The position numbers were made by a program, and so were the translations under genes. DNA of 64,000 nt from Calothrix sp. PCC 7507 (GTDB taxonomy: Bacteria; Cyanobacteriota; Cyanobacteriia; Cyanobacteriales; Nostocaceae). The stretch lies in NCBI RefSeq assembly GCF_000316575.1, contig NC_019682.1:1426001-1490000 (forward strand), read 5' to 3'. The notes under the pieces are model-generated. The model worked only from the letters and a program-made list of their open reading frames with translations. It ran no database searches and was not told where the DNA came from. Positions 1 to 64,000 of the stretch are shown in pieces (the stretch's first letter is position 1; the number at the start of each line of letters is the position of its first letter).

Positions 1-341
1 TAGTACAGTCTTTATTTTCTCATTTTGGTGACAAAGTTAAAATTCTGGGAGAAAATGCCGGAATGCATCTGATGATCAAAATACATACAACCTTGAGTGA
101 TGAAGAAATAGTCCAGCGGGCTGCACAGGTTGGTGTGGGAATTAATCCCGCTTATCCATATTATTTAAAGACAAGTCCTGGTAGTGAATTTGTCTTGGGC
201 TACGCTGAACTAAACGAACAGCAGATTCAAGAAGGAGTTCACCGACTAGCTCAGAGTTGTCAAAGAGGCAAGGAAAGTCGCAGCCAAACTAGGCAAGTCT
301 GTGCGGAGGGTACGGCGACTGGTAAAAAAATGTCAGAATGA
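1..341 (+). CDS. MocR/PdxR-type regulator, C-terminal end (partial)
   Basis: This is the 3' end of a gene that begins before the window; codons are in frame from base 3. The residues HFGDKVKILGENAGMHL and the following GVGINPAYPYY resemble the C-terminal small domain of fold-type I PLP-dependent aminotransferases as fused to GntR DNA-binding domains in MocR/PdxR regulators. The family similarity ends near GVHRLAQ. The last 26 or so residues, rich in Arg, Lys and Gln, do not look like the family tail. The stop codon abuts a small inverted-repeat element, so the tail may have been changed by an insertion or frameshift. The regulated pathway cannot be told from this fragment. Confidence 0.7.
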   Translation, partial: VQSLFSHFGDKVKILGENAGMHLMIKIHTTLSDEEIVQRAAQVGVGINPAYPYYLKTSPGSEFVLGYAELNEQQIQEGVHRLAQSCQRGKESRSQTRQVCAEGTATGKKMSE

Positions 342-472
342 TAAGTAGTTAAACAAAATTAATTACACAATGTCATTGCGAATGCAGCGAAGCGAAATGA
401 AGCAATCGCAAGGGCTGGGATTGCTTCGCTTCGCTCGCAATGACTGTAATTAATTTTGCGTAGTTACTTATT
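340..472. repeat. MITE-like inverted-repeat element
   Basis: The two ends are near-perfect inverted copies. The left arm begins ATAAGTAGTTAAACAAAATT and the right arm, reversed, begins AATAAGTAACTACGCAAAAT; the pairing continues inward through GTCATTGCGA. The core, 372-444, is the same palindrome family as the three copies at 4837-5213. It has no coding capacity and touches the stop codon of the preceding gene. Confidence 0.7.
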
Positions 473-478
473 GCTATT

Positions 479-552
479 GGTTGACGGTTCGACTTCCCTG
501 CGGGACGCTACGCGAACACGGCAATCGAGTGTAGTCGAGATTCACCGTCAAC
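479..552. repeat. Palindromic dispersed repeat
   Basis: GGTTGACGGT at 479-488 is mirrored by ACCGTCAAC at 544-552. The interior contains CCCTGCGGGACGCTACGCGA, a GC-rich motif that recurs in related forms elsewhere in this window, for example near 5180 and 50330. It lies just downstream of the leftward gene that ends at 563. Confidence 0.5.
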
Positions 553-562
553 TTTTCGATTC

Positions 563-895
563 CTACTTACGCCCTGTGAGAGAACAGAGTATCTTCAGAA
601 ATTCTTCTGGAATTTCCTCGAAGTGTTCTAGCAGGAAGTCCATCAGGGCAAGATGGCGTAAATCACTGGGCATGGGACTGCGGTAATTGCGACCTTTGGA
701 GAACCAACGCCGGACAGTTGAAAGTGAGCGAGAGCAAATTCGAGCGTAGACGCGAAGCGGCTTGTCGCTAGACATCGCCTCATGATTGACATCCCATTTG
801 GCATAAAAATTCTTGGGTGTCATTCCTAGTTGACAATGGCTATATAGATCAATCAGATTTTGCTCTCGTACCTGTAAAGGACGCGGATTAGTCAT
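563..895 (-). CDS. Conserved HTH-like hypothetical protein
   Basis: A protein of 110 residues if started at the ATG at 895 (MTNPRPLQ); an in-frame start at 934 is also possible. The middle contains ARICSRSLSTVRRWFSKG, which reads like a helix-turn-helix recognition segment, followed by an acidic leucine-rich tail with MDFLLEHFEEIPEEFL. It has no signal peptide or membrane segment. It sits between a dispersed repeat and an IS110 remnant in a region of decayed mobile DNA, so it may itself belong to a mobile element. I recognise the type as common in Nostocales but cannot give a function; DNA binding is an inference from the HTH-like stretch. Confidence 0.5.
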   Translation of the reverse strand: MTNPRPLQVREQNLIDLYSHCQLGMTPKNFYAKWDVNHEAMSSDKPLRVYARICSRSLSTVRRWFSKGRNYRSPMPSDLRHLALMDFLLEHFEEIPEEFLKILCSLTGRK

Positions 896-937
896 AGCGG
901 CGACCCTTCCAGTGGTTCTAAATCCTGTTCCCAACTC

Positions 938-1876
938 TCAAGAAACACATTGCGTTGAGTCAGAAATGGGGGTAAGTTCCAAACCAAAAGCCAAAGCTTT
1001 TTTCTTGAGGTTGTTAACTACACGCTCTCGATACCGTTGCTCATAAGTATCAATGCCAGGGTCAATAAATTGATCACCACTCGTCCAAAGGCGATAAAAA
1101 ATACGTGCTAGCTTGTGAGCAGCAGCAGTAATAGCTTTGGGAGCGCCCATCTTGGCTTGCATACGACGGTAATAAGCGCCTAAAGCAGAGTTACTACGGC
1201 AAAGCGTTTGAGCAGCCATCCGAAAAGCGTTGGCAGCACGACTAACAACAGAGCGAGTTTGAGAGTTTTTGGCTTTACCACCAGTCACACGGCTACCAGG
1301 ACATAAACCTAACCATGAAGTAAAGTGCTTCACAGTTGGGAAACGAGTTGGATCTAGTCCCAACTCAGACAACAATATCAATACAGTCAAAGCACCAAAG
1401 CCCTGAATTTGAGTAAAATCAACGCCACTAATACGATACAAATGAGTCCGCAAGTCAAATTGAGGTGCATTCCCTGGTTGTTTTTTACCGCGACGTTTGG
1501 GTTTACCTAAAGGCTTTTTTGTTACATCAAGCTTAGAGGCAAAGTCAGCCAAGCATTGTTCAATTTGAGCATCAATGGCGAGAATTTGTGTCTGGTAAAA
1601 CTCGTAAAGTTGCAACTCCTGTTGCAGGATGAAAATCAGTTCACAGCGATAGTCACCCTTCATTGCGGAAGCAATATCTTCAGCAAAACTACGTACACTC
1701 TCATTATCCCTGTCTACAGGAACGCTTACCCAATGTCTATCAGCACCAATATCAATACCTGCGGCATTTGAGTTAATTACAGGTAAGTCTCTTTGAGCGG
1801 CGGCAATTGGTTGTTCCTGCTTCTTCATAGGTTTTGACGAGAGCGATTGCGTCATGTTTATGTAAGGATGTACCAT
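938..1876 (-). pseudogene. IS110-family transposase with internal deletion
   Basis: The N-terminus keeps the first DEDD-nuclease strand (AAGIDIGADRHWVSV). The C-terminal half carries the IS110 transposase_20 region: ISGVDFTQIQGFGALT, SWLGLCPGSRVTGGK and HKLARIFYRLW. Full-length members of this group are well over 400 residues; this frame has 312. The missing block lies between SVRSFA and EDIASAMKGDYR, where the middle DEDD residues and the linker should be. The reading frame survives, so the deletion is in frame, but the product should lack nuclease activity. A full-length relative elsewhere in the genome could be the parent. Insertion ends were not clearly defined. Confidence 0.8.
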
Positions 1877-2115
1877 GCCTGGGTGAGGCCAATAAATCTA
1901 ATCTCTCAAACGGGATAGTAACTCTCGTTACTTCACCAATATTTCTGCCAAAATCACCCAGAACCAGGCTCACATTCGGGCGAATACTGCACCATTGATA
2001 AGACGGTTTTTGCTGTCATGGTACTAATTTAGTTTAGTATTTATTAGCTTTAAAACGTTGGCTAGTCTGTGTTTCTCCTATATTTTGCTAGTGCGTCGCC
2101 GCGCTAGTTAGAGGC

Positions 2116-2248
2116 TCATATCTTGCACCATTTTCAATTTTGTAGGGTGGGCATCGCCCACCAACGCAAATACAAGGGTTCCAGGCAATGGTGGGCACTG
2201 CCCACCCTACAAAAAATGCATTATTGCAACTGGTGCAAGATGTCAGTC
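2116..2248. repeat. MITE-like element with ATCTTGCACCA ends, copy 1
   Basis: ATCTTGCACCA at 2120-2130 is exactly inverted at 2231-2241 (TGGTGCAAGAT). Inside are the mirrored arms TGTAGGGTGGGC and GCCCACCCTACA. A second, inverted copy with the same loop sequence lies at about 39516-39650, which shows that the unit is dispersed. It has no coding capacity. Confidence 0.7.
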
Positions 2249-2570
2249 AAGCGTCCTGTAGTGATAGAAATTGATTGGCAAAGGTATTTTCATCAACATC
2301 GAGCTTTTGGCGTTCTTCCTCTGCTTCGACACATACGTTGGCTATTTCATCTAATTGAACTAAAGTCTCGTGTGCTTCTATTTGGCGATTTTCAAAGACT
2401 TGACGAACTTTTTCGGCGCGATCGCATCTCGCCTCCCGCACCAGACCCACTTACACTTCGCTGACAATTTTCACCTCTAAGTTCTCGGTGATACTTTGGA
2501 AGAGTTCCAACGCTGCTTCTAAATCCAATGTGCCAGTAAGTCTGCGTAACTCTGCTGTAGTAAACTGCAT
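2248..2570 (-). pseudogene. Gene fragment, possibly a type I restriction HsdR C-terminus
   Basis: Reading leftward from an ATG at 2570, a 39-residue start (MQFTTAELRRLTGTLDLEAA) hits a TAA at 2451-2453 and continues in the same frame for about 67 more residues until it meets the MITE at 2248. The second part, with RAEKVRQVFENRQIEAHETL and EAEEERQKLDVDENTFA, is helical and charged and resembles the C-terminal helical region of HsdR subunits. The in-frame stop and the MITE at the end suggest a dead fragment. The family assignment is tentative. Confidence 0.4.
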
Positions 2571-2586
2571 CTAGAGAGAAATTCTG

Positions 2587-4719
2587 GTGGAAATACTGGA
2601 TGACAATGTGAAAAAAATCCTGATTTTATCAGCCAATCCGAACAATACGGCGAGACTGCGCTTGGATAAAGAAGTACGCGAAATTCAGGCGGGGTTAGAA
2701 CGTGCCAAGATTCGAGAGCAGTTTGAGATCATAACTAAATGGGCTGTGCGTCCTGAAGATTTGCGGCGATCGCTTTTAGATCATCAACCTGAGATTGTCC
2801 ATTTTTCGGGACATGGGGAAGGGGATAAAGGTTTGGTGTTGGAAGATCAGAACGGACAGTTGCAACTGGTGAGTACAGGATCACTGGGCAGGCTGTTTAA
2901 GTTATTTCAGTCCAAGATAGAATGTGTGGTGTTAAACGCCTGCTATAGTGAGGCGCAAGCTGAGGCAATTCACCAACATATTAATCATGTGGTGGGAATG
3001 AATCAAGCGGTAGGAGATAGGGCGGCAATTGAATTTGCTGTGGGGTTTTATGATGCTCTAGGGGCAGGTAGAACATACGATGATGCTTACGAGTTTGGGC
3101 GTATTGCCATTGATTTAGAGAATATCCCTGAATATGCTACCCCAGTCCTCAAAAGCCGCAAGCCCCCAGTTGCACAACCAGAAATCTTCCCCCCTTCCCC
3201 TTGCAAACGCATCTTCATCAGCTACAAGCGTCACGTCACCCCCGATGAGCCGATTGCTTTACAAGTTCAACAGGCGCTAGCTCAACATCACACAGTATTT
3301 ATCGACCAAATTATCACGGTAGGCACACGCTGGGCTGAACGCATTGAAGCTGAACTTTGTCAAGCAGATTTCTTCATTGTTTTCCTTTCTGAGCATTCTA
3401 TTCACAGCGAAATGGTAGAGGCGGAAATTGCGACAGCCAGTCGCCTCGCCAAGGAACAAAACGGAAAACCGATGATTCTCCCGGTGCGCCTGGCATATAG
3501 AGAGCCGTTTCAGTATCCTTTGAGTGCTTATCTTGATGCAATTAACTGGGCATTCTGGCGAGATGAGGAGGATACACCGCGCTTGATTGCGGAATTGATG
3601 CAGGCGATTTCTGGGGGTGAATTGGCGATCGCACAGGCGAATCAAGCTGATTTACTCCAGCCACGGGAAGCATCAACTTTACCTCAGCCATTTCCTTCCG
3701 CACAGCCGATATCTCTGGAAATGCCCGAAGGGACAATGGATGGCGAGTCTCAGTTTTATGTGGAACGCGATCGCGATGTTTTGGCTTTAAATGCCATTCA
3801 GCGTCAAGGTGTGACAATCACCATTAAAGGCCCCCGACAAATGGGCAAGAGTTCCTTATTAATTCGCACCTGTAACGCGGCGGTGAAAGCAGGTAAGCGC
3901 ATAGCTTTCTTGGATTTTCAATTATTTGATCAAACAGCCTTAACCAATGCTGACTTATTCTTTCGGCAATTCTGCTCTTGGCTAACTGATGAAATAGAAA
4001 TGGCGGATAGAGTTGATGAATATTGGAATTTGCCCTTGGGTAATAGTCAGCGTTGCACCCGCTATATTGGGCGTTATTTGTTGAAAGAATTTGGTCAGCC
4101 CTTGGTGTTAGCAATGGATGAAGTTGAGAGGGCTTTTGATACCGAATTCCGTTCTGATTTCTTTGGAATGCTTCGCAGTTGGCACAACAACCGCGCCACC
4201 ACCGCGATTTGGAAGCAACTGGATTTAGCGCTGGTGACTTCTACTGAACCCTACCAATTAATTGATAATCTCAACCAATCGCCGTTTAATGTGGGCGAGG
4301 TGATTGACTTAGAAGATTTTACCGCCGCACAGGTTACAGACCTCAATCGCCGTCACGGTTCACCGCTTAATTCTAGTGAAGCACAGCAGTTAATGGCGTT
4401 GCTGAATGGGCATCCTTATTTAGTCAGGTTGGCGCTTTATTTAATAGCTAGTCAGCGCTTCACCACTGCGGAATTATTTGCCAAAGCCACGGACGATAAT
4501 GGCCCCTTTGGTAATCATGTGCGTAATCATTTGTTTCGGCTGCATAGTAAAGCGGAATTAGTGCCAAGTATGCTTCAGGTAATTCGCCATAATAGCTGCG
4601 ATGATGAGCGCGTATTTTTTAGGTTGCGGGGTGCGGGTTTGGTGCGACGGGAGGGGAGAACGGTGATCCCGCGTTGTCAACTTTACGCCGATTATTTCCG
4701 GGAGAATCTTCGTGGATAA
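2587..4719 (+). CDS. CHAT-TIR-AAA-like fusion protein
   Basis: A 710-residue protein with three domains. Residues 8-185 look like a CHAT/caspase-like peptidase: His76 in HFSGHGEGD and Cys119 in VVLNACYSE fit the catalytic dyad. Residues 206-345 are a TIR domain beginning KRIFISYKR, with a Glu-rich SEMVEAE segment at 274-280 near the expected catalytic Glu. Residues 380-690 are an AAA-like ATPase with Walker A GPRQMGKSS (415-423) and a Walker B Asp-Glu at 510-511. The GTG at 2587 is the likely start; GTG at 2608 is an alternative. There is no membrane segment, so it should be cytoplasmic. The next gene carries a related ATPase on a WD40 sensor. A role in stress- or phage-triggered death signalling is inferred from the domain set. 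Confidence 0.85.
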   Translation: MEILDDNVKKILILSANPNNTARLRLDKEVREIQAGLERAKIREQFEIITKWAVRPEDLRRSLLDHQPEIVHFSGHGEGDKGLVLEDQNGQLQLVSTGSLGRLFKLFQSKIECVVLNACYSEAQAEAIHQHINHVVGMNQAVGDRAAIEFAVGFYDALGAGRTYDDAYEFGRIAIDLENIPEYATPVLKSRKPPVAQPEIFPPSPCKRIFISYKRHVTPDEPIALQVQQALAQHHTVFIDQIITVGTRWAERIEAELCQADFFIVFLSEHSIHSEMVEAEIATASRLAKEQNGKPMILPVRLAYREPFQYPLSAYLDAINWAFWRDEEDTPRLIAELMQAISGGELAIAQANQADLLQPREASTLPQPFPSAQPISLEMPEGTMDGESQFYVERDRDVLALNAIQRQGVTITIKGPRQMGKSSLLIRTCNAAVKAGKRIAFLDFQLFDQTALTNADLFFRQFCSWLTDEIEMADRVDEYWNLPLGNSQRCTRYIGRYLLKEFGQPLVLAMDEVERAFDTEFRSDFFGMLRSWHNNRATTAIWKQLDLALVTSTEPYQLIDNLNQSPFNVGEVIDLEDFTAAQVTDLNRRHGSPLNSSEAQQLMALLNGHPYLVRLALYLIASQRFTTAELFAKATDDNGPFGNHVRNHLFRLHSKAELVPSMLQVIRHNSCDDERVFFRLRGAGLVRREGRTVIPRCQLYADYFRENLRG

Positions 4720-4732
4720 ACGGCAAGCTTTG

Positions 4733-4809
4733 GTAGGGTGCGTTATCACGAAGTGTAACGCACCGAAAATCTCGGACGGTGCGTTAGCCTACGGCGTAAC
4801 ACACCCTAC
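4733..4809. repeat. Palindromic dispersed repeat
   Basis: GTAGGGTGCGTTA near 4733 is mirrored by the GCGTAACACACCCTAC ending near 4809, with further internal pairing (TAACGCACCG and CGGTGCGTTA). It fills the start of the gap after the CHAT-TIR gene. Confidence 0.6.
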
Positions 4810-4836
4810 GACTTGCAATGACGAACACCTGTCATT

Positions 4837-5213
4837 GTCATTGCGAATGAAGCGCAGCGGAATGAAGCAATCGCAAGATGGTTGGGATTGCTTCTCTTCA
4901 CTTCGTTCCGCTCGCAATGACAATTCGCGGGATGTGGAGAATAATTATGTCCAAGCCAAAGTTAAACACTTGTCATTGCGAATGAAGCGCAGCGGAATGA
5001 AGCAATCGCAAGATGGTTGGGATTGCTTCCCTCCACTTCGTTCCGCTCGCAATGACAGATCGAGACATGGGGGGAATGATTATGTCCAACCCACATAAAC
5101 AATTGTCATTGCGAATGAAGCGCAGCGAAATGAAGCAATCGCAAGATGGTTGGGATTGCTTCTTTCCACTTCGTTGCGTACCCTGCGGGAAGGCGTTCCG
5201 CCAACGCAATGAC
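4837..5213. repeat. Three tandem copies of a GTCATTGCGA palindrome unit
   Basis: Copies run 4837-4921, 4972-5056 and 5105-5213. Each opens with GTCATTGCGAATGAAGCGCA and closes with CGCAATGAC. Spacers between copies are also alike and each contains a G-rich stretch followed by ATTATGTCCAA or a close variant, matching the ribosome-binding and start region of the gene at 5239. Copy 3 has an extra block inside its right arm (about 5174-5204, with CCCTGCGGGAAGGCGTTCCG), apparently a second repeat nested in the first. Confidence 0.8.
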
Positions 5214-5224
5214 AGATCGAGAAA

Positions 5225-5241
5225 TGGGGGGAATAATCATG
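5225..5241 (+). promoter_or_regulatory. Ribosome binding site fixing the start of the WD40 gene
   Basis: GGGGGGA lies about 7 bases before the ATG at 5239. The in-frame start at 5146 lies inside the palindromic repeat and would add residues encoded by repeat DNA. The start at 5239 (MSNPTIYTVGG) begins the conserved protein. Confidence 0.7.
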
Positions 5242-8200
5242 TCTAACCCAACCATTTACACAGTCGGTGGGACGGTGCAGGCTGGTGGTGGGATTTATAT
5301 TCCCCGCCAAGCTGATGAAGAATTATTGAAGTTATGCAGGGACGCGACTTTCGCTTATGTCCTCACGCCGCGACAGATGGGTAAGTCGAGTTTGATGGTA
5401 CGCACGGCGCAAACATTGGCAGCAGAAGGGATACGGGCGGTAATAGTTGACCTTCAGGAATTGGGGGCGCAGGTTACAGCCGAACAGTGGTATTTTGGCT
5501 TTTTGGTGAAGCTGGATGACCAACTCATGTTTGAGACTGATGTGGTGAGTTGGTGGCGAGAACATGAATATTTGGGAGTTTCGCAACGGCTGACGCTGTT
5601 TTTTGAGAAGGTGTTACTGGCTGAGGTAGAGGAAAAAGTGGTGATTTTTGTGGATGAAATTGATTCCACCCTCAGCTTAGATTTCACCGATGATTTTTAT
5701 ACGGCGATTCGTTATCTCTACGTTGCCCGTGCGACTAATCCTGAGTTTCAGCGTCTTTCTTTGGTGTTGATGGGGGTGGCAACGCCCGGTGATTTAATCC
5801 GTGATGCCAAGCGCACACCATTTAATATTGGACAACGGGTGGATTTGACAGATTTTACCTTTGAGGAAGCCTTACCACTGACAGAGGGATTGGGGTTGGC
5901 TACTGAGGAGGCACAGCAAGTACTGCGGTGGGTGCTGAAATGGACGGAGGGACATCCCTATTTAACACAGCGATTGTGTGGGGCATTGGTGAAGGAGGGG
6001 AATGGGAATGGGAAAGCCTTCGTTGACCGCGTAGTTCAGAATATTTTCTTCGGCGCAATGAGTGAGCAAGATAATAACTTGCAGTTTGTGCAGGATATGT
6101 TGACGAAACGCGCACCTGACCCAGAGGTTTTGACTAAATACCGTGAGATTCGTTTAGGTAAGCGTCCAGTTGTGGATGAGGAACAGTCAATAGTTAAATC
6201 TCACCTGAAGTTGTCGGGGGTGGTGCGGCGAGAGCAGAATGTTTTAAAGGTCAGAAATCAAATTTATCGGCAAGTATTTGACCGCAAGTGGTTGAATGAA
6301 CATTTGCCTTTTAACTTGCGGGATAGGTGGGAGCAGCTGAAACCTGCGCTGCCTTATGTGGTGGGACTGTTAATATTTTCGGGTTTAATGACGGGAGCGG
6401 CTTTGTATGTGAATGAGCAGCGTTTAATTGCTCAAAATGCCCGCACAGAAGCAGAAAAACGCCGTGTTAATGCTGAAATTCTTACCGAGAGTCTCAAATC
6501 ACAAAACCTGCTGGCATCAAATTTAGAGTTTGATGCTTTAATACCAGGCTTGAAGGTAGGCAAGCGGCTCAAAAAACCAGATACAAATGTAGAAGCAGAT
6601 ACCCGCCTTTTGGCGGTAGTTACTCTCCAACAGGCAGTTTATGGGGTTAAGGAACGTAACCGACTAGAAAGTCATAGCAATTCGGTCAGGGGTGTGGCAT
6701 TCAGCCCCGATGGCAAAACCATTGCCTCTGCCAGTGAAGACCAGACGGTGAAGTTGTGGAATCTTCAGGGGCAGGAACTGCAAACTCTCCAAGGTCATAG
6801 CAATTCGGTCTATAGCGTGGCATTCAGCCCCGATGGCAAAACCATTGCCACCGCCAGTGATGACAACACAGTGAAGTTGTGGAATCTGGATGGGCAGGTC
6901 TTGCAAACTCTTCAAGGTCATAGCAGATCGGTCTATAGCGTGGCATTCAGCCCCGATGGCAAAACCATTGCCACCGCCAGTGATGACAACACAGTGAAGT
7001 TGTGGAATCTGGATGGGCAGGTCTTGCAAACTCTTCAAGGTCATAGCAGATCGGTCTATAGCGTGGCATTCAGCCCCGATGGCAAAACCATTGCCTCTGC
7101 CAGTGGTGACAACACGGTGAAGTTGTGGAATCTCCAGGGGCAGGAGTTGCAAACTCTCAAAGGTCATAGCAATTCGGTCTATAGCGTGGCATTCAGCCCC
7201 GACAGCAAAACCATTGCCTCTGCCAGTGAAGACAAGACGGTGAAGTTGTGGAATCTGGATGGGCAGGTCTTGCAAACTCTTCAAGGTCATAGCAGTGCGG
7301 TCTGGAGCGTGGCATTCAGCCCCGACAGCAAAACCATTGCCACCGCTAGTTTTGATAACACAGTGAAGTTGTGGAATCTCCAGGGGCAGGAGTTGCAAAC
7401 TCTCAAAGGTCATAGCAGTTCAGTATATAGCGTGGCATTCAGCCCCGACGGCAAAACCATTGCCTCTGCTAGTCTTGACAAGACAGTGAAGTTGTGGAAT
7501 CTTGCTGGGCAGGTCTTGCAAACCCTCAAAGGTCATAGCAGTTCAGTATATAGCGTGGCATTCAGCCCCGACGGCAAAACCATTGCCTCTGCTAGTCTTG
7601 ACAAGACAGTGAAATTGTGGAATCTGGATGGGCAGGTCTTGCAAACTCTTCAAGGTCATAGCAGTTCGGTCTGGGGCGTGGCATTCAGCCCCGACGGCAA
7701 AACCATTGCCTCTGCTAGTCTTGACAAGACAGTGAAATTGTGGAATCTGGATGGGCAGGAGTTGCAAACTCTTCAAGGTCATAGCAGTGCGGTCTGGGGC
7801 GTGGCATTCAGCCCCGACGGCAAAACCATTGCCACCGCCAGTTTTGACAACACAGTGAAATTGTGGAATCTGGATGGGCAGGTCTTGCAAACTCTTCAAG
7901 GTCATAGCAATTCGGTCTATAGCGTGGCATTCAGCCCCGACAGCAAAACCATTGCCACCGCCAGTGATGACAACACAGTGAAGTTGTGGAATCTGGATGG
8001 GCAGGTCTTGCAAACTCTTCAAGGTCATAGCAGTTCGGTCAGGGGCGTGGCATTCAGCCCCGACGGCAAAACCATTGCCACCGCCAGTTTTGACAACACA
8101 GTGAAATTGTGGAATCTGGATGGGCAGGTCTTGCAAACCCTTAAAGGTCATAGCAGTGAAGTCAATAGCGTGGCATTCAGCCCCGACGGTAAAACTATTG

Positions 8201-8586
8201 CCTCAGCAAGTTCTGACAACACGGTGAAGTTGTGGAATCTCCAGGGGCAGGTGTTGCAAACCCTTAAAGGTCATAGCAGTGAAGTCAATAGCGTGGCATT
8301 CAGCCCCGACGGTAAAACTATTGCCTCAGCAAGTTCTGACAACACGGTGAAGTTGTGGAATCTCCAGGGGCAGGTGTTGCAAACCCTTAAAGGTCATAGC
8401 AGTGAAGTCAATAGCGTGGCATTCAGCCCCGACGGTAAAACTATTGCCTCAGCAAGTTCTGACAACACGGTGATGTTGTGGAATCTGAATTTGGATGACT
8501 TAATGGTGAAGGGTTGCGCTTGGGCGCGGGATTATTTGCAGAATAACCCCAATGGTAAGGGGGAGAGGGGGGTGTGTGAGAGGTGA
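5239..8586 (+). CDS. AAA-like ATPase with 15 WD40 repeats
   Basis: A protein of 1115 residues. Residues 10-330 form an AAA-like ATPase with Walker A TPRQMGKSS (43-51) and Walker B VVIFVDEID. Residues 368-390 (ALPYVVGLLIFSGLMTGAAL) form one membrane helix. A short coiled region with many Arg and Glu follows. From about residue 474 come 15 WD40 repeats of 41 residues with the core VAFSPDGKTIASAS and TVKLWNL; 15 blades would make two seven-bladed propellers plus one extra. The repeats are almost identical except at a few positions. The ATPase is a relative of the one in the preceding CHAT-TIR protein, and the genes share direction. A ligand sensor that oligomerises through its ATPase is the likely role; the ligand is unknown. 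Confidence 0.9.
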   Translation: MSNPTIYTVGGTVQAGGGIYIPRQADEELLKLCRDATFAYVLTPRQMGKSSLMVRTAQTLAAEGIRAVIVDLQELGAQVTAEQWYFGFLVKLDDQLMFETDVVSWWREHEYLGVSQRLTLFFEKVLLAEVEEKVVIFVDEIDSTLSLDFTDDFYTAIRYLYVARATNPEFQRLSLVLMGVATPGDLIRDAKRTPFNIGQRVDLTDFTFEEALPLTEGLGLATEEAQQVLRWVLKWTEGHPYLTQRLCGALVKEGNGNGKAFVDRVVQNIFFGAMSEQDNNLQFVQDMLTKRAPDPEVLTKYREIRLGKRPVVDEEQSIVKSHLKLSGVVRREQNVLKVRNQIYRQVFDRKWLNEHLPFNLRDRWEQLKPALPYVVGLLIFSGLMTGAALYVNEQRLIAQNARTEAEKRRVNAEILTESLKSQNLLASNLEFDALIPGLKVGKRLKKPDTNVEADTRLLAVVTLQQAVYGVKERNRLESHSNSVRGVAFSPDGKTIASASEDQTVKLWNLQGQELQTLQGHSNSVYSVAFSPDGKTIATASDDNTVKLWNLDGQVLQTLQGHSRSVYSVAFSPDGKTIATASDDNTVKLWNLDGQVLQTLQGHSRSVYSVAFSPDGKTIASASGDNTVKLWNLQGQELQTLKGHSNSVYSVAFSPDSKTIASASEDKTVKLWNLDGQVLQTLQGHSSAVWSVAFSPDSKTIATASFDNTVKLWNLQGQELQTLKGHSSSVYSVAFSPDGKTIASASLDKTVKLWNLAGQVLQTLKGHSSSVYSVAFSPDGKTIASASLDKTVKLWNLDGQVLQTLQGHSSSVWGVAFSPDGKTIASASLDKTVKLWNLDGQELQTLQGHSSAVWGVAFSPDGKTIATASFDNTVKLWNLDGQVLQTLQGHSNSVYSVAFSPDSKTIATASDDNTVKLWNLDGQVLQTLQGHSSSVRGVAFSPDGKTIATASFDNTVKLWNLDGQVLQTLKGHSSEVNSVAFSPDGKTIASASSDNTVKLWNLQGQVLQTLKGHSSEVNSVAFSPDGKTIASASSDNTVKLWNLQGQVLQTLKGHSSEVNSVAFSPDGKTIASASSDNTVMLWNLNLDDLMVKGCAWARDYLQNNPNGKGERGVCER
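6664..8490 (+). repeat. 123-bp tandem repeat encoding WD40 blades
   Basis: Fifteen units of 123 bp, nearly identical at the DNA level including third codon positions. This points to recent duplication or gene conversion. Units 13-15 are the most alike. Differences cluster at the codons after GHS, after SV, and in the pair before DNT or DKT. Confidence 0.9.
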
Positions 8587-8628
8587 GGGGGGCAGGGGGC
8601 AGGGGGCAGGGAGCAGGGGGAAGGGTGA
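8586..8628 (+). repeat. G-rich simple repeat
   Basis: Direct GGGGGCA-type units (GGGGGGCAGGGGGCAGGGGG) directly follow the WD40 stop codon. The G runs could form a quadruplex in the transcript tail. Confidence 0.6.
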
Positions 8629-9012
8629 GTAACAAAAATTTTGCTGTTCATAACGAATGTCGTCGTGTTGGTTATGAACGGGAGCGTTTTCATGACGAAC
8701 GTCGTGATGTTGTTTACGAACGTCGTGATGTTGGTTATGAACGTCGTCATGTTGGTTATGAACGTCGTCATGTTGGTTATGAACGTCGTGATGTTGGTTA
8801 TGAACGTCGTCATGTTGGTTATGAACGTCGTCATGTTGGTTATGAACGTCGTCATGTTGGTTATGAACGTCGTCATGTTGGTTATGAACGTCGTCATGTT
8901 GGTTATGAACGTCGTCATGTTGGTTATGAACGTCGTCATGTTGGTTATGAATGCGATCGCTTTCATAAGTCAAAGTGACAAATAATTTGGACACGCGGAC
9001 AAATAATTTGGC
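8629..9012. repeat. 21-bp minisatellite array
   Basis: About 15 units of GAACGTCGTCATGTTGGTTA plus one T (21 bp) between 8653 and 8967, with degenerate edges. The outer pair GACAAATAATTTGG at 8977 and 8998 keeps the 21-bp spacing and looks like a diverged edge of the array. The period is a multiple of three, so several frames stay open on both strands. I see no ribosome binding site or conserved start and do not call a gene. Confidence 0.85.
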
Positions 9013-9022
9013 AATCGACAGA

Positions 9023-9180
9023 TGGAATGGAGAATAGGAGACTCGAACCCCTGACCTCTGCGGTGCGATCGCAGCACTCTACCAACTGAGCTAATTCCCC
9101 TTAAACAGCCAAGCAAAATCTCACTTATTCGCTCAACACCCCTTGCACATCATATTCTAACATCAGATATCATAGGCTGA
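9023..9180. repeat. Left 158-bp direct repeat (attachment site region)
   Basis: Matches 20357-20514 without gaps. It contains the complete tRNA-Ala gene and about 80 bp on its 5' side. Beyond the repeat the two loci differ at once. Confidence 0.9.
9028..9100 (-). tRNA. tRNA-Ala (CGC anticodon), left copy
   Basis: The reverse strand folds as a 73-nt tRNA. The acceptor is GGGGAAT with ATTCTCC and includes a G3-U70 pair, the alanine identity element. The anticodon stem is CTGCG/CGCAG, the loop is ATCGCAC with anticodon CGC, and the T loop is TTCGAGT. CCA is not encoded. The anticodon arm overlaps a GCGATCGC octamer. Confidence 0.93.
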
Positions 9181-9193
9181 CCTAACCCCTAAA

Positions 9194-9231
9194 TGTCCTA
9201 GTGATGCTCTTTTTAGGACAGTTTTAGGACA
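9194..9231. promoter_or_regulatory. Candidate integrase arm-type sites, left end
   Basis: TTAGGACA occurs at 9213-9220 and 9224-9231, 11 bp apart, with the inverted core TGTCCTA at 9194-9200. The second copy ends on the base before the integrase ATG, so binding could also repress the gene. Three matching copies lie at the other end of the element. Confidence 0.55.
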
Positions 9232-10317
9232 ATGAGAGCAATCGCACCAACTAATAACAACGGCTCTATCCAGCTAAAATTATCCTGGGGCGGGAAGAGG
9301 TACAGCTTCAATCCAGTACCTGGGGGGCACTATACAGATAAAAGGGATTTGTTAACAGCACAGGCGATCGCTACAAAAATACAGAATGACATCCTAGCTA
9401 ATAACTTTGACCCCACGTTAGATCGTTACAGGCTATCCCCTAAACTAAACAAGTCTAAACCAGTTACTTTAATTGAAATTTGGGATTTATGGGTTGAGTC
9501 CTTAGAACTGCCAGCACACACTAAGGCTGACCACTACCACTGGGTACGTCAAATGATACTCAAAGCCAAGTTGGAGTTGACATCCACTACATGGTTGACC
9601 ACTACTAAACTAGCTCCTAGAACTTACAACGAACGCTTAGGTATGTTAAAGGCTTGTTTTGATTGGGCGGTTAGTCAAAGCTATGTAGAAAGTAATCCTT
9701 ATATTGCACTTAAGTCACGGAAGGGCGGTAAAGCAAAGGTTGTACCATTCACCCTATGCGAAGCCAAAAGTATATTCGATGGCTTCCGGGAACACTACCC
9801 CCATTACCTGCCATTCGTATTGTTTCTAATGACTACAGGTACTCGCACTGCAGAGGCAATTGGTCTTAGATGGAAGCACATCGACTTAGCAACTGGCACG
9901 GTGACAATATCTGAGTCAATGCCAAGAGACTTATTAGGTAATGGATACACGCGGATAAGAAAGGATACAAAGACTGGTAATACAAGGTGCTTTGTTGTAC
10001 CAAAGGAACTTTTAGAAGTAATAATCAACATGCAACCGTCCCCCTGCGGCCAGGAAGATTTAGTGTTTTTAAGCCCCAAAGGTTGCATCATAGATGCTGA
10101 CAACTTCCGGGAAAGGCAATGGAAACGAGTACTAGAAAAGCAGGGTATTCCCTATAGGAAGCCTTATACCGCTAGGCATACGATGATAAGCCACGCCATA
10201 GAAAAGGGTGTTCCTATAACTGGGTTAGCTTACCTGGTTGGGCATAAAGACACCAGCATGATAATTAAGACCTACGGACACATGGTTAACAAACCAGAAC
10301 TGCCTACACTTTTTTAA
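9232..10317 (+). CDS. Tyrosine recombinase / phage-type integrase
   Basis: A 361-residue protein. The N-terminal 70 residues form a small arm-binding-like domain (GSIQLKLSWGGKRYSF), then a SAM-like core-binding region, then the catalytic domain. Visible catalytic residues: Arg in TGTRTAEAIGLRW, Lys in KDTKTGNTR, Arg-His in YTARHTMIS, His in VGHKDTSM, and the nucleophile Tyr in IKTYGH. The usual first His of the HxxR motif is replaced by Tyr, a change seen in other phage integrases. It should catalyse integration and excision of the element at the tRNA-Ala repeats. The ATG follows two TTAGGACA sites directly, so autoregulation is plausible. Confidence 0.93.
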   Translation: MRAIAPTNNNGSIQLKLSWGGKRYSFNPVPGGHYTDKRDLLTAQAIATKIQNDILANNFDPTLDRYRLSPKLNKSKPVTLIEIWDLWVESLELPAHTKADHYHWVRQMILKAKLELTSTTWLTTTKLAPRTYNERLGMLKACFDWAVSQSYVESNPYIALKSRKGGKAKVVPFTLCEAKSIFDGFREHYPHYLPFVLFLMTTGTRTAEAIGLRWKHIDLATGTVTISESMPRDLLGNGYTRIRKDTKTGNTRCFVVPKELLEVIINMQPSPCGQEDLVFLSPKGCIIDADNFRERQWKRVLEKQGIPYRKPYTARHTMISHAIEKGVPITGLAYLVGHKDTSMIIKTYGHMVNKPELPTLF

Positions 10318-10361
10318 TCACTATATTTAACAAACTTTTCCATCACGTTGGAGCATTTTTT

Positions 10362-10922
10362 ATGGTTGGCGTATCCAAAGGTATTGTGAAAGTTGAGTCT
10401 TTTAGAGGCAAGTTAAGACTAAGGTTGCCATCTACTATTGCAAAAGATTCAAAAAGATATATATCCACAGGTTTGGATGACACAAGAGTGAACCTACAGA
10501 AAGCACAAATTATGGCATGGCAGATAGAGGATGATGCTAAAAATGGCACATTTGATTTTAACAAATTTAAATTAAATAATTTAACAAATCCAAATAACCA
10601 AATTAAAAAAGTAGTTCTTTACGCTAGAGTCGGCACTCGTAGACAACTAAATGCACTTGCGTCACAAATAGCTTACCTTTTAGAGAAGTACCCAGGTTCT
10701 GAAGTTGTTAAAGATGTTGCTAAAGGAATAAATTGGAAGCGTAAAAACTTTATTAAATTAATGGAACGTGTTAACAACAAAGAAATAACCACAATTGTAG
10801 TAACTGACAAAGATAGATTATGCGATTCTGGTTTTGAGTTTGTTAAATGGTTTTGCAATCTTAATAACTGTCAAATAGTAGTTCTTAACAACAAAGAATT
10901 GTCCCCGCCTGTAATTGAATAA
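10362..10922 (+). CDS. Arm-domain protein fused to an inactive IS607-like serine recombinase domain
   Basis: A 186-residue protein. The first 70 residues (VESFRGKLRLRLPSTI, RYISTGLDD) resemble the N-terminal arm-binding domain of cyanobacterial phage integrases. From about residue 83 it reads as an IS607-type resolvase domain: VVLYARVGTRRQ, KGINWKRKNFIKLMERV, IVVTDKDRL and IVVLNN. In active enzymes the first motif is YARVS; here the nucleophile Ser is Gly. The Arg expected after KDRL is Asp (KDRLCDSG). So it is probably not catalytic. It starts 44 bp after the integrase stop and is likely co-transcribed. A DNA-binding accessory or directionality role is inferred, not shown. Confidence 0.7.
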   Translation: MVGVSKGIVKVESFRGKLRLRLPSTIAKDSKRYISTGLDDTRVNLQKAQIMAWQIEDDAKNGTFDFNKFKLNNLTNPNNQIKKVVLYARVGTRRQLNALASQIAYLLEKYPGSEVVKDVAKGINWKRKNFIKLMERVNNKEITTIVVTDKDRLCDSGFEFVKWFCNLNNCQIVVLNNKELSPPVIE

Positions 10923-11148
10923 CCGCTTCGTCTTTTAGGGTATTTAAAACGCTACACCCCATACAAGACAATGGGTTGGCGCTGCGCCTTTAATTTAATA
11001 AACTAAAACAAATCACTATCGCTAAACCCTTATCCAGTAATGGTTATACTTGTTTCAAGTTATTTAATCGCTATCGTTAACTTTTTGCTTAGAGGAAAAG
11101 GGTTTCAATGGCATCCCTAAAACTAACTTTAATAAACCAATCGGTCGG

Positions 11149-11389
11149 TTTGTTAAAATAATTTGTTGTACTTTGTTAAATCTGCTGGTGTGGGTTTTTC
11201 AATACTTTAACAAATAGCTTAAAAAAACCCAGGAAACTAACTTTGTTAAACAGACTGATTGCATAAAAACTCAAGCGAATATTAACTTTGTTAAATCACT
11301 TTGTTAAACCTCCCCCTCGCGCAAGTTTTTTTAAATTTCTTATTTATTAAATAAACAAACCCAACTTTGTTAAACCTAATTTTGTTAAA
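11149..11389 (+). repeat. Cluster of seven TTTGTTAAA nonamers (iteron-like)
   Basis: TTTGTTAAA starts at 11149, 11172, 11242, 11287, 11300, 11366 and 11381, all in one orientation. The first forms the right arm of an imperfect dyad with TTTAATAAACC upstream around AATCGGTC. The mirror cluster near the other end of the element (20027-20257) suggests binding sites for an element-encoded protein. The whole stretch 10923-11400 has no convincing gene. Confidence 0.65.
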
Positions 11390-11640
11390 CCTCACCTTGG
11401 TCACGCAATGAGAGAACATCCGCTCCCTCGCGCAAGTTTCTTATTTAATTTCTTATTTATTAAATTATTTATAAATTTTCTGGTTGTGTTGGTTGTTTTG
11501 GGTTTGTTTGTTTTGGTTGTCTGTCGGTCTGGTTGTTTGTTTGTTTGGGTGTGGGTTTGTGTGGGTTGGTTGGGTGTGGGTGTGGTTTTGTTGTGGCTGT
11601 TGTGGTTTGTGTGTGGTGTGGTGGTTAAGTATTGTTCTGA
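11313..11640. repeat. Direct repeat and G+T strand-biased tract
   Basis: CCCTCGCGCAAGTTT followed by TTTCTTATTTATTAAAT occurs twice, near 11313 and 11422. Then, from about 11476 to 11630, the plus strand is almost only G and T (TTGGTTGTTTTGGGTTTGTT and similar). Frames are open on both strands because the composition lacks stops. I do not call a gene. Confidence 0.6.
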
Positions 11641-11911
11641 TGAGTAGAAGCTACACTCCATATCCAGTAAGGACTAGAGGCATTTATCTGTTTTAGTTAG
11701 GGAAATATCACCTTAAATCAAAATAAAAATAGAAAAAGAAACAGTTGAAACTGAATCAGTTTATGCCCTTGCTTTGTTAGTTCTGGTTGTGACTAATTTA
11801 AAAAAAATATTACCTATTTGTAATTTATGTACTTCAAAATGTAATTCGATAATTTATAATTGTTATATAGTTTCAAAACTAGTGCTGAGTTTCTTAATAA
11901 AGGATAAAAAA

Positions 11912-12109
11912 ATGGGGAGAATTAAAAGCGTATTTGGAGTAACACAAAATTATTTAGCCTTGATATTAGAAATCAACCCAGTATCAATATCAAAATGGTT
12001 GGATGGCAAGGCAAGACCAAGACTATATCTGCACCAAGTAGAGGCATTAATGGAAGTTACAAAAAAGACTCTACCGGAGCTAAGAGAAATACTTGACCCA
12101 GAGCATTAA
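11912..12109 (+). CDS. Small HTH (Cro/CI-like) regulator
   Basis: A 65-residue protein from the ATG at 11912 (MGRIKSVFGVTQ), preceded by AAAGGA 8 bases upstream. A longer in-frame reading from 11774 adds a Cys-rich stretch without features and is less likely. VTQNYLALILEINPVSISKWLDGKARP is a clear helix-turn-helix of the XRE type, followed by a short helix (EVTKKTLPELREIL). The size suits an element repressor or copy-control protein. It lies just upstream of the polymerase gene and may control it. Confidence 0.7.
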   Translation: MGRIKSVFGVTQNYLALILEINPVSISKWLDGKARPRLYLHQVEALMEVTKKTLPELREILDPEH

Positions 12110-12166
12110 TTATCTGGGTACATATTAATAACTTTTTATTTGTAATGTTGAATAGATAAAAAAAGT

Positions 12167-12185
12167 GCCCGGTTGTCAGCCGGGC
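12167..12185 (+). other. GC-rich hairpin before the polymerase gene
   Basis: GCCCGG (12167-12172) pairs with CCGGGC (12180-12185) over a short loop, 28 bases before the polymerase start. No T-run follows closely, so it may be a weak terminator for the HTH gene or a leader structure. Confidence 0.45.
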
Positions 12186-12213
12186 TAATTTAAAAAGTCT
12201 AAAGGATATAATA

Positions 12214-14391
12214 ATGTCTAATTCAAGAGTCCCACAAGGGGGCAAATCAGATTCAGTCGTAGTGTTAAACCAGGATTCCTCTTGTTTATATGGACATTGT
12301 AACCCTATAAATATTATACCAGGTAATCAAGAAGAGAGTAGAAGCAAAGTTAACAAAACTTGGAAGGATTACAGACCTGTAAAATCATATGTTGTCACCC
12401 CATCAGTTAGAAACTATTTAGAGAATGAGTTATTAAGTGGGTTTAATAAAGACAGCCGCAGGTTTGTATATCATTTAATAGCCAGAAGTGTTGATATGGT
12501 GTTGCGTTTGTTAAATGGCTATATAAATAATTACAGCAAATGGATTGAGAAGAATTTCTCTAAAGCTGAGATTGGAATACTGGAGCTTGCAGAGATTATT
12601 GAAATCGACCACAGCTACAGTGTGGAACTGCATAAGAGTAAACAGTATCGAATAAAACCATCAATCTTATATAAAATAGATGAGTTAATATTTCAGGATT
12701 TAATAAACTTAAACCATGAACGATATGACTTGATGAAGGGTAAGAGCATTAAAGACGCTCTTGTGTCCATCCTCTATGATGAAAACAATAATTGTCTGCC
12801 AGAGATAGTCGTACAGCGTATTAAAGGATATGCCCCTTGCGAGTTTAATTGGAAGGGATGTGTTGATTGGGTTATTAAATTAAGAAACGAAGCAAATTTA
12901 ATAAAGCAACAACATGGCAGTAACACCAGTAAATTCCAAAGTGCGTATGCGCGTTATCGTAATGACCTTGACAAGTTAAGAAAAATAATTACTGATTGTG
13001 GTGCAATTCATTTACATGGCGACACATGGGTGTACATGGCTCCGTATAAGGCTCAGAAGTCTGGCAGGTTAACTCACATTGGTGGTGGGTTTCAGAGTGC
13101 TTCAAGAGGTTTTACAGCAGCGGCATTTAAAGACAACCCGAACTACAACAATTATGATATGACTTCAGCCCAGCCAAACTGTATGGCTCAATTGTTAGAG
13201 AGTTTGGGGTTGGATGCAAGTTTTATTAAAAATGAAATATTATATTCTAAAAATAAAGAAGCATTGTTTGAGCGCTGCGGAATTAAAAAGCAAACTGGTA
13301 AAGATTATTTAATAGCTTTATTAATAGGTTCCCCTATAGTACCCGCCACAATAGAATCAAGAGAACGCTTTGCTGCTGTTTCAAGGCTAATGGATGAATG
13401 GAAAAATGCTCAAGAAACAAATAACTTCCACAAATTAATAACTACGTTGGAGGGTGAGACTAAAGAGGTGAAAATTAAAAAAATAAAACCTCCAGCCACT
13501 ATCTCACTTTTATTAAAAGAATTTAATAACAATGACAAATTAGCTTTTGAAGCATTACAAAAAATTAGTTATGAATTTGCGCCTTTAATAAAAGTCATTG
13601 AAGAATATAGACAACTTTTAACAAAACTAATAAAACCAAAAACTGATGATGATAAAGGTTTAACAAAACCAGATTGGTTAACTAAACATAAAGGGATTAC
13701 CTACATTAAAAATAAATGCGGGATGTTGTTAAAAGTTGATGACTTACACGCTAGTCAATTGATTGGAAAAGTAACAGCCCATTTACTGCAAGGGATGGAA
13801 GCTGCTTATATGTCATTTATTATTCAACTTGGTGATAAATATAGTTACAAAGCTGTACAAGACTTTCATGACGGGGCGATTATTAAAGGGGCAGTACCTA
13901 TAGAAGCAGAATTAGAAGCTTCTAGTTTATCGGGAGTTGAAGGGAAGTTAGAAATTAAACCTTTTGAAGACCCTTTTAACAAATATAATCCAGCAATATT
14001 TGATAACTTTATTAAATCTTTTAATATCCATGCCAACTCTGATGAAGAATTAGATACTGATAGTGCGGCGTTATTAACTTTTACTGAAACGACTGCATTT
14101 CACCTCGATGAAATCATTTCTAGTACCATAGAATATAAACCTGTTATCAATTCTGATAAACGTGCAACCACGGGGGTTACAGACATTAACAAAGTTGAAA
14201 ATATTAAAATTAACAAAGCACAGCTTTCAATAATGGAACTCAAGCGCGACGATGCGGAGTTAAATTTCGATTCTGATGAACAACTAGATGCATGGATGGT
14301 AGAACTTAGAAAAATTGAAGATGAAGAAGAACAAAAAAAACAGTTTAACAAATTTAAAAAATATGCAATTAAGATGGCATTAGCTAGCTAG
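12214..14391 (+). CDS. Divergent family A (T7-like) DNA polymerase, element replicase
   Basis: A 725-residue protein. The polymerase core motifs appear in order: SGRLTHIGGGFQSASRGF, like the TGR-TH segment of T7 DNA polymerase; motif A YDMTSAQPNCMAQLL with the catalytic Asp; motif B KQTGKDYLIALLIGSP, which lines up with the O helix; and motif C FHDGAIIKG with the second catalytic Asp. Departures are Lys for the first Arg of motif B, Ile-Ala at the Tyr-Gly position, and Gly for Glu after His-Asp. No proofreading exonuclease motif is obvious in the N-terminal 270 residues. The C-terminal 130 residues are acidic and poorly structured. It most likely copies the excised element. An RNA polymerase-like activity cannot be excluded. 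Upstream: an HTH regulator; downstream: a bidirectional terminator. Confidence 0.65.
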   Translation: MSNSRVPQGGKSDSVVVLNQDSSCLYGHCNPINIIPGNQEESRSKVNKTWKDYRPVKSYVVTPSVRNYLENELLSGFNKDSRRFVYHLIARSVDMVLRLLNGYINNYSKWIEKNFSKAEIGILELAEIIEIDHSYSVELHKSKQYRIKPSILYKIDELIFQDLINLNHERYDLMKGKSIKDALVSILYDENNNCLPEIVVQRIKGYAPCEFNWKGCVDWVIKLRNEANLIKQQHGSNTSKFQSAYARYRNDLDKLRKIITDCGAIHLHGDTWVYMAPYKAQKSGRLTHIGGGFQSASRGFTAAAFKDNPNYNNYDMTSAQPNCMAQLLESLGLDASFIKNEILYSKNKEALFERCGIKKQTGKDYLIALLIGSPIVPATIESRERFAAVSRLMDEWKNAQETNNFHKLITTLEGETKEVKIKKIKPPATISLLLKEFNNNDKLAFEALQKISYEFAPLIKVIEEYRQLLTKLIKPKTDDDKGLTKPDWLTKHKGITYIKNKCGMLLKVDDLHASQLIGKVTAHLLQGMEAAYMSFIIQLGDKYSYKAVQDFHDGAIIKGAVPIEAELEASSLSGVEGKLEIKPFEDPFNKYNPAIFDNFIKSFNIHANSDEELDTDSAALLTFTETTAFHLDEIISSTIEYKPVINSDKRATTGVTDINKVENIKINKAQLSIMELKRDDAELNFDSDEQLDAWMVELRKIEDEEEQKKQFNKFKKYAIKMALAS

Positions 14392-14448
14392 CGACGAACA
14401 CAAATATAAATTTTATTGGTTTAAAAATAATAAATTCGATCGTGACCT

Positions 14449-14490
14449 AAAAAGACCCATTGTTTTATTAAAAGTACATGGGTCTTTTTT
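14449..14490. terminator. Bidirectional terminator
   Basis: AAAAAGACCCAT at 14449-14460 pairs with ATGGGTCTTTTT at 14478-14489 and has T and A runs on both sides. It sits between the convergent polymerase gene and the gene ending at 14518. Confidence 0.85.
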
Positions 14491-14517
14491 ATTAAGCCAG
14501 TTACTATTGCGTGAATA

Positions 14518-15465
14518 CTAGTCAATGTCTAAGAAGTCATCACTAACTTCAATTTCTTCCCCCTTTTTTGCAGGGTATAATATAGTGCAATATCTCCATA
14601 ATTGAACCATTGAGACAGAAGAGTCCAACAACTTATCTCTGTCTCGCTCAGATAAGTTGCTCATGTACTCAATAAAGGACTGAACTAAAGAATCTAACTC
14701 TGGTTTATTAACGTCAAGTTGTGCTTTTGAAATCTTAAATAGGATTTCTGTTGCCAGTTGAATAAATGGCTCAGGGGTCTTGGGGTTATCTGTGGTGGCA
14801 TAATTTTTATTAACCCCGTCCATTGAGATTTTAAAACAAGCCTGACACATTAAAACTGAGTCATAAATTTCTCTATATTTCTCATGATTCATTCCAGCAT
14901 CTTTAAGCTGATGAACAAACTCATTAGATATATATTTATGATCAAGTACGTGCCCTTTTATTGTAGGTATAAATGTTTTGTTAAAAATATCATAAATACC
15001 CCAATCCAGCCCATATATTTGAGTCGCATAGTTCTCTTCCCAAACAGCAACAATTGCTCTATCGGTCGCCCAAAAAGCAGGTTCCCACTTAGGGTATAAC
15101 TTCTTGAATACATGTTTACATGCCAAAACAATGGAAGTGTAAATATCTACTCGTAGAAAGATGGAATGTACCCACCCTATAGTCTGGGAATACTGTTTAC
15201 TGGTGGTCTCAAGTATTATGGGCAGTGATTTTTTACGGTCTACCTCACTGTTAGCGTCATCAACGATACCAAGGAAGAAGATACCCTTTAACGAAAGTCT
15301 ATCTTGTACTTCTTTGTACGAGGGTACGTAGAACTGTTCGCCCCAGTATTTATCACCAGGGGTTAGGTGGTCTTTCCCTGTTGTGTCTATTAACTGCTGC
15401 TTAATAAGTTCTACGGAAAGCAGCGGCAGTACTTCGTGATTGATGTCCTCGTTGTTGTCAGACAT
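14518..15465 (-). CDS. Element-encoded hypothetical protein
   Basis: A 315-residue protein starting at the ATG at 15465 with GGAAGG just upstream. I do not recognise it. It is acidic and helical, with several aromatic-rich stretches (GDKYWGEQFYVPSYKEVQ, WEPAFWATDRAIVAVWEENY), one MCQAC pair of cysteines and an acidic end. There is no signal peptide or membrane segment. It is the last leftward gene before the terminator shared with the polymerase and stands alone, with a divergent short transcript behind it. A role in element maintenance is possible only by position. Confidence 0.6.
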   Translation of the reverse strand: MSDNNEDINHEVLPLLSVELIKQQLIDTTGKDHLTPGDKYWGEQFYVPSYKEVQDRLSLKGIFFLGIVDDANSEVDRKKSLPIILETTSKQYSQTIGWVHSIFLRVDIYTSIVLACKHVFKKLYPKWEPAFWATDRAIVAVWEENYATQIYGLDWGIYDIFNKTFIPTIKGHVLDHKYISNEFVHQLKDAGMNHEKYREIYDSVLMCQACFKISMDGVNKNYATTDNPKTPEPFIQLATEILFKISKAQLDVNKPELDSLVQSFIEYMSNLSERDRDKLLDSSVSMVQLWRYCTILYPAKKGEEIEVSDDFLDID

Positions 15466-15517
15466 TTATTTTACCTTCCTTAATTTCGGGCGACTATCAT
15501 GTAATATATACGTGAGT

Positions 15518-15523
15518 TATAAT
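15518..15523 (+). promoter_or_regulatory. Candidate -10 box
   Basis: TATAAT lies 30 bases before a small open frame at 15553, and a terminator follows at 15670. No good -35 is seen at the right spacing. Confidence 0.35.
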
Positions 15524-15552
15524 CTATACCCGGTAAGAAGATAAAAGAACTT

Positions 15553-15651
15553 ATGCCGCCTCCTCAAGTCACATCCCCTGTTAATAAAGTGGTCAAACCC
15601 TTACTGCGTAAATGCCATTGCCTGGTCGGTTATTTTAATAAAAGTCAGTAA
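15553..15651 (+). CDS. Possible small protein, 32 residues
   Basis: ATG at 15553 with AAGAAG upstream opens a short frame beginning MPPPQVTSPVNKVVKPLL and containing Cys-His-Cys (KCHCLVG). It lies between a TATAAT box and a strong terminator, so a discrete transcript of about 190 nt is likely. Whether it is translated or acts as RNA cannot be told. Confidence 0.3.
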   Translation: MPPPQVTSPVNKVVKPLLRKCHCLVGYFNKSQ

Positions 15652-15669
15652 ATCAAAATTAGATACAAA

Positions 15670-15712
15670 AAAATACCCACTCAGCACATAGACTCACTGA
15701 GTGGGTATTTTT
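15670..15712. terminator. Bidirectional terminator
   Basis: AAAATACCCACTCAG at 15670-15684 pairs with CTGAGTGGGTATTTTT at 15697-15712. It can end the short rightward transcript from about 15530 and the leftward operon whose last stop is at 15777. Confidence 0.85.
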
Positions 15713-15776
15713 ACTCATAATTATAGTCAGTGTTAAGTTATAAAATCACTTAGTGACTTTAACAAAACTCAAATTT

Positions 15777-16049
15777 TCAATTAGCTTTTTTACCTTTGGG
15801 TAAGACGGGGCGTATATCAGACTCAGGTTTAACAAATTGCTTAAGTTCTTCAATAATTGATTCCCATGTGTGATTATTGCTAAGTTTTTCAGCAGCGTAG
15901 ACTAAAGCCTCATTTTTACTAATACCAATCCCTTCAACGCTATCAGTCAGGTCAAAAATTTCTTTAATTTGAGATTCGGTTAATGGATGCATTTTGTTAA
16001 ATCCTTGGGTAGATTTTATTTTGATGGGAGGATAGAAATATCTTGTCAT
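15777..16049 (-). CDS. Hypothetical protein, translationally coupled
   Basis: A 90-residue protein. Its ATG at 16049 overlaps the stop of the preceding gene (ATGA), which favours this start over the internal ATG at 15992. Residues from MHPLTESQIKEIF onward form a helical domain with alternating charges and end in a Lys-rich tail. It has no membrane segment, and I do not recognise a family. It is co-transcribed with the membrane-anchored coiled-coil protein upstream and ends before a terminator. Confidence 0.55.
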   Translation of the reverse strand: MTRYFYPPIKIKSTQGFNKMHPLTESQIKEIFDLTDSVEGIGISKNEALVYAAEKLSNNHTWESIIEELKQFVKPESDIRPVLPKGKKAN

Positions 16050-16384
16050 TTGTTAAACCTGTCAGATATCTTTTCAATATGGTCATCAATTCTATCTAGT
16101 CGATGTATAACCTCTTTATGGTTGCGGTCGTGGTCGCCGACACTTTTTTCATGTTCCTTAGCCAAAGAATCTAGTTTAGTAGCTATCGCACCCAGAGCTT
16201 TAAAACCAGACCGACAATCAGAGAGAAACCCTTTTAAATCCAGTAGATAAGCCCCTACGAAGAGAGCTAGGAGTAGAAAACCTACAGTGCCGTTATCCGC
16301 AAATACTTTAACAATGGATGTTGGTAGGTCGGGCGGGAGCGGTTGGATGGGGATTTCGATAATATACTTTTTGTTAACAAGCAC
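16046..16384 (-). CDS. Small membrane protein with C-terminal coiled coil
   Basis: A 112-residue protein starting with GTG at 16384 (MLVNKKYIIEIPIQPLP). One membrane helix (VGFLLLALFVGAYLLDL) is followed by a charged heptad-like region (EHEKSVGDHDRNHKEVIHRL). The layout, a short membrane anchor plus coiled coil, is seen in holin or haemolysin-XhlA-like phage proteins, though the order here is reversed relative to XhlA. It lies between a structural-like gene and the coupled gene at 15777, within the element. A holin-like role is speculation. Confidence 0.5.
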   Translation of the reverse strand: MLVNKKYIIEIPIQPLPPDLPTSIVKVFADNGTVGFLLLALFVGAYLLDLKGFLSDCRSGFKALGAIATKLDSLAKEHEKSVGDHDRNHKEVIHRLDRIDDHIEKISDRFNK

Positions 16385-16410
16385 TAATTCACCTTTGTTA
16401 AATATAAGAA

Positions 16411-16434
16411 AAACCTCTAGGATGTCCTAGAGGT
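16411..16434. terminator. Hairpin terminator
   Basis: AAACCTCTAGGA at 16411-16422 is mirrored exactly by TCCTAGAGGTTT at 16423-16434, followed by ATTA. It lies between the tail-like gene and the membrane protein gene. Confidence 0.75.
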
Positions 16435-16540
16435 TTATTAAAAGTTGAATTTACTGATTTGATGATTCTCTTGCCAAACGCTCAATAACATCACTAAGGC
16501 TAGTAGCGTGTATTTCGCGTTGTTTAGATTCAATCCATTA

Positions 16541-16587
16541 AGTAATAAAAAGTATTAAGAGTATAATTTTTAACACTTTTTATTACT
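16541..16587. terminator. Hairpin downstream of the tail-like gene
   Basis: AGTAATAAAAAGT at 16541-16553 is mirrored by ACTTTTTATTACT at 16575-16587, eight bases beyond the stop of the gene ending at 16595. It is AT-rich but perfect over 13 bp. Confidence 0.6.
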
Positions 16588-16594
16588 AATATAC

Positions 16595-17728
16595 TTATTC
16601 TACATATACGCGATTAAAGCGGAGGTTTCTACCGTTAACTGACTCACCGCGTATTTGAATACCAGCACTCATATATTCGTTAGCGGTTGGCAGAGTGGCT
16701 GAGGTTGAACCAGTGTAAGAAGTGCCGTCAGTCAAGTTGTCAATTTTATAAGAGATAGTAGAGCCAGCGCGGGGGCAGTAGATGTAAAAATCGTAAAGTT
16801 TATTATTAGTAAAAGTAGCCCCGGTTATGGGGGTTGTAGTTTGAGTTGTACCGTCTTTAGTAATAAATTGAAATGTTGAATCACTTCTAAAAGTAGAGTA
16901 ACTAAAACCTGAGAAGTTACCATCGGGCGTATCAGTACTTGTGATATAACCGTCATACCAACCCTTAGAGATAGAAGTAGGGAGCCAAGTATATAAACCT
17001 GCGTAGAATCTGGTGTTTGTATATGTAGAATCCGGGAACAGTATTCTAGTGAAGTAGAAATAACCACCAAAACCATTAGCATTTGTTCCTCTACACCAAA
17101 GGCGACTATTAGTGCTGAGACTTGATGCGATAAAAGTGGTATTTGGGGTAACGTTTACGTTAGTAACACTAGCGCTGGCGAGATTGACCATTAAAGGTAC
17201 TAAATCATCTGTTGGCGCTATATGGGAGACTGTACCTAGAGTGGTGCTGAACTGCCCATAAGTTCCAATAGTAGACCCGTTTGTTGGGTAGAAGATGGTA
17301 ACAGGATTTCTAGCTAATCCTGTCTGAGAAAGATATTCTCTACCATCTGGGGTTTGTGTAACTGGAAACGACCGACCTCCGATATCAGAGGCATATAGTA
17401 GAACATTATTAGATGCTGGAGCGGAAGGCTTGCTTGAACTGATAGCAATACTAATAGTGGGGATAGTTTTTAACCCAGTAATAGTTTGTGCCGTGTTAGT
17501 AGTTAATAAATTACCAACAGTAATACTATCAAGCTTTGTTTTATCAGCGGCAGACATAGAACCAGCAAGAGAAACGGTAGCTGGCGCACCAATCATTATT
17601 TCATCGGGGGTAATCTTTCTATTACCTGTAGTCCCAGCACTAATGTCTACAATTGGTAAAACATCAACAGCACGGTCTAGAGCAGCACCAGTTAGTGCTG
17701 CCTCAGCGGAAATCTTCGTATTAGGCAT
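16595..17728 (-). CDS. Phage tail-fibre-like structural protein
   Basis: A 377-residue protein, low in charge and rich in Thr, Ser, Asn and Gly. The N-terminus (AVDVLPIVDISAGTTGNRKI followed by TPDEI) resembles the start of many phage tail or fibre proteins that have a VDVSxxT...KIT pattern. The C-terminal part (about 180-377) is beta-rich with many aromatic residues and could be a carbohydrate-binding jelly-roll. No signal peptide. It is followed by a hairpin, and the next leftward gene upstream is a broken BNR-repeat gene. Together they suggest a phage- or satellite-derived structural module. The assignment rests on pattern only. Confidence 0.55.
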   Translation of the reverse strand: MPNTKISAEAALTGAALDRAVDVLPIVDISAGTTGNRKITPDEIMIGAPATVSLAGSMSAADKTKLDSITVGNLLTTNTAQTITGLKTIPTISIAISSSKPSAPASNNVLLYASDIGGRSFPVTQTPDGREYLSQTGLARNPVTIFYPTNGSTIGTYGQFSTTLGTVSHIAPTDDLVPLMVNLASASVTNVNVTPNTTFIASSLSTNSRLWCRGTNANGFGGYFYFTRILFPDSTYTNTRFYAGLYTWLPTSISKGWYDGYITSTDTPDGNFSGFSYSTFRSDSTFQFITKDGTTQTTTPITGATFTNNKLYDFYIYCPRAGSTISYKIDNLTDGTSYTGSTSATLPTANEYMSAGIQIRGESVNGRNLRFNRVYVE

Positions 17729-17757
17729 TAATAAACCTCAAAAATAAATCTATAAAA

Positions 17758-18263
17758 TTAGGTATTTATGGAAGCGTAGTAGACACCACTACCGCCAGAC
17801 CCTACAAATACATCACCAAAAACTTGAAGGCTTGCCCCCATGCAGTTAGGATCGTTGCCTATTTTGACACTCCCGATATCGATTAAATTCCAAGTAGCGC
17901 CAAGGTCTGTTGATTGATAAATACCCCATACGCCCCCTCTAGAGGCAAACGCATACACTGTATACGTAGCACCTGTTGAAGTACCCTTACCTAGTGCTGC
18001 CAGTTTAACTTTGTTAAAATCTGACATAGCTGTAAAGGAAGCCCCGCCATTAGTAGATAATGCTAGCTTTGGTGAAGAACCACTAGTTGAGTCTGTATAT
18101 AACCATACATGTCCCTCTTCTGTGGGGGAAGGAAGTACACCATAATAAACGTGAGTTGTTCTAACGCCTGTGCTGCTATTAACTTTTTCCCAAGTGTAAT
18201 CTGGACCAATAAATGAACCATTCCAGGTTGCAACCCAAAGGCTATTATCTGTCAGGTAGTAGA
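17758..18263 (-). pseudogene. BNR/Asp-box repeat protein, 5'-truncated
   Basis: Reading leftward from about 18263, the frame gives SIYYLTDNSLWVATWNGSF, then LALSTNGGASFTAMSDF and IYQSTDLGATWNLID, and stops at 17758. The SxDxGxTW-type motifs are Asp-boxes of BNR/sialidase-like beta-propellers, also found in phage tail proteins. There is no start codon at the 5' edge: at about 18263 the sequence changes abruptly to the opposite-strand ATPase gene, so the N-terminal part is missing. A short in-frame ATG at 18027 exists but would leave only a propeller fragment. Confidence 0.65.
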
Positions 18264-19404
18264 TGCTGACAAATCTAAATTAGGTGGGTGCATCATCGTA
18301 GCTTGCCCAGGTGCAGGTAAAACAACCTATTTAGGTACTGCGTGGGGTAGGTTGAAAGCCCAGTTCGGGAATAACTTTAAAAGCTTGGCTGTGGTGGTCA
18401 AACAAAGCGATTTGCAAGCCTTCAAGAAATGCTCAGATAATGCATTATGTGTGAAAAGTTCCCCGGTAGATGCTGCTGTCGCAATTATTAAATTTATCAA
18501 CCAAGGGATGCACCATGACGGCAATGTAAAACGGTTATTTCTTGACGACTTCCTAACTATGATTGGGAAGCTTGAGAACGCTTGCAAGGGGCTGTTTATA
18601 AACCCAAGTAATTATAGGGTTTATATGGACAGCAAAGAGAAAAAAGACGCTGGTGATTTTGACGCTATCTCACTCTACGACTGTCTTCTAGATGCCTTAA
18701 ATGAAGCTTGGCTAGTGGGTAGAGAGTTTAACCTTTCTCTTTGGGTATCTTCCCACTCTTCCAATGTTGAGTCACTACCTTTCGCTAAGTCTAGGGATGC
18801 TAGAGCAGTTGGTGATTTAATATTCTTAGCTAAAAACAATCAAAGAGAATTTATTGAACAGGCATTAAATAACCCCAACCTTATCGGTAACAACACCAAG
18901 AGACAGCAGTTAAAGTCAGTTTTCGATGGCTTCGCCGCATCTAGTAACGAACCTTGGGTATTAGCTAAATATAATAACTGGTCACTAGGGATTGTATCTA
19001 GTGAAGTGAGGGAAGAATACGAAAAGTATAGACACCAATGGGATAACGAAGTACACGAGCCAGCTAGTGTTCACTTAACAAACGGCGCGTTAAGTGATCG
19101 TATGTTAAATACACTCTACAAGATTCCTGTACATATAAGCGATATGGAGCGATTAGAACGGTCATTTTCTTTACCATCAGTGCAAGAAATAAAAGTACTT
19201 CCAGCCCATCCATTAGTATCAAAGATAATAGAGATTATTAATGCTTCTTCATCAGGTTCGATTAGGTTTGATGCCTTGCGTAAAAGTAGAAAATGGGGTA
19301 CTGAAAACCCTAAAAGTGAGGACATAAAAGAAGCTCTTAAACTACTAGTGGAAGCTGAAAAAATAAGTGGTAGTGATGATGAAGGTTACACATTAATAAA
19401 ATAA
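18262..19404 (+). pseudogene. P-loop ATPase, 5'-truncated
   Basis: The frame is open from 18262 and shows GGCIIVACPGAGKTTYLG, a Walker A, then RLFLDDF, a Walker B, and KSRDARAVGDLIFLAK further on. About 380 residues remain. The C-terminal 60 residues (SSGSIRFDALRKSRKWGTEN) look like a small winged-helix domain. The Walker A lies only about 15 residues from the edge, directly at the junction with the truncated BNR gene, so the natural start and any N-terminal domain are lost. A TTG at 18352 would skip the Walker A. A replication or packaging ATPase of the element is the likely origin. Confidence 0.6.
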
Positions 19405-19414
19405 TCTGGGTGTT

Positions 19415-19521
19415 CAGGAACAGTTCCAGGAACAGATAAAAAGGGAGCCTGGAACAGTCAGGAACAAGGTAATATCAATGTTCCTGGCGTTCCTGGGACA
19501 TGTTCCTGAGTCTGTTCCTGA
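19415..19521. repeat. GGAACA/TGTTCC array forming a large dyad
   Basis: GGAACA cores in direct orientation at about 19417, 19430, 19451 and 19461 are followed by inverted TTCCTG cores at about 19481, 19490, 19503 and 19515. The set is roughly symmetric about 19472. It follows the ATPase stop by 10 bases. Confidence 0.6.
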
Positions 19522-19651
19522 GAACAAACTATTAACTAAAGAGGTTTTTATAACTGAACTCGACTTATATTCAGAAGTTATTTTATTGAATAAAAGCAGC
19601 TTTTCATTTAGTAAAAGATGTCCAGAAATAAATGTCTTTTTGGTGAGATTT

Positions 19652-19700
19652 AATAACCCCTTATGATACACATTAGTATCATAGGGGTTATTTTTTTTTA
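19652..19700. terminator. Strong hairpin terminator
   Basis: AATAACCCCTTATGATAC at 19652-19669 pairs with GTATCATAGGGGTTATT at 19676-19692, and a run of nine T residues follows. It ends rightward transcription from the ATPase region. Confidence 0.85.
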
Positions 19701-20026
19701 TCTAAATTCAAGTGACTATGTTGAGGTCATTTATGTGCTAGAAAGCACTAAAATATACAAAGTTTTTATTAGTCATTTGACACCTTAATAGCTAGTCTGA
19801 CACAAGGGTAGGTTAATAAAGGTTAAAGTGCCCCGTAGCTCATTCTAGACACCGATGGGAGCATTATTAGCCGCTGGCGCGCCGAGTTGTCGGGCAGTCA
19901 CTATTTTCGCTTGGGCATGAGCGTGTATCCCCCTCACTTTTTTGCTCCGCAACGACCGCATTGGAGCCTTGGGGTTATCTCGTGTGTTGTTTCTTATGTC
20001 CCATCACTATAATGTGACACGGGATT
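19701..20026. other. Gene-free stretch with a GC-rich block
   Basis: No convincing open frame. 19829-19990 is clearly more GC-rich than the rest of the element and contains short inverted pieces around GCTGGCGCGCCGAG. A structured RNA or a replication origin component is possible; I see no known RNA family. Confidence 0.4.
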
Positions 20027-20257
20027 TTTAACAAACTTATCGGTCTGTTTAACAAAGTCATGGGAGCTAACAAACTTATCGGTCTGTTTGTTAAAGTTGA
20101 GGTGGCTTAACAAATTAATGCTATTTTTAAAAGTTATGGAGGTTTAACAAACAGACCAATCAGTCTGTTTAACAAAGTTATAGAGTTTAACAAACCAATC
20201 AGTCGGTTTGTTAAAGTTGTGGAGGCTTAACAAACTGGGGCTGGCTAGTTTAACAAA
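20027..20257 (-). repeat. Right cluster of TTTAACAAA/TTTGTTAAA nonamers with hairpins
   Basis: TTTAACAAA starts at 20027, 20048, 20143, 20168, 20186 and 20249; TTTGTTAAA starts at 20087 and 20217. CTTAACAAA variants fill two gaps. Several nonamers border a central CCAATCAGTCGG-like sequence, giving repeated dyads (AACAAACTTATCGGTCTGTT occurs twice). The left cluster at 11149-11389 has the same nonamer in the opposite orientation. Confidence 0.7.
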
Positions 20258-20302
20258 ACTTCATAAACAGCTTATTGTGGATGTCATAAGGGTCAGGTAA
20301 TA

Positions 20303-20331
20303 TTAGGACAGCATTAGGACAGTTTAGGACA
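20303..20331. promoter_or_regulatory. Candidate integrase arm-type sites, right end
   Basis: TTAGGACA at 20303-20310, 20314-20321 and 20324-20331, one helical turn apart, 26 bp before the right 158-bp repeat. The same motif stands at the left end by the integrase start. Confidence 0.6.
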
Positions 20332-20356
20332 AACTAGAGACCTGGACCTCGCTGGC

Positions 20357-20514
20357 TGGAATGGAGAATAGGAGACTCGAACCCCTGACCTCTGCGGTGC
20401 GATCGCAGCACTCTACCAACTGAGCTAATTCCCCTTAAACAGCCAAGCAAAATCTCACTTATTCGCTCAACACCCCTTGCACATCATATTCTAACATCAG
20501 ATATCATAGGCTGA
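20357..20514. repeat. Right 158-bp direct repeat (attachment site region)
   Basis: Matches 9023-9180. Its last 31 bp encode the final residues and stop of the HAD hydrolase gene, so the repeat reaches into host coding sequence. Confidence 0.9.
20362..20434 (-). tRNA. tRNA-Ala (CGC anticodon), right copy
   Basis: Same 73-nt sequence as the copy at 9028-9100, with CGC anticodon and G3-U70. The upstream DNA on its 5' side is the host HAD gene end, so this copy keeps the native 5' flank. Confidence 0.93.
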
Positions 20515-21218
20515 AGGTCTCGGCGAGCGAATACTTCGTGTACCCTTTCTAGTTCTAAATCACTTAAATAATCCACAGTCCAGTTACAACAGCGCTGGAG
20601 CATGTGGAATGGGTAAGTATTTGCTACCCCAACTACTGGCATAGTAGCTTTCTTGGCTGCTGCTATACCTGCTGGAGTATCTTCAATCGCCAGACACTCT
20701 TGTGGCTGCAGATGTAAGTCAGGATATTCCTGATTTAGGCGTTCCACTGCTAGGAGGTAGCCAGACGGGTCTGGTTTACTGGTAGTGATGTCATCACCTG
20801 CTACGATGATGTTAAAATATTCAGTTAGTTTGGCACGATTAAGTACTAATTCTATTTCTTGGCGAATCGCGCCGCTGACTAGCCCTAGTTTCAAATTCTT
20901 TGAACGCACTTGAAATATTAAGTCATCTAAACCCGTATATAAAGGTAGTTTTTCGATTTTCTCTAGTTCTAGGGCATATCCTTGTGCTTTGCGGTTCAGC
21001 AGCTGAGTTAAATAGTCTTCACTGGCCACTCTACCGCGAGTTGCGAGTAGTTCTTGAAAACAAACACTGTCGCTGCGTCCTAAAGAAGCTTGAAGCTCAT
21101 TCATCTTTTGGGGTTGGAGATTTTCCTCAATGAGAATCTCATCTATTAATTTGAGGTGGATTCGCTCATCGTTAATGATGACACCATTAAAATCAAATAA
21201 AACTGCCTTTAAACTCAT
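20484..21218 (-). CDS. HAD-superfamily hydrolase (beta-phosphoglucomutase-like)
   Basis: A 244-residue protein. The first motif is LFDFNGVIIND: the nucleophile Asp is present, but the second Asp of DxD is Asn, as in some cyanobacterial members. Later motifs are GLVSGA, the Lys in TSKPDPSGY, and AIEDTPAGIAAAKKA with the acidic pair. A four-helix cap lies between. It probably acts on a small phosphorylated metabolite; the substrate is unknown. Its ATG overlaps the stop of the upstream methyltransferase gene (ATGA), so the two form an operon. The last nine or so residues are encoded inside the element's right repeat, so the C-terminus could have been exchanged on integration. Confidence 0.85.
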   Translation of the reverse strand: MSLKAVLFDFNGVIINDERIHLKLIDEILIEENLQPQKMNELQASLGRSDSVCFQELLATRGRVASEDYLTQLLNRKAQGYALELEKIEKLPLYTGLDDLIFQVRSKNLKLGLVSGAIRQEIELVLNRAKLTEYFNIIVAGDDITTSKPDPSGYLLAVERLNQEYPDLHLQPQECLAIEDTPAGIAAAKKATMPVVGVANTYPFHMLQRCCNWTVDYLSDLELERVHEVFARRDLQPMISDVRI

Positions 21219-22129
21219 GCCCTTATGCCAAAAACCGGGGTTTCAAGTCCCCCCAAATTATGATCTACTGTATTATCTGTCGATGTTGGTACGTACTGCC
21301 GAACATTTTTATAGGTAGTCAAATCTTCTCGATAAATGGGTTTTACGCCGCTAGTTACCTGATGTATCCACCAAACATCATGGGTTTGCACAGCTTTAAA
21401 CCCGGCTTTACCCATACTCTCATCTAGGTTGAGAGTGGCGTACTCACGAAGATATGGTTCCTCAAAAACTTCCTTGAGCCATTCTAACTGAAGCAGGGTC
21501 TTTTGATTGCTATCTAAAATTAATATTTGCCCACCCACTACTAACAACCGGAAGCTTTCCTGTAGAATAGCCTGGGAAACTACAGATGGAATTTCACGTA
21601 ATAGCAAAGAAACTGTGACTAAGTCAAAAGAACCCTGAGGTAAAGCCGTTCTCTGAGCATTTCCATGTCGCCAGAGGATGTTTAAATCAGCGCTTGTGGC
21701 TTTGTGTTCTGCTCTGACTAACATGTAAGGCGATAAGTCTAAGCCAATGACTTCTGCTTGAGGGAAAGCTTGCTTTAACATTAAGGTTGTGGAACCTGTG
21801 CCGCAACCCAAATCGAGTATGCGTCTTGGTTGTACCTTGATTGTATCTATTAACGCCTGACGGACTAGGGTTTCGTTGGGAGGTAGCAGATATTGGGTGA
21901 CAGAATCGTAGTTAACTACTGCTTGCGGGTTGAGATATCCACCCTCAATCCCGCGAAATTTGTAGTTACTGTAGTATGCGGGAATTTCAACATCTAATCT
22001 GTGGAAGCGATCGCCCTCTTTTTCCCAGTCAACACTCAAAGCATAGCGTTTTAAGCCCTCTTCATCAATCAAAAGACCTACCACAGGGGATAAAAACTTT
22101 TCCCAGATTGTATTTTGGCGCTCTGTCAT
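21215..22129 (-). CDS. Class I SAM-dependent methyltransferase
   Basis: A 304-residue protein. Residues about 95-210 form the Rossmann methyltransferase core: motif I ILDLGCGTGSTTLML, an acidic end of strand 2 in EVIGLDLSPYML, and FDLVTVSLLLREI at motif III or IV. The N-terminus (DRFHRLDVEIPAYYSNYKFRG) and C-terminal extension are typical of a cyanobacterial group whose substrate I cannot name. No membrane segment. It is the first gene of a two-gene operon with the HAD hydrolase. The start at 22129 follows a gap of about 290 bp with no other gene. Confidence 0.85.
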   Translation of the reverse strand: MTERQNTIWEKFLSPVVGLLIDEEGLKRYALSVDWEKEGDRFHRLDVEIPAYYSNYKFRGIEGGYLNPQAVVNYDSVTQYLLPPNETLVRQALIDTIKVQPRRILDLGCGTGSTTLMLKQAFPQAEVIGLDLSPYMLVRAEHKATSADLNILWRHGNAQRTALPQGSFDLVTVSLLLREIPSVVSQAILQESFRLLVVGGQILILDSNQKTLLQLEWLKEVFEEPYLREYATLNLDESMGKAGFKAVQTHDVWWIHQVTSGVKPIYREDLTTYKNVRQYVPTSTDNTVDHNLGGLETPVFGIRA

Positions 22130-22417
22130 GGGATTTGCTTTGAGTTGATGGGCTATTTAAACCACAGTCATATTATTTACAAATTTTAATATATTCCTGG
22201 CATATCTGGAGCAACTGGAGTGACAAATAAAACAAACAGAATACATTAGTTGTCAGTCATCAAGATTTCGCACTACAATTGTAATACAAAATCAACTACA
22301 CCCTAAGAGCAGTTCTTTAGCTGGACGAAAACTCAAAATGTCAATTACTATAACTAGTCAAAACATCGCCTTTTCACCGAGAAATCACTCTAAATAGATT
22401 CCAAAAACAATAAAACT

Positions 22418-23978
22418 ATGCCCTACGAAAAGTTAGAAATTACCACACCAAAGCCAGTCTTATCTTGGGCAAATCACCCTTTAGGACACGAAGAAACCAA
22501 GATGGCAAAGAATGTAGCATCATTGCCATTTGTGTTCAAACATGTAGCATTAATGCCCGATGTTCATTTAGGTAAAGGTGCATTAGTAGGTTCTGTATTA
22601 GCAACAAAAGAAGCAATCATACCAGCGGCTGTGGGTGTGGATATTGGTTGCGGGATGAGTGCTATCAAAACATCATTTACTGCAGATCAACTAGAAGGTA
22701 AACTGAAAAAAATTCGCTTGGATATTGAAGCAGCAATTCCTACTGGTTTCAACGAAAATAAAGACGTTGAAAAATCTGTCACTAACTGGCAACACTGGAG
22801 TGATTTTAAAAACTTGCATCGAGGTGTACAAGACCTGCAAGGCAAAGCAATGAAACAAATGGGTTCTCTTGGTGGGGGTGAAAGATTGCCCCTTACTGTA
22901 GTAATACAGTAATCAAAACTCGTCCAAATCGGTGAAAGCTGAGAAATAGTAAATTTTTTATATACTTCGGTCTTGATCGTCGGTGATATAATTACACAAA
23001 AAAAGATTTACTTGCTAATACCGAGGGAAGCGGTAAAACGCCCCGTAGAGAGCAGAGGGACTTGGGCATCCTAATTGTTTAGGATGAAGGTGTGCTCCGA
23101 ACTATACCGAATCTGAAGGTATAGAATCAAGCAGAAATGACTTGATCGATTGTAACTTTCATTGAGTGTTCGATGAAAGTGCTAGGCAGAAGTCAAAACA
23201 GTGTTGAACTAAGGCTGTGGAGACTAAATAAAGTCAGCAAGCAATCAGTAACAAATTGAATCACTTCATCGAGGTATGCCTCGATACAGAGAACCAAGTT
23301 TGGCTGATGTTGCATTCAGGTTCGCGCAACATCGGTAATAAACTAGCACAATGCCATATTCACACAGCTAGAGATTTAGCTAAGATGGCAGGCAATAACT
23401 TACCTGACCCTGATTTAGCCTATTTTGTAGCTGGTACTCCAGAATTCCAAGCATACTGGAATGATTTGCAGTGGTCACAAAATTATGCCCGTGTCAATCG
23501 TGATGTGATGATGGCGCGATTTAAACACATCATAGAAAAACATCTGATAGGTGGCAAGGCAACTAAGCCTCTATTACAAGTCAATTGTCATCACAATTAC
23601 GCTGAAAAAGAAGTGCATTTTGGCGAAGATGTGTATGTAACTCGTAAAGGTGCAGTCCGCGCCCAAACTGAAGATTATGGCATTATTCCTGGTTCAATGG
23701 GGACAAAATCTTTCATCGTTAAAGGTAAAGGTAATGTTCACAGTTTCTGTTCTTGCTCTCATGGTGCTGGGCGTTTATTGTCGAGAAATAAGGCAAAAAA
23801 CGTCTACACACTCGATGATTTGATTGAGCAAACCAAAGGTGTAGAATGCCGCAAAGATGAAGGTGTATTAGATGAGATTCCTGGTGCTTATAAGCCTATA
23901 GATCAAGTAATGCAGAATCAATCAGACTTGGTTGAAGTTGTAGCTACACTCAAACAAGTTATGTGTGTAAAAGGTTAA
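22418..23978 (+). CDS. rtcB: RtcB RNA ligase, split by a group I intron (exons 22418-22879 and 23259-23978)
   Basis: Joined exons give 393 residues, close to the 408 of E. coli RtcB. Exon 1 (154 codons) has the metal-binding GVDIGCGM (Asp75, Cys78) and ends in SLGGG. Exon 2 (239 codons) begins NHFIEVCLD, completing the GGGNHF motif with its catalytic Asn-His, then HSGSRNIGN, NCHHNY and CSHGAGRLLSR, which holds the His that becomes guanylylated. RtcB is a GTP- and Mn-dependent ligase that joins 2',3'-cyclic phosphate or 3'-phosphate ends to 5'-OH ends. Without splicing, exon 1 runs 11 codons into the insert and stops, giving an inactive piece. The exon junction is exact in frame when the insert 22880-23258 is removed. 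Confidence 0.93.
22880..23258 (+). ncRNA. Group I intron in rtcB, 379 nt, no ORF
   Basis: Pairings read by eye: P1 exon GGGGU (22875-22879) with GCCCC (22888-22892), giving a U-G pair at the 5' splice site. P10: GAUU (22884) with exon-2 AAUC (23259). P2: UUACUGUA/UACAGUAA. P3: GUCCAA (22922) with UUGGGC (23062). P4: UCGGU (22929) with ACCGA (23020). P5: AGUAAAU (22948) with AUUUACU (23006). P6: GGG-GCG/CGC-CCC (23025-23044). P7: GAGCA (23050) with UGCUC (23093). P8: AUCCUAA/UUAGGAU (23068-23085). Three hairpins follow at 23102-23124, 23126-23146 and 23156-23179. The last base is G, as the group requires. The order P3-P4-P5-P6-P7-P3-P8-P7 is the group I core. No homing endonuclease is encoded. 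Confidence 0.9.
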
Positions 23979-24013
23979 ATTAAGAAGGGTGGGTATTGCC
24001 CACTCTTTTATGA

Positions 24014-24259
24014 TTAAAATATGGATATTATTGGGATGGGCAAGATGAACTGAGCAAGTTATCAAAACAAGAAGAAATACAAGTACTAAACTTAGCAGTC
24101 TTAGCTGCTGAACGCCTGAGTGTTCCCTATATAGCAATTGATATTGGGCAAATAGAAAGTGGAGAATGGATTGTGATAGAAACAGCAGATGCACAATTTG
24201 CTGGTATTAGTCATATTTCTGCACTTGAATTGTGGAATAAGTTAAAAGATATAAATTAA
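24014..24259 (+). pseudogene. ATP-grasp protein, C-terminal fragment
   Basis: An open frame without a start codon, beginning after a stop at 24011: LKYGYYWDGQDELS, RLSVPYIAIDIGQIESGEW and VIETADAQFAGI. This matches the end of ATP-grasp ligases, where strands reading VDIA, G-W-IE and D-QFAG carry the metal-binding Glu and Asn or Asp. The N-terminal two thirds are absent; rtcB ends just 35 bases before. It is a relic of a deletion. Confidence 0.65.
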
Positions 24260-24396
24260 AGCCAGTAAATATAAATAGTGCTGAGAAAATACAGTACGGT
24301 TCAGTTAGAGCGATCGCCTGAATTTTAAGATAGTCAAAATAGCTAAGATGCAGATAAAATAAACTTCATAGCTCTCTGGATTGGTTGATAATACTT

Positions 24397-24522
24397 ACAT
24401 TTATCGAGAATGGAGGTAATATTATTGTGCCTGTGAAAGATGCTGTCTCATTAGATGGCATATTTATCAGTGGGATTGGATCTAACGTAGAACCAACTAG
24501 TAAAGCAAATACTGGCTCTTAA
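24397..24522 (+). pseudogene. Possible haemagglutinin-repeat fragment
   Basis: About 40 codons reading TFIENGGNIIVPVKDAVSLD, then GIFISGIGSNVEP, then a TAA at 24520. GGNI followed by a short variable stretch is the repeat seen in filamentous-haemagglutinin-like proteins such as the gene at 35658. There is no intact start. It lies directly before the SPFH gene. Confidence 0.35.
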
Positions 24523-24565
24523 CTTGCTGGTAAGCTTGCAGAAAGTCTCTATTTTTCAGATAGTG

Positions 24566-25384
24566 ATGAAACAAAACAAAGCTTTTAATAATGCTGGTAA
24601 ACTGACGGCACTTTTATTATTGCTCACTATATTTTTAACTCCGTTTGTAATTGTTAACGCTGGGGAACGCGGCGTAATCATGGAGTTCGGTAAAGTGCAA
24701 GACAGAATATTAGGAGAGGGAATTCATTTAATTATTCCTGTAGTCAATACTGTGAAAAAATTGAGTGTCCGCGTGCAAAATCAAGAAATATCTGCCGAGG
24801 CTTCCTCAAAGGATCTGCAGGATGTCTTCACACAAGTAGCACTCAACTGGCATATCCTTCCAGAGGAAACTAACGCCATTTTTCAACAGATTGGCGATGA
24901 AGAAGCTATCATTCAACGAATTATTAATCCAGCAATTGAAGAAGTATTAAAAGCAGTAATAGCAAAATATACTGCTGAAGAAATAATTACTAAACGGAAA
25001 GAAGTAAAAAGCGGAGTAGATAATGATCTAAGCACACGACTAGGTAACTATCACATTGCTGTTGATGATATTTCCCTTGTTCATGTGCATTTTTCTGAAC
25101 GATTTAGCGAAGCTGTAGAAACAAAACAAATTGCTGAACAAGAAGCGAAACGGGCAGAGTTCATCGCGCTTAAAGCATCAAAACAGGCCGAAGCAAAAGT
25201 TAATCTAGCAAAAGGAGAGGCTGAGGCAAACAGGTTATTACGTGACAGTTTGACACCAGATATCCTACAAAGGGAAGCAATAAACAAATGGAATGGTAAG
25301 CTACCAGTAATTGTTGGTAAAGAAAGCCCAAAATTCTGGAATTTAGGCGATTTATTTAAAGCTAGTACAGGACGGCGGAAATAA
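24566..25384 (+). CDS. Prohibitin-like SPFH/band 7 membrane protein
   Basis: A 272-residue protein from the ATG at 24566 (MKQNKAFNNAG); an in-frame start at 24524 adds 14 residues. One N-terminal membrane helix (LTALLLLLTIFLTPFVIVNA) is followed by the SPFH domain with ERGVIMEFGKVQDRILGEGI, typical of prohibitins, and an Ala/Glu/Lys-rich coiled coil (QIAEQEAKRAEFIALKASKQ). Such proteins form large membrane ring assemblies that organise proteases and lipids. The last four codons (GRRK) come from the inverted repeat of the IS630 element starting at 25368. If the IS is removed with one TA, the frame would read SED and stop. So the tail is altered but the domain is intact. Confidence 0.85.
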   Translation: MKQNKAFNNAGKLTALLLLLTIFLTPFVIVNAGERGVIMEFGKVQDRILGEGIHLIIPVVNTVKKLSVRVQNQEISAEASSKDLQDVFTQVALNWHILPEETNAIFQQIGDEEAIIQRIINPAIEEVLKAVIAKYTAEEIITKRKEVKSGVDNDLSTRLGNYHIAVDDISLVHVHFSERFSEAVETKQIAEQEAKRAEFIALKASKQAEAKVNLAKGEAEANRLLRDSLTPDILQREAINKWNGKLPVIVGKESPKFWNLGDLFKASTGRRK

Positions 25385-25392
25385 ACCGAGTA

Positions 25393-26058
25393 TTAAACAG
25401 CCAAAACTTTACCCTTATATGTCCACTTGAAAGGTTTAGCCATTGTTTGATTAAAGTAGTCAATAAAAGCAAGAATTCTAGTTTTGAGATCATCCTGACT
25501 CTGGAAACTGGCTCTTCTTAGTAACTTCCGTACCAAAATACTAAACCAAATTTCAATTTGGTTGAGCCAAGAAGAATGTAGTGGTGTGTAATGGAAAACG
25601 ATTTGATGTGTGGGGTCACTTAAAAAAGCTGCACGAGATTTCATTGATTTGAGGATGCCACTTTTACCCTTAATGCCAAGGTTGATGTTTAAACCTTCAA
25701 TTTGTGCAACAAAACGAACTAAGGACTCCGATTGATGAGTGTTCAGGCAATCCATAATTAAATGCCATTTTTTCGCATTGGGGTCAGTGGCAATAGTTTG
25801 ATGAATATGAAAGATAAAATCAACTTCTGTTCTGGAATCTCCACAAGTTGGTCTGATAATTTGACCAGTGGCAACATCGAAACTGGCTATCAAGGTTTGC
25901 GTACCGTGACGAATATATTCAAATTCCCTTCTTTCAACTTTGCCCGGTCGCATTGGTAAGTCTTTTTCTATGCGCTCAGTAGCTTGAATACCTGTCATCT
26001 CATCAATAGATATTGTGCGTTCCCCCTTTAGATGACGGTCAATCGCATTTAAATACAA
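25393..26058 (-). CDS. IS630 transposase, DDE domain (OrfB)
   Basis: A 221-residue frame with the full DDE triad: Asp in ISIDEMTG, Asp in LIMDCLNTH and Glu in SSWLNQIEIWF. It overlaps the end of OrfA by 10 bases in a different frame and has no convincing start of its own before LYLNAIDRH. The natural product is probably an OrfA-OrfB fusion made by slippage at the nine-C run (plus-strand G at 26100-26108). One added C would join SRYWLTPPP to LDEKFDAKVEDI. It catalyses cut-and-paste transposition into TA. Confidence 0.85.
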   Translation of the reverse strand: MYLNAIDRHLKGERTISIDEMTGIQATERIEKDLPMRPGKVERREFEYIRHGTQTLIASFDVATGQIIRPTCGDSRTEVDFIFHIHQTIATDPNAKKWHLIMDCLNTHQSESLVRFVAQIEGLNINLGIKGKSGILKSMKSRAAFLSDPTHQIVFHYTPLHSSWLNQIEIWFSILVRKLLRRASFQSQDDLKTRILAFIDYFNQTMAKPFKWTYKGKVLAV

Positions 26059-26618
26059 ATCTGTAATATCTTCAACTTTTGCATCAAATTTTTCATCCAG
26101 GGGGGGGGAGTCAGCCAGTACCGACTTTGGTGTGGCTTCAATTGAGCTTCTTCTAATAGTCTTCCCACATGGCGAACAGATATACTTTCGATAATCCCTT
26201 GTTTTGTAATTTCATCTGTCAGTTCTCTAGATGTCCAGTGACTTATTGTCCGACCGTAATCTTCTGGCGGCGAACAGGCAAGCGCAAACAACTCTATTAC
26301 TTGTTCCATGCTAAATTTTACTGGTGCGCCAGTACGCTCTTGATCTTGTAATCTTTGAAAAGCTGATAATTTTGCTCCCTCTGTCTCCAACCATCGCTTT
26401 CGCCATAAACGAGTCATATCTAGACTAATCTCTAATATTCGAGCAATTTCGCCGTTATTTTTCCCTGATGATGCCAGAAGAATAATTTTGGCTCGGATGA
26501 CGATTTGCTGTGCTGTCTTATGTCCCTTTATCAACTCTTGTAGTTCATTCTGCTCACTATCACTCAAACTTAATTCTTTTGGAGCTAATCTTGCCATACC
26601 CTGATTCTTTGTCACCAA
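26049..26618 (-). CDS. IS630 transposase, HTH domain (OrfA)
   Basis: A 189-residue frame, starting at GTG 26618 or ATG 26597 (MARLAPKELSLSD). Two helix-turn-helix units are visible: NGEIARILEISLDMTRLWRK and a winged region, SHWTSRELTDEITKQ with SVRHVGRLLEEA. It ends in LTPPP followed by 16 out-of-frame residues after the nine-C tract. It binds the terminal inverted repeats. Both halves of the enzyme look intact, so the element may still move if slippage supplies the fusion. Confidence 0.85.
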   Translation of the reverse strand: MVTKNQGMARLAPKELSLSDSEQNELQELIKGHKTAQQIVIRAKIILLASSGKNNGEIARILEISLDMTRLWRKRWLETEGAKLSAFQRLQDQERTGAPVKFSMEQVIELFALACSPPEDYGRTISHWTSRELTDEITKQGIIESISVRHVGRLLEEAQLKPHQSRYWLTPPPWMKNLMQKLKILQICI

Positions 26619-26729
26619 ACAAAGCTTTTCATCTACTGACTTAATTATCCCATATAATACTCGGCTTACTTCCGCCGTCTTGTACTAGTGAAGATTAAAT
26701 TAGTAACGCAGTGCCAATTAAATTACTCT

Positions 26730-27191
26730 TTAACCATTAGAAAATAAATCGGGAGTATCAATAATCTTCAAATGAATTAATACCATAATCACGAGGGTAT
26801 AAAGCGTTGAAGAAACTAAACCTGACAATAATTCTTTTTTAAGATTACGCTCTGGGGATTCTTTTTGAATAATATCAGCTGACCCAAATTGCATCAAAAG
26901 AATTCCCACTATATTAGAGAGCCAGTAACCAATAATTGAACAAGGTAAAAGCAATTTTGGGGATAATAAACTACATATATAGCCAAAGAAATAAGCAATT
27001 GGCAGATTGAATAACAGATCATTCCACCAACATAATGGGGATAGTAAATATCCTAGTATCAAAAAGAATCCACCCCTAAGTTTTTTAAAATAGGCTTTTT
27101 TCAACTCAACAGGAGCAGCTAGTTGTAACTGCTCCGGTGTTGTTTTTGCTACTAAGCTTAAATCTTGGCTAACTTTTTGGACACTTTCCAT
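26730..27191 (-). CDS. Hypothetical membrane protein
   Basis: A 153-residue protein. The N-terminus is cytoplasmic (MESVQKVSQDLSLVAKTTPE). Three or four membrane segments follow: FFLILGYLLSPLCWW, LPIAYFFGYICSLL, LPCSIIGYWLSNIVGILL and LYTLVIMVLIHLKI. I do not recognise a family. It stands alone, with the IS630 copy on one side and a glycosyltransferase gene on the other, both leftward. Function unknown. Confidence 0.65.
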   Translation of the reverse strand: MESVQKVSQDLSLVAKTTPEQLQLAAPVELKKAYFKKLRGGFFLILGYLLSPLCWWNDLLFNLPIAYFFGYICSLLSPKLLLPCSIIGYWLSNIVGILLMQFGSADIIQKESPERNLKKELLSGLVSSTLYTLVIMVLIHLKIIDTPDLFSNG

Positions 27192-27378
27192 AAAAACACA
27201 CTATTTCCCATCGACTTAGTGTAGTTTAATATTAAAAGTGAATAAAAGTCCAGTACAGTAGTGATACCGTTTTGGATTTTATTTGGTCAATGTTCCACTT
27301 GTACAGTATCTTTATGTATAAAAAATTGCTAGTGGAAGGATAAAGTCCAAAATTTAAACACAAATAGAGTATCAAAAA

Positions 27379-28524
27379 TCACGAATAGATGGCAACTGTT
27401 TTAGAAGCAGTTCCGATTCCAGTCAAAGTCTTGAGCATGGACTCGTACTCATAAAGCACTTCTAGAGACTGGGGTAGCTGTGGTGGTGTCAGCATTTCTG
27501 GATGAGAGCGAAAGTAGTTAGCTAAGTCTAAGATTGTCTCACTGGCGGCTGTCACATCGCCAATTTGCACAAGACGAGCGTGAGGCCATTGGTTTGACCA
27601 TTCATCGACTACTTCACGAGAACCAGGATTATCATAAGCGACTACCCCTTTACCAGCAGCGATCGCTTCTTGCAGGATACGAGGTCGTCCTTCGTTATCA
27701 GAACATAGTAGGACGGTTTCTACACGACTGAGACAATCTAGCACTACTTGCCGTTCAACACGTCCTAACACACAAATGCGTTCCTCTAGATTGTAGCGCT
27801 TAATGAGATTTAACATCTCTGGCATATCAGATCCATCGCCACAAATAGTTAAGTGGACATCAACTTGGCGTTCTACCAAAATCCGCATAATTTCTACTGC
27901 ATCTAATGGTCGTTTCCGTGATTTGATCTGAGCAGCCATCAATAACCGGATAGATTCACCAGGTGTTGGTCGATAGGTGGTAGGAGGAAGATGAAGATTG
28001 ATCGGATTAGGTAAGAACAGGGTGTTGGTGACTCCGGTTAAATGATGGAGTGATGCCACGAGATGACGTGCTATACATATAATGCGATCGCACCCCCGGT
28101 AAAGGTCAAACAATTGCTCACGAATTTCCGAGGCGATCGCATCATCAGCAGCCAAACGATTGATATAAGCGCCACGACAGATCAACAAAATAGACTGATG
28201 ATGAATCTGACGAATAGCAGGAAGATGCCAAAGAAAGGACTCACGACCGAGAATGACACAATCGAAAGGGCCATAATTTAAATACGTCGTTTGCACAAAA
28301 CGATCAATATCTAATTTAGCCTCTGGACTAATGCTCAAATCCGCCGGAAAGTCAGCCGGGAACCAAAGTAATCCCGGATACTCGACTCTGAGAGCTTCCC
28401 CTTTATAAGGCGAGATGTGCAGAACATCATGTCCAAGACTACGTAATCCACAAGCAAGTTCTTGACTGGAGTAGGCGGAACCGCCTCCTTGGGGTGGGTG
28501 GACGCTGAGTAGCAAAATTTTCAT
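27379..28524 (-). CDS. Family 4 glycosyltransferase (GT-B fold)
   Basis: A 381-residue protein. The N-terminus (ILLLSVHPPQGGGSAYSS) is the acceptor-side Rossmann start with the glycine-rich loop. The C-terminal half has RLLMAAQIKSRKRP, LTICGDGSDMPEM and the GT4 signature EGRPRILQEAIAAGKGVVAY, with its two Glu residues (the EX7E motif) that bind the nucleotide sugar. No signal peptide. It should transfer a sugar from a nucleotide donor onto a glycan or lipid; donor and acceptor are unknown. It is a single gene, with about 185 bp before the next leftward gene. Confidence 0.85.
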   Translation of the reverse strand: MKILLLSVHPPQGGGSAYSSQELACGLRSLGHDVLHISPYKGEALRVEYPGLLWFPADFPADLSISPEAKLDIDRFVQTTYLNYGPFDCVILGRESFLWHLPAIRQIHHQSILLICRGAYINRLAADDAIASEIREQLFDLYRGCDRIICIARHLVASLHHLTGVTNTLFLPNPINLHLPPTTYRPTPGESIRLLMAAQIKSRKRPLDAVEIMRILVERQVDVHLTICGDGSDMPEMLNLIKRYNLEERICVLGRVERQVVLDCLSRVETVLLCSDNEGRPRILQEAIAAGKGVVAYDNPGSREVVDEWSNQWPHARLVQIGDVTAASETILDLANYFRSHPEMLTPPQLPQSLEVLYEYESMLKTLTGIGTASKTVAIYS

Positions 28525-28768
28525 ATCTCATACCAAGTCTGGCTGAAATTCCATAATACCCACACGACCCCACGCTCTAGGGATGAGGGGTGATGTGCTT
28601 TAAGAGCATCCCACTTTAAAGAAAGGATAACGCGATTTGTAAAAATGTGATACTAATCATGCTTTCCTTATGAGGAATTTGACCGTTATGATATCAAATT
28701 ATTGAATATAAACTTTTTATTTCTAATGATAGTTTAGAGACAAATTAATTCTGGCTATAATTATAGTT

Positions 28769-29059
28769 ATGAATGTTCTAAATAATATGACAGATTTGCC
28801 TTTAACTAACATCTTTTTGATAGCAGGAATTATTTTCACGATGATTGCTGTTTTAGGGCAGACTAAATTAGGGTTCGTTGAAATTAATCCTGGTTGCTTT
28901 GGCAGGTTATTAGCTTTATTCTTGGGTGTCTTTAGCCTAATCTTTGCTGTGTTTTTAATAAGTTCTCCTGTAGAAACACTAGACTTAGTGAGAATTTATC
29001 TATCAGAGCAAATTCAACAAAGTATCAGCTTTTTTAACGGACTTCTACGTAGTTCATAG
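28769..29059 (+). CDS. Small conserved membrane protein
   Basis: A 96-residue protein with two membrane helices (NIFLIAGIIFTMIAVLG and LLALFLGVFSLIFAVFLI) joined by a loop with the motif LGFVEINPGCFGR, and a C-terminal amphipathic helix. The start at 28769 lies only eight bases after a good TATAAT (28756-28761), so the message would be nearly leaderless; an internal ATG at 28787 is an alternative. No neighbours share its direction. I do not know its function. Confidence 0.6.
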   Translation: MNVLNNMTDLPLTNIFLIAGIIFTMIAVLGQTKLGFVEINPGCFGRLLALFLGVFSLIFAVFLISSPVETLDLVRIYLSEQIQQSISFFNGLLRSS

Positions 29060-29189
29060 GCAAGATATAAAAGTTGGCGAGGAGAGCATTTAAATTAAAA
29101 CAAATCCCCTCTAATACCAATTCTGTATGAAGATGTACATAATCAGACCCCCCTGTAGTCCCCCCTTACCAAGGCTACGGTGTACCACA

Positions 29190-29365
29190 AGTCGGCAGAC
29201 CTCTCCCCAAACCCCTCTCCGACGCGGAGAGGGGCTTTAAAGATTGGCTCCCCTTCCCTCGTAGGGAAGGGGCTGGGGGTTAGGTCTGAGAGCGCTTTGA
29301 GCAAAATAAGTCACTTGTGTATACACCGTAGCTTACCAAGGGAGGACGGCGTAGCCGGGAGGTAA
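29190..29365. repeat. Composite palindromic repeats
   Basis: CCCCAAACCCCTCTCCGACG is mirrored by CGGAGAGGGGC, and CCCCTTCCCTCGTAGGGAAG forms a second hairpin. ACGGTGTACCA before and ACACCGTAGC after flank the set, so one repeat seems nested in another. The gap 29060-29456 has no gene. Confidence 0.6.
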
Positions 29366-29456
29366 ATTATATGTAGCTTCACAAAGAAACGGTATAAGCC
29401 TGAAATTTATTAAATCTGAGCAACGTAGATCATCACAGCAGCAATTAATATAAATA

Positions 29457-30017
29457 TTAGTAATAAGCTCCTACAAGACTATAAGTTAAACTAGCTAATA
29501 CTAATGAAGTAACAGCAACGTAGATAAATTCTCGTCGCCAGAGAAACGCCAAGAGAGAAATTATCACACGCATAATAGGCGTAGCAATTAATAAAAGCAG
29601 TCCCATTTGAATAATGCCACGGCGACTGCCTGAAAAAACTGCGTTTATGACACCTGCTGGTGAGCGAAACTGGGATGGTTCTCCTCGAAAGACTTGATAT
29701 TTTACAGGCTCAGTACCGTGGTGAATTAAGTATAGTACTCCTCCCAGAAATACGACAGTACTAGCGATTAAAACACCATACTTGAGCAGGTTACTGAGTA
29801 AATATTCTAATTGTCGCTCACTTAAAGTTTTCGTTACATTATTGTTGCTGTCAATCTCACACCCATGAGGTATTGAAGTTGCTGTATTATTGCGTTTCTC
29901 TTCTAATTTTTCAATATTATTGTCTAAATTTTCTGGTTGTAAAGCTACAGCGACTACTTCAATTTCTGAGTGTATCGATGATGAAAGCGTCCAAAAACCA
30001 GAATTAAGTATATACAT
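29457..30017 (-). CDS. DUF1634 membrane protein
   Basis: A 186-residue protein. After a charged N-terminal 75 residues come ERQLEYLLSNLLKYGVLIAS and two further membrane segments (MGLLLLIATPIMRVIISLLA and VAVTSLVLASLTYSLVG). RVxxS-F-R and the three-helix layout fit DUF1634. It starts one base after the TauE/SafE gene stops, and DUF1634 genes regularly pair with TauE/SafE permeases, so it probably assists that transporter. The N-terminal part is longer than I expect for the family. Confidence 0.8.
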   Translation of the reverse strand: MYILNSGFWTLSSSIHSEIEVVAVALQPENLDNNIEKLEEKRNNTATSIPHGCEIDSNNNVTKTLSERQLEYLLSNLLKYGVLIASTVVFLGGVLYLIHHGTEPVKYQVFRGEPSQFRSPAGVINAVFSGSRRGIIQMGLLLLIATPIMRVIISLLAFLWRREFIYVAVTSLVLASLTYSLVGAYY

Positions 30018-30018
30018 T

Positions 30019-30861
30019 TTATAGCCCCCCTACTAGACTGTTGTAGACCATTTTCAAAGCCATGACCACCATCACCAGACTGAAGATAATTCTTAAAATT
30101 TGCGTGTTAGCGCCTACAAGAACTTTTGCACCCAAAAAAGCCCCAGGTAATACCCCTAACATCACAGGCATTGATAGTCCTGGATCGATATAACCCCGTG
30201 TTAAGTAAACTCCTGCTGATGCTGCGGCTGTCACACCAATCATAAAATTGCTGGTAGTGGTAGAAACTTTAAAAGGTAGACGCATAAATTGATCCATTGC
30301 TAATACCTTGAATCCCCCAGAACCAATACCTAGCAAACCAGAAAGTACCCCCGCTATTAACATCACACTAAACCCCGTTGGTAGAGAATGAACCTGATAA
30401 GACATCAGTCCCTCCGGTGTTGGGTAAGTACCATTGAGTTGGAGATAGTTTGCTATAGGATCTGCTGGCTCATTTTCAACTTGTTCCACTCTGGGGCGTT
30501 GGGAAAGGTATGCTGAATACATCAAGACGATCGCCAGCACAATAGTCAGTGCTTTTACGGTAATAAAAGTAGCAATTAAAGCTCCAATAATTGCCCCAAT
30601 TGTTGTTGCTACTTCTAAAAACATACCCAGCCGCAAGTTGGTATAGCCTTTTTTAATGTAAGTAGAAGCTGCCCCTAAAGATGTAGCAATTACAGATACT
30701 AACGAAGCACCGACAGCATATCTAATATCAACACCAAATACAGAAGTTAATAAAGGGACAATTACAACTCCACCGCCTAATCCAGTTAAGGCTCCTAGTA
30801 AGCCTGCTGTGAATGAGCCAGTCCAAACTAATAAAGAGAATTCTAGTATATTCAAATTCAA
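30019..30861 (-). CDS. TauE/SafE-family anion permease
   Basis: A 280-residue protein with about eight membrane helices. Both halves carry the family's glycine-rich start: GLLGALTGLGGGVVIVPLLT near the N-terminus and GVLSGLLGIGSGGFKVLAM after the middle. Members export sulfite, sulfoacetate or related sulfur anions across the inner membrane. It is co-transcribed with the DUF1634 gene. A CadD-type gene lies upstream in the same direction. A second TauE/CadD pair lies at 60863-63358. Substrate here is not known. Confidence 0.88.
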   Translation of the reverse strand: MNLNILEFSLLVWTGSFTAGLLGALTGLGGGVVIVPLLTSVFGVDIRYAVGASLVSVIATSLGAASTYIKKGYTNLRLGMFLEVATTIGAIIGALIATFITVKALTIVLAIVLMYSAYLSQRPRVEQVENEPADPIANYLQLNGTYPTPEGLMSYQVHSLPTGFSVMLIAGVLSGLLGIGSGGFKVLAMDQFMRLPFKVSTTTSNFMIGVTAAASAGVYLTRGYIDPGLSMPVMLGVLPGAFLGAKVLVGANTQILRIIFSLVMVVMALKMVYNSLVGGL

Positions 30862-31032
30862 TCCCCCCTTTTTATTTGTATACCAGGATGCTAAATTAAT
30901 TTTTGTATGCTTTATAACTTAATACTGATAGTAAAAAACTCATTGTGGCGTGTGAAGGCAAAACTTCATCAGGAGTACTAATAAATTTTTTCGCTACTTC
31001 CAGCGCCAGCCAATGATTAATGCTTGTAAGGG

Positions 31033-31692
31033 TTAGAAAAAAGGCAAAAATTCACGATTCAAGAGATTTAGTAGAGTCAAAGTACCGCTCTCCAAGAGAA
31101 TAAAAGCCCCTAATCCCATCAAAACAAAAGGCATCAAAGTATTGCCATAGCGAGTTAAAATATCAGCGATCGCTCTGTTGTGAGTTAATTTATATGCCAC
31201 ATAGCATAGGCATCCTACCAACAGAAAAAATACTGCTAAAATTACCAGCAAGCTTTCCCAACTACTACTGGCAAATAAAGGAAAATAAATGCTAATATTA
31301 TCAGTCCCATTAGCAAATGTCACCGCTGCCACACTGTAAGTTTGGAGGTTGAGAAATTTGGCTAAGAATGAGTGTTGAGAATCCTTTACTTCTGTCTCGA
31401 CTTCCTCTAACTCATCCTCTTCTTGCTTGAGCAAAGAACGAATACCAATGACTATTGGCACTAAGCCAAATAGCCCAATCCAAGGTTTTGGTATGATTAA
31501 ACCCCCAAAGAAACCGGGAATACTAAGAATCACTAATACTGTGAAACCTAAATACTGACCGATAATAATGTGCCAACGGCGAAACGTCTCATTGACTTGT
31601 GAGAAAAACAGCGCCAAGATGAACATATCATCGATGTTGGTGGCGCTGAAAGCTGTAATTCCAGTGCTAATTGCAGTGACTAAACCACTCAT
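31033..31692 (-). CDS. CadD-family cation transporter, paralog 1
   Basis: A 219-residue protein from the ATG at 31692 (MSGLVTAISTG); an upstream start would add residues encoded by a heptanucleotide repeat and is rejected. Five or six membrane helices. Family motifs: FSATNIDDMFILALFFSQV in helix 1, GQYLGFT, and TFANGTDNISIYFPLFA, where Asn-Asp pairs repeat. CadD proteins confer cadmium resistance in staphylococci; in cyanobacteria their substrate is uncertain. Paralogs 2 and 3 are at 61828 and 62657. Confidence 0.85.
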   Translation of the reverse strand: MSGLVTAISTGITAFSATNIDDMFILALFFSQVNETFRRWHIIIGQYLGFTVLVILSIPGFFGGLIIPKPWIGLFGLVPIVIGIRSLLKQEEDELEEVETEVKDSQHSFLAKFLNLQTYSVAAVTFANGTDNISIYFPLFASSSWESLLVILAVFFLLVGCLCYVAYKLTHNRAIADILTRYGNTLMPFVLMGLGAFILLESGTLTLLNLLNREFLPFF

Positions 31693-31715
31693 ATCAATTT
31701 TGGATTTTAGGTTTT

Positions 31716-31750
31716 GGATTGTGGATTGTGGATTGTGGATTGTGGATTGT
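31716..31750. repeat. Heptanucleotide tandem repeat GGATTGT x5
   Basis: Five perfect GGATTGT units with degenerate edges, 24 bp upstream of the CadD start on the opposite strand. Heptad tandem repeats of this kind are common between cyanobacterial genes. It would lie in the 5' leader of the CadD message. Confidence 0.8.
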
Positions 31751-31868
31751 GGATTTTGCTGAAAGTCTGAGCGCCGGCTTCCGGCGATGGCTTCGCCAAC
31801 GCTAAGAGCGAACAGAACTTTCAAAGACAGATTTTGGATTGAGAAAGCTTTTCTGCTCAGATAAAAAG

Positions 31869-33323
31869 TTAAGGGATTTTTCTGTCGCTATATCTGGCGT
31901 GAATCTCTTCAATACCTTGGCGCATTCCCACAACAAGGTTTGGTGAACGCAGCCTTTTGATTGTGAACCATCCACAAGTGACGAATAGATAAAACAAGAA
32001 CAGGTAGGGAAACAAATCATAAGGAGCATCTGGAACTGGGAAGAGTGTGCTACCAGGAATTCCCACACTTCCTAAAACTGGGATAATCATGAACCCAATT
32101 GCCAAAACTGAGAACACCACATCTCGCCGCCGGAGTTTTCTAATTTTGTACAAATAAACTGGAGCGGCAATAGAAATCAAGATGTACACCGTTAAAAAAC
32201 CGTAGCTACAAATTGCCCCCAAATAACCCATACTCTCAAACAGTTTGATGTGAAATAGGGACATGACAGCAGGCACAAAAAACATGATTAGCGAACACAT
32301 TGTGACTGCAACGTGGGGTGTTTTATTAGATGAGTGTGCGGTACCCAAAGAAGAATGGAACAGTCCGTGGCGCGCCATCAAGAAAAACACCCTCGCAGCT
32401 GGATTAATACTGCCAAGAATACAAGCAAAGAAGCTAAATAACGCTCCCACACCGACTAATTGTCCTAACCAACCAACTCCCGCTTGTTGAGAGAGAAAAC
32501 CCAGAGGCTCCTCTGTTTGGGTAATCGAGACTCCTGTGCTGCTAAAACCCAACACCACAATATAGGTTGTGGCAATGTAGAACAAGCCAGCCAGCATAGT
32601 GCTGCCTATAACTGCTCTAGGAATGGTTTTCAATGGTTTTTTCGCTTCATCACCCAACGACGTCGCACTTTCAAAACCAGAGAAAGCAAACATTACCAAA
32701 ACCAGTCCTGTCGCCACGCTACCAGGTGTTGCACCTTGTAGGGTTAATTGCGACATATCTAACATAAAACCTTTGTGTGCCCAAATGATGATGCATAAAA
32801 TGGCAATCAACAAAATGGAGACTCCCTCCATCAACAACATTGCTGTTGCAGAAAGTTGAATATCTTTATATGCTGCATACCAAGAAATTCCTGCACCGAT
32901 CGCTAACAGGGTAATACTAGAAGGATGGATGCCCAAATGACCAATCAACATGCCGCTGAAGTTAGCAAAACCACAGAGAACTGACATCCCAGTCAATAAA
33001 TAAGCTAGTACCAAACTCCAGCCACAAATAACGCCAGCCATCGGACCTAGGCCTTTTGTGATGTAAGAGTAGAGGGAACCTGGAGAAGCTGAACGGCTAG
33101 CAAATTGGTTGATATTGATGCTGACAAATAATAGCCCTACTAAGCCAATCAGGAAACTTAGCCAAGTGCCATTTCCTGACAGGGCAAAAATTAAACCAAT
33201 GTTAGAAGCTGGGATTGTTGTCGGTGCAATTACCGCAAAAGATTGGGCTAGAACTTCTGTAAATGATAGACAATCTGGCTTTAGGCCATGAACACTCTGA
33301 TGCGATGATATTTCTTTTTTCAT
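31869..33323 (-). CDS. APC-superfamily amino acid permease
   Basis: A 484-residue protein from the ATG at 33323 (MKKEISSHQSVHG); an in-frame start at 33416 would add 31 residues. Twelve membrane helices. Near the N-terminus, FAVIAPTTIPASNIGLIFAL is the helix-1 unwound region, SPGSLYSYITKGLGPMAG is helix 3, and FAFSGFESATSLGDEAKKP is the helix-6 signature. It imports amino acids or related amines by proton symport; specificity is not evident. It stands alone, with a 640-bp AT-rich gap upstream. Confidence 0.85.
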   Translation of the reverse strand: MKKEISSHQSVHGLKPDCLSFTEVLAQSFAVIAPTTIPASNIGLIFALSGNGTWLSFLIGLVGLLFVSININQFASRSASPGSLYSYITKGLGPMAGVICGWSLVLAYLLTGMSVLCGFANFSGMLIGHLGIHPSSITLLAIGAGISWYAAYKDIQLSATAMLLMEGVSILLIAILCIIIWAHKGFMLDMSQLTLQGATPGSVATGLVLVMFAFSGFESATSLGDEAKKPLKTIPRAVIGSTMLAGLFYIATTYIVVLGFSSTGVSITQTEEPLGFLSQQAGVGWLGQLVGVGALFSFFACILGSINPAARVFFLMARHGLFHSSLGTAHSSNKTPHVAVTMCSLIMFFVPAVMSLFHIKLFESMGYLGAICSYGFLTVYILISIAAPVYLYKIRKLRRRDVVFSVLAIGFMIIPVLGSVGIPGSTLFPVPDAPYDLFPYLFLFYLFVTCGWFTIKRLRSPNLVVGMRQGIEEIHARYSDRKIP

Positions 33324-33416
33324 GTTGCCAGTTTTGCGGTGTGGAATGGCGCATATATCGAGGGGAATATGGGTGATTCTGATATAGATTTTGAGTAGAA
33401 TCTCCCTTTGCTGCAA

Positions 33417-33963
33417 ACCCTAGCTTTTACTTGTAGGTGTCGATATATCTATCACTCGTTTGCGCTTATCGTTAGTTTTATATCTAAAGACAGATTTCAT
33501 ACTAACCCATGTATTTTCCCTAATCAAGTATTAGTAAAAATTTAACTTTAATATTTTCTTAATATTTGATATTTTACACCTAATAAATTGTAATAACTCA
33601 AGTTTACGTAGGAGAATAATCAACGATTTTTACTAAAAAATAGTTAAAAATAATACCCTGTATCTCTATCGGGATTATATGGATTAAATTCATGCAAAGC
33701 CCATAAGCCTTATCTGGAAAGGAATTTATACTTTTAAGCTATTATTATACTTCTAAGTAAAAAGTATAAAATATCTTTTAGCAATTGAACATTGTTAAGT
33801 TGGGATTAAAATGGTATCGTAAGATTGAAAATTATTATTAAATAAACACTGAAGTGCTAGCAAGTCATTATTTACAAATAACTAATTGTATTATTTGTTA
33901 GAATCTTGACAAGTATACAGATATAGTCATAATCTGCATTTTGTAAAAATTGGGACACAAAAC
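33417..33963. other. AT-rich intergenic region
   Basis: No open frame of note and no repeat of the dispersed families. It is the divergent promoter region of the permease and the secreted-protein gene at 33964; I could not fix promoter boxes. Confidence 0.5.
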
Positions 33964-34617
33964 ATGAAAAGCTGCAAATACATTTCAATGGTGCTGCTAT
34001 TGCTAGTAAGTTTACTCTTTGCTCAACCTTCATTTGCAGACCGCCCGAAATTTAACAAAAATCCTGATTACATAGCCCTAACTCAAGAGCTAAATAAGTT
34101 GCAAACTGCCAAAGCAACGCAAGCTGAGTTAGAGGGTTATACACCAGAGAAAATCGCAGAGACAATCAATGAATTAGAATTGCAAAAATATGCTTTCGAG
34201 TCAGGAATCGACTGGGGGCAATGTAGTAATGCTACCGGGAAGACTCTAGCTGTCTATGGACCGGAACCAAATCTTGACGATGATAAATACTCCAATGGAG
34301 CTGCATTATACTTTTTAGGTGATGGCCAAACAACTAAAGATAGATGGAATTGCAAGGGAATTTATCTGCCCAATGACGCCAAAGCTGTTGCTCTCACTAA
34401 AGATGGACAAAATCCCGAATTGACAGGTGGCGTTGTAATTAAAGTGCCTAACGGTACTAACTTAGCGCTGAAGACGAATCCAGATACAGGAGCTATTGAA
34501 TTCAATCAGGCTGGGACTAAAATCCTCAAAACTGGTGAGGTGAACTGGTTTATCCCCAATGTATCGCAGGCTATTGTAGATACACGAGTGACAAATGCGC
34601 CTGCTAAGAAGGGGTAA
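33964..34617 (+). CDS. Exported hypothetical protein
   Basis: A 217-residue protein with a clear signal peptide (MKSCKYISMVLLLLVSLLFA, cleavage likely after PSFA). The mature part is soluble: a helical section (LNKLQTAKATQAELEGYTPE) and then a beta-rich section with two cysteines (WGQCSNATGK, WNCKGIYL) that could form a disulfide. I do not recognise the family. It is followed by a perfect 12-bp hairpin at 34656. Periplasmic or secreted location is supported; function is not. Confidence 0.65.
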   Translation: MKSCKYISMVLLLLVSLLFAQPSFADRPKFNKNPDYIALTQELNKLQTAKATQAELEGYTPEKIAETINELELQKYAFESGIDWGQCSNATGKTLAVYGPEPNLDDDKYSNGAALYFLGDGQTTKDRWNCKGIYLPNDAKAVALTKDGQNPELTGGVVIKVPNGTNLALKTNPDTGAIEFNQAGTKILKTGEVNWFIPNVSQAIVDTRVTNAPAKKG

Positions 34618-34655
34618 ATAAAGAACTGGGAACTGGGTTTGAAGAGGGTTAGTGT

Positions 34656-34692
34656 TCAGATCCCCGATTTCTTTAAGAAGTCGGGGATCTGA
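34656..34692. terminator. Hairpin, likely terminator (dispersed-repeat type)
   Basis: TCAGATCCCCGA at 34656-34667 is mirrored exactly by TCGGGGATCTGA at 34681-34692. It sits between convergent genes but lacks a T-run. Confidence 0.6.
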
Positions 34693-34711
34693 CTCATAGC
34701 CCATCAATAAA

Positions 34712-35476
34712 TTAGCGCTTACTTAGTTGTGTTTCTTCTTCGGGAAGTAAGGAAGTTTCATCCCCAGTTTGATGATGAATGGGCTTGGCTGGAGTTAAAT
34801 TTGGTTTGATGATAATACTGACACCAATTGCCCAAGCGATCGCCACCATCCAACCTGCGAGAATATCACTAGGAAAGTGAACGCCCAGATAAAGCCGCGT
34901 CCAAGCGATCGCCAATACATATAAACCGCCAAAAATGACTACTAACCCACGCCAAGGGTGACTTTTAGCTAAAATGATCAAAATCATGACCAACGTCATA
35001 CTCGTCATGGCGTGGCCACTGGGAAATGCATAATCGAACTCAGGTGCGAGGGACTCCCAAAGCTGGGGACGCACTCGATGCATGATTTCCTTCGTAGTGC
35101 GGTTAATAATGGCACTTCCGAGTCCGGTAGTGATGAGATAAGTTAGCGATCGCCACTTTTTTCTCTGCCATAATAGCAAAGCGATCGCACTCAAAATCGG
35201 GAACGCCGTCCAAAACGACCCAATCCTAGTTAGTACCACCGCAAACATATCTAATTGCGGCTGTGCGAGCGAGTGAATTCCCAACAAAATCGGCAAATCC
35301 CAGGGGAAGCCAGCTTGATTCTCCCGTACCTCCAAGGCCAAGAGGCCAAACATCTGCAAAGGTAAGTAGACTCCTATCAATAAAAGTAGTAGCGATCGCC
35401 AATGCGCTATGAGCAAATTCTTTAAGAAGCTCAAAGGCGAATTGCGCTCTTGATTAACCTTTTTCCCTCTATCCAT
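34712..35476 (-). CDS. PAP2-family membrane phosphatase
   Basis: A 254-residue protein with five or six membrane helices. The three PAP2 signatures are present: KEIMHRVRP (KxxxxxxRP), YAFPSGHAM (PSGH) and TRLYLGVHFPSD (Rx5Hx3D), giving the catalytic His pair. It removes phosphate from a lipid such as phosphatidic acid or undecaprenyl diphosphate at the membrane surface. The C-terminal 35 residues are hydrophilic. It is a single leftward gene, and the region between it and the haemagglutinin-like gene serves both promoters. Confidence 0.88.
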   Translation of the reverse strand: MDRGKKVNQERNSPLSFLKNLLIAHWRSLLLLLIGVYLPLQMFGLLALEVRENQAGFPWDLPILLGIHSLAQPQLDMFAVVLTRIGSFWTAFPILSAIALLLWQRKKWRSLTYLITTGLGSAIINRTTKEIMHRVRPQLWESLAPEFDYAFPSGHAMTSMTLVMILIILAKSHPWRGLVVIFGGLYVLAIAWTRLYLGVHFPSDILAGWMVAIAWAIGVSIIIKPNLTPAKPIHHQTGDETSLLPEEETQLSKR

Positions 35477-35657
35477 ATCAACCGTAGTATTTCCCTCAAA
35501 TTACCAAAATACTGTGTAGTCATCTACTACTGTTGTACAGAGATTTTCCATCTCACGAAATAATCTGTTTAATCAAAATATACCTTTGGGGACTTACACT
35601 AAAACTAAAGCCAATTTACCTGTTATTTCTAGGACTTACGCAAGTGTCATAGGACAA

Positions 35658-38612
35658 ATGACAAATGACGATCCCCATAAGTTAATTTTATTTGCAACGC
35701 CTTATTTACTGTTGATTATCGCTTCCGGTGCTGGGAATAAAGCAATAGCTCAAATCACCCCAGATAATACCCTGGGGAGTGAACGTTCTCAGGTTACACC
35801 ACAAAATCAGCTAGTTGACAAAATTGATGGTGGTGCAATTCGCTCGACAAATCTCTTCCACAGTTTTCAGGAATTTAAAATTGGCGAAGGAAGAAGTGCA
35901 TACTTCACCAATCCGACAGGAATTGAGAACATTATTAGCCGAGTTACAGGCGGAAATCCTTCACAAATTTTGGGAACCTTGGGTGTGTTGGGAAAAGCTA
36001 ACCTGTTTTTAATCAACCCCAAAGGCATTATTTTTGGGGCTAATGCCAAACTGGATATCAGTGGTTCATTTGTAGCTAGTAGCGCTAGCAGTGTGGTTTT
36101 TGCTGACGGGATAAAATTTAGTGCAACTAATCAGCAAGCACCACCATTATTGACTATCAAAGTTCCTATTGGCTGGGAATTCGAGAATATGCCAGGGGCT
36201 ATTAGTTTACAGTCGGCGCGTTTAGTTATGCAGCCAGATAAAACCCTAGCGCTAGTGGGTGGTAACGTCAATTTAGACCGTAGCACAATCCTTGCACCGG
36301 GAGGTCGAGTCGAGTTAGGGGGATTAGTACAAAAAGGTACGGTGACACTCAATCAGAATGGTAGCTTGAGTTTTCCTGCTGATGTAGTCCGCGCTGATGT
36401 TTCCCTAACAAATGGTTCACAGGTTAATGTCCGTTCTGGCAGCGGCGGTAATATTGCGATCAACACTCATAATTTAAATATTGCTCAAGGAAGTACCCTT
36501 AGGGCAGGTATGGCTTCCGGGTTGGGTGCTGTTAACAGCAAGGCGGGAGATATTGAAATTAATGCTACAGAAGCAGTGATGCTGACTGGTACTGGTAGCT
36601 TTATTTCTAATGCGGTGCTGGCTAACGCCAAAGGTAAGGGCGGTAATATTAATTTAACAGGGCGATCGCTCACCGTAACCGGGGGTTTTCAAATCTTTGC
36701 TGGCACCTATGGGCAAGGCGATGTCGGCAATGTCAATATCAATGTCAGCGATGCAGTAGTGTTTGATGGTGTCGGAACAAATGGGATTAATACTGGCGCT
36801 TACAGTTCCATCGCCCAGGGTGGTACAGGTAGAGGCGGTAATCTCAATATCATAGCCAAGTCTCTGACTGTCACCAACGGGGCAATTCTAGAAGCTAGTA
36901 CTGTGGGGCGGGGTGATGCTGGTAGCGTGAATGTTTTTGTCCGTGATACAGCCTTATTTGATGGCGAGGCTGCTAATTTTAATCAGGTATCAACCGCTGT
37001 ATTCAGTAGTGGTGCTTATAGTCGCGTCAGTTCTGTAGCTACGGGAAATGCTGGTAGCGTTAATGTTACAGCCGGGACAGTGAAAGTAACCAATGGTGCA
37101 GTCCTGACAAGTAGTACCGCTGGGAAGGGAAATGCTGGTAATGTAACTATTAATGCCAATAATATTTTTTTTGATGGCGATGGACGCTTTAACAATACTC
37201 CTGGATTTGGCTTTTTTCAATCCAGTGGTGCGTTCAGCAGTGTCAAACAGACAGGTCAGGGAATTGGTGGTAATGTCATAGTTAATGCTGATGCTTTATT
37301 ATTAACCAATGGTGCTGTCATCGTTACCGGCACTCGTGGACGCGGAGATGCAGGAGATATTTTAATTAATCGGGCTAATACTGTAACTGTCGCTGGCGTT
37401 GCTGGCGATGGCTATTCTAGTGGACTTTATAGCAATACCGAACCCAATTCAATTGGTCGGGGAGGAAAAATTACAGTCAATACAGCCACTTTACGGGTTC
37501 TAGATGGTGGTGTGATCAATGCCTTAACTGCGAATGCAGGTAGTGGAGGTAATATTTTAATTAATGCTCAGACTTTAGAAACCACGAACGGTGGACAAAT
37601 TATTACCTCTACTCGCAACAGTGGCAATGCAGGTAATATCACACTAAACATCTCAGATAGTATAAACCTGACTGGTAGTGATTTGAGTTATGGCGATCGC
37701 ATCTTGGCAATTACTAAAATTGGTGTCGATACGTTTACCAATCAAGGTGCGGCTAGCGGCATACTAGCTAATACCGATGTCAATGCTACAGGGAATGGTG
37801 GTAATATATTTATCCTCTCCAAGCAAGTAAATCTGAGAGATCAGGGTGTAATTACAGTCAGCAGTCAAGGGTCGGGAGTAGCTGGAAATATCGAAATATT
37901 CGCTGGAACTATCCGCTTGCAAAATCAAAGTGCGATTACAGCAGAAACAAAATCAGCTAACGGTGGGAATATTCTCCTACAAATACAAGATTTTCTGTTG
38001 ATGCGTCAAAACAGCTTAATATCCACCACGGCTGGGACTGGACAGGCTCCTGGGAATGGTGGCAATATCAAAATTGATGCCAGAAATGGCTTTATCGTTG
38101 CTGTTCCCCAAGAAAACAGCGACATTATTGCTAACGCTTTTGCTGGTAAAGGCGGTGCTATTGAAATTGACGCCCAGCGAGTCTGGGGATTAGAATCCCG
38201 CCAACAGCTAACTCAACAGAGTGATATTACAGCTTTTTCACAAACCAATCCCCAACTTAATGGTGTGATTGAAATCAACACACTTGGTATCGATCCGACT
38301 CAGGGATTAGTGAATTTGCCAAGTGAACCGCGTAGCGTTGAAATTAGCGAAGGTTGCGATATCCGTCCGAGTAATTCAAAACGGGTAAGATTTGTCAATC
38401 AGGGACGTGGAGGAATACCATCGCGCCCCGAAGAACCACAGAATGTGGAAATGTTTTTGACGAGCTGGATTGATTGGGATGATGATATCGAAGCTGAATT
38501 AAACAGAACTGTCAGAGAGAATTCTTCATCTATTCAAGCCATTATCAATCCCTCAAATAGCACTATAGGTTTAATAACAACTCCTACAAATTTCACCTGT
38601 CAAGGAAAATAG
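35658..38612 (+). CDS. Two-partner-secretion exoprotein (filamentous haemagglutinin-like)
   Basis: A 984-residue protein from the ATG at 35658 (MTNDDPHKLIL); the longer frame from 35586 runs through a dispersed repeat. A signal-like hydrophobic stretch (FATPYLLLIIASGAG) precedes the TPS domain: QITPDNTLGSERSQVTP, FHSFQEFKIGEGRSAYF, ITGGNPSQILGTL-type text, and ANLFLINPKGIIFGANAKLD. The rest is a beta-helix with GGNI/GNI repeats (AGNITLNISD, GNGGNIFILS). The C-terminus has a Cys-containing EGCDIRPSN and ends FTCQGK. Such proteins cross the outer membrane through a TpsB/ShlB-type pore; no such gene is in the window. A TPR-CHAT gene follows 1.4 kb downstream, a common neighbour. Confidence 0.88.
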   Translation: MTNDDPHKLILFATPYLLLIIASGAGNKAIAQITPDNTLGSERSQVTPQNQLVDKIDGGAIRSTNLFHSFQEFKIGEGRSAYFTNPTGIENIISRVTGGNPSQILGTLGVLGKANLFLINPKGIIFGANAKLDISGSFVASSASSVVFADGIKFSATNQQAPPLLTIKVPIGWEFENMPGAISLQSARLVMQPDKTLALVGGNVNLDRSTILAPGGRVELGGLVQKGTVTLNQNGSLSFPADVVRADVSLTNGSQVNVRSGSGGNIAINTHNLNIAQGSTLRAGMASGLGAVNSKAGDIEINATEAVMLTGTGSFISNAVLANAKGKGGNINLTGRSLTVTGGFQIFAGTYGQGDVGNVNINVSDAVVFDGVGTNGINTGAYSSIAQGGTGRGGNLNIIAKSLTVTNGAILEASTVGRGDAGSVNVFVRDTALFDGEAANFNQVSTAVFSSGAYSRVSSVATGNAGSVNVTAGTVKVTNGAVLTSSTAGKGNAGNVTINANNIFFDGDGRFNNTPGFGFFQSSGAFSSVKQTGQGIGGNVIVNADALLLTNGAVIVTGTRGRGDAGDILINRANTVTVAGVAGDGYSSGLYSNTEPNSIGRGGKITVNTATLRVLDGGVINALTANAGSGGNILINAQTLETTNGGQIITSTRNSGNAGNITLNISDSINLTGSDLSYGDRILAITKIGVDTFTNQGAASGILANTDVNATGNGGNIFILSKQVNLRDQGVITVSSQGSGVAGNIEIFAGTIRLQNQSAITAETKSANGGNILLQIQDFLLMRQNSLISTTAGTGQAPGNGGNIKIDARNGFIVAVPQENSDIIANAFAGKGGAIEIDAQRVWGLESRQQLTQQSDITAFSQTNPQLNGVIEINTLGIDPTQGLVNLPSEPRSVEISEGCDIRPSNSKRVRFVNQGRGGIPSRPEEPQNVEMFLTSWIDWDDDIEAELNRTVRENSSSIQAIINPSNSTIGLITTPTNFTCQGK

Positions 38613-38806
38613 ATATAGTGTTTCTCACCTGGTTTTTTGTTTTGATAAAGGTTTAGTTTTAGCTGATTGTTATTTACTGTATGATAATTAATATTCTTCT
38701 CAGTAACGTAGTTATTTAGTTGATTATTTGCTGTTACAAGGCTTGAGAATAATTGCATAAACAAGAAAGTAGCAATTAAACAGACAATATTTTTTGTATT
38801 TTGCAT
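38600..38806 (-). CDS. Possible small exported protein
   Basis: A 68-residue frame with a hydrophobic N-terminus (NIVCLIATFLFMQLFSSLVT) and an Asn-rich remainder. Its end overlaps the haemagglutinin gene stop by 13 bp. It resembles in style the other small exported proteins nearby, but there is no second line of support. Confidence 0.35.
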   Translation of the reverse strand: MQNTKNIVCLIATFLFMQLFSSLVTANNQLNNYVTEKNINYHTVNNNQLKLNLYQNKKPGEKHYIYFP

Positions 38807-38828
38807 ATTTACTAATATTTAAGTATTT

Positions 38829-38882
38829 GTAGGGTGGGCAATGCCCACCAAAACCATTATGTGGTGGGCATTGCCTTCTCTA
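38829..38882. repeat. GTAGGGTGGGCAATGCCCACC palindrome family
   Basis: TGTAGGGTGGGCAATGCCCA is followed by GTGGTGGGCATTGCC and CTCTAC. It is an imperfect palindrome of the same arm sequence as the repeats at 2120, 39540 and 44620. Confidence 0.6.
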
Positions 38883-38910
38883 CTTGACATAGGAAAATAC
38901 GTAATAATTT

Positions 38911-39411
38911 TTAATTACAATGAACCCCCAGATTTGGATTTATTCCCAATCCTTCCCTAATTATTGCTAGTGAGTTACAAGAAGGTTCAAAGCTTTTATA
39001 TTTTCGATTTGCATTATGCTGTATGTATGGTGGCAAATCCTCTTCTTTAACGGATTTACACTGACTATATATGAGGCGCATGAATTTTAAGTCAGATTGA
39101 TCAATACGCAATGAAGATGAGGATTGACGCTGAATATTTCTTCTAGAAATTTTACCGCCAACTCGCGTATCAAGGTTTTCTACTAGATTACAGATATGTA
39201 ATTCGCGGCTGACTAGACAAGCACCTGCACATGTTTCGGCATTATCCCAGACTTTGATTGTGTCACGAAGTTCGTTTTTGACTTGAGCAACCGAATTAAT
39301 GTTTTGAGTAGTGTTGATTGTTCCGGCAGCAGCGGTATTGAACCCGGTTAAACTGATTATCGAAGTAAAAAGCAATAGTAATTTTCGTGATTTGTCAGTT
39401 TGCACTTTCAT
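38911..39411 (-). CDS. Exported Cys-containing hypothetical protein
   Basis: A 166-residue protein with a signal peptide (KLLLLFTSIISLTGFNTAAA). The mature part has six cysteines in AETCAGACLVSRELHIC, YSQCKSV, EPSCNS and VHCN, which suggests disulfides and an extracytoplasmic location. I do not recognise a family. It is leftward, opposite to the haemagglutinin gene, and is one of several small exported proteins between 33964 and 50106. Confidence 0.6.
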   Translation of the reverse strand: MKVQTDKSRKLLLLFTSIISLTGFNTAAAGTINTTQNINSVAQVKNELRDTIKVWDNAETCAGACLVSRELHICNLVENLDTRVGGKISRRNIQRQSSSSLRIDQSDLKFMRLIYSQCKSVKEEDLPPYIQHNANRKYKSFEPSCNSLAIIREGLGINPNLGVHCN

Positions 39412-39515
39412 TGATTTTGTCCTAATTGCTAACTAAGAATTTAATGCAGATATGTTGTTGAGTATTGGTATTTGTGCGATCGCACTTATTCGGTTGGCAA
39501 AAATGCGCTCAACTG

Positions 39516-39650
39516 ACATCAAGCACCAGTTGCAATAATGCATTTTTTGTAGGGTGGGGCTATGCCTTACATTGCCTGGAACCCTTGTATTTGCGTTGGT
39601 GGGCGATGCCCACCCTACAAAATTGAAAATGCTGCAAGATATGAGTCAAG
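39516..39650. repeat. MITE-like element with ATCTTGCACCA ends, copy 2
   Basis: It is the inverse of 2116-2248: ATCAAGCACCAGTTGCAATA near 39519 and ATTGAAAATGCTGCAAGATA near 39646, with the loop segment CCTGGAACCCTTGTATTTGC in between. It has point changes in both ends and one arm compared with copy 1. Confidence 0.7.
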
Positions 39651-39802
39651 GCGGCTGGGGTAAACACCCAGATAATTAGGTAGAATTTTGACGACATACT
39701 CCTGGTAGGTTCAGTGGTTCTATCTATCTAATTGGGAGTAAACCTAATCAAATATGAGGATGGTATGAATTTTTTTCAGAATTTTGGTAAACTTTCTGGA
39801 CA

Positions 39803-39930
39803 CTAGTACAGCGCGGCGTAAATGAACATACCATTTCAAATGGCGCAAGAGCTTGGAATACAATTCTTTTGACTTTTGACTTTTGACTTTTGACTTTTGA
39901 CTTTTGACTTCCGCCTTGCCGTACTAGTGT
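39803..39930. repeat. MITE with IS630-like ends and TTTTGAC heptads
   Basis: ACTAGTACAGCGCGGCG at 39803 is mirrored by CGCCTTGCCGTACTAGT near 39929. Both ends resemble the ends of the IS630 copy at 25368. Six tandem TTTTGAC units occupy 39867-39908. It has no coding capacity. An IS630 transposase could mobilise it. Confidence 0.65.
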
Positions 39931-40005
39931 CTTTTACACCCTCAAAAACTAGGTTTTGGAGATTAATCCCTCGGATTACACCTGATCAATCGTCAGCGAT
40001 CGCCC

Positions 40006-42858
40006 ATGACAAAATACACTAAACTGCTTCGTAGGGTAGGATTTAAGTCCAGGTTGAGGAGAATACGGTATCACCTGCTGGCTCTGAGTTTTGTATTGGC
40101 GCTATTTGTGGTTAAAACACCGGATGTAATTGCTCAGATACCTACTGTACCGAGCAATCAAATTCCCACTGAAGTACAACAATTGGTACGCCAGGGTAAA
40201 GAAGCGTATCACTCCAGTAGCTATTCTCTGGCTATCAAGTTATTACAACAAGCATTGCAACTGTCCACAACTGGCAATAGCGATGCTCCGAAGGAGCCGC
40301 TACGCTATCGCACTCCAGCTCTAATCCACAGCAACCTATCTCTAGCATATCAGCAACTAGGTGATTGGGATGCCGCACAACAGCAGATATCAGCCAGTTT
40401 GCAACTCTTACAACCCTCCCAATCAAAGCCGGATTCTCCAACCCTACTCAAAATCTACGCGCAATCCTTAGATATCCAAAGTCGCCTCTGGTATGTGCGT
40501 GGAAAGCCAGAAGCCGCATTAAAAAGTTTGCAACAATCAGGGGAAATTTATACACGTCTGGGAGATGAAGCTCTAAGTATTAGCAATACTATCAACCAAG
40601 CACAAACACTACAAGCATTAGGGTTGTATCAACAAGCATACAATAACCTCGAACAGATTCAGCAAAGATTGACTACAACACCCGACTCTGTGATTAAGTC
40701 TCAAGGATACTTGAGCTTAGGTAACGTTCTGCTAGCTATTGGTGAGTTAAAGCGATCACATACAGCCTTGCAAAATAGTTTAGCACTGGCGGAAAACTTG
40801 CCATCATCGTCTACTAAAACTACAGTCAAAAGCGCCGCCCTGGTTAGTTTAGCAAATATGTTTTGGGCAAAGGGAAACTTGGAGCGCGATCGCCAGACGA
40901 CTCGCAACTATAATGATATCCCTTGGCAGTGCCAAGCGCGATCGCGAAGTGACTCCATTGCGTTAGCTTCCCGCAGGGTAGAATTACAACTTCCCCATAC
41001 TGCAATGCAATCATATCAAAATGCCGCCTTGCAATACCAACAAGTACTAGCAATACCATCATCTCCATCAATACGAGTCCAAGCGCAGATTAATTACTTG
41101 AGTTTGTTGGTGGAAACTGGGCAATTTTCCGCCGCCAAGGCATTATGGCACGAAATTAAAATTTCTGACTTACCAAACGGTCGTCAGGCGGTGTATGCAA
41201 AGATTAACGCCGCCCAAAATCTCGCCTGCATCTCTCAAACAAATGCTAGATATAGTTCTGTATTAGCTGAAATTGATAATTTATTAGAGTCGGCGATTCA
41301 AGATGCAAAACAACTCCAAGACTCCCGCGCTTTATCTTACGCCCTTGGGAATCGTGGCGGGTTTTTTGAATATCTTGCTTTAGCACCACTGCACAAATCC
41401 CCGCATAAGTCAATATCAAAAGCGGATCTAGATTATCTACTCACCAGCCAAAATCTCACACAGCAAGCATTACTTCTCACCCAACCCATCACCGCCCCTG
41501 ATATTGCTTATCAATGGGAATGGCAGATGGGAAGAATTTTAGCAGCGCAGACAAAAGAAGATCAAGCGATCGCCTTTTACAAAATGGCTGTAGAAAGCCT
41601 CAAATCTGTTCGTAGTGATTTGCTTACCATCGATTCTGATGTGCAATTTTCCTATCGAGATCATGTAGAACCCGTCTATCGGGGATTAGTCGATTTACTA
41701 TTAAAAAATAATAAATCAGCAGCATCTCAAGAACACCTCCAACAAGCAATTATAAATATTGACACACTACAACTTGCAGAACTCCAGAATTTTTTACGCT
41801 GTAATCTACCGCAGATATTACCCATCAATCGGAAAAATAATACTGTTGATAATAACGCCATATTTATCTATCCCATCATTCTAGAAAACCGCCTAGAAGT
41901 TATCTTTAAATTACCAGGACAACACCTAGAACAATATGTATATCCTATCCCACGGACTGAACTTCAAGATACTGTAAAACAACTCCGCAGCGCTATATAC
42001 ACCCGCAATCCCAGTAAAATTCAAGCCAAATCACAAATTATTTATCGCTGGTTAATCAAACCCATCGAACCATATTTGCAACAACAGAACAATATCAAAA
42101 CCTTGGTTTTTGTCCTTGATGGTGAACTTCGCAATATTCCAATGGGAGTATTGTATGACGAAGAAAAAGCACAATATCTCATCCAAAAAGATTATGCCCT
42201 CGCCTTGCTACCAAATTCGCAATTATTTGATTTAAGCAACTCACAAATTGAAACCCCAAAGATATTAGCAGGTGGGATAGGAGAACAGCAAGAAAATGTT
42301 GAAACCCGTAACTTTTCTGCACTCAACATTGATGAATTGCAGCAAATTGCTAAAATATTACCCAGCAAACTGTTAATTAATTCCCAGTTCACCCCAGCAA
42401 ACCTCCATAAACAGTTACAATCAAAAGCATTTTCCATTGTTCATTTTGTCACACATGGAAACTTTAGTTCCAACCCTGAAGATACATATTTACTCGCCTA
42501 CCAACAGCTGATTAAAGCTAGGGAGTTAAATAACTTATTACAGGATGACACAGTTAATTCCAGAGGTATTAAATTGCTCGTACTGAGCGCCTGTAAAACC
42601 GCTGAAGGCGACAATCGGGCAATTTTGGGGTTAGCGGGACTTGCATTACGGGCAGGGGCTAGCAGCACCCTCTCAACCTTATGGCAAATTAATGATGCTT
42701 CGACATCTCAATTGATGGTGCAGTTTTATACTGAACTTAAAAAAGGCGGAGTTACAAAAGCCGAAGCACTGCATCGCGCCCAGAAAGCACTTTTAGCACA
42801 GCCTGAGTATCAAAATCCTTATTACTGGGCACCGTATATATTAGTTGGCAATTGGTAG
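40006..42858 (+). CDS. TPR-CHAT protein, exported or membrane-anchored
   Basis: A 950-residue protein. An N-terminal signal anchor (YHLLALSFVLALFVVKTPDV) follows an Arg-rich start. Residues about 50-560 form TPR-like helical repeats (PALIHSNLSLAYQQLGDWDA). The C-terminal 300 residues are a CHAT domain with His in IVHFVTHGNFSS and Cys in LLVLSACKTAEGD, then GLALRAGASSTLSTLW. CHAT domains are caspase-like peptidases. Two in-frame stretches look like palindromic repeat DNA: about 40280-40312 (SDAPKEPLRYR) and about 40925-40985. The TPR part may have been lengthened by them. It lies downstream of the haemagglutinin-like gene in the same direction. Confidence 0.88.
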   Translation: MTKYTKLLRRVGFKSRLRRIRYHLLALSFVLALFVVKTPDVIAQIPTVPSNQIPTEVQQLVRQGKEAYHSSSYSLAIKLLQQALQLSTTGNSDAPKEPLRYRTPALIHSNLSLAYQQLGDWDAAQQQISASLQLLQPSQSKPDSPTLLKIYAQSLDIQSRLWYVRGKPEAALKSLQQSGEIYTRLGDEALSISNTINQAQTLQALGLYQQAYNNLEQIQQRLTTTPDSVIKSQGYLSLGNVLLAIGELKRSHTALQNSLALAENLPSSSTKTTVKSAALVSLANMFWAKGNLERDRQTTRNYNDIPWQCQARSRSDSIALASRRVELQLPHTAMQSYQNAALQYQQVLAIPSSPSIRVQAQINYLSLLVETGQFSAAKALWHEIKISDLPNGRQAVYAKINAAQNLACISQTNARYSSVLAEIDNLLESAIQDAKQLQDSRALSYALGNRGGFFEYLALAPLHKSPHKSISKADLDYLLTSQNLTQQALLLTQPITAPDIAYQWEWQMGRILAAQTKEDQAIAFYKMAVESLKSVRSDLLTIDSDVQFSYRDHVEPVYRGLVDLLLKNNKSAASQEHLQQAIINIDTLQLAELQNFLRCNLPQILPINRKNNTVDNNAIFIYPIILENRLEVIFKLPGQHLEQYVYPIPRTELQDTVKQLRSAIYTRNPSKIQAKSQIIYRWLIKPIEPYLQQQNNIKTLVFVLDGELRNIPMGVLYDEEKAQYLIQKDYALALLPNSQLFDLSNSQIETPKILAGGIGEQQENVETRNFSALNIDELQQIAKILPSKLLINSQFTPANLHKQLQSKAFSIVHFVTHGNFSSNPEDTYLLAYQQLIKARELNNLLQDDTVNSRGIKLLVLSACKTAEGDNRAILGLAGLALRAGASSTLSTLWQINDASTSQLMVQFYTELKKGGVTKAEALHRAQKALLAQPEYQNPYYWAPYILVGNW

Positions 42859-42869
42859 TGATAGATAAT

Positions 42870-43427
42870 TTAACCAGGACAATCAAAAAAAGCACCGTGG
42901 CAAACACTATCTGTCTGGATTATACTTTTTAAGTCTGACTTTTTGGAGATGACAGCGAAATTAATATTTCCTGAAGAACGAAAAACGCGATAATTAAACT
43001 TCTTACCTTCATAAAACTCTGATGACTGTGTTACCTCTCGAGTTCTTTTTAATATATATTTAGAATTTTGAAAGTCATTGACAACTATAGAATTAAATAT
43101 ATTTTTAATCACTTGTAAATTGCTAATAGAACTTCTATCTAGAACTATTTCATTGGCATCTCCTAAGTCAACAGCTTCAATTATTATATTCTGCCTCCTG
43201 TTATCAGTGTATACTTCAAACGAGGAAGATGCACTTTGCTTTAATCTTGTATAATAATGGTGAGTGCTACCGTAAGAGCCTCCAGTACCACCATAGGTAA
43301 TTTTTTCAAAAAGTGGGTTATTTGTGTAGAACTTCATAGCCGTCTCAAATTTTTGTCCAGGAAGTGCATTTACAGGGCTTGTAAGAGAAACAGCGAGCAA
43401 AAAAGAGATTCCTAATTGTTTCAACAT
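42870..43427 (-). CDS. Exported hypothetical protein
   Basis: A 185-residue protein with a signal peptide (MLKQLGISFLLAVSLTSPVNA). The mature part is beta-rich (FEVYTDNRRQNIIIEAVDLG), includes a Gly/Tyr/His stretch (TYGGTGGSYGSTHHYYTRLK) and ends with two cysteines (VCHGAFFDCPG). I do not recognise a family. It is convergent with the TPR-CHAT gene, whose stop lies 11 bases away. Function unknown. Confidence 0.6.
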   Translation of the reverse strand: MLKQLGISFLLAVSLTSPVNALPGQKFETAMKFYTNNPLFEKITYGGTGGSYGSTHHYYTRLKQSASSSFEVYTDNRRQNIIIEAVDLGDANEIVLDRSSISNLQVIKNIFNSIVVNDFQNSKYILKRTREVTQSSEFYEGKKFNYRVFRSSGNINFAVISKKSDLKSIIQTDSVCHGAFFDCPG

Positions 43428-44258
43428 ATTTATATTCCTTCAATTCTTAGTGAGATAGGCTTGGACTGCTCAAAATACTATTGCAAAGTATTTAATTATT
43501 TATTGGGAACACTCTCAAGCAAATATGAGGGTAGTAATTTATTTTTCCATAGATATAGAGGTTTTCAGATCAGTGAGGTGCGATTTTAAATCGCAAAGCC
43601 AGTAGGGGCGGGGAAACCCCGCCCTCGCTTGTATCGCATCCGACCGAGAAACGCTATATAACGCTATATATTGTTAAGACTTACGCAAATAGCAGGTTCG
43701 TCATCGCAACTAATCCTCAATAATCGCTCTATAACTCAATACGGTTCAGGTAAGGATTTTTGGTATTGATTTTAGGCCTGTAGAGACGCAAAATTTTGCG
43801 TCTCTACCGAGGATTTTAGGCTTAACTGAACTTTACTATCTAATTAAAATTTTATTTGGACAAAAAGCTAAACATTTTGTCCAAAATGAGATGGCATAAA
43901 AAATATTAGTTACGTGAACTTACATAAGCAATTTAAAGTAGCTATATTTTTCTGTCCGATGATTTTATAGTTAATGTATTTTCTTGATAATTTCATCGAA
44001 AAATAGAACTTGTGTAAGTTACTTTTGCTACCTATTTAATAGAATTAGTGGCTAATTTAATGTCTATTCATTTAGCTAAATGATAGTGACAAATGAGTTT
44101 TCAGGAAATTAAATAGTAAATAAGGAAAGAGCGAATACATGTTATTTCTTCTACCTATCAACATCTGAGATAACACAAAATTGATTCAATTTGGTTAGCA
44201 AATATAAGGTTTCGAGACTGACACAATTTTTCTCCATCTTGCTTGCTGAATAACGGAC
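43428..44258. other. Long intergenic region with palindromic repeats
   Basis: No gene seen in 830 bp. It contains a hairpin GGGCGGGGAAACCCCGCCC at 43606-43624, a perfect 28-bp palindrome at 43780-43807 (arm GTAGAGACGCAAAA), and a GACTTACGCAAAT motif near 43678 like the end of the element at 50205. The last 350 bp are AT-rich and probably hold the promoter of the gene at 44259. Confidence 0.6.
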
Positions 44259-44585
44259 ATGAAATCACTTTTTTTGATTGTAAAGCACGTTTTGCCACCT
44301 AGTCTGATCATATTGAATAGTTTATTTTTGATCACAGCTAAAGCTCATGCAGGTGGTACTGATGATCCTTATTTATCAGAGGAAGCGAGGGCTTCACGAG
44401 TTACATCTGTCTCATCTGTTTTGAATTGGGATAAATGGGAACCCCCTTATATATCAGGAAGTAATATATGCAGACGTAAGAATGGTGATGTGATTTGCTT
44501 GCCTTATAAAATGGCTAAAAAAGTAGGAGCAAATATTTTACCTCCAAAAAAACCTCCCACTTTGCAAACAGTTAAACGCCAATAG
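44259..44585 (+). CDS. Small exported hypothetical protein
   Basis: A 108-residue protein with a signal peptide (HVLPPSLIILNSLFLITAKA, cleavage after AHA). The mature 75 residues contain WDKWEPPYISGSNICRRKNG and a second cysteine in VICLPYK. The end is basic and Pro-rich (ILPPKKPPTLQ). No recognised family. It lies upstream of the lectin gene in the same direction, separated by an inverted repeat, so co-expression is possible but not shown. Confidence 0.5.
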   Translation: MKSLFLIVKHVLPPSLIILNSLFLITAKAHAGGTDDPYLSEEARASRVTSVSSVLNWDKWEPPYISGSNICRRKNGDVICLPYKMAKKVGANILPPKKPPTLQTVKRQ

Positions 44586-44619
44586 TTTTTCAATCAATAA
44601 GATTTCTACTTGAATTTTG

Positions 44620-44697
44620 AAATCTACGTAGGGTGGGCACTGCCCACCAAAACTCTAAAATGGTGGGCAGTGCCCACCCTACACATACGTAGATTTT
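44620..44697. repeat. Inverted-repeat element (TACGTAGGGTGGGC arms)
   Basis: AAATCTACGTAGGGTGGGCA near 44620 is mirrored by TGCCCACCCTACACATACGT and AGATTT up to 44697. The GCCCACC part repeats inside each arm, so it can fold as one long hairpin. Confidence 0.7.
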
Positions 44698-44761
44698 TTC
44701 AAAAATTAAGTCAGATTTCTATAGCACTATCAAACATCAATTCAAAAGGAATCATAACATT

Positions 44762-45835
44762 ATGTCTAACAACATTTGCAAATCTGTTGCGTTAGCAATT
44801 GGCTCCCTTTCTCTTGCATTATTTGTTGGTTCAGCATCTGCTCATGCGGAAACTTTTTCTGTCCAAGGAGGTATGGCGTTGAATACCAATAATAATTTCA
44901 GCCGCATTGATGGTAATCCCAGAATGTCAATTTATCGACTAAATAATAATGATAATGACCAACAGTTCGACAGATTATCAGGAAATCGTGGTGGTATTCT
45001 TTTAAAACATCGTTCTACTGGCAAGTGTTTGAACGCTCATTATTTGAGCCAGGGTTCACAAATTAATGTCTGGCCTTGCGACGCTAATGATCCTGACCAA
45101 AACTGGAACCTGGTTAATGTTGGTAGTGGTTATAACTTAATTAAACGGACTGGGACAAATCTTTGTGTAGATAGTCCAACTAGGGATAATCAAGGAAAAG
45201 TTCATCTCATCAATTGTGATGCTAATAATGGCAATCAACGCTGGAATAGTAGTAGCTCACCACCACCTATTGTGTCTAATGGGCAAATTAATCTACCATT
45301 TAGTAGTGGTCAAACCTGGTATGTTTGTCAAGGTTATCGTGGTGGAGTCACCCATAATTATGAGAATGCTAATAGTTATCATAATATCTACTCTCTTGAT
45401 ATAACAGTAGAGAATAATTCTTGGGGTTTAAAAGGATGTTCTAGCCCTAATGATGTTAATAAATCTGCGGGGAATAAAATCTTAGCTCCAGTGTCTGGAA
45501 ATGTCGAGAAAGTCAGTTGGGCAGATGATCTTGTATGTCTTACAAATGATTCTAGAACTAAGAGCTTTCTAATTGGTCACATGGTTCCATCAACCAAATT
45601 TATAGGACGGGTAAATCAGGATGCAGTAATCGGGACAGTCAAGAGATATACATCATCGAATGGTTATGCTCATATACATATAACTGCATATAATCAAGTC
45701 GGATGTAAGGGAGCATCTATTCCCTTTACCGATGCGTATGGAGTTCAATTTAATGGTACGTCAAATTTACCAAGCCTTGATACTCCAAAAAGCAAGCCAA
45801 TGAACCAGCATCGGGGAACAGCTTTAAGACGTTAA
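44762..45835 (+). CDS. Exported R-type lectin with M23-like peptidase domain
   Basis: A 357-residue protein. The signal peptide (SVALAIGSLSLALFVGSASA) ends near AHAE. Residues about 70-165 are a ricin-type beta-trefoil segment: STGKCLNAHYLSQGSQINVW, DQNWNLV and NQRWNSS are QxW-like repeats with paired cysteines. Residues about 175-330 look like a LasA/M23 metallopeptidase fold, with HNIYSLDITV, KILAPVSGNVEKVSW and SNGYAHIHITAYN, where His-x-His is the zinc ligand pair. A cell-wall- or glycan-directed secreted hydrolase is likely. The first ligand pair (H and D in YHNIYSLDIT) is plausible. Confidence 0.75.
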   Translation: MSNNICKSVALAIGSLSLALFVGSASAHAETFSVQGGMALNTNNNFSRIDGNPRMSIYRLNNNDNDQQFDRLSGNRGGILLKHRSTGKCLNAHYLSQGSQINVWPCDANDPDQNWNLVNVGSGYNLIKRTGTNLCVDSPTRDNQGKVHLINCDANNGNQRWNSSSSPPPIVSNGQINLPFSSGQTWYVCQGYRGGVTHNYENANSYHNIYSLDITVENNSWGLKGCSSPNDVNKSAGNKILAPVSGNVEKVSWADDLVCLTNDSRTKSFLIGHMVPSTKFIGRVNQDAVIGTVKRYTSSNGYAHIHITAYNQVGCKGASIPFTDAYGVQFNGTSNLPSLDTPKSKPMNQHRGTALRR

Positions 45836-45980
45836 CCAAACACTCTAGATAATCGTAGGTTGGGTCTAAGCATGATACTCAACTTTCACCGGACAGGATA
45901 TTAGACTGTGACTCAATCAACTCAGATGGCTTAACCAGTCAATCTGAGTTTTAATTTTATTAATTGAATGAGAAAACTCT

Positions 45981-47642
45981 ATGCAAAGTACCATTAATAT
46001 TTTATCCCCCTGGCAACAGCTAAAAAAGGGCGAAATTAACTGCCAACAAGCAATCAGTCTCTTAGTCGATGAGACAGGAAAACTCAATCTGGAATTATTA
46101 GACTCTGAAGTCAGTTCTCGATTTTTTGGCAAATTTGCCAACCGTCAGGAATTACCGCCAGTTATTCCCCTATTACTCTGGCGCAATTGCTACTATTTGG
46201 GCACTCCAATCACTCCGACACCAGATATAATTCAGAAATTGAGCGATGCCTGCGGCGGGCTAAACCAACGCACAGCCACAGAAATCAAAATCATCCCCAT
46301 CACCGAAAAAAGCTACAACGCTTGGTATCACACCCAAAATCTCGATTTAAATAAAATCAGTAGCGAATCTCTCGTCAATCCCCTCACCCAGATATCGGAA
46401 TCAGAAGACATTTCTGAACTCACAGAACTCTATCTCTCCAAAGCATCAGACCAAATCGAGCGAGTCAAAACCATTATTAGTGGCGCTTTACGCAACCGTG
46501 CTAGTGACATTCACCTAGAACCGATGCCAGAAGGCTTAAGAGTCCGCTATCGCATAGATGGCGTATTGCGGACTATTACCACTCTCCCCCTAGAACTGAG
46601 TCGAAAAGTAGTTGTCACTCTCAAAGTGATGGCAGAAATAGATATATCCGAAAGCCGTCGCCCTCAAGACGGACGCATCGGCGAGAAGTATGCTGCCAGT
46701 GGTTCATCAGAAGTGGGATTAGATATGCGAGTTAGCACTCTTCCCTGCGTAGGTGGCGAAAAAGTAGTAATTCGGTTGTTACCCCAGCGCAATCCCTTTT
46801 CTAATATGGATGGCTTAGGGTTTTCTGGAACTACGTTGGAAACTTACAGAAGATGGTTAAGTCAACCCCAAGGAATGATTATTCTCACTGGCCCTACAGG
46901 TTCTGGGAAAACTAGCACGCTTTATACCAGTTTACAAAGAGTCGCTACTGAATCAGTCAACGTGGTGACGGTGGAAGACCCAGTAGAATATGTATTACCA
47001 GGTATTACCCAAACCCAAGTCAATGAAGCAGCTGGTATGACCTTTGCTGCTGGTTTACGGGCAATTCTCCGGCAAGACCCTGATGTGATTATGTTAGGAG
47101 AAATCAGGGATAGAGAAACAGCAGAAACTGCTATTAGAGCCGCTTTAACAGGACATTTGGTATTTACTACACTGCACACCAATGATGCAGTTGGAGCCAT
47201 TCCCCGCCTGAAAGATATTGGACAAGACCCCAGTTTAGTGAGTGATGCTCTCTTAGGTATTATTGCTCAACGTTTAGTGCGTCGGGTTTGTCCTCACTGT
47301 GCAGAACCTTACACCCCAACAGCAGCAGATTTGCAGCGGCTGGGATTAGCAGCAAACGCAGCTACAACCACCGGGTGGCGCAGGGGAAAAGGTTGTCCTA
47401 AGTGTTTTCATTCTGGCTATTTGGGGCGGGAAGCGATCGTAGAATTACTGGATGTGGATGATCGGGTGCGGGAACTGATTTATGAAGGAACAATGACTCA
47501 GCTACATCGCTATCTGAAAGAAATTAACTATACCTCCTTTGGTGTGGCTGCTGCCCAAAAGGTGACAACTGGGGTGACAACAGTAGAAGAAGTGTTAAGG
47601 GTTTTGCCCCACAGTGCTTTGTCTGGTAAACATTTATGCTAG
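45981..47642 (+). CDS. GspE/PilB-type secretion ATPase
   Basis: A 553-residue protein. The N-terminal 150 residues are a GspE-like N domain. Then come DIHLEPMPEGLRVRYRIDG, Walker A GPTGSGKTSTLY, Asp box VVTVEDPVEY, Walker B DPDVIMLGEIRD and the His box TTLHTNDAVGAIPRL. A tetracysteine zinc site follows (CPHCAEP, CPKCFHSG). This hexameric ATPase powers pilus or pseudopilus assembly at the inner membrane. No pilC, pilT or pilin gene is adjacent, so it is an orphan paralog or the genes lie elsewhere. The N domain is shorter than in housekeeping PilB. Confidence 0.9.
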   Translation: MQSTINILSPWQQLKKGEINCQQAISLLVDETGKLNLELLDSEVSSRFFGKFANRQELPPVIPLLLWRNCYYLGTPITPTPDIIQKLSDACGGLNQRTATEIKIIPITEKSYNAWYHTQNLDLNKISSESLVNPLTQISESEDISELTELYLSKASDQIERVKTIISGALRNRASDIHLEPMPEGLRVRYRIDGVLRTITTLPLELSRKVVVTLKVMAEIDISESRRPQDGRIGEKYAASGSSEVGLDMRVSTLPCVGGEKVVIRLLPQRNPFSNMDGLGFSGTTLETYRRWLSQPQGMIILTGPTGSGKTSTLYTSLQRVATESVNVVTVEDPVEYVLPGITQTQVNEAAGMTFAAGLRAILRQDPDVIMLGEIRDRETAETAIRAALTGHLVFTTLHTNDAVGAIPRLKDIGQDPSLVSDALLGIIAQRLVRRVCPHCAEPYTPTAADLQRLGLAANAATTTGWRRGKGCPKCFHSGYLGREAIVELLDVDDRVRELIYEGTMTQLHRYLKEINYTSFGVAAAQKVTTGVTTVEEVLRVLPHSALSGKHLC

Positions 47643-47741
47643 ATATCCGTTTTACAGATGCGATCGCCCTTTGATGTCACAATCTGTTTAAGAATCTGTG
47701 GTGCTTGAGCAATAAAAATTTCTGGTTTCATACAAGGCCTC

Positions 47742-47769
47742 GTAGGGGCGAACGGTTGTTCGCCCTTAC
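47742..47769. repeat. Short hairpin repeat
   Basis: GTAGGGGCGAAC is mirrored by GTTCGCCCTTAC across GGTT. A common dispersed palindrome between genes. Confidence 0.5.
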
Positions 47770-47794
47770 ATCTGTATTTGTATCATCTTTAAAG

Positions 47795-48295
47795 TTAATT
47801 GGTATGATTACTGTTTTGAATATGCAGTCGAGTGGATAAACCCATTTCCTTGAGCAGACGATTGATATGACGCATACCTACTTCAACACCCAATTCTTTT
47901 GCTAAATGCTTGCTTAACCATTGCGCTGTCCAACGTCGAAATGGATAGCCAAAAGCTTTTGGACTGTGGCTCATTAGTTCCTTCAATCGTTCTCGATATT
48001 GATCATCAACTATCTTTGGTCTACCAAGAGGAAAGGCATTCCAATTATGAGCCTCACCTGATTTAGCTACCAAAATCCAGTGTCTTACCGTCATCCGAGA
48101 ACAGTTTAGTAATTGACAGATTTGACTCTGGGTTTTACCTTCGTCTGCTAACAACATGATTTGGATGCGCTGACGGTATTTTTTAGGTAAGTCTTCTTGT
48201 TCTAAAATTTTTTGCAGTGCTTTTCGCTCAAAGGGAGTCAGGTACTGTTGCTTAATAGAAAATTTTTCAGAGTCGAACCGATTGCTTTGCTCCAT
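47795..48295 (-). CDS. HTH protein related to IS630 transposase N-terminus
   Basis: A 166-residue protein. TQSQICQLLNCSRMTVRHW is a clear helix-turn-helix, and GYPFRRWTAQWLSKHLAKEL with MRHINRLLKEMGLSTR is the second, winged HTH found before the DDE domain in IS630 transposases. No DDE domain follows downstream, where only the stop and a short repeat are seen. Either this is the surviving half of a dead IS or a stand-alone DNA-binding protein of transposon origin. The frame is intact. No inverted ends were found. Confidence 0.7.
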   Translation of the reverse strand: MEQSNRFDSEKFSIKQQYLTPFERKALQKILEQEDLPKKYRQRIQIMLLADEGKTQSQICQLLNCSRMTVRHWILVAKSGEAHNWNAFPLGRPKIVDDQYRERLKELMSHSPKAFGYPFRRWTAQWLSKHLAKELGVEVGMRHINRLLKEMGLSTRLHIQNSNHTN

Positions 48296-48374
48296 ATCTC
48301 CGCTATGTTTTATGTCCTCATATTCTTATTGGAGACAAAATGATAGCAATATGAGGGTGGTACGTTTAACTCCC

Positions 48375-48578
48375 CTATTTTTGTGAATATCTTTTAGTCA
48401 TAATAGATTCCAACATCTGCAAAGCAATCGTAGAAGAATTAAGGTAACTAACACAGGTATAATCTGAAATTGTTTCCGATTCATTCTCAAAAGCGCACCA
48501 TTTTTCTTTTCCATCAGAAAATTTTAAGTAGTAAGCTTTTCTGCCGTCAGTTAGCTTTATTTGCGATACCCTACACAA
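48375..48578 (-). CDS. Possible small exported protein, start uncertain
   Basis: A frame of 67 codons from TTG at 48578, beginning MCRVSQIKLTDGRKAYYL with cysteines in KWCAF and YTCVS. The frame is open further upstream and reads LGIIFCIFTYLGIDDLC, like the end of a signal peptide, but a TGA ends it before any ATG. So either a rare start is used or the gene has lost its 5' end. Confidence 0.35.
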   Translation of the reverse strand: MCRVSQIKLTDGRKAYYLKFSDGKEKWCAFENESETISDYTCVSYLNSSTIALQMLESIMTKRYSQK

Positions 48579-48963
48579 ATCATCAATACCTAAGTAGGTG
48601 AAGATACAAAAAATTATGCCTAATCAGTCCAATTACATAAGTAGTAAATATGAAGCTTCAAAATTAAAATTAATCATTTCTTTTATCCGCAACCAAGAAA
48701 ATAGTCTTGATGTGTTTAGATATCAGGACTTTCAAGCTTTTTTACTTAAAATAATTATTTCCAAAAAAATGATTAAAATACTTATTTTTATTGTGCCCAA
48801 GTAGATTTATATTTACGTGTTAATTGCCATACGATGCCAAAAATTGATTTAAAATCTCCATTTCTTCATAAACTACCATCGAATAAAAATCAGAATTATT
48901 CCTCATGCCCTAGAATAAAAAGCCAGCTTATAGTCGAAGCAGGCAAACAAGTTAAGAAATTTC

Positions 48964-49701
48964 ATGTTGTTTCGATCCATCTTGATGTCTTTAACCTGTT
49001 TAGCTATTGCAAGTAGCAATGCAAATGCAGACGTTAAAGTAGTAAAAAATATCAATTCCTTACAATCAGCAGATAAATTAGCATCGGTTGCTGGAGAGAA
49101 AATCAACAGTCATCATACTGCAAAATCTCTTGTATCTGGTGAAAAAAATAATTCTGTATTACTCGAAAGCTCTACTTCTGATATATCAGAAAATGTAGCT
49201 ATTCAGGAATTGAGTAAGGACAACAAAAAGTCACAAAGAATATCAACTGATCTGGGCTATCAGAGGAGTGCTAATTACATGACTCTAACGCCAACAGGGC
49301 AGGCTAATTCATTAGGAAATCCACTTTATGAATTGCGCTTGTTTGCAAATGGCCAGTTGGTTGGTAGATATATAAGCGTATCTGGTAGGGCATATACCCA
49401 AACCAGAGATCGTAACCGTTCTGGAACAGAAGCACCGTTACCTGACGGAAGATACAAAGTTGCTACAGCAACTACTCGCGGCTCGATTGCTGAAGCAGGC
49501 GATCGCTTTCTTCCTATACGACCTTTATTTAGTACTGGCCGTTCTGCTTTGGGTATTCATTACGACCCATCATTTAATAAAAATAACGGCGAAGACGGTA
49601 CATCAGGATGCGTAGCCTTAACAAACCGTCAGGATTTGAGCCAGGTATTGGACTACGTCAATACTTACAGACCTCAATTTCTTGAAGTTGCCATTCGGTA
49701 A
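48964..49701 (+). CDS. Exported L,D-transpeptidase-like protein
   Basis: A 245-residue protein with a signal peptide (RSILMSLTCLAIASSNANA). After a Ser/Lys-rich linker the C-terminal 130 residues look like a YkuD/L,D-transpeptidase fold: PLYELRLFANGQLVGRY, LPDGRYKVATATTRG, and the active-site region LGIHYDPSF...GTSGCVALTN with His and Cys. In classic members the motif is SHGC; here it is TSGC, so the nearby His is replaced. Such enzymes form 3-3 cross-links in peptidoglycan. The SH3 protein gene follows 57 bp downstream in the same direction, which fits a cell-wall role. Confidence 0.75.
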   Translation: MLFRSILMSLTCLAIASSNANADVKVVKNINSLQSADKLASVAGEKINSHHTAKSLVSGEKNNSVLLESSTSDISENVAIQELSKDNKKSQRISTDLGYQRSANYMTLTPTGQANSLGNPLYELRLFANGQLVGRYISVSGRAYTQTRDRNRSGTEAPLPDGRYKVATATTRGSIAEAGDRFLPIRPLFSTGRSALGIHYDPSFNKNNGEDGTSGCVALTNRQDLSQVLDYVNTYRPQFLEVAIR

Positions 49702-49758
49702 TTTTCAACTTTTTTGATTCAATTTCAAAATTCGTTTTTTACAAAAGGAATATCAATC

Positions 49759-50106
49759 ATGTTTAAAGCTTTGCTTGCAGGTGCATTAATTCTCACTGCG
49801 ATATTACCAGCAGCAGCAGAAGAAGTTGGTCCCGGAGTTGGTGGCAGAAATTACACATCTGCTGAAGGTTATAATGCTCATGTTTGTACTAATGAATCGG
49901 ATGGTAGTCTCTCAGTTCGTACAGGTCCAGGAAAGGGTAATAGAAAGATTCTCGAACTTTCTAACAGAACGAATATTAGCGTGCTAGATCGTAGAAATGG
50001 TAGAGATGGTTTCGTGTGGTTTAGAGTGAGAAAGGGTGAAGTAACGGGTTGGGTTCGTTCTGATTATATTTGTGATGGATCTTTATCATTTAGAGGTGGA
50101 GACTAA
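49759..50106 (+). CDS. Exported bacterial SH3-domain protein
   Basis: A 115-residue protein from the ATG at 49759 (MFKALLAGALIL), preceded by AAAGGA; the longer frame from 49714 lacks a ribosome binding site. Signal peptide to about LPAAA. The mature part is one SH3b domain: SLSVRTGPGKGNRKILELSN, ISVLDRRNGRDGFVWFRV and GWVRSDYIC, with a cysteine pair (HVCTNE, YICDG). SH3b domains usually bind cell-wall peptides. It is probably co-transcribed with the L,D-transpeptidase-like gene and followed by a terminator at 50167. Confidence 0.82.
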   Translation: MFKALLAGALILTAILPAAAEEVGPGVGGRNYTSAEGYNAHVCTNESDGSLSVRTGPGKGNRKILELSNRTNISVLDRRNGRDGFVWFRVRKGEVTGWVRSDYICDGSLSFRGGD

Positions 50107-50166
50107 TTTTTGGTTAGATAACTTTACTTAATACAACTACTGAGAAGGTTTATCTATATTCCAATT

Positions 50167-50194
50167 AGAGGAAGCAAAGCTTCCTCTTTTTTTA
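50167..50194 (+). terminator. Rho-independent terminator
   Basis: AGAGGAAGC at 50167-50175 pairs with GCTTCCTCT at 50179-50187 around AAA, followed by a run of T. It ends the L,D-transpeptidase/SH3 transcript. Confidence 0.85.
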
Positions 50195-50204
50195 TTACAT
50201 AAAA

Positions 50205-50402
50205 TAATCAGGACTTACGCAAAGTCGAAAATGTCATACTGAGCGAAACGGAGTGCAGAGTATCCCGTAGGGGATCTTGCTATGCGTAGCGTTCCGCAGG
50301 AAAGTATCTCAGAGATTCTTCTCTTCGAGACGCTACGCGAACGTTCCGCTAACGCTATACTCAGAATGATAGTTTCTCATTAAAATGCATAAGTCCTGAT
50401 AA
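50205..50402. repeat. MITE-like element with ATCAGGACTTACGCA ends
   Basis: ATCAGGACTTACGCA at about 50207 is mirrored by TGCATAAGTCCTGAT ending at 50400. The inside holds other dispersed-repeat pieces (GTCATACTGAGCGAAACGGA, CGAGACGCTACGCGAACGTT). The end motif GACTTACGCAA recurs at 35633 and 43678. Confidence 0.7.
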
Positions 50403-50433
50403 TACCAAAAGTTACCAAGGCTTTCCTACAGCA

Positions 50434-51177
50434 TTACTCCTGATTTGAAACGATTGCAGTATTCACAAGTTGTTCTGGCGCTATCCATTTTTTATCTAAT
50501 TGCTGGAGTAAATTTGTCCAAGCTGCTTGAATTTTAACGTCGCTGGGATATTTAAAATGCAGTTCAGCCACATCATTGATGGCATCATACCAAAGATTAT
50601 TTTTACTAAAAAATATATATTTAGACAACTTATCTACTTGATTATTTGCAAGATTAATAGTGATGACTTTGCGCTGTATCCACCCATCAATAACAGCATC
50701 AGGTTCATCATTCTTACTACCTTGACAATTTAACATCAAGTACCAACGGTAGTTCTGATTTGGTTGGAGCATTTTTTTTGATTTTGAAGGCAGGGTAATT
50801 TTGATTAATCCTGGTTGATGAGCCAATTTAACTGTAGTTTGATAAATAGTTGTGCGTTCTTGTGCGTCAAGTAATATGAATTCGGCATGTTTTACATCAT
50901 CTTGGTTGTAAGGCACATAAAACCAAAGGCTGGGATATGGAGAGGCTGTAAAATCATTGCCGTTGTTGGCGTTAAGTGCTGTCAGCGGTTTATGGGTTTG
51001 CTTGCACGCCGTTGCTGGGCGAGTTGTTCCTGGCGTGGAATTACCTTTGGGTGTACCTGTCGCAGGTGGTTTGGGTGGCGGTGAACTTGCGTATGTATTT
51101 GGTGATTTAATTCCTGCTATAAGTAACATCAAAATCCCAGCATAGATAAACCTGACGACAATTTCAGTTTTTTTCAT
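50434..51177 (-). CDS. DUF928 exported protein
   Basis: A 247-residue protein with a signal peptide (FIYAGILMLLIAGIKSPNTYA), a Pro-rich linker (SPPPKPPATGTPKGN), and then a domain with PYPSLWFYVPYNQDDVKHAE, typical of DUF928. It ends in a helical section (AWTNLLQQLDKKWIAPEQLV). DUF928 genes in cyanobacteria are often near CHASE2/CHAT and sigma-like genes, as here: it lies 100 bp after the CHAT-CHASE2 stop, in the same direction. It should act outside the cytoplasmic membrane; its molecular role is unknown. Confidence 0.8.
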   Translation of the reverse strand: MKKTEIVVRFIYAGILMLLIAGIKSPNTYASSPPPKPPATGTPKGNSTPGTTRPATACKQTHKPLTALNANNGNDFTASPYPSLWFYVPYNQDDVKHAEFILLDAQERTTIYQTTVKLAHQPGLIKITLPSKSKKMLQPNQNYRWYLMLNCQGSKNDEPDAVIDGWIQRKVITINLANNQVDKLSKYIFFSKNNLWYDAINDVAELHFKYPSDVKIQAAWTNLLQQLDKKWIAPEQLVNTAIVSNQE

Positions 51178-51277
51178 GTCTGTTATTTTCTTAAGTATGC
51201 AGAAAACCTGAGCAATGACAATCAGCGCTCAGATTTTCGTTAGATCATAAGTAATCTATCGGTATTTATCTGTGGTT

Positions 51278-53668
51278 TTATTCAAAGAAGCGATAAACTT
51301 TGCTGTAAACCACATTACCTACCCAAATGACACCCCAAGGTGTGATTAATGCAATGATTGCGGGTACAAGTGGTATCCACCCACCCAGACTAAAAATACT
51401 CCAGCATGTTGTGTATAAACTCAAGCTAAATACACTGAGTAGTAAGCCCTGGTGTAGTGAGATTTTGACTCGCAAAACAACGGCACTTCCAGTCAAAGCC
51501 CAGCAAAATACCCACAAAATATTAATCCACTGTGGTAGCCACCATAACATCGGTCTGTGGTCTACAGCGGTGCTGAGTAATTGGCTGACAACATGGCTGT
51601 GGATGTGAAGCGATCGCATTTCACCATAGGGTGTCTGATGCGGATCTTTGACGCTGGCTGCAACTACACCAATTAGAACAACTCTATTTTTCACCCAGTT
51701 TGGATCAAAGCGATCGCTATCTGCATTTAAAATATCTCTGAGGGTGACTTGTTGAGCAATATGTAGGGGATCTGGGGTGTGGCGATAATTAATCAGCAGT
51801 TGGTTCCCCCGTGCATCCAGATTTTGATACCCACCACTATGTTTTTCTAAACGCTTGATGACTACTGAACCAATTTTCCAATTATCTTTAAAGGTTGTTA
51901 CGGGAATTTTATGGGCATTGAAATATTGATATGCTATTTGCCAGCTAAAGGAATATTGCGTATGACAAATAGAAGTCTCAGCTAGAGGATTTTCGCTGCG
52001 GGATAAGAGATAGCGACGGACTGTTTTATCTTGGTTGTTGGTTTGCGGTTGATCGTCATATAGGTCAACAAAACCTACTTGAATATTGGGATTTTGAGAT
52101 GGAGGTGCAATACTTTGTTCTAAACTGTTATTGAAGGTGCAGACAGCAGTTAGATTCTGGTGTTTCTGGAAATAGTTAATGAGCGTTTTATGATTAGATA
52201 TATCATTAATTGGTACTGGTGAATCGCGGACAATATTCAAACCAATAGCGGCAGGTTGATATTTCTGTAATTTATCTAAGAGTCTAATTATTATAGCATC
52301 TGGTAGTGGATAACCATAGGTGTGGATATCTTTTTCATCTGCACCAATAATTAATAGACGACTATCTTCTAATTCAGGCGATCGCATTTTCATAATATGA
52401 TCAAAAGCCTGAACTTCCCAAGTTTGCAACATCCCAAAATGCCGCATTCCTGTCACCACAATAGTAACAACAAAACTCATAAATAAAGCCGTTTTAAAAT
52501 TGCTACTTAATTTATGTTTTGAATGTTGCTTTAATTGCTGATTTTTACCTTTTAAATTTTCCCATTTAGGTGATATTTCTGCTGGATTTTGGCAAATTAC
52601 CGGTAACCAACTGGCTGCTGGAAATTCAGCTTCTAAACCCTGTAATTTCTCCCGCGCCTGTCTCACGGCTAAATAAAATGATTGACCATCAGCAAAGTTT
52701 TTGAGAAAATACTTCAAAAACTCTTGTGCTACTCTATCTGGTACTCTTTCCCGCATAACAATTATTTGGGGAATATGTAAATCATCTAGTTTTTGAGCTA
52801 ATGCTAATCCATGACAAGAGTTAAAGATTGCTATTTGCAAACCATTTTGGAGAGCTTTTTTTAGAGCATTATTCAACTGATAAATATTTATATATTCATT
52901 TTTATTTAAATGTAAATAACCAGTATTGTCTTCAGAACTACTATAGCTATGACCTGCAAAAAATAGAATATCCCATCCTGATTTATCCCAAAGCAATGTG
53001 TTTAATTCTGAATATTTTGGTTCTACGATAAATACTGTTTTAGCATCTGGCAAACTCTCCAACATCCTTCTATCAGCATCAATATCAATTCCTTGACTGT
53101 CTCCTAAAATAGCCAATATTTTTACTTGATTGGTATACTTTTTGTTAGAAGTTTTAGGTTCAAATTCGATAGCACTTAAACCTATTTCTGCTTTGGGATA
53201 ATCACTAAAAAACTGCCAAAGATGCCAGGGTAATTCCCTCAGCAAAATATCTTCAGTTTGAATAATGAAACGGATTTCATCGTCAATGCTCAACTGCATT
53301 CGTAATTGACGCTCAACGTGGCGAAACTCTTCAGCATCAAGCCAAATATCAATCTGTTTTTGTAACTGATCACATACTTGATAAAAATCAACATCAGAAA
53401 CATGAGTCACATCAGCATCATCAATTTGAATATCTTCATCATGGCGCTGAGACTGACGCAAACCTATATTTATATAGCGAGATTCATAGATTAATTTATA
53501 TAATAATTGCCAGCGACGATATAAGTCGAGAAGAGTTGGATTTTCAGGTAAACTACCTGAAAATTGCCTCCATTTCAAATTATTTTCCTCTTGTAGCTGA
53601 ACAGTCACAAAGGAGAAGCCTAAGTGCAAGTCACCTTTTCCTAGGTTTAAAATAACTGACTTACTCAT
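51278..53668 (-). CDS. CHAT-CHASE2 membrane sensor
   Basis: A 796-residue protein. The N-terminal 360 residues carry a CHAT domain with ILFFAGHSYSSSEDN (His) and IAIFNSCHGLALA (Cys). A membrane helix (TALFMSFVVTIVVTGMRHFG) follows, then the CHASE2 domain: EVQAFDHIMKMRSPELEDSR, LLIIGADEKDIHTYGYPLPD, VRDSPVP, and NRVVLIGVVAASVKDPHQTP. Three more membrane helices end it. CHASE2 is an extracytoplasmic sensor, so a signal outside could switch a caspase-like protease inside. Its ATG overlaps the stop of the DUF1822 gene by four bases, which implies coupled translation. Confidence 0.88.
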   Translation of the reverse strand: MSKSVILNLGKGDLHLGFSFVTVQLQEENNLKWRQFSGSLPENPTLLDLYRRWQLLYKLIYESRYINIGLRQSQRHDEDIQIDDADVTHVSDVDFYQVCDQLQKQIDIWLDAEEFRHVERQLRMQLSIDDEIRFIIQTEDILLRELPWHLWQFFSDYPKAEIGLSAIEFEPKTSNKKYTNQVKILAILGDSQGIDIDADRRMLESLPDAKTVFIVEPKYSELNTLLWDKSGWDILFFAGHSYSSSEDNTGYLHLNKNEYINIYQLNNALKKALQNGLQIAIFNSCHGLALAQKLDDLHIPQIIVMRERVPDRVAQEFLKYFLKNFADGQSFYLAVRQAREKLQGLEAEFPAASWLPVICQNPAEISPKWENLKGKNQQLKQHSKHKLSSNFKTALFMSFVVTIVVTGMRHFGMLQTWEVQAFDHIMKMRSPELEDSRLLIIGADEKDIHTYGYPLPDAIIIRLLDKLQKYQPAAIGLNIVRDSPVPINDISNHKTLINYFQKHQNLTAVCTFNNSLEQSIAPPSQNPNIQVGFVDLYDDQPQTNNQDKTVRRYLLSRSENPLAETSICHTQYSFSWQIAYQYFNAHKIPVTTFKDNWKIGSVVIKRLEKHSGGYQNLDARGNQLLINYRHTPDPLHIAQQVTLRDILNADSDRFDPNWVKNRVVLIGVVAASVKDPHQTPYGEMRSLHIHSHVVSQLLSTAVDHRPMLWWLPQWINILWVFCWALTGSAVVLRVKISLHQGLLLSVFSLSLYTTCWSIFSLGGWIPLVPAIIALITPWGVIWVGNVVYSKVYRFFE

Positions 53669-54942
53669 TGCTGTGTAGATGCAAGTGTTTCAATTAAAAA
53701 TTCTTCAGTAATACTGAATTCATCAATAGTCACTTGGATTTTGAATATTTTCCCTGGAGAGCAAGTAAATCGCTTCAATTGAATGAAATTATCTTGAATA
53801 CGCGATTTAATTTCCTGAAGAATTACCTCTGATGGAGAAATTAAACCTAGTTTGATATGCTGTGGTAAGTAAGTTTGTCCTTTAGTGGGATGCAGTTGTA
53901 CGCGAACAGCTACTGTTCCAGTATCTTCTGGTGTAAAACCAACTAAAAGTGCAACTGATTGATTACTCAATTGCATTTCTAAATCAATGAGCTTGATACC
54001 TTCTACAGATACATCTCTGGCTGCTACCTCATGATTTCTAAAACTATAGACTAAATTTCCAGATTCTTGATTTAATAGTGCGTTGAGAGGTTGCCAACCA
54101 TCATCAAAGGTATTTTTGAACCAGTTACTTAATTTGTTTAATTTTGCTATGCTTTTTATTGTAAATTGACCCAGTCGTTTTTGATATAATTGCTGTCGCC
54201 ATTCCTGATTATTCAGCAATGCTGCCCATTTTGTAAAGGGTATATCGACTTGTAAACGTGGAGAGTAAATAGATATATCACCTAACAGTTCTAATAAATT
54301 TTGCACTTCAGTTGCAGATAAACTTGGTAATTCTGGGAATTTTGCACGCAATGGCTTTCCTCGTGTCACCTGCATAAGTGTGAGATTTTCGATTAACTGG
54401 TTCCTTGGTAATATATAAGTGCGATCGCGTGGATCATATTTGCTCAATTGTTTGATTTGAAAGTGTGTGGCAAACCCCTGTACTTTCAATCTACATTCAT
54501 CAGCATTTGCTTCTAAATCAACTTGTACACCTAAGTAATAGTCACCTACAAACGTGGGGATATCTATCCACTCTTGGGGAACACATAGTGATTCTGAATC
54601 TGTATTTTCGCTAGGGATAAGTATAATTCGCCGCTTACCAAAGTCAATCGCAGAACCATTGACTACTTCTAAAATGCTATGTAAGCCTTCTTCACTAGGA
54701 TAAATTGCTGTGGGTAACGCTTGATCTAAAAGTTGGTCATTCAAGTATGTTAAAAATGTATACAAGCACACACGATTCAGATAGGCGCTGTACCGCACGA
54801 TGGTATGAGAATGCTGTTGTGCATCTTTCCAGGCTTGCCGTTGTATAAGGGTGGGTATTTGCAGCAATAATTGGTTATTCAAAGTGATTTTTAATTCATT
54901 TTTATTGTATTGATAATACGATAAATTTGGATAACTCAGCAT
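53665..54942 (-). CDS. DUF1822 protein
   Basis: A 425-residue soluble protein. The middle section, with CVPQEWIDIPTFVGDYYLGVQ VDLE-type text and DPRDRTYILPRNQLIENLTL, and the C-terminal half with LIDLEMQLSNQSVALLVGFT and VAVRVQLHPTKGQTYLPQHI, are characteristic of DUF1822, which is found mainly in filamentous cyanobacteria. No catalytic motif can be named. It is the middle gene of a three-gene coupled operon: four bases separate it from the sigma-like gene and its stop overlaps the CHAT-CHASE2 start. It probably links the sigma-like protein to the sensor protease. Confidence 0.82.
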   Translation of the reverse strand: MLSYPNLSYYQYNKNELKITLNNQLLLQIPTLIQRQAWKDAQQHSHTIVRYSAYLNRVCLYTFLTYLNDQLLDQALPTAIYPSEEGLHSILEVVNGSAIDFGKRRIILIPSENTDSESLCVPQEWIDIPTFVGDYYLGVQVDLEANADECRLKVQGFATHFQIKQLSKYDPRDRTYILPRNQLIENLTLMQVTRGKPLRAKFPELPSLSATEVQNLLELLGDISIYSPRLQVDIPFTKWAALLNNQEWRQQLYQKRLGQFTIKSIAKLNKLSNWFKNTFDDGWQPLNALLNQESGNLVYSFRNHEVAARDVSVEGIKLIDLEMQLSNQSVALLVGFTPEDTGTVAVRVQLHPTKGQTYLPQHIKLGLISPSEVILQEIKSRIQDNFIQLKRFTCSPGKIFKIQVTIDEFSITEEFLIETLASTQQ

Positions 54943-54946
54943 ATTT

Positions 54947-56476
54947 TTATGTTGAAATTAACTGTTTAGATGGAGATGTAAAATTTTTATGCAGACTTTG
55001 ACTTTTTTTAGATAACCACATATCTAAAAATTTTTTAATCATTATGTCAATTTGTCTGAGTAATACAGTCTCTAATTCATGATTTATTTGATATAGTAAA
55101 TCATCTATTTTCTCTGGACTCAAATAAAGTTTTTTGACAATAGATTCAGCATCTATTTTTTGTCCATAATAAAGTCGTAATAAATTCTGAGATGCAGTGT
55201 TTAATTGTTTAATTGCAGCAACCAATGCTGTATGAATTAAATCAGAATCATCTGGAGTTTCATAATTAAACTCCAACCACATTTTTACGTACTTTGCAAC
55301 CCATTTTTGTGGTTGTTTTAATTTAAATATTACATTAATTAGTTTTCGCTCAATGGTTTGTAGACGACGTGCGATCGCTCCTTGGGTGACTGCAAACTTT
55401 GCTGCAATTTGTTTCTGATTCCATCCCAATCCATAATAAAGATACAAAATCTCTTTTTGGTCATTATTAAGCATCAATAATTCCTGTTCCAATACAGTTT
55501 CTATTCGTTGACAAAGACTTTCTTTTTCAGATATATAATCTTCTATTTCGATGTAAAAAATTTCATAATGGCTAACCGCTTCTATAGATTCTAGAGAAAT
55601 ACTCGGGGTAATTGACTGGGGATAATTCCGCAAAGCAATAATACAGGTTTCCATCCATCTTTGTATTTCTTCCCCACTTACTTCCTTACTAACTGCAACT
55701 TGATGCGGCGCTATAGCTAGCAGCTTTTCAGCATTGTAATATTGTGCTGCTTCTTGAAAGTCATTACTATCTGGTTCTAGCCAACGTTGTCCACTGCGAG
55801 TTGCAGGATTTTGGATTTTATTGAATTGATAAATTTGTTTAAAATATTTACGTGCAAACAAAAATCTGGAAACATCTGGTTCATATTTGCCATACCTAAT
55901 TAGTGATTCCTTAAGTTCTTTGTTACTTTTTTTGCACAACAATCGCCATTTAGAAAATTTAGCGATCGCACCTTCATCTTTGATGCTTTTTCGCAAAACT
56001 TCAGTCATATAAGTATAAAGTGGCGCATGATGGGGATCATACTTTGCCAAAATTGCCGGAAATTTCACTGGATCGTAAACTAAGCACCGCGCAAAAAAAA
56101 TATATTCTTCCCAACACTTGTATTTATTCTCTTTCCATACTTGTGAAGCAGCGCGATAACAACTTTCTTCACAATACAGACTTAAATGCTTCCATGCTTT
56201 TTGTATGCGGTTCTCAGGTTCCCAACTCTGTTTCAATGGCGAGCTATTTAGCACCATATCAAGCCAGAATTCTACTATATCTTGCTCACTTCCTTGATTT
56301 AATAGTGCGCTAAATTTGTCATGTCGAGTTTTATATAAATCAATATTGCGTTGTAAATATGGTTCGGATTTCCACTGAATCGCTGTATGACTAATTGAGT
56401 TTTCTAGAGTCATATACATAGAGAATCGATCAACAAAGTGCTGAAGGTTAGGCAAGGTCGGTATCTGATTTAACAT
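54947..56476 (-). CDS. Sigma-70-like regulator with an unusual N-terminal part
   Basis: A 509-residue protein. Residues about 330-375 look like sigma region 4: LNNDQKEILYLYYGLGWNQK followed by QIAAKFAVTQGAIARRLQTI, a helix-turn-helix. A second similar section (LNTASQNLLRLYYGQKIDAE) near residue 440 repeats the pattern. The N-terminal 300 residues are helical with WRLLCKKSNKELKESLIRYG and have no clear regions 1-2, though a degenerate region 2 may be present. It is the first gene of the operon with DUF1822 and CHAT-CHASE2. It may be a dedicated transcription factor controlled by the sensor, for example by proteolysis. Confidence 0.7.
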   Translation of the reverse strand: MLNQIPTLPNLQHFVDRFSMYMTLENSISHTAIQWKSEPYLQRNIDLYKTRHDKFSALLNQGSEQDIVEFWLDMVLNSSPLKQSWEPENRIQKAWKHLSLYCEESCYRAASQVWKENKYKCWEEYIFFARCLVYDPVKFPAILAKYDPHHAPLYTYMTEVLRKSIKDEGAIAKFSKWRLLCKKSNKELKESLIRYGKYEPDVSRFLFARKYFKQIYQFNKIQNPATRSGQRWLEPDSNDFQEAAQYYNAEKLLAIAPHQVAVSKEVSGEEIQRWMETCIIALRNYPQSITPSISLESIEAVSHYEIFYIEIEDYISEKESLCQRIETVLEQELLMLNNDQKEILYLYYGLGWNQKQIAAKFAVTQGAIARRLQTIERKLINVIFKLKQPQKWVAKYVKMWLEFNYETPDDSDLIHTALVAAIKQLNTASQNLLRLYYGQKIDAESIVKKLYLSPEKIDDLLYQINHELETVLLRQIDIMIKKFLDMWLSKKSQSLHKNFTSPSKQLIST

Positions 56477-56846
56477 TTTGACCTGATTGGCACACGCTTT
56501 TAAGGGGTTTTTTATGGATTTTTACTTAATCGACCGTATAAAAAATATCCCTAAATTGGTGTGATCTAAAACACTGTCAATCACCGTTAAAACTAGTAGC
56601 AAGGTTAACTAGAGCGCAGTTACATAAGTTTTATCCTGTATTAAGCTTCCAGAACTAGGGCATAAGATCGATACCAGAGGTATTTGTTACTACTTTAATA
56701 TTGGGGCGATCGTAGACTATTTATGCGGTCAGGTTTTTTTCTGACCAAACAGATGTAGATAACGCCAAGGACGAACCCACAGGGTAGACTGATGTTTACC
56801 TATGGTTTAATTTCAAAAACCTCGACTTATGTAATAAATCTTATAT

Positions 56847-58661
56847 TTACCCGGACTTGCTTAATAAACTATCTTTCTGTGGAAACTGAATACTATATAA
56901 ATGAGCGTACCTTCCACCTTTAGCAATTAATTCATCATGGGTTCCTACTTCGACAATGCTACCTTGTTCAATAACTAGAATTAAATCAGCATTCTGGATC
57001 GTTGAAAGTCGATGAGCAATTACTAAACTAGTCCGACCTTTAAATAGTCTTGATAAAGACTCTTGAATTAGACGTTCAGACTCAGTATCTAGAGCAGAAG
57101 TAGCCTCATCCAAAAGGATAATCTGAGGATTCTTCAGTAAAACTCTGGCAATAGCTAAACGCTGCTTTTGACCACCAGATAAATTTACCCCACGCTCACT
57201 AATTATAGAATTATAACCATCAGGAAAACTCATAATAAAATCATGTGCATTAGCTGCTCTAGCTGCTGCTTCAATCTCTAAATCTGTAGCGTCTAACTTT
57301 CCGTAAGCAATATTATCACGCACAGTGCCGTATAAAAGTAAAGTTTCTTGAGAAACAATTCCTATATGCTTTCTTAGTGATTCTTGGGTTAAGTCTTTCA
57401 CATCATATTTATCAATCAAAATCTTTCCCTGTTGCGGGTCATAAAAACGAGCGGCTAATTTTAAAACAGTACTTTTACCCGCACCCGATGAACCTACTAA
57501 AGCAACTCTCATTCCTGGTCGAATTTCTAAATTAAAGTCATGGATAACTCTTTCATTGTTATAAGCAAACTCTACATTTTCAAATTTGATTCTCCCCAGC
57601 ACAGATTCTAGGTTCGCCGCATCTTCTTTTTCCATCACCTCTGGCTGAGTATCTAAAATTTCAAATGTTCTATCTAATGCTACGACAACCCTTTGCAATA
57701 AATTAATTACTTTACTAAAACGCCTAATGGGTTGATTCATTTGATTAATGTATGCCAGAAAAGCTGCTAATTCACCAATTGTCAAACGACCTACCATTAC
57801 TTCCCAAGCACCAAATACCAGCACAATCAAGCTACTAAGATTATTTAAAATATCAATTAGAGGAAAGAATATAGACCAAAGACGCACAGCATGAATATTC
57901 GCATCCATATAGTTACGACTTTGGTCTGAGAAACGATCGATTTCATATTTCTCATTACCAAAAGACTTAATAATATCAATATTAGATATAGTATCTTGCA
58001 GATGGTCATTTACTGCTGATGCTTGTGTCTGTACATCTAGATATGCGCTACGCATAGATAGACCAAAAACCTGCGTAAAATACACTATCAAAGGATAAGT
58101 AACTAATAGTAGGAGCGTCAGTTGCCAATCAGCACTAATTAGATAACCCAAAATCACCACAAAAGTAAAACTATCAGCCAGAATATCTGCAATATCAGCG
58201 GTGACTAAATTACCAACTGTGTTAACATTTTGAGACAACCTTGTCATCAAATCTCCGGTGCGTTGGCTATAGAAAAAGCTAATTGAAAGCTTTTGCAGAT
58301 GTTGATAAAGGTCTGTTCTGAGGTTATCAATTGTTCTCTGGCCAAATATGGACATCATATAACTACGACCAAAGTTTAATAACCCTATCAATAGGGAAAT
58401 TAATAGTATTGTTGCTGCTATCCAAGGTAATAGAGAAAATTCTTTTTCGGGGATAATAACATCAATTACATAGCGAGTAATTTGGGGAATAAGAATCTGT
58501 AGTAGTGAAAGACAGGCAATCATTCCCAAAGCTATTAATAAAGGTGATTTTTGCCGCCAAATATATTTGAATAACCGCTGACATAATATCTTAACTGTTG
58601 CTGTTTCTGGTAACTCGCCAGGGTCATTTGTGGCGACCTTAAGCACTAAGTCTGCTTTCAC
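56847..58661 (-). CDS. ABC exporter, fused permease and ATPase (MsbA type)
   Basis: A 604-residue protein. The N-terminal 340 residues hold six membrane helices of the type I exporter fold (LLIALGMIACLSLLQILIPQ onward). The ATPase has Walker A GSSGAGKST, Q-loop GIVSQETLLLYG, signature LSGGQKQRLAIARVLL, Walker B IILLDEATSALD and the H-loop IAHRLST. It is a half-transporter that should work as a homodimer to export lipids, polysaccharide precursors or peptides. It starts 15 bp after the glycosyltransferase-sulfotransferase gene and so forms an operon with it; the substrate may be the modified glycan or lipid. Confidence 0.92.
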   Translation of the reverse strand: MKADLVLKVATNDPGELPETATVKILCQRLFKYIWRQKSPLLIALGMIACLSLLQILIPQITRYVIDVIIPEKEFSLLPWIAATILLISLLIGLLNFGRSYMMSIFGQRTIDNLRTDLYQHLQKLSISFFYSQRTGDLMTRLSQNVNTVGNLVTADIADILADSFTFVVILGYLISADWQLTLLLLVTYPLIVYFTQVFGLSMRSAYLDVQTQASAVNDHLQDTISNIDIIKSFGNEKYEIDRFSDQSRNYMDANIHAVRLWSIFFPLIDILNNLSSLIVLVFGAWEVMVGRLTIGELAAFLAYINQMNQPIRRFSKVINLLQRVVVALDRTFEILDTQPEVMEKEDAANLESVLGRIKFENVEFAYNNERVIHDFNLEIRPGMRVALVGSSGAGKSTVLKLAARFYDPQQGKILIDKYDVKDLTQESLRKHIGIVSQETLLLYGTVRDNIAYGKLDATDLEIEAAARAANAHDFIMSFPDGYNSIISERGVNLSGGQKQRLAIARVLLKNPQIILLDEATSALDTESERLIQESLSRLFKGRTSLVIAHRLSTIQNADLILVIEQGSIVEVGTHDELIAKGGRYAHLYSIQFPQKDSLLSKSG

Positions 58662-58676
58662 TAAAAAATCCTCGAT

Positions 58677-60035
58677 TTAGCCATTAACAAATGGAAATGG
58701 TTGTTCTAAAATAGGTAACTCTAAAAATGGACATAGCTTTTCCCAGCCTTCTCCAGCATTAATATTAATGATGAGCAGGGAATCAGGACGCTTTTTAAAG
58801 TAGTTAACTACATTGTTGTAATGTAAATCATAAACATAAGAGAATCTGGATTCATTGAAAGTATAACTACCGTAAACAGCAACACGTAACATCCTTCTGA
58901 GAAACATGATATTTTCATTGCTGGGTAATCCTGTAAACATGGAAATACCAAAGTGATTGGCAACGGAGTGTAACCATGATTTTTTGTCGCAGATAGTGAG
59001 AATAAACTTACTACCTGGGAAAAGGTTATCTAACTGAGCATAAAAGGGAGCAACAGTAATATCTGTGATGCCATCAAACTCATACAGCAGAGAAAAATCA
59101 TATTTCCCTATCATCAGTTCTTGTAAAGTTACTTCATCATCTGGGCAGTGTGCTACATTAAATCCCAGCATATTTAATGCTAAATTCAGGTTGTTAGTAC
59201 CAGTGCAACTCAAGCCAATCCCAAAGATTTTACGAGGTTGCTGATTAAACTCCCTTTGGATATTAAGCTGTGCAGATAAATTCTCTATTTCTTGTAAAGT
59301 TAAAGGCTCTTTTTCTGGAATTTCTAGTTTAGTTAATTCATGAATACTAATCTCAGGTAATTTCTCAATAAATTTTGCTAACTCTTGCACAGATGAGTTT
59401 AATGCTAATTGCTGTCTAGCATATTCTACAGCATATTGAGCCACTTGGAAATCTTGATCGTGTGGTTGCAATAGCCAATTTTCTTGATAAGCTTTTAACT
59501 TTGCTTGGTGGTAATCAGTACGACTTCTCAGTTCTCTCAAAGCATATTTAATAAATATATCGTGATGAAATTGACAAAAGTCATGGAGGATTTTAAAAGA
59601 TTTAAAAACTTTGTTGACATTTAGCTGACTCATAGCTAAATCTCTGATTCTAGATTCTGGTCTGAGAAGATATTTAGGGTCATCCTGCGGCGGCTTAATT
59701 TTTTGCATGGCATTAACCACATCAATTTTGACGATGTGTACACCACAATGAACCTGTCCTCTAAATTTATCTCTGACATAACAGTCTATATAAGGTAAGT
59801 CATTTTCTTGCAGGAAAGCTGTCATATCTTCCATAATCAAACAATCAGCATCCATGAAAACGACTAAATCACATTCGTAGTTAATCCTGAGCATTTGCTG
59901 CACTGCTAAGGAAAAAGGTTTGATATTTTCAATAATATGCACTTGCTGAGGCTGGATATGTCTTATAGCTAGTTCTAAAGCAATTTTTGATGTTCTTTCT
60001 CCAACAGTTCTAAAAACCAAATCTATTTTTTTCAT
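58677..60035 (-). CDS. Glycosyltransferase-like plus sulfotransferase fusion
   Basis: A 452-residue protein. The N-terminal 230 residues resemble a GT-A glycosyltransferase: IDLVFRTVGERTSKIALELA and CDLVVFMDADCLIMED, where DAD is the metal-binding DxD. From about residue 267 it reads as a sulfotransferase: KIFGIGLSCTGTNNLNLALN is the PAPS 5'-phosphosulfate loop, followed by LNMLGFNVAHCPDDEVT, FPGSKFILTICDKKSWLHSV and IININAGEGWEKLCPFL. The loop usually reads GLSKTGTxSL; here the Lys is Cys and a Ser is Asn, so activity is uncertain. Paired with the ABC exporter downstream, it probably builds and ships a sulfated glycan or glycolipid. Confidence 0.75.
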   Translation of the reverse strand: MKKIDLVFRTVGERTSKIALELAIRHIQPQQVHIIENIKPFSLAVQQMLRINYECDLVVFMDADCLIMEDMTAFLQENDLPYIDCYVRDKFRGQVHCGVHIVKIDVVNAMQKIKPPQDDPKYLLRPESRIRDLAMSQLNVNKVFKSFKILHDFCQFHHDIFIKYALRELRSRTDYHQAKLKAYQENWLLQPHDQDFQVAQYAVEYARQQLALNSSVQELAKFIEKLPEISIHELTKLEIPEKEPLTLQEIENLSAQLNIQREFNQQPRKIFGIGLSCTGTNNLNLALNMLGFNVAHCPDDEVTLQELMIGKYDFSLLYEFDGITDITVAPFYAQLDNLFPGSKFILTICDKKSWLHSVANHFGISMFTGLPSNENIMFLRRMLRVAVYGSYTFNESRFSYVYDLHYNNVVNYFKKRPDSLLIININAGEGWEKLCPFLELPILEQPFPFVNG

Positions 60036-60862
60036 GCACAGTCAGATAATATCGAGATTGTGGTGTTCAGATCCCTGCCTTTTTATAGACACCTGTAGGG
60101 TGGCTTCCCGCAGGGTAGAAGTCGGATATCTCGCAGCCCAGCAAAATTAATGGGACAGACTCCTAGCGTTTGCAGAGCATATCCAAGTAAAGCTACTATA
60201 AAAGGCTTTTAGTGGCAGCAGATAAGTCTAGGAATGGTACAGTGTCTTCTCTAGTCTATCTAACGTCTCAAAAGACTGTTGAGTCTGAGCTTTGCTCTTG
60301 CGTAGGAATCTCTCTAGCACTAGTTAAAGCCAATAACATAGCTTTGAACTTTTGAAATATATACTAAGTTAGGTAATTTTTTTAGCACCCTTGCTTAGAT
60401 ATCTCCTCCTGATGGCATGTATCATCCAAATAATCACAAATAATTAAGTGATATTTGACATCCGTATACTGGACTTTACATCAACTTTATGAGTAAAATA
60501 CGGTAAGTACATCGGCTTACTGTGTTTACATGTAAAACCATAAAAAAACTGGTCAGGAGTTTAGCCTAGCAGAACAAGTGACCCATCAGCAGCTACGACA
60601 GCTGACTCAAGTGCGGTGCAAGTAGTCATGCAGTAACGACTCCAAGACAGTTTTTTGTTGTCAGGGAATTAATTCTACTAAAATCCTCAGATCAATCAAT
60701 CTCGGATTTCTCATTACTTGAAAAGGAAAAGAATCTACCACAAGGAGCTTTGTCTATCACTGGGCTGTAGTTTGCCTGCATTGCTGTATTTTAGCAGCCA
60801 AGCCCGAACTAACTTGTAGTTTGAGCTTGATAACATTGAAAACTCGTTTATGGACAAGGAGT
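60036..60862. other. Long intergenic region
   Basis: No gene larger than a scrap in 830 bp. A dispersed-repeat piece (GTAGGGTGGCTTCCCGCAGG) lies near 60096. A short open scrap near 60543-60628 reads KTGQEFSLAEQVTHQQLRQL without a start codon. The region separates divergent operons and should contain both promoters. Confidence 0.5.
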
Positions 60863-61660
60863 ATGCACTATTTGTTACTACCGCTCTTAAGCTTCTTTGT
60901 GGGCATTATTGTTGGGTTGACTGGAATTGGTGGGGCATCTTTGATTACTCCTATGCTGATTTTTGTGTTCCAGGTTCCGCCTTCTATTGCTGTGAGTTCT
61001 GATGTTGTAGCTGCCACTTTAATGAAGGTTGTCGGTAGCTACAAGCACTGGCAACAGAAAACCCTGGACTTAGAAGTCGTCAAATGGCTGGTATTTGGAA
61101 GTGTCCCCGGCTCTCTCTTTGGGGTAAGCATTTTGCACTTCATCCGCCGTACTGGTGAGGAGAATTTAGATAACATTCTGCTGAAGATGCTGGGAATGAT
61201 GATTTTGCTCGTCACATTATTAGCGTTAGTACAATTATTGCTGTTGACTTTTTTCCCCAAGTTCAATTTACCAGAACTGCCAAAGTTAGATTTAACAACT
61301 AATTTCGGTCGTTTACTCACAATCATTTTGGGAGCGGTGTTAGGCTGTTTGGTAGGACTGACTAGCGTGTCTTCTGGCTCAATGTTTGCCTTGGCATTAA
61401 TTGCCTTTTTCCGCCTTGATGCCCAGAAATTAGTCGGTACAGATATTTCTCAAGCAGCAATTTTATTGTTGTTTACCTCCCTCGGACATCTTAGCCTCGG
61501 AACAGTTGATTGGAGTCTAGTTGTGCCGATATGGTTAGGCTCAGTTCCTGGTGTATTACTGGGGGCAAAAATCTGTCAAATTGCTCCTCAACGCCCACTG
61601 CGATTTATTATCTACGCCATTTTGATGATGGTGAGTTGGAAGTTAGTTTATCAGGTGTAA
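60863..61660 (+). CDS. TauE/SafE-family anion permease, paralog 2
   Basis: A 265-residue protein from the ATG at 60863 (MHYLLLPLLSFFVG); an in-frame TTG at 60821 is the alternative. About eight membrane helices. The two family glycine-rich motifs are FFVGIIVGLTGIGGASLITP and LGAVLGCLVGLTSVSSGSMF. It differs from the permease at 30019 in the second motif (SVSSGS for GIGSGG), so the substrate may differ. It should export sulfite or another small anion. It lies near CadD paralogs and cysK, which suggests sulfur or thiophilic-metal handling. Confidence 0.85.
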   Translation: MHYLLLPLLSFFVGIIVGLTGIGGASLITPMLIFVFQVPPSIAVSSDVVAATLMKVVGSYKHWQQKTLDLEVVKWLVFGSVPGSLFGVSILHFIRRTGEENLDNILLKMLGMMILLVTLLALVQLLLLTFFPKFNLPELPKLDLTTNFGRLLTIILGAVLGCLVGLTSVSSGSMFALALIAFFRLDAQKLVGTDISQAAILLLFTSLGHLSLGTVDWSLVVPIWLGSVPGVLLGAKICQIAPQRPLRFIIYAILMMVSWKLVYQV

Positions 61661-61827
61661 GTAGGTGGGCGTAAATAATTATGGTTGGGATAAGGTAGGA
61701 GACAGAATACAGGAGGAAAGGGGATTTTAGCTTTGTTTACTTTTCTTGATATAGTTTGGTTTTATTGTGCCGACTTACTTAAGCTGCAATAAATCCAGTT
61801 GATAATCTGGGTTACTCTGCGTTTTCA

Positions 61828-62490
61828 TCATTTATTCACCCACGGCAGTAGACTAAATGTACCTCTTTCATACATGATAAACAAACCCAGGCTAATCAAG
61901 ACAAAAGGGATAACATGCTTACCATAGCGACTTAAAATATAAGCAATGCTGGCGTGGCGACTTAACCAATAGGCGATCGCACACCAAAAACCTAGCATGA
62001 CCAAAAACACACTTAAAATTATCCCTAAGCTAGCAAAGCTATGACCAGCAAATAAGGGAATATATATACTAATATTGTCACCACCATTAGCAACTGTTAC
62101 TGCGACTACTTTATAAGTTTGGGGATGGAGAATACTAAATAGGAAAGATAATATGGGATTATGAGGTGAGGACTGTTTAAAATCAGTGGTTACTGTTTGA
62201 ATTTCTGTATTTTCTGGTTCTTGATGTAGCAATTGCTTAAAGCCGATCGCTATTGGCAATAGCCCTAATAATCCAATCAGTTCTCGTCGGATGACTAAGC
62301 CGCCAAAAAATCCTGGTAAGCTAGCAATAATAATAGCTGTAAAACCAAGGTATTGACCAATTACAACATGCCGTCGTCGAAAGTTAGCATCCACCTGTGA
62401 GAAAAATAGCAGCAAGATAATGATGTCATCAATATTGGTGGCGGCGAAGGCAATTATGCCCTCAGTTAAAGCTGTTCCAAGCTGACTCAT
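61828..62490 (-). CDS. CadD-family cation transporter, paralog 2
   Basis: A 220-residue protein with five or six membrane helices. Motifs: IAFAATNIDDIIILLLFFSQ, GQYLGFTAIIIASLPGFFGG and VANGGDNISIYIPLFAG. The cytoplasmic loop (EPENTEIQTVTTDFKQSSPH) is hydrophilic. It is divergent from paralog 3, whose start lies 167 bp away; the shared region should hold both promoters and carries a hairpin repeat. The close spacing suggests a duplication followed by inversion. Confidence 0.87.
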   Translation of the reverse strand: MSQLGTALTEGIIAFAATNIDDIIILLLFFSQVDANFRRRHVVIGQYLGFTAIIIASLPGFFGGLVIRRELIGLLGLLPIAIGFKQLLHQEPENTEIQTVTTDFKQSSPHNPILSFLFSILHPQTYKVVAVTVANGGDNISIYIPLFAGHSFASLGIILSVFLVMLGFWCAIAYWLSRHASIAYILSRYGKHVIPFVLISLGLFIMYERGTFSLLPWVNK

Positions 62491-62574
62491 GGTGGATGGT
62501 TAGAACATATGCTTTACCACAATACCAAATTAATATAACGCTTCTCACTTCGATTAAAGATAATCGAGGGTGGG

Positions 62575-62611
62575 GAAACCCCATAATCGAGGGCGGGGTT
62601 TCCCCGCCCCT
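62575..62611. repeat. GGGCGGGGTTTCCCCGCCC hairpin repeat
   Basis: GGGCGGGG at 62591-62598 pairs with CCCCGCCC at 62602-62609; the same palindrome occurs at 43606. It lies in the leader of CadD paralog 3, with TAATCGAGGG repeated on its left. Confidence 0.65.
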
Positions 62612-62656
62612 ACAGGTTTGCGAACGCTATGTTACAAACTTTGTTTATTTGAAAAT

Positions 62657-63358
62657 ATGAATGAGTTAGTCACTGCAATCAGCACAGGGATAGTTGCATT
62701 TAGTGCTACCAATATTGATGATATTGTGATTTTGTTGCTGTTTTTTTCTCAGGTTAATCATAATTTCCGCCCTCAGCACATTGTTTTTGGTCAGTATCTG
62801 GGTTTCACTATATTATTAATTCTCAGCCTTCCTGGCTTTTTTGGGGGGTTGATTTTACCGCCAAATTTGATTGGATTACTGGGCTTGCTTCCTATCACCA
62901 TTGGTATCAACAGTTTGGTAAATCGGGAAGAGGATACATTACAGGAAGTCGTCCCTACAGCAGAACAATCTGAAACTAATATTATTAATAGTTTTATATC
63001 ACCTCATATTTATACTGTGGCATCAATTACCATTGCCAATGGTAGCGATAATATTAGTGTTTATGTGCCATTATTTGCTAGTAATAACTGGGAAAGTTTT
63101 TTAGCAATTATCGGTTTGTTCTTTTTACTTTTAGGAATATGGTGTTATTTCACATATAAATTAACCCACCAAAAAATGGTAGCTGATTTTTTAATTCGCT
63201 ACGGCAATTATTTTGTGCCTTTTGTGCTGATAGGTTTAGGTGCGTTTATTGTACTAAAAAGCGAGGCTTTAAGTTTAATAAAGCTAATTGCTGGTTGTTT
63301 CTGTTTGATGATTCTGTTAAAGAATAATGACGATACCCAAGAAGTTGGAAAAAGTTAA
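62657..63358 (+). CDS. CadD-family cation transporter, paralog 3
   Basis: A 233-residue protein from the ATG at 62657 (MNELVTAISTG); the longer frame from 62570 begins in the hairpin repeat. Motifs: VAFSATNIDDIVILLLFFSQ, GQYLGFTILLILSLPGFFGG and IANGSDNISVYVPLFAS. The C-terminus extends slightly beyond the paralogs with a Cys-containing hydrophobic stretch (AGCFCLMILLKNNDDTQ). It ends four bases before the convergent cysK stop. Its relation to metal or sulfur stress is suggested by the neighbours. Confidence 0.87.
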   Translation: MNELVTAISTGIVAFSATNIDDIVILLLFFSQVNHNFRPQHIVFGQYLGFTILLILSLPGFFGGLILPPNLIGLLGLLPITIGINSLVNREEDTLQEVVPTAEQSETNIINSFISPHIYTVASITIANGSDNISVYVPLFASNNWESFLAIIGLFFLLLGIWCYFTYKLTHQKMVADFLIRYGNYFVPFVLIGLGAFIVLKSEALSLIKLIAGCFCLMILLKNNDDTQEVGKS

Positions 63359-63362
63359 GGCA

Positions 63363-64000
63363 TCAAACTTTGCTCAACCATTCGTTTTCTTCTGGATCTT
63401 TAAACAGTGAAGTACTGAGATAGCGTTCACCGAAGCTAGGCTGCACCATGACGATTAAACGTCCGGCATTTTCTGGGCGCTTTGCTACTTGAATTGCAGC
63501 ATATAAAGCGGCTCCCGTAGAAATACCAGAAAGTAATCCTTCTTCTTTGGCTAGGCGACGACTGTAGGCGATCGCCTGATCATCCGCTACTTGAATCACC
63601 TCGTCAACTAGTTCGGCGCGGTAAATTGCGGGTATGAATCCTGGGCCGATTCCTTGAATTTTATGGGGGCCGGATTTACCACCTGTTAATACTGGACTGT
63701 TGCTGGGTTCAACAGCAACAGCCTGGAAACTTGGCTTCCGTTGTTTAATTACTTCGGATACGCCTGTAATTGTCCCGCCAGTCCCGACTCCCGCCACTAA
63801 AATATCAACTTGTCCATCTGTATCTTCCCAAATTTCTTCGGCTGTGGTTTGAGCATGAACTTTCGGGTTAGCTGGGTTGCGGAATTGCTGCAACATATAA
63901 GCATCAGGAGTCTTCGCGACAATTTCCTCTGCTCTAGCGATCGCCCCTCTCATCCCTTCCACACCAGGCGTTAACTCTAATTGAGCGCCATAAGCTCTCA
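63363..64000 (-). CDS. cysK: Cysteine synthase (O-acetylserine sulfhydrylase), partial
   Basis: The C-terminal 212 codons are inside the window; the gene continues beyond 64000. The frame reads [20 protein letters not shown] at the edge, then [20 protein letters not shown], the PLP-phosphate loop [43 protein letters not shown] and [10 protein letters not shown] near the end. The PLP lysine lies outside the window. The enzyme makes cysteine from O-acetylserine and sulfide. It could be CysK or CysM; motifs favour CysK. It is convergent with a CadD gene and near a TauE/SafE gene. Confidence 0.92.

Follow-up and report, generated by a model that had tools for sequence, protein, structure and literature searches.

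Two reviews (PMC12702839, PMC3984707) cite Meng 2007, in their accessible parts, for group I introns in cyanobacterial ribonucleotide reductase genes, and Hausner 2014 and a 2025 review, again in the portions available, name further protein-gene introns and include cyanobacterial ribonucleotide reductase among them. Endonuclease-encoding group I introns are also described from cyanobacterial rRNA genes (Haugen 2007, PMC1995217); likened by the description in the accessible part of that paper only, they too are cyanobacterial group I introns that encode an endonuclease, as some of those presented here do, but lie in rRNA genes and not in a protein gene. A sequence-only reading of our locus had called bacterial group I introns rare in protein genes; the accessible part of a review says that they occur there 'less frequently' and lists flagellin, recA and nrdE (cyanobacterial nrdE too). 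Searches of open-access literature turned up no earlier description of rtcB with a group I intron, and this is weak evidence of novelty, since subscription journals lie mostly outside that coverage. With the locus described below, rtcB would be added to the few protein genes of bacteria in which such introns are listed.

In the window (the whole analysed stretch, 64,000 nt of Calothrix sp. PCC 7507), rtcB is interrupted on the forward strand by a 379-nt insert between codons 154 and 155, at the junction GGG/NHF (Table 1). The sequence-only reading had located this point and seen that the frame is restored, and its coordinates are exact: when 22880-23258 is taken out the two Pfam RtcB halves fuse into a 393-aa RtcB. 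In an alignment with the solved PH1602/RtcB chain, Asn155-His156 of this protein fall on an Asn-His (202-203, numbered by eye), a pair that we take to act in the metal site. Read without splicing, the frame is closed after 10 intron codons by a UAA at 22910-22912, in the 3' end of P2. The intron is present as a single copy in the source genome.

Table 1. Positions, in the window, of the interrupted rtcB, the elements of its intron and a candidate upstream site
Feature	Position	Strand	Remarks
TrcR-operator-like candidate site	22270..22287	+	14/18 to the published motif (PMC10272220, accessible part); best in the 64-kb window
rtcB exon 1	22418..22879	+	codons 1-154, 3' end GGT GGG GGT; Pfam RtcB 109.7 bits; joined translation
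P1	22875..22892	+	exon GGGGU 22875-22879 / GCCCC 22888-22892; U-G at splice site
Group I intron	22880..23258	+	379 nt, last base G
P10 guide GAUU	22884..22887	+	pairs with exon 2 AAUC 23259-23262
P2	22893..22912	+	6/8 pairs with compensatory change; 3' end contains the in-frame UAA stop
P3	22919..23066	+	22919-22925 / 23058-23066, two unpaired U; 7 pairs, formed in 100% of cells, varying on one side only
P4 and P5 region	22929..23024	+	P4 22929-22933/23020-23024; P5 22938-22939/23014-23015
P5 extension	22949-22958/23002-23011	+	present in 7/26 introns
P6 and P6a	23025..23044	+	one pair C-G to U-A in 5/26
P7	23048..23098	+	23048-23054/23093-23098, unpaired A as putative guanosine site; C-G to U-A pair in 4/26
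P8, enclosed by P7	23067-23072/23081-23086	+
P9 and P9.1	23102..23146	+	P9 23102-23108/23118-23124; P9.1 23126-23131/23141-23146, two pairs with compensatory change
P9.2	23148..23246	+	GAUUGU 23148-23153 / GCAAUC 23241-23246; drawn by eye, outside the pair counts; loop houses the HEG in relatives
HEG remnant	23164..23259	+	last 31 codons; UGA across the 3' splice site; frame read against intact HEGs
rtcB exon 2	23259..23978	+	codons 155-393 and stop, 5' start AAT CAC TTC (Asn-His-Phe); Pfam RtcB 300.9 bits

The U-G pair of P1 at the 5' splice site, the P10 pairing (GAUU/AAUC) and the terminal G, all proposed beforehand from the letters alone, are present in the window, where 68 of the 68 pairs in a model running from P1 to P9.1 form. 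The intron region also folds to a minimum free energy that none of 100 shuffled sequences reached (z = -3.8).

Related introns stand at the same place in other cyanobacteria. With the intron as blastn query, 14 of 291 genomes of the order gave a match, and in 11 the match lies in rtcB at codon 154 (10 complete introns, that of the window included, and one reaching a contig end). The earlier reading had proposed to look for this insertion point in other Nostocales. The three weak matches lie outside rtcB: one (G124) resembles a reductase intron, one (G246) scores 29 bits against the family model R1 introduced below, and the last (G082) does not match R1 at all. For comparison, an RtcB protein match was seen in 210 of the 291 genomes at E <= 1e-20 and in about 197 at E < 1e-100, with the matches of the remaining 13 probably being to a divergent paralogue; among the RtcB matches listed, every one runs uninterrupted through codon 154. 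A scan of genome contigs with a pattern for the 5' junction gave 30 stretches, of which 25 are cyanobacterial rtcB genes with an intron at codon 154, from 25 other species, while the five non-cyanobacterial stretches hold no rtcB and are chance matches. Complete introns could be taken from 22 of the 25 examined loci; together with that of the window and three blastn loci (L039, L041, L042) they make up the 26 introns (235-1065 nt) compared here.

The distribution is patchy. On an rtcB tree built by a quick method from 58 rows, 25 with and 33 without the intron, and with codons 145-165 left out, intron presence requires 12 state changes, seven of them forced by supported branches; the rows without intron were drawn mostly from the best matches to the query and are not a random sample. 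In this tree the rtcB of the window falls together with four genes that have no intron, so that its nearest kin lack the element. Presence at one site alongside empty orthologues, as a mobile intron should display, is thus seen in cyanobacteria, and also in phages, where BSP36 carries the intron and BSP38 does not (see below).

We aligned the 5' parts of the 26 introns, from exon base -9 through P9.1, with a group I structure written by hand in which P3 and P7 cross. Of 1571 pair cells, 99.5% are formed, compared with 35-45% when the structure is slid along the alignment; P3, P4, P6, P7 and P8 are paired in every cell of all 26 introns, the crossed P3/P7 pseudoknot included. Ten of the 68 pairs show two-sided changes (six in P2, one in P6, one in P7, two in P9.1), against a mean of 5.1 in shuffled alignments, and none of 500 shuffles reached ten, while a second measure, of further pair types, showed no excess (281 of 500 shuffles). 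These compensatory changes amount to few events, as the same four related introns hold both the change in P7 and five of the six in P2, and the P6 change is confined to five introns. P1, P4 and P8 are invariant, and P3 varies only on one side. All 26 introns have the U-G pair of P1 and the terminal G, at least three of the four P10 pairs (counted by eye), and the sequence for an unpaired A adjoining G-C in P7. An unpaired A next to G-C in P7 is the guanosine-site pattern of group I introns.

The sequence-only reading had named a covariance score below threshold among the findings that would refute it, and there the locus does fall short: Intron_gpI (RF00028) matches 22870-23124 with 26.3 bits against a gathering threshold of 50 (E 1.6e-4 in an 801-nt search), and a scan of the whole window at that threshold did not call Intron_gpI at the rtcB insert. 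The Rfam model seems insensitive to the branch to which this intron would belong: three ribonucleotide reductase intron loci (L128, L151, L044) likewise went uncalled at E <= 0.01. A family model of our own (R1), built from 18 of the 26 introns with that of the window and those with long inserts left out, scores the window at 193 bits. Searching with R1 gave 29 places, made up of five rtcB introns, six assigned to reductase genes and 18 for which no host gene was called; ARAGORN, run on 26 loci, detected no tRNA, and Rfam at E <= 0.01 called one of 13. Judged by its sequence, the insert at 22880-23258 is a group I intron, as the earlier reading had it, on the strength of the pairs formed in the window and across the 26 introns, the compensatory changes and the purifying selection on the exons described below.

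We give next to no credence to the insert being an intein, a group II intron or an insertion sequence instead. Inteins do occur in rtcB of relatives, beside the Cys of GVDIGCG, but the early in-frame stop closes the insert here and hence it does not qualify as one. It contains no ORF of 60 aa or more, and no other Rfam family overlaps it, the three other matches listed falling outside (E 0.79-1.3).

Seven of the 26 introns carry, in the loop of P9.2, an ORF of 268-269 aa for a homing endonuclease (HEG), which ends in a UGA lying across the 3' splice site; in the single HEG scanned, LAGLIDADG_3 matches two stretches (E 1e-8). The other 19, including that of the window, have no ORF of HEG length. 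What the window keeps in place of an intact HEG is its last 31 codons, in frame and with the stop, so that its intron is an internally deleted copy. In every one of the 21 pairs among the seven carriers, HEGs are more alike at third codon positions than exon 2 of rtcB. A move of the element after its hosts had split would give this result, although base composition bias could contribute and dS of rtcB often reaches saturation; when all positions are counted, the six pairs that involve one carrier (L052) show the reverse, with lower identity in the HEG than in rtcB.

The HEG also matches eight phage records, and in five Bacillus phages of the Herelleviridae (BSP36, 278BB001, Goe17, Goe20, Goe27) it lies inside rtcB. 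The phage introns interrupt rtcB at the same GGG/NHF junction, although phage RtcB is only 29-33% identical to that of the window in the longer aligned pieces, and their LAGLIDADG HEG is 48-51% identical to one cyanobacterial HEG. They score 40-44 bits with R1 and 67-73 bits with Rfam Intron_gpI, all five above gathering, have an in-frame stop at intron nt 31-33 and share the P9.1 loop GCAGAAAUGAC. They differ from the intron of the window in having an intact HEG, and from the cyanobacterial rtcB introns compared in the ribozyme core, where P3-P6 is only 49% identical. The feature tables of the phage records list distinct CDS, with no intron annotated. In BSP38 rtcB is uninterrupted, and it departs from that of intron-bearing BSP36 at 25 of 1209 bases, four of which are among the last seven of exon 1. 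Scans of viral sequences gave one weak relative with the HEG protein (36% over 68 residues) and no match with the HEG alignment; patterns for the 3' and 5' junctions matched once and three times, in places that neither encode RtcB or the HEG nor match the model, and two P9.1 patterns matched zero times each. In a jumbo phage (LR745208; L114 1851-3663) an uninterrupted rtcB is followed directly, at the record end, by a HEG relative that is possibly free-standing. Goe27 (L115 1538-2431) and Goe20 (L116 1563-2416) each show two extra sub-threshold Intron_gpI matches (26-30 bits) upstream, where the RtcB alignment breaks, near the site of the cyanobacterial intein.

The introns of cyanobacterial ribonucleotide reductase genes (RIR/nrd), whose host gene we assigned by eye from ORF motifs, resemble the rtcB introns in another part of the molecule. 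R1 scores five of them at 46-63 bits and two more (L135, L144) at 31-35. We compared regions in an alignment fitted to R1, with five cyanobacterial rtcB, four phage and five reductase rows. In P3-P6 the rtcB introns are 0.73 identical to the reductase introns against 0.49 to the phage introns; in P9.1 the order is reversed, 0.66 to phage against 0.50 to reductase, while P9 departs from this pattern, with 0.53 to phage and 0.61 to reductase. The reductase introns differ further in host gene and site, and among their carriers in the searched genomes no related HEG was found at E <= 1e-10. A core nearer to reductase introns with a P9.1 nearer to phage introns could suggest a chimera, in which a reductase-lineage core acquired the HEG, the P9.1 and the GGG/NHF address of a Bacillus-phage intron, or of a common source, with the HEG acting as an exchangeable address that moves cores across phages and cyanobacteria to one active-site codon pair. 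We put this forward tentatively, as somewhat more likely wrong than right: permutation gives p 0.003 (with one cyanobacterial row), yet 10 of 137 circular shifts do equally well, and P9.1 may be under tertiary constraint.

Both exons of the interrupted rtcB are under purifying selection. Against 29 orthologues, 20 with and nine without the intron, dN/dS of the window exons is 0.026-0.12 where computable: 0.036-0.12 for exon 1 (27 of 29) and 0.026-0.099 for exon 2 (25 of 29), the other comparisons being dS-saturated. This bears on whether the intron has ceased to splice, leaving rtcB a pseudogene whose work is done by a second rtcB. Such a gene does exist in the source genome, uninterrupted and 31% identical, and the low Rfam score and the lost HEG would agree with decay; we nevertheless hold a dead insertion to be highly improbable, as exon 2, downstream of the stop, has the low dN/dS just given (though a very recent death would escape this measure), every proposed pair is retained in the window, and P1, the stop and the terminal G are retained in 26 of 26 introns. 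An intact RtcB from another copy, with this one silent, is what the earlier reading had named as telling against itself, and the presence of the second, uninterrupted gene bears this out in part. At the junction, Gly153-Gly154 is encoded as GGG GGT in all 10 complete carriers found by blastn against two of 33 intronless loci (of which two, L047 and L080, are identical in rtcB), suggesting that P1 or co-conversion constrains these codons; the 22 introns from the junction scan are uninformative here, since GG-GGGGGT in the exon was already prescribed by the search pattern.

From structure, site, relatives, HEG remnant and exon selection, all in silico, we consider it very probable that the insert is a mobile LAGLIDADG group I intron at GGG/NHF which spread by homing, lost its HEG in the window, and keeps a complete ribozyme that splices to give RtcB; splicing, endonuclease activity and homing are what we infer from these data. 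In full-length members, the LAGLIDADG endonuclease encoded in the P9.2 loop presumably cuts intronless rtcB, whereupon repair would copy the intron in; the patchy distribution and the HEG remnants fit a mobile element of this kind. The copy in the window has lost most of the HEG by internal deletion while retaining the complete ribozyme. During expression, a ribosome would halt where P2 ends, at the in-frame stop, the core would fold, exogenous guanosine would attack after the U-G of P1, and the exons would join to yield RtcB. An intron without a working endonuclease would then be kept because it splices, and excision from the rtcB RNA of the window is accordingly expected from the sequence.

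Could the intron instead be regulatory, its splicing sensing translation or the guanosine state and tuning RtcB, so that ligase and ribozyme cross-talk? An in-frame stop at intron nt 28-33, conserved in all 26 introns and read at the same position in phage introns, would place the ribosome at the end of P2. Moreover, according to the accessible part of PMC10272220, rtcB of Anabaena 7120 is repressed by TrcR, repression is relieved under translational stress, and the gene is in this way tied to such stress. The best TrcR-like site of the window stands upstream of the interrupted rtcB, by about 130-150 bp, and the gene may therefore be stress-induced; upstream of other rtcB genes the best matches to the motif reach 10-17 of its 18 positions (no shuffled control), and no link between splicing and TrcR control was seen. 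We find the regulatory reading quite unlikely: the intron is present in 11 of 291 genomes against about 197 with a close rtcB, the nearest relatives of the window gene on the tree lack it, HEG remnants and phage kin mark it as an element that moves, the second rtcB is uninterrupted, and a review, in its accessible part, reports in-frame stops from many introns of group I. The cross-talk between two ligation systems that the sequence-only reading had proposed we set aside for lack of evidence. Its claim that RtcB production depends on the ribozyme would be right for the interrupted gene, with its early stop, and is weakened for RtcB as a whole by the second, uninterrupted gene, a possible further source.

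Returning to the mobile intron, natural pairs with and without it (BSP36/BSP38; many cyanobacteria) should suit tests of homing, endonuclease loss and the exchange of HEGs between cores. It is also not the only self-splicing element in this gene. In two fully read intron-bearing rtcB genes (L039, L040) an in-frame insert lies beside the Cys of GVDIGCG, presumably a metal-site codon; that of L039 matches Intein_splicing, with HNH_3 just below the cut-off. Two Rhizonema rtcB loci are broken at the same codon, and in all four intron-bearing rtcB genes (L039, L040, L051, L069) have an insert at this Cys; some of the RtcB matches listed start only at codon 72-77 and lie inside a long open frame, as would be seen with the same intein. 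These inteins are like the intron in being self-splicing elements at an active-site codon of the same gene, and unlike it in splicing as protein and in sitting beside the Cys of GVDIGCG rather than at GGG/NHF. Active-site codons of RtcB would thus have been repeated targets of self-splicing elements of different kinds, inteins as well as group I introns.

Other interruptions of rtcB were seen in passing. In one genome (G185 contig 257, 1737-3743) the gene is broken at codons 172-184 by about 2 kb of something else, and in two others (G146 contig 8, G133 contig 75) the RtcB match stops at codon 331 in an 807-aa frame, possibly a further in-frame insertion site.

Elsewhere in the window (9023-20514), an 11.3-kb stretch lies between a pair of direct repeats, identical and 158 bp long, that hold tRNA-Ala(CGC). 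It carries an integrase of phage type (9232-10317) and is probably an integrated element, the repeats being its attachment sites. The stretch includes a 725-aa ORF (12214-14391) without a Pfam match at E <= 0.001, and a 21-nt tandem repeat array (8600-8998) adjoins the element's repeat. A 1146-aa ORF (5146-8586) reads by eye as an ATPase followed by WD40 repeats. Two adjoining minus-strand ORFs (25393-26618) are likely a transposase gene split in two frames, as the first of them (25393-26058) matches DDE_3.
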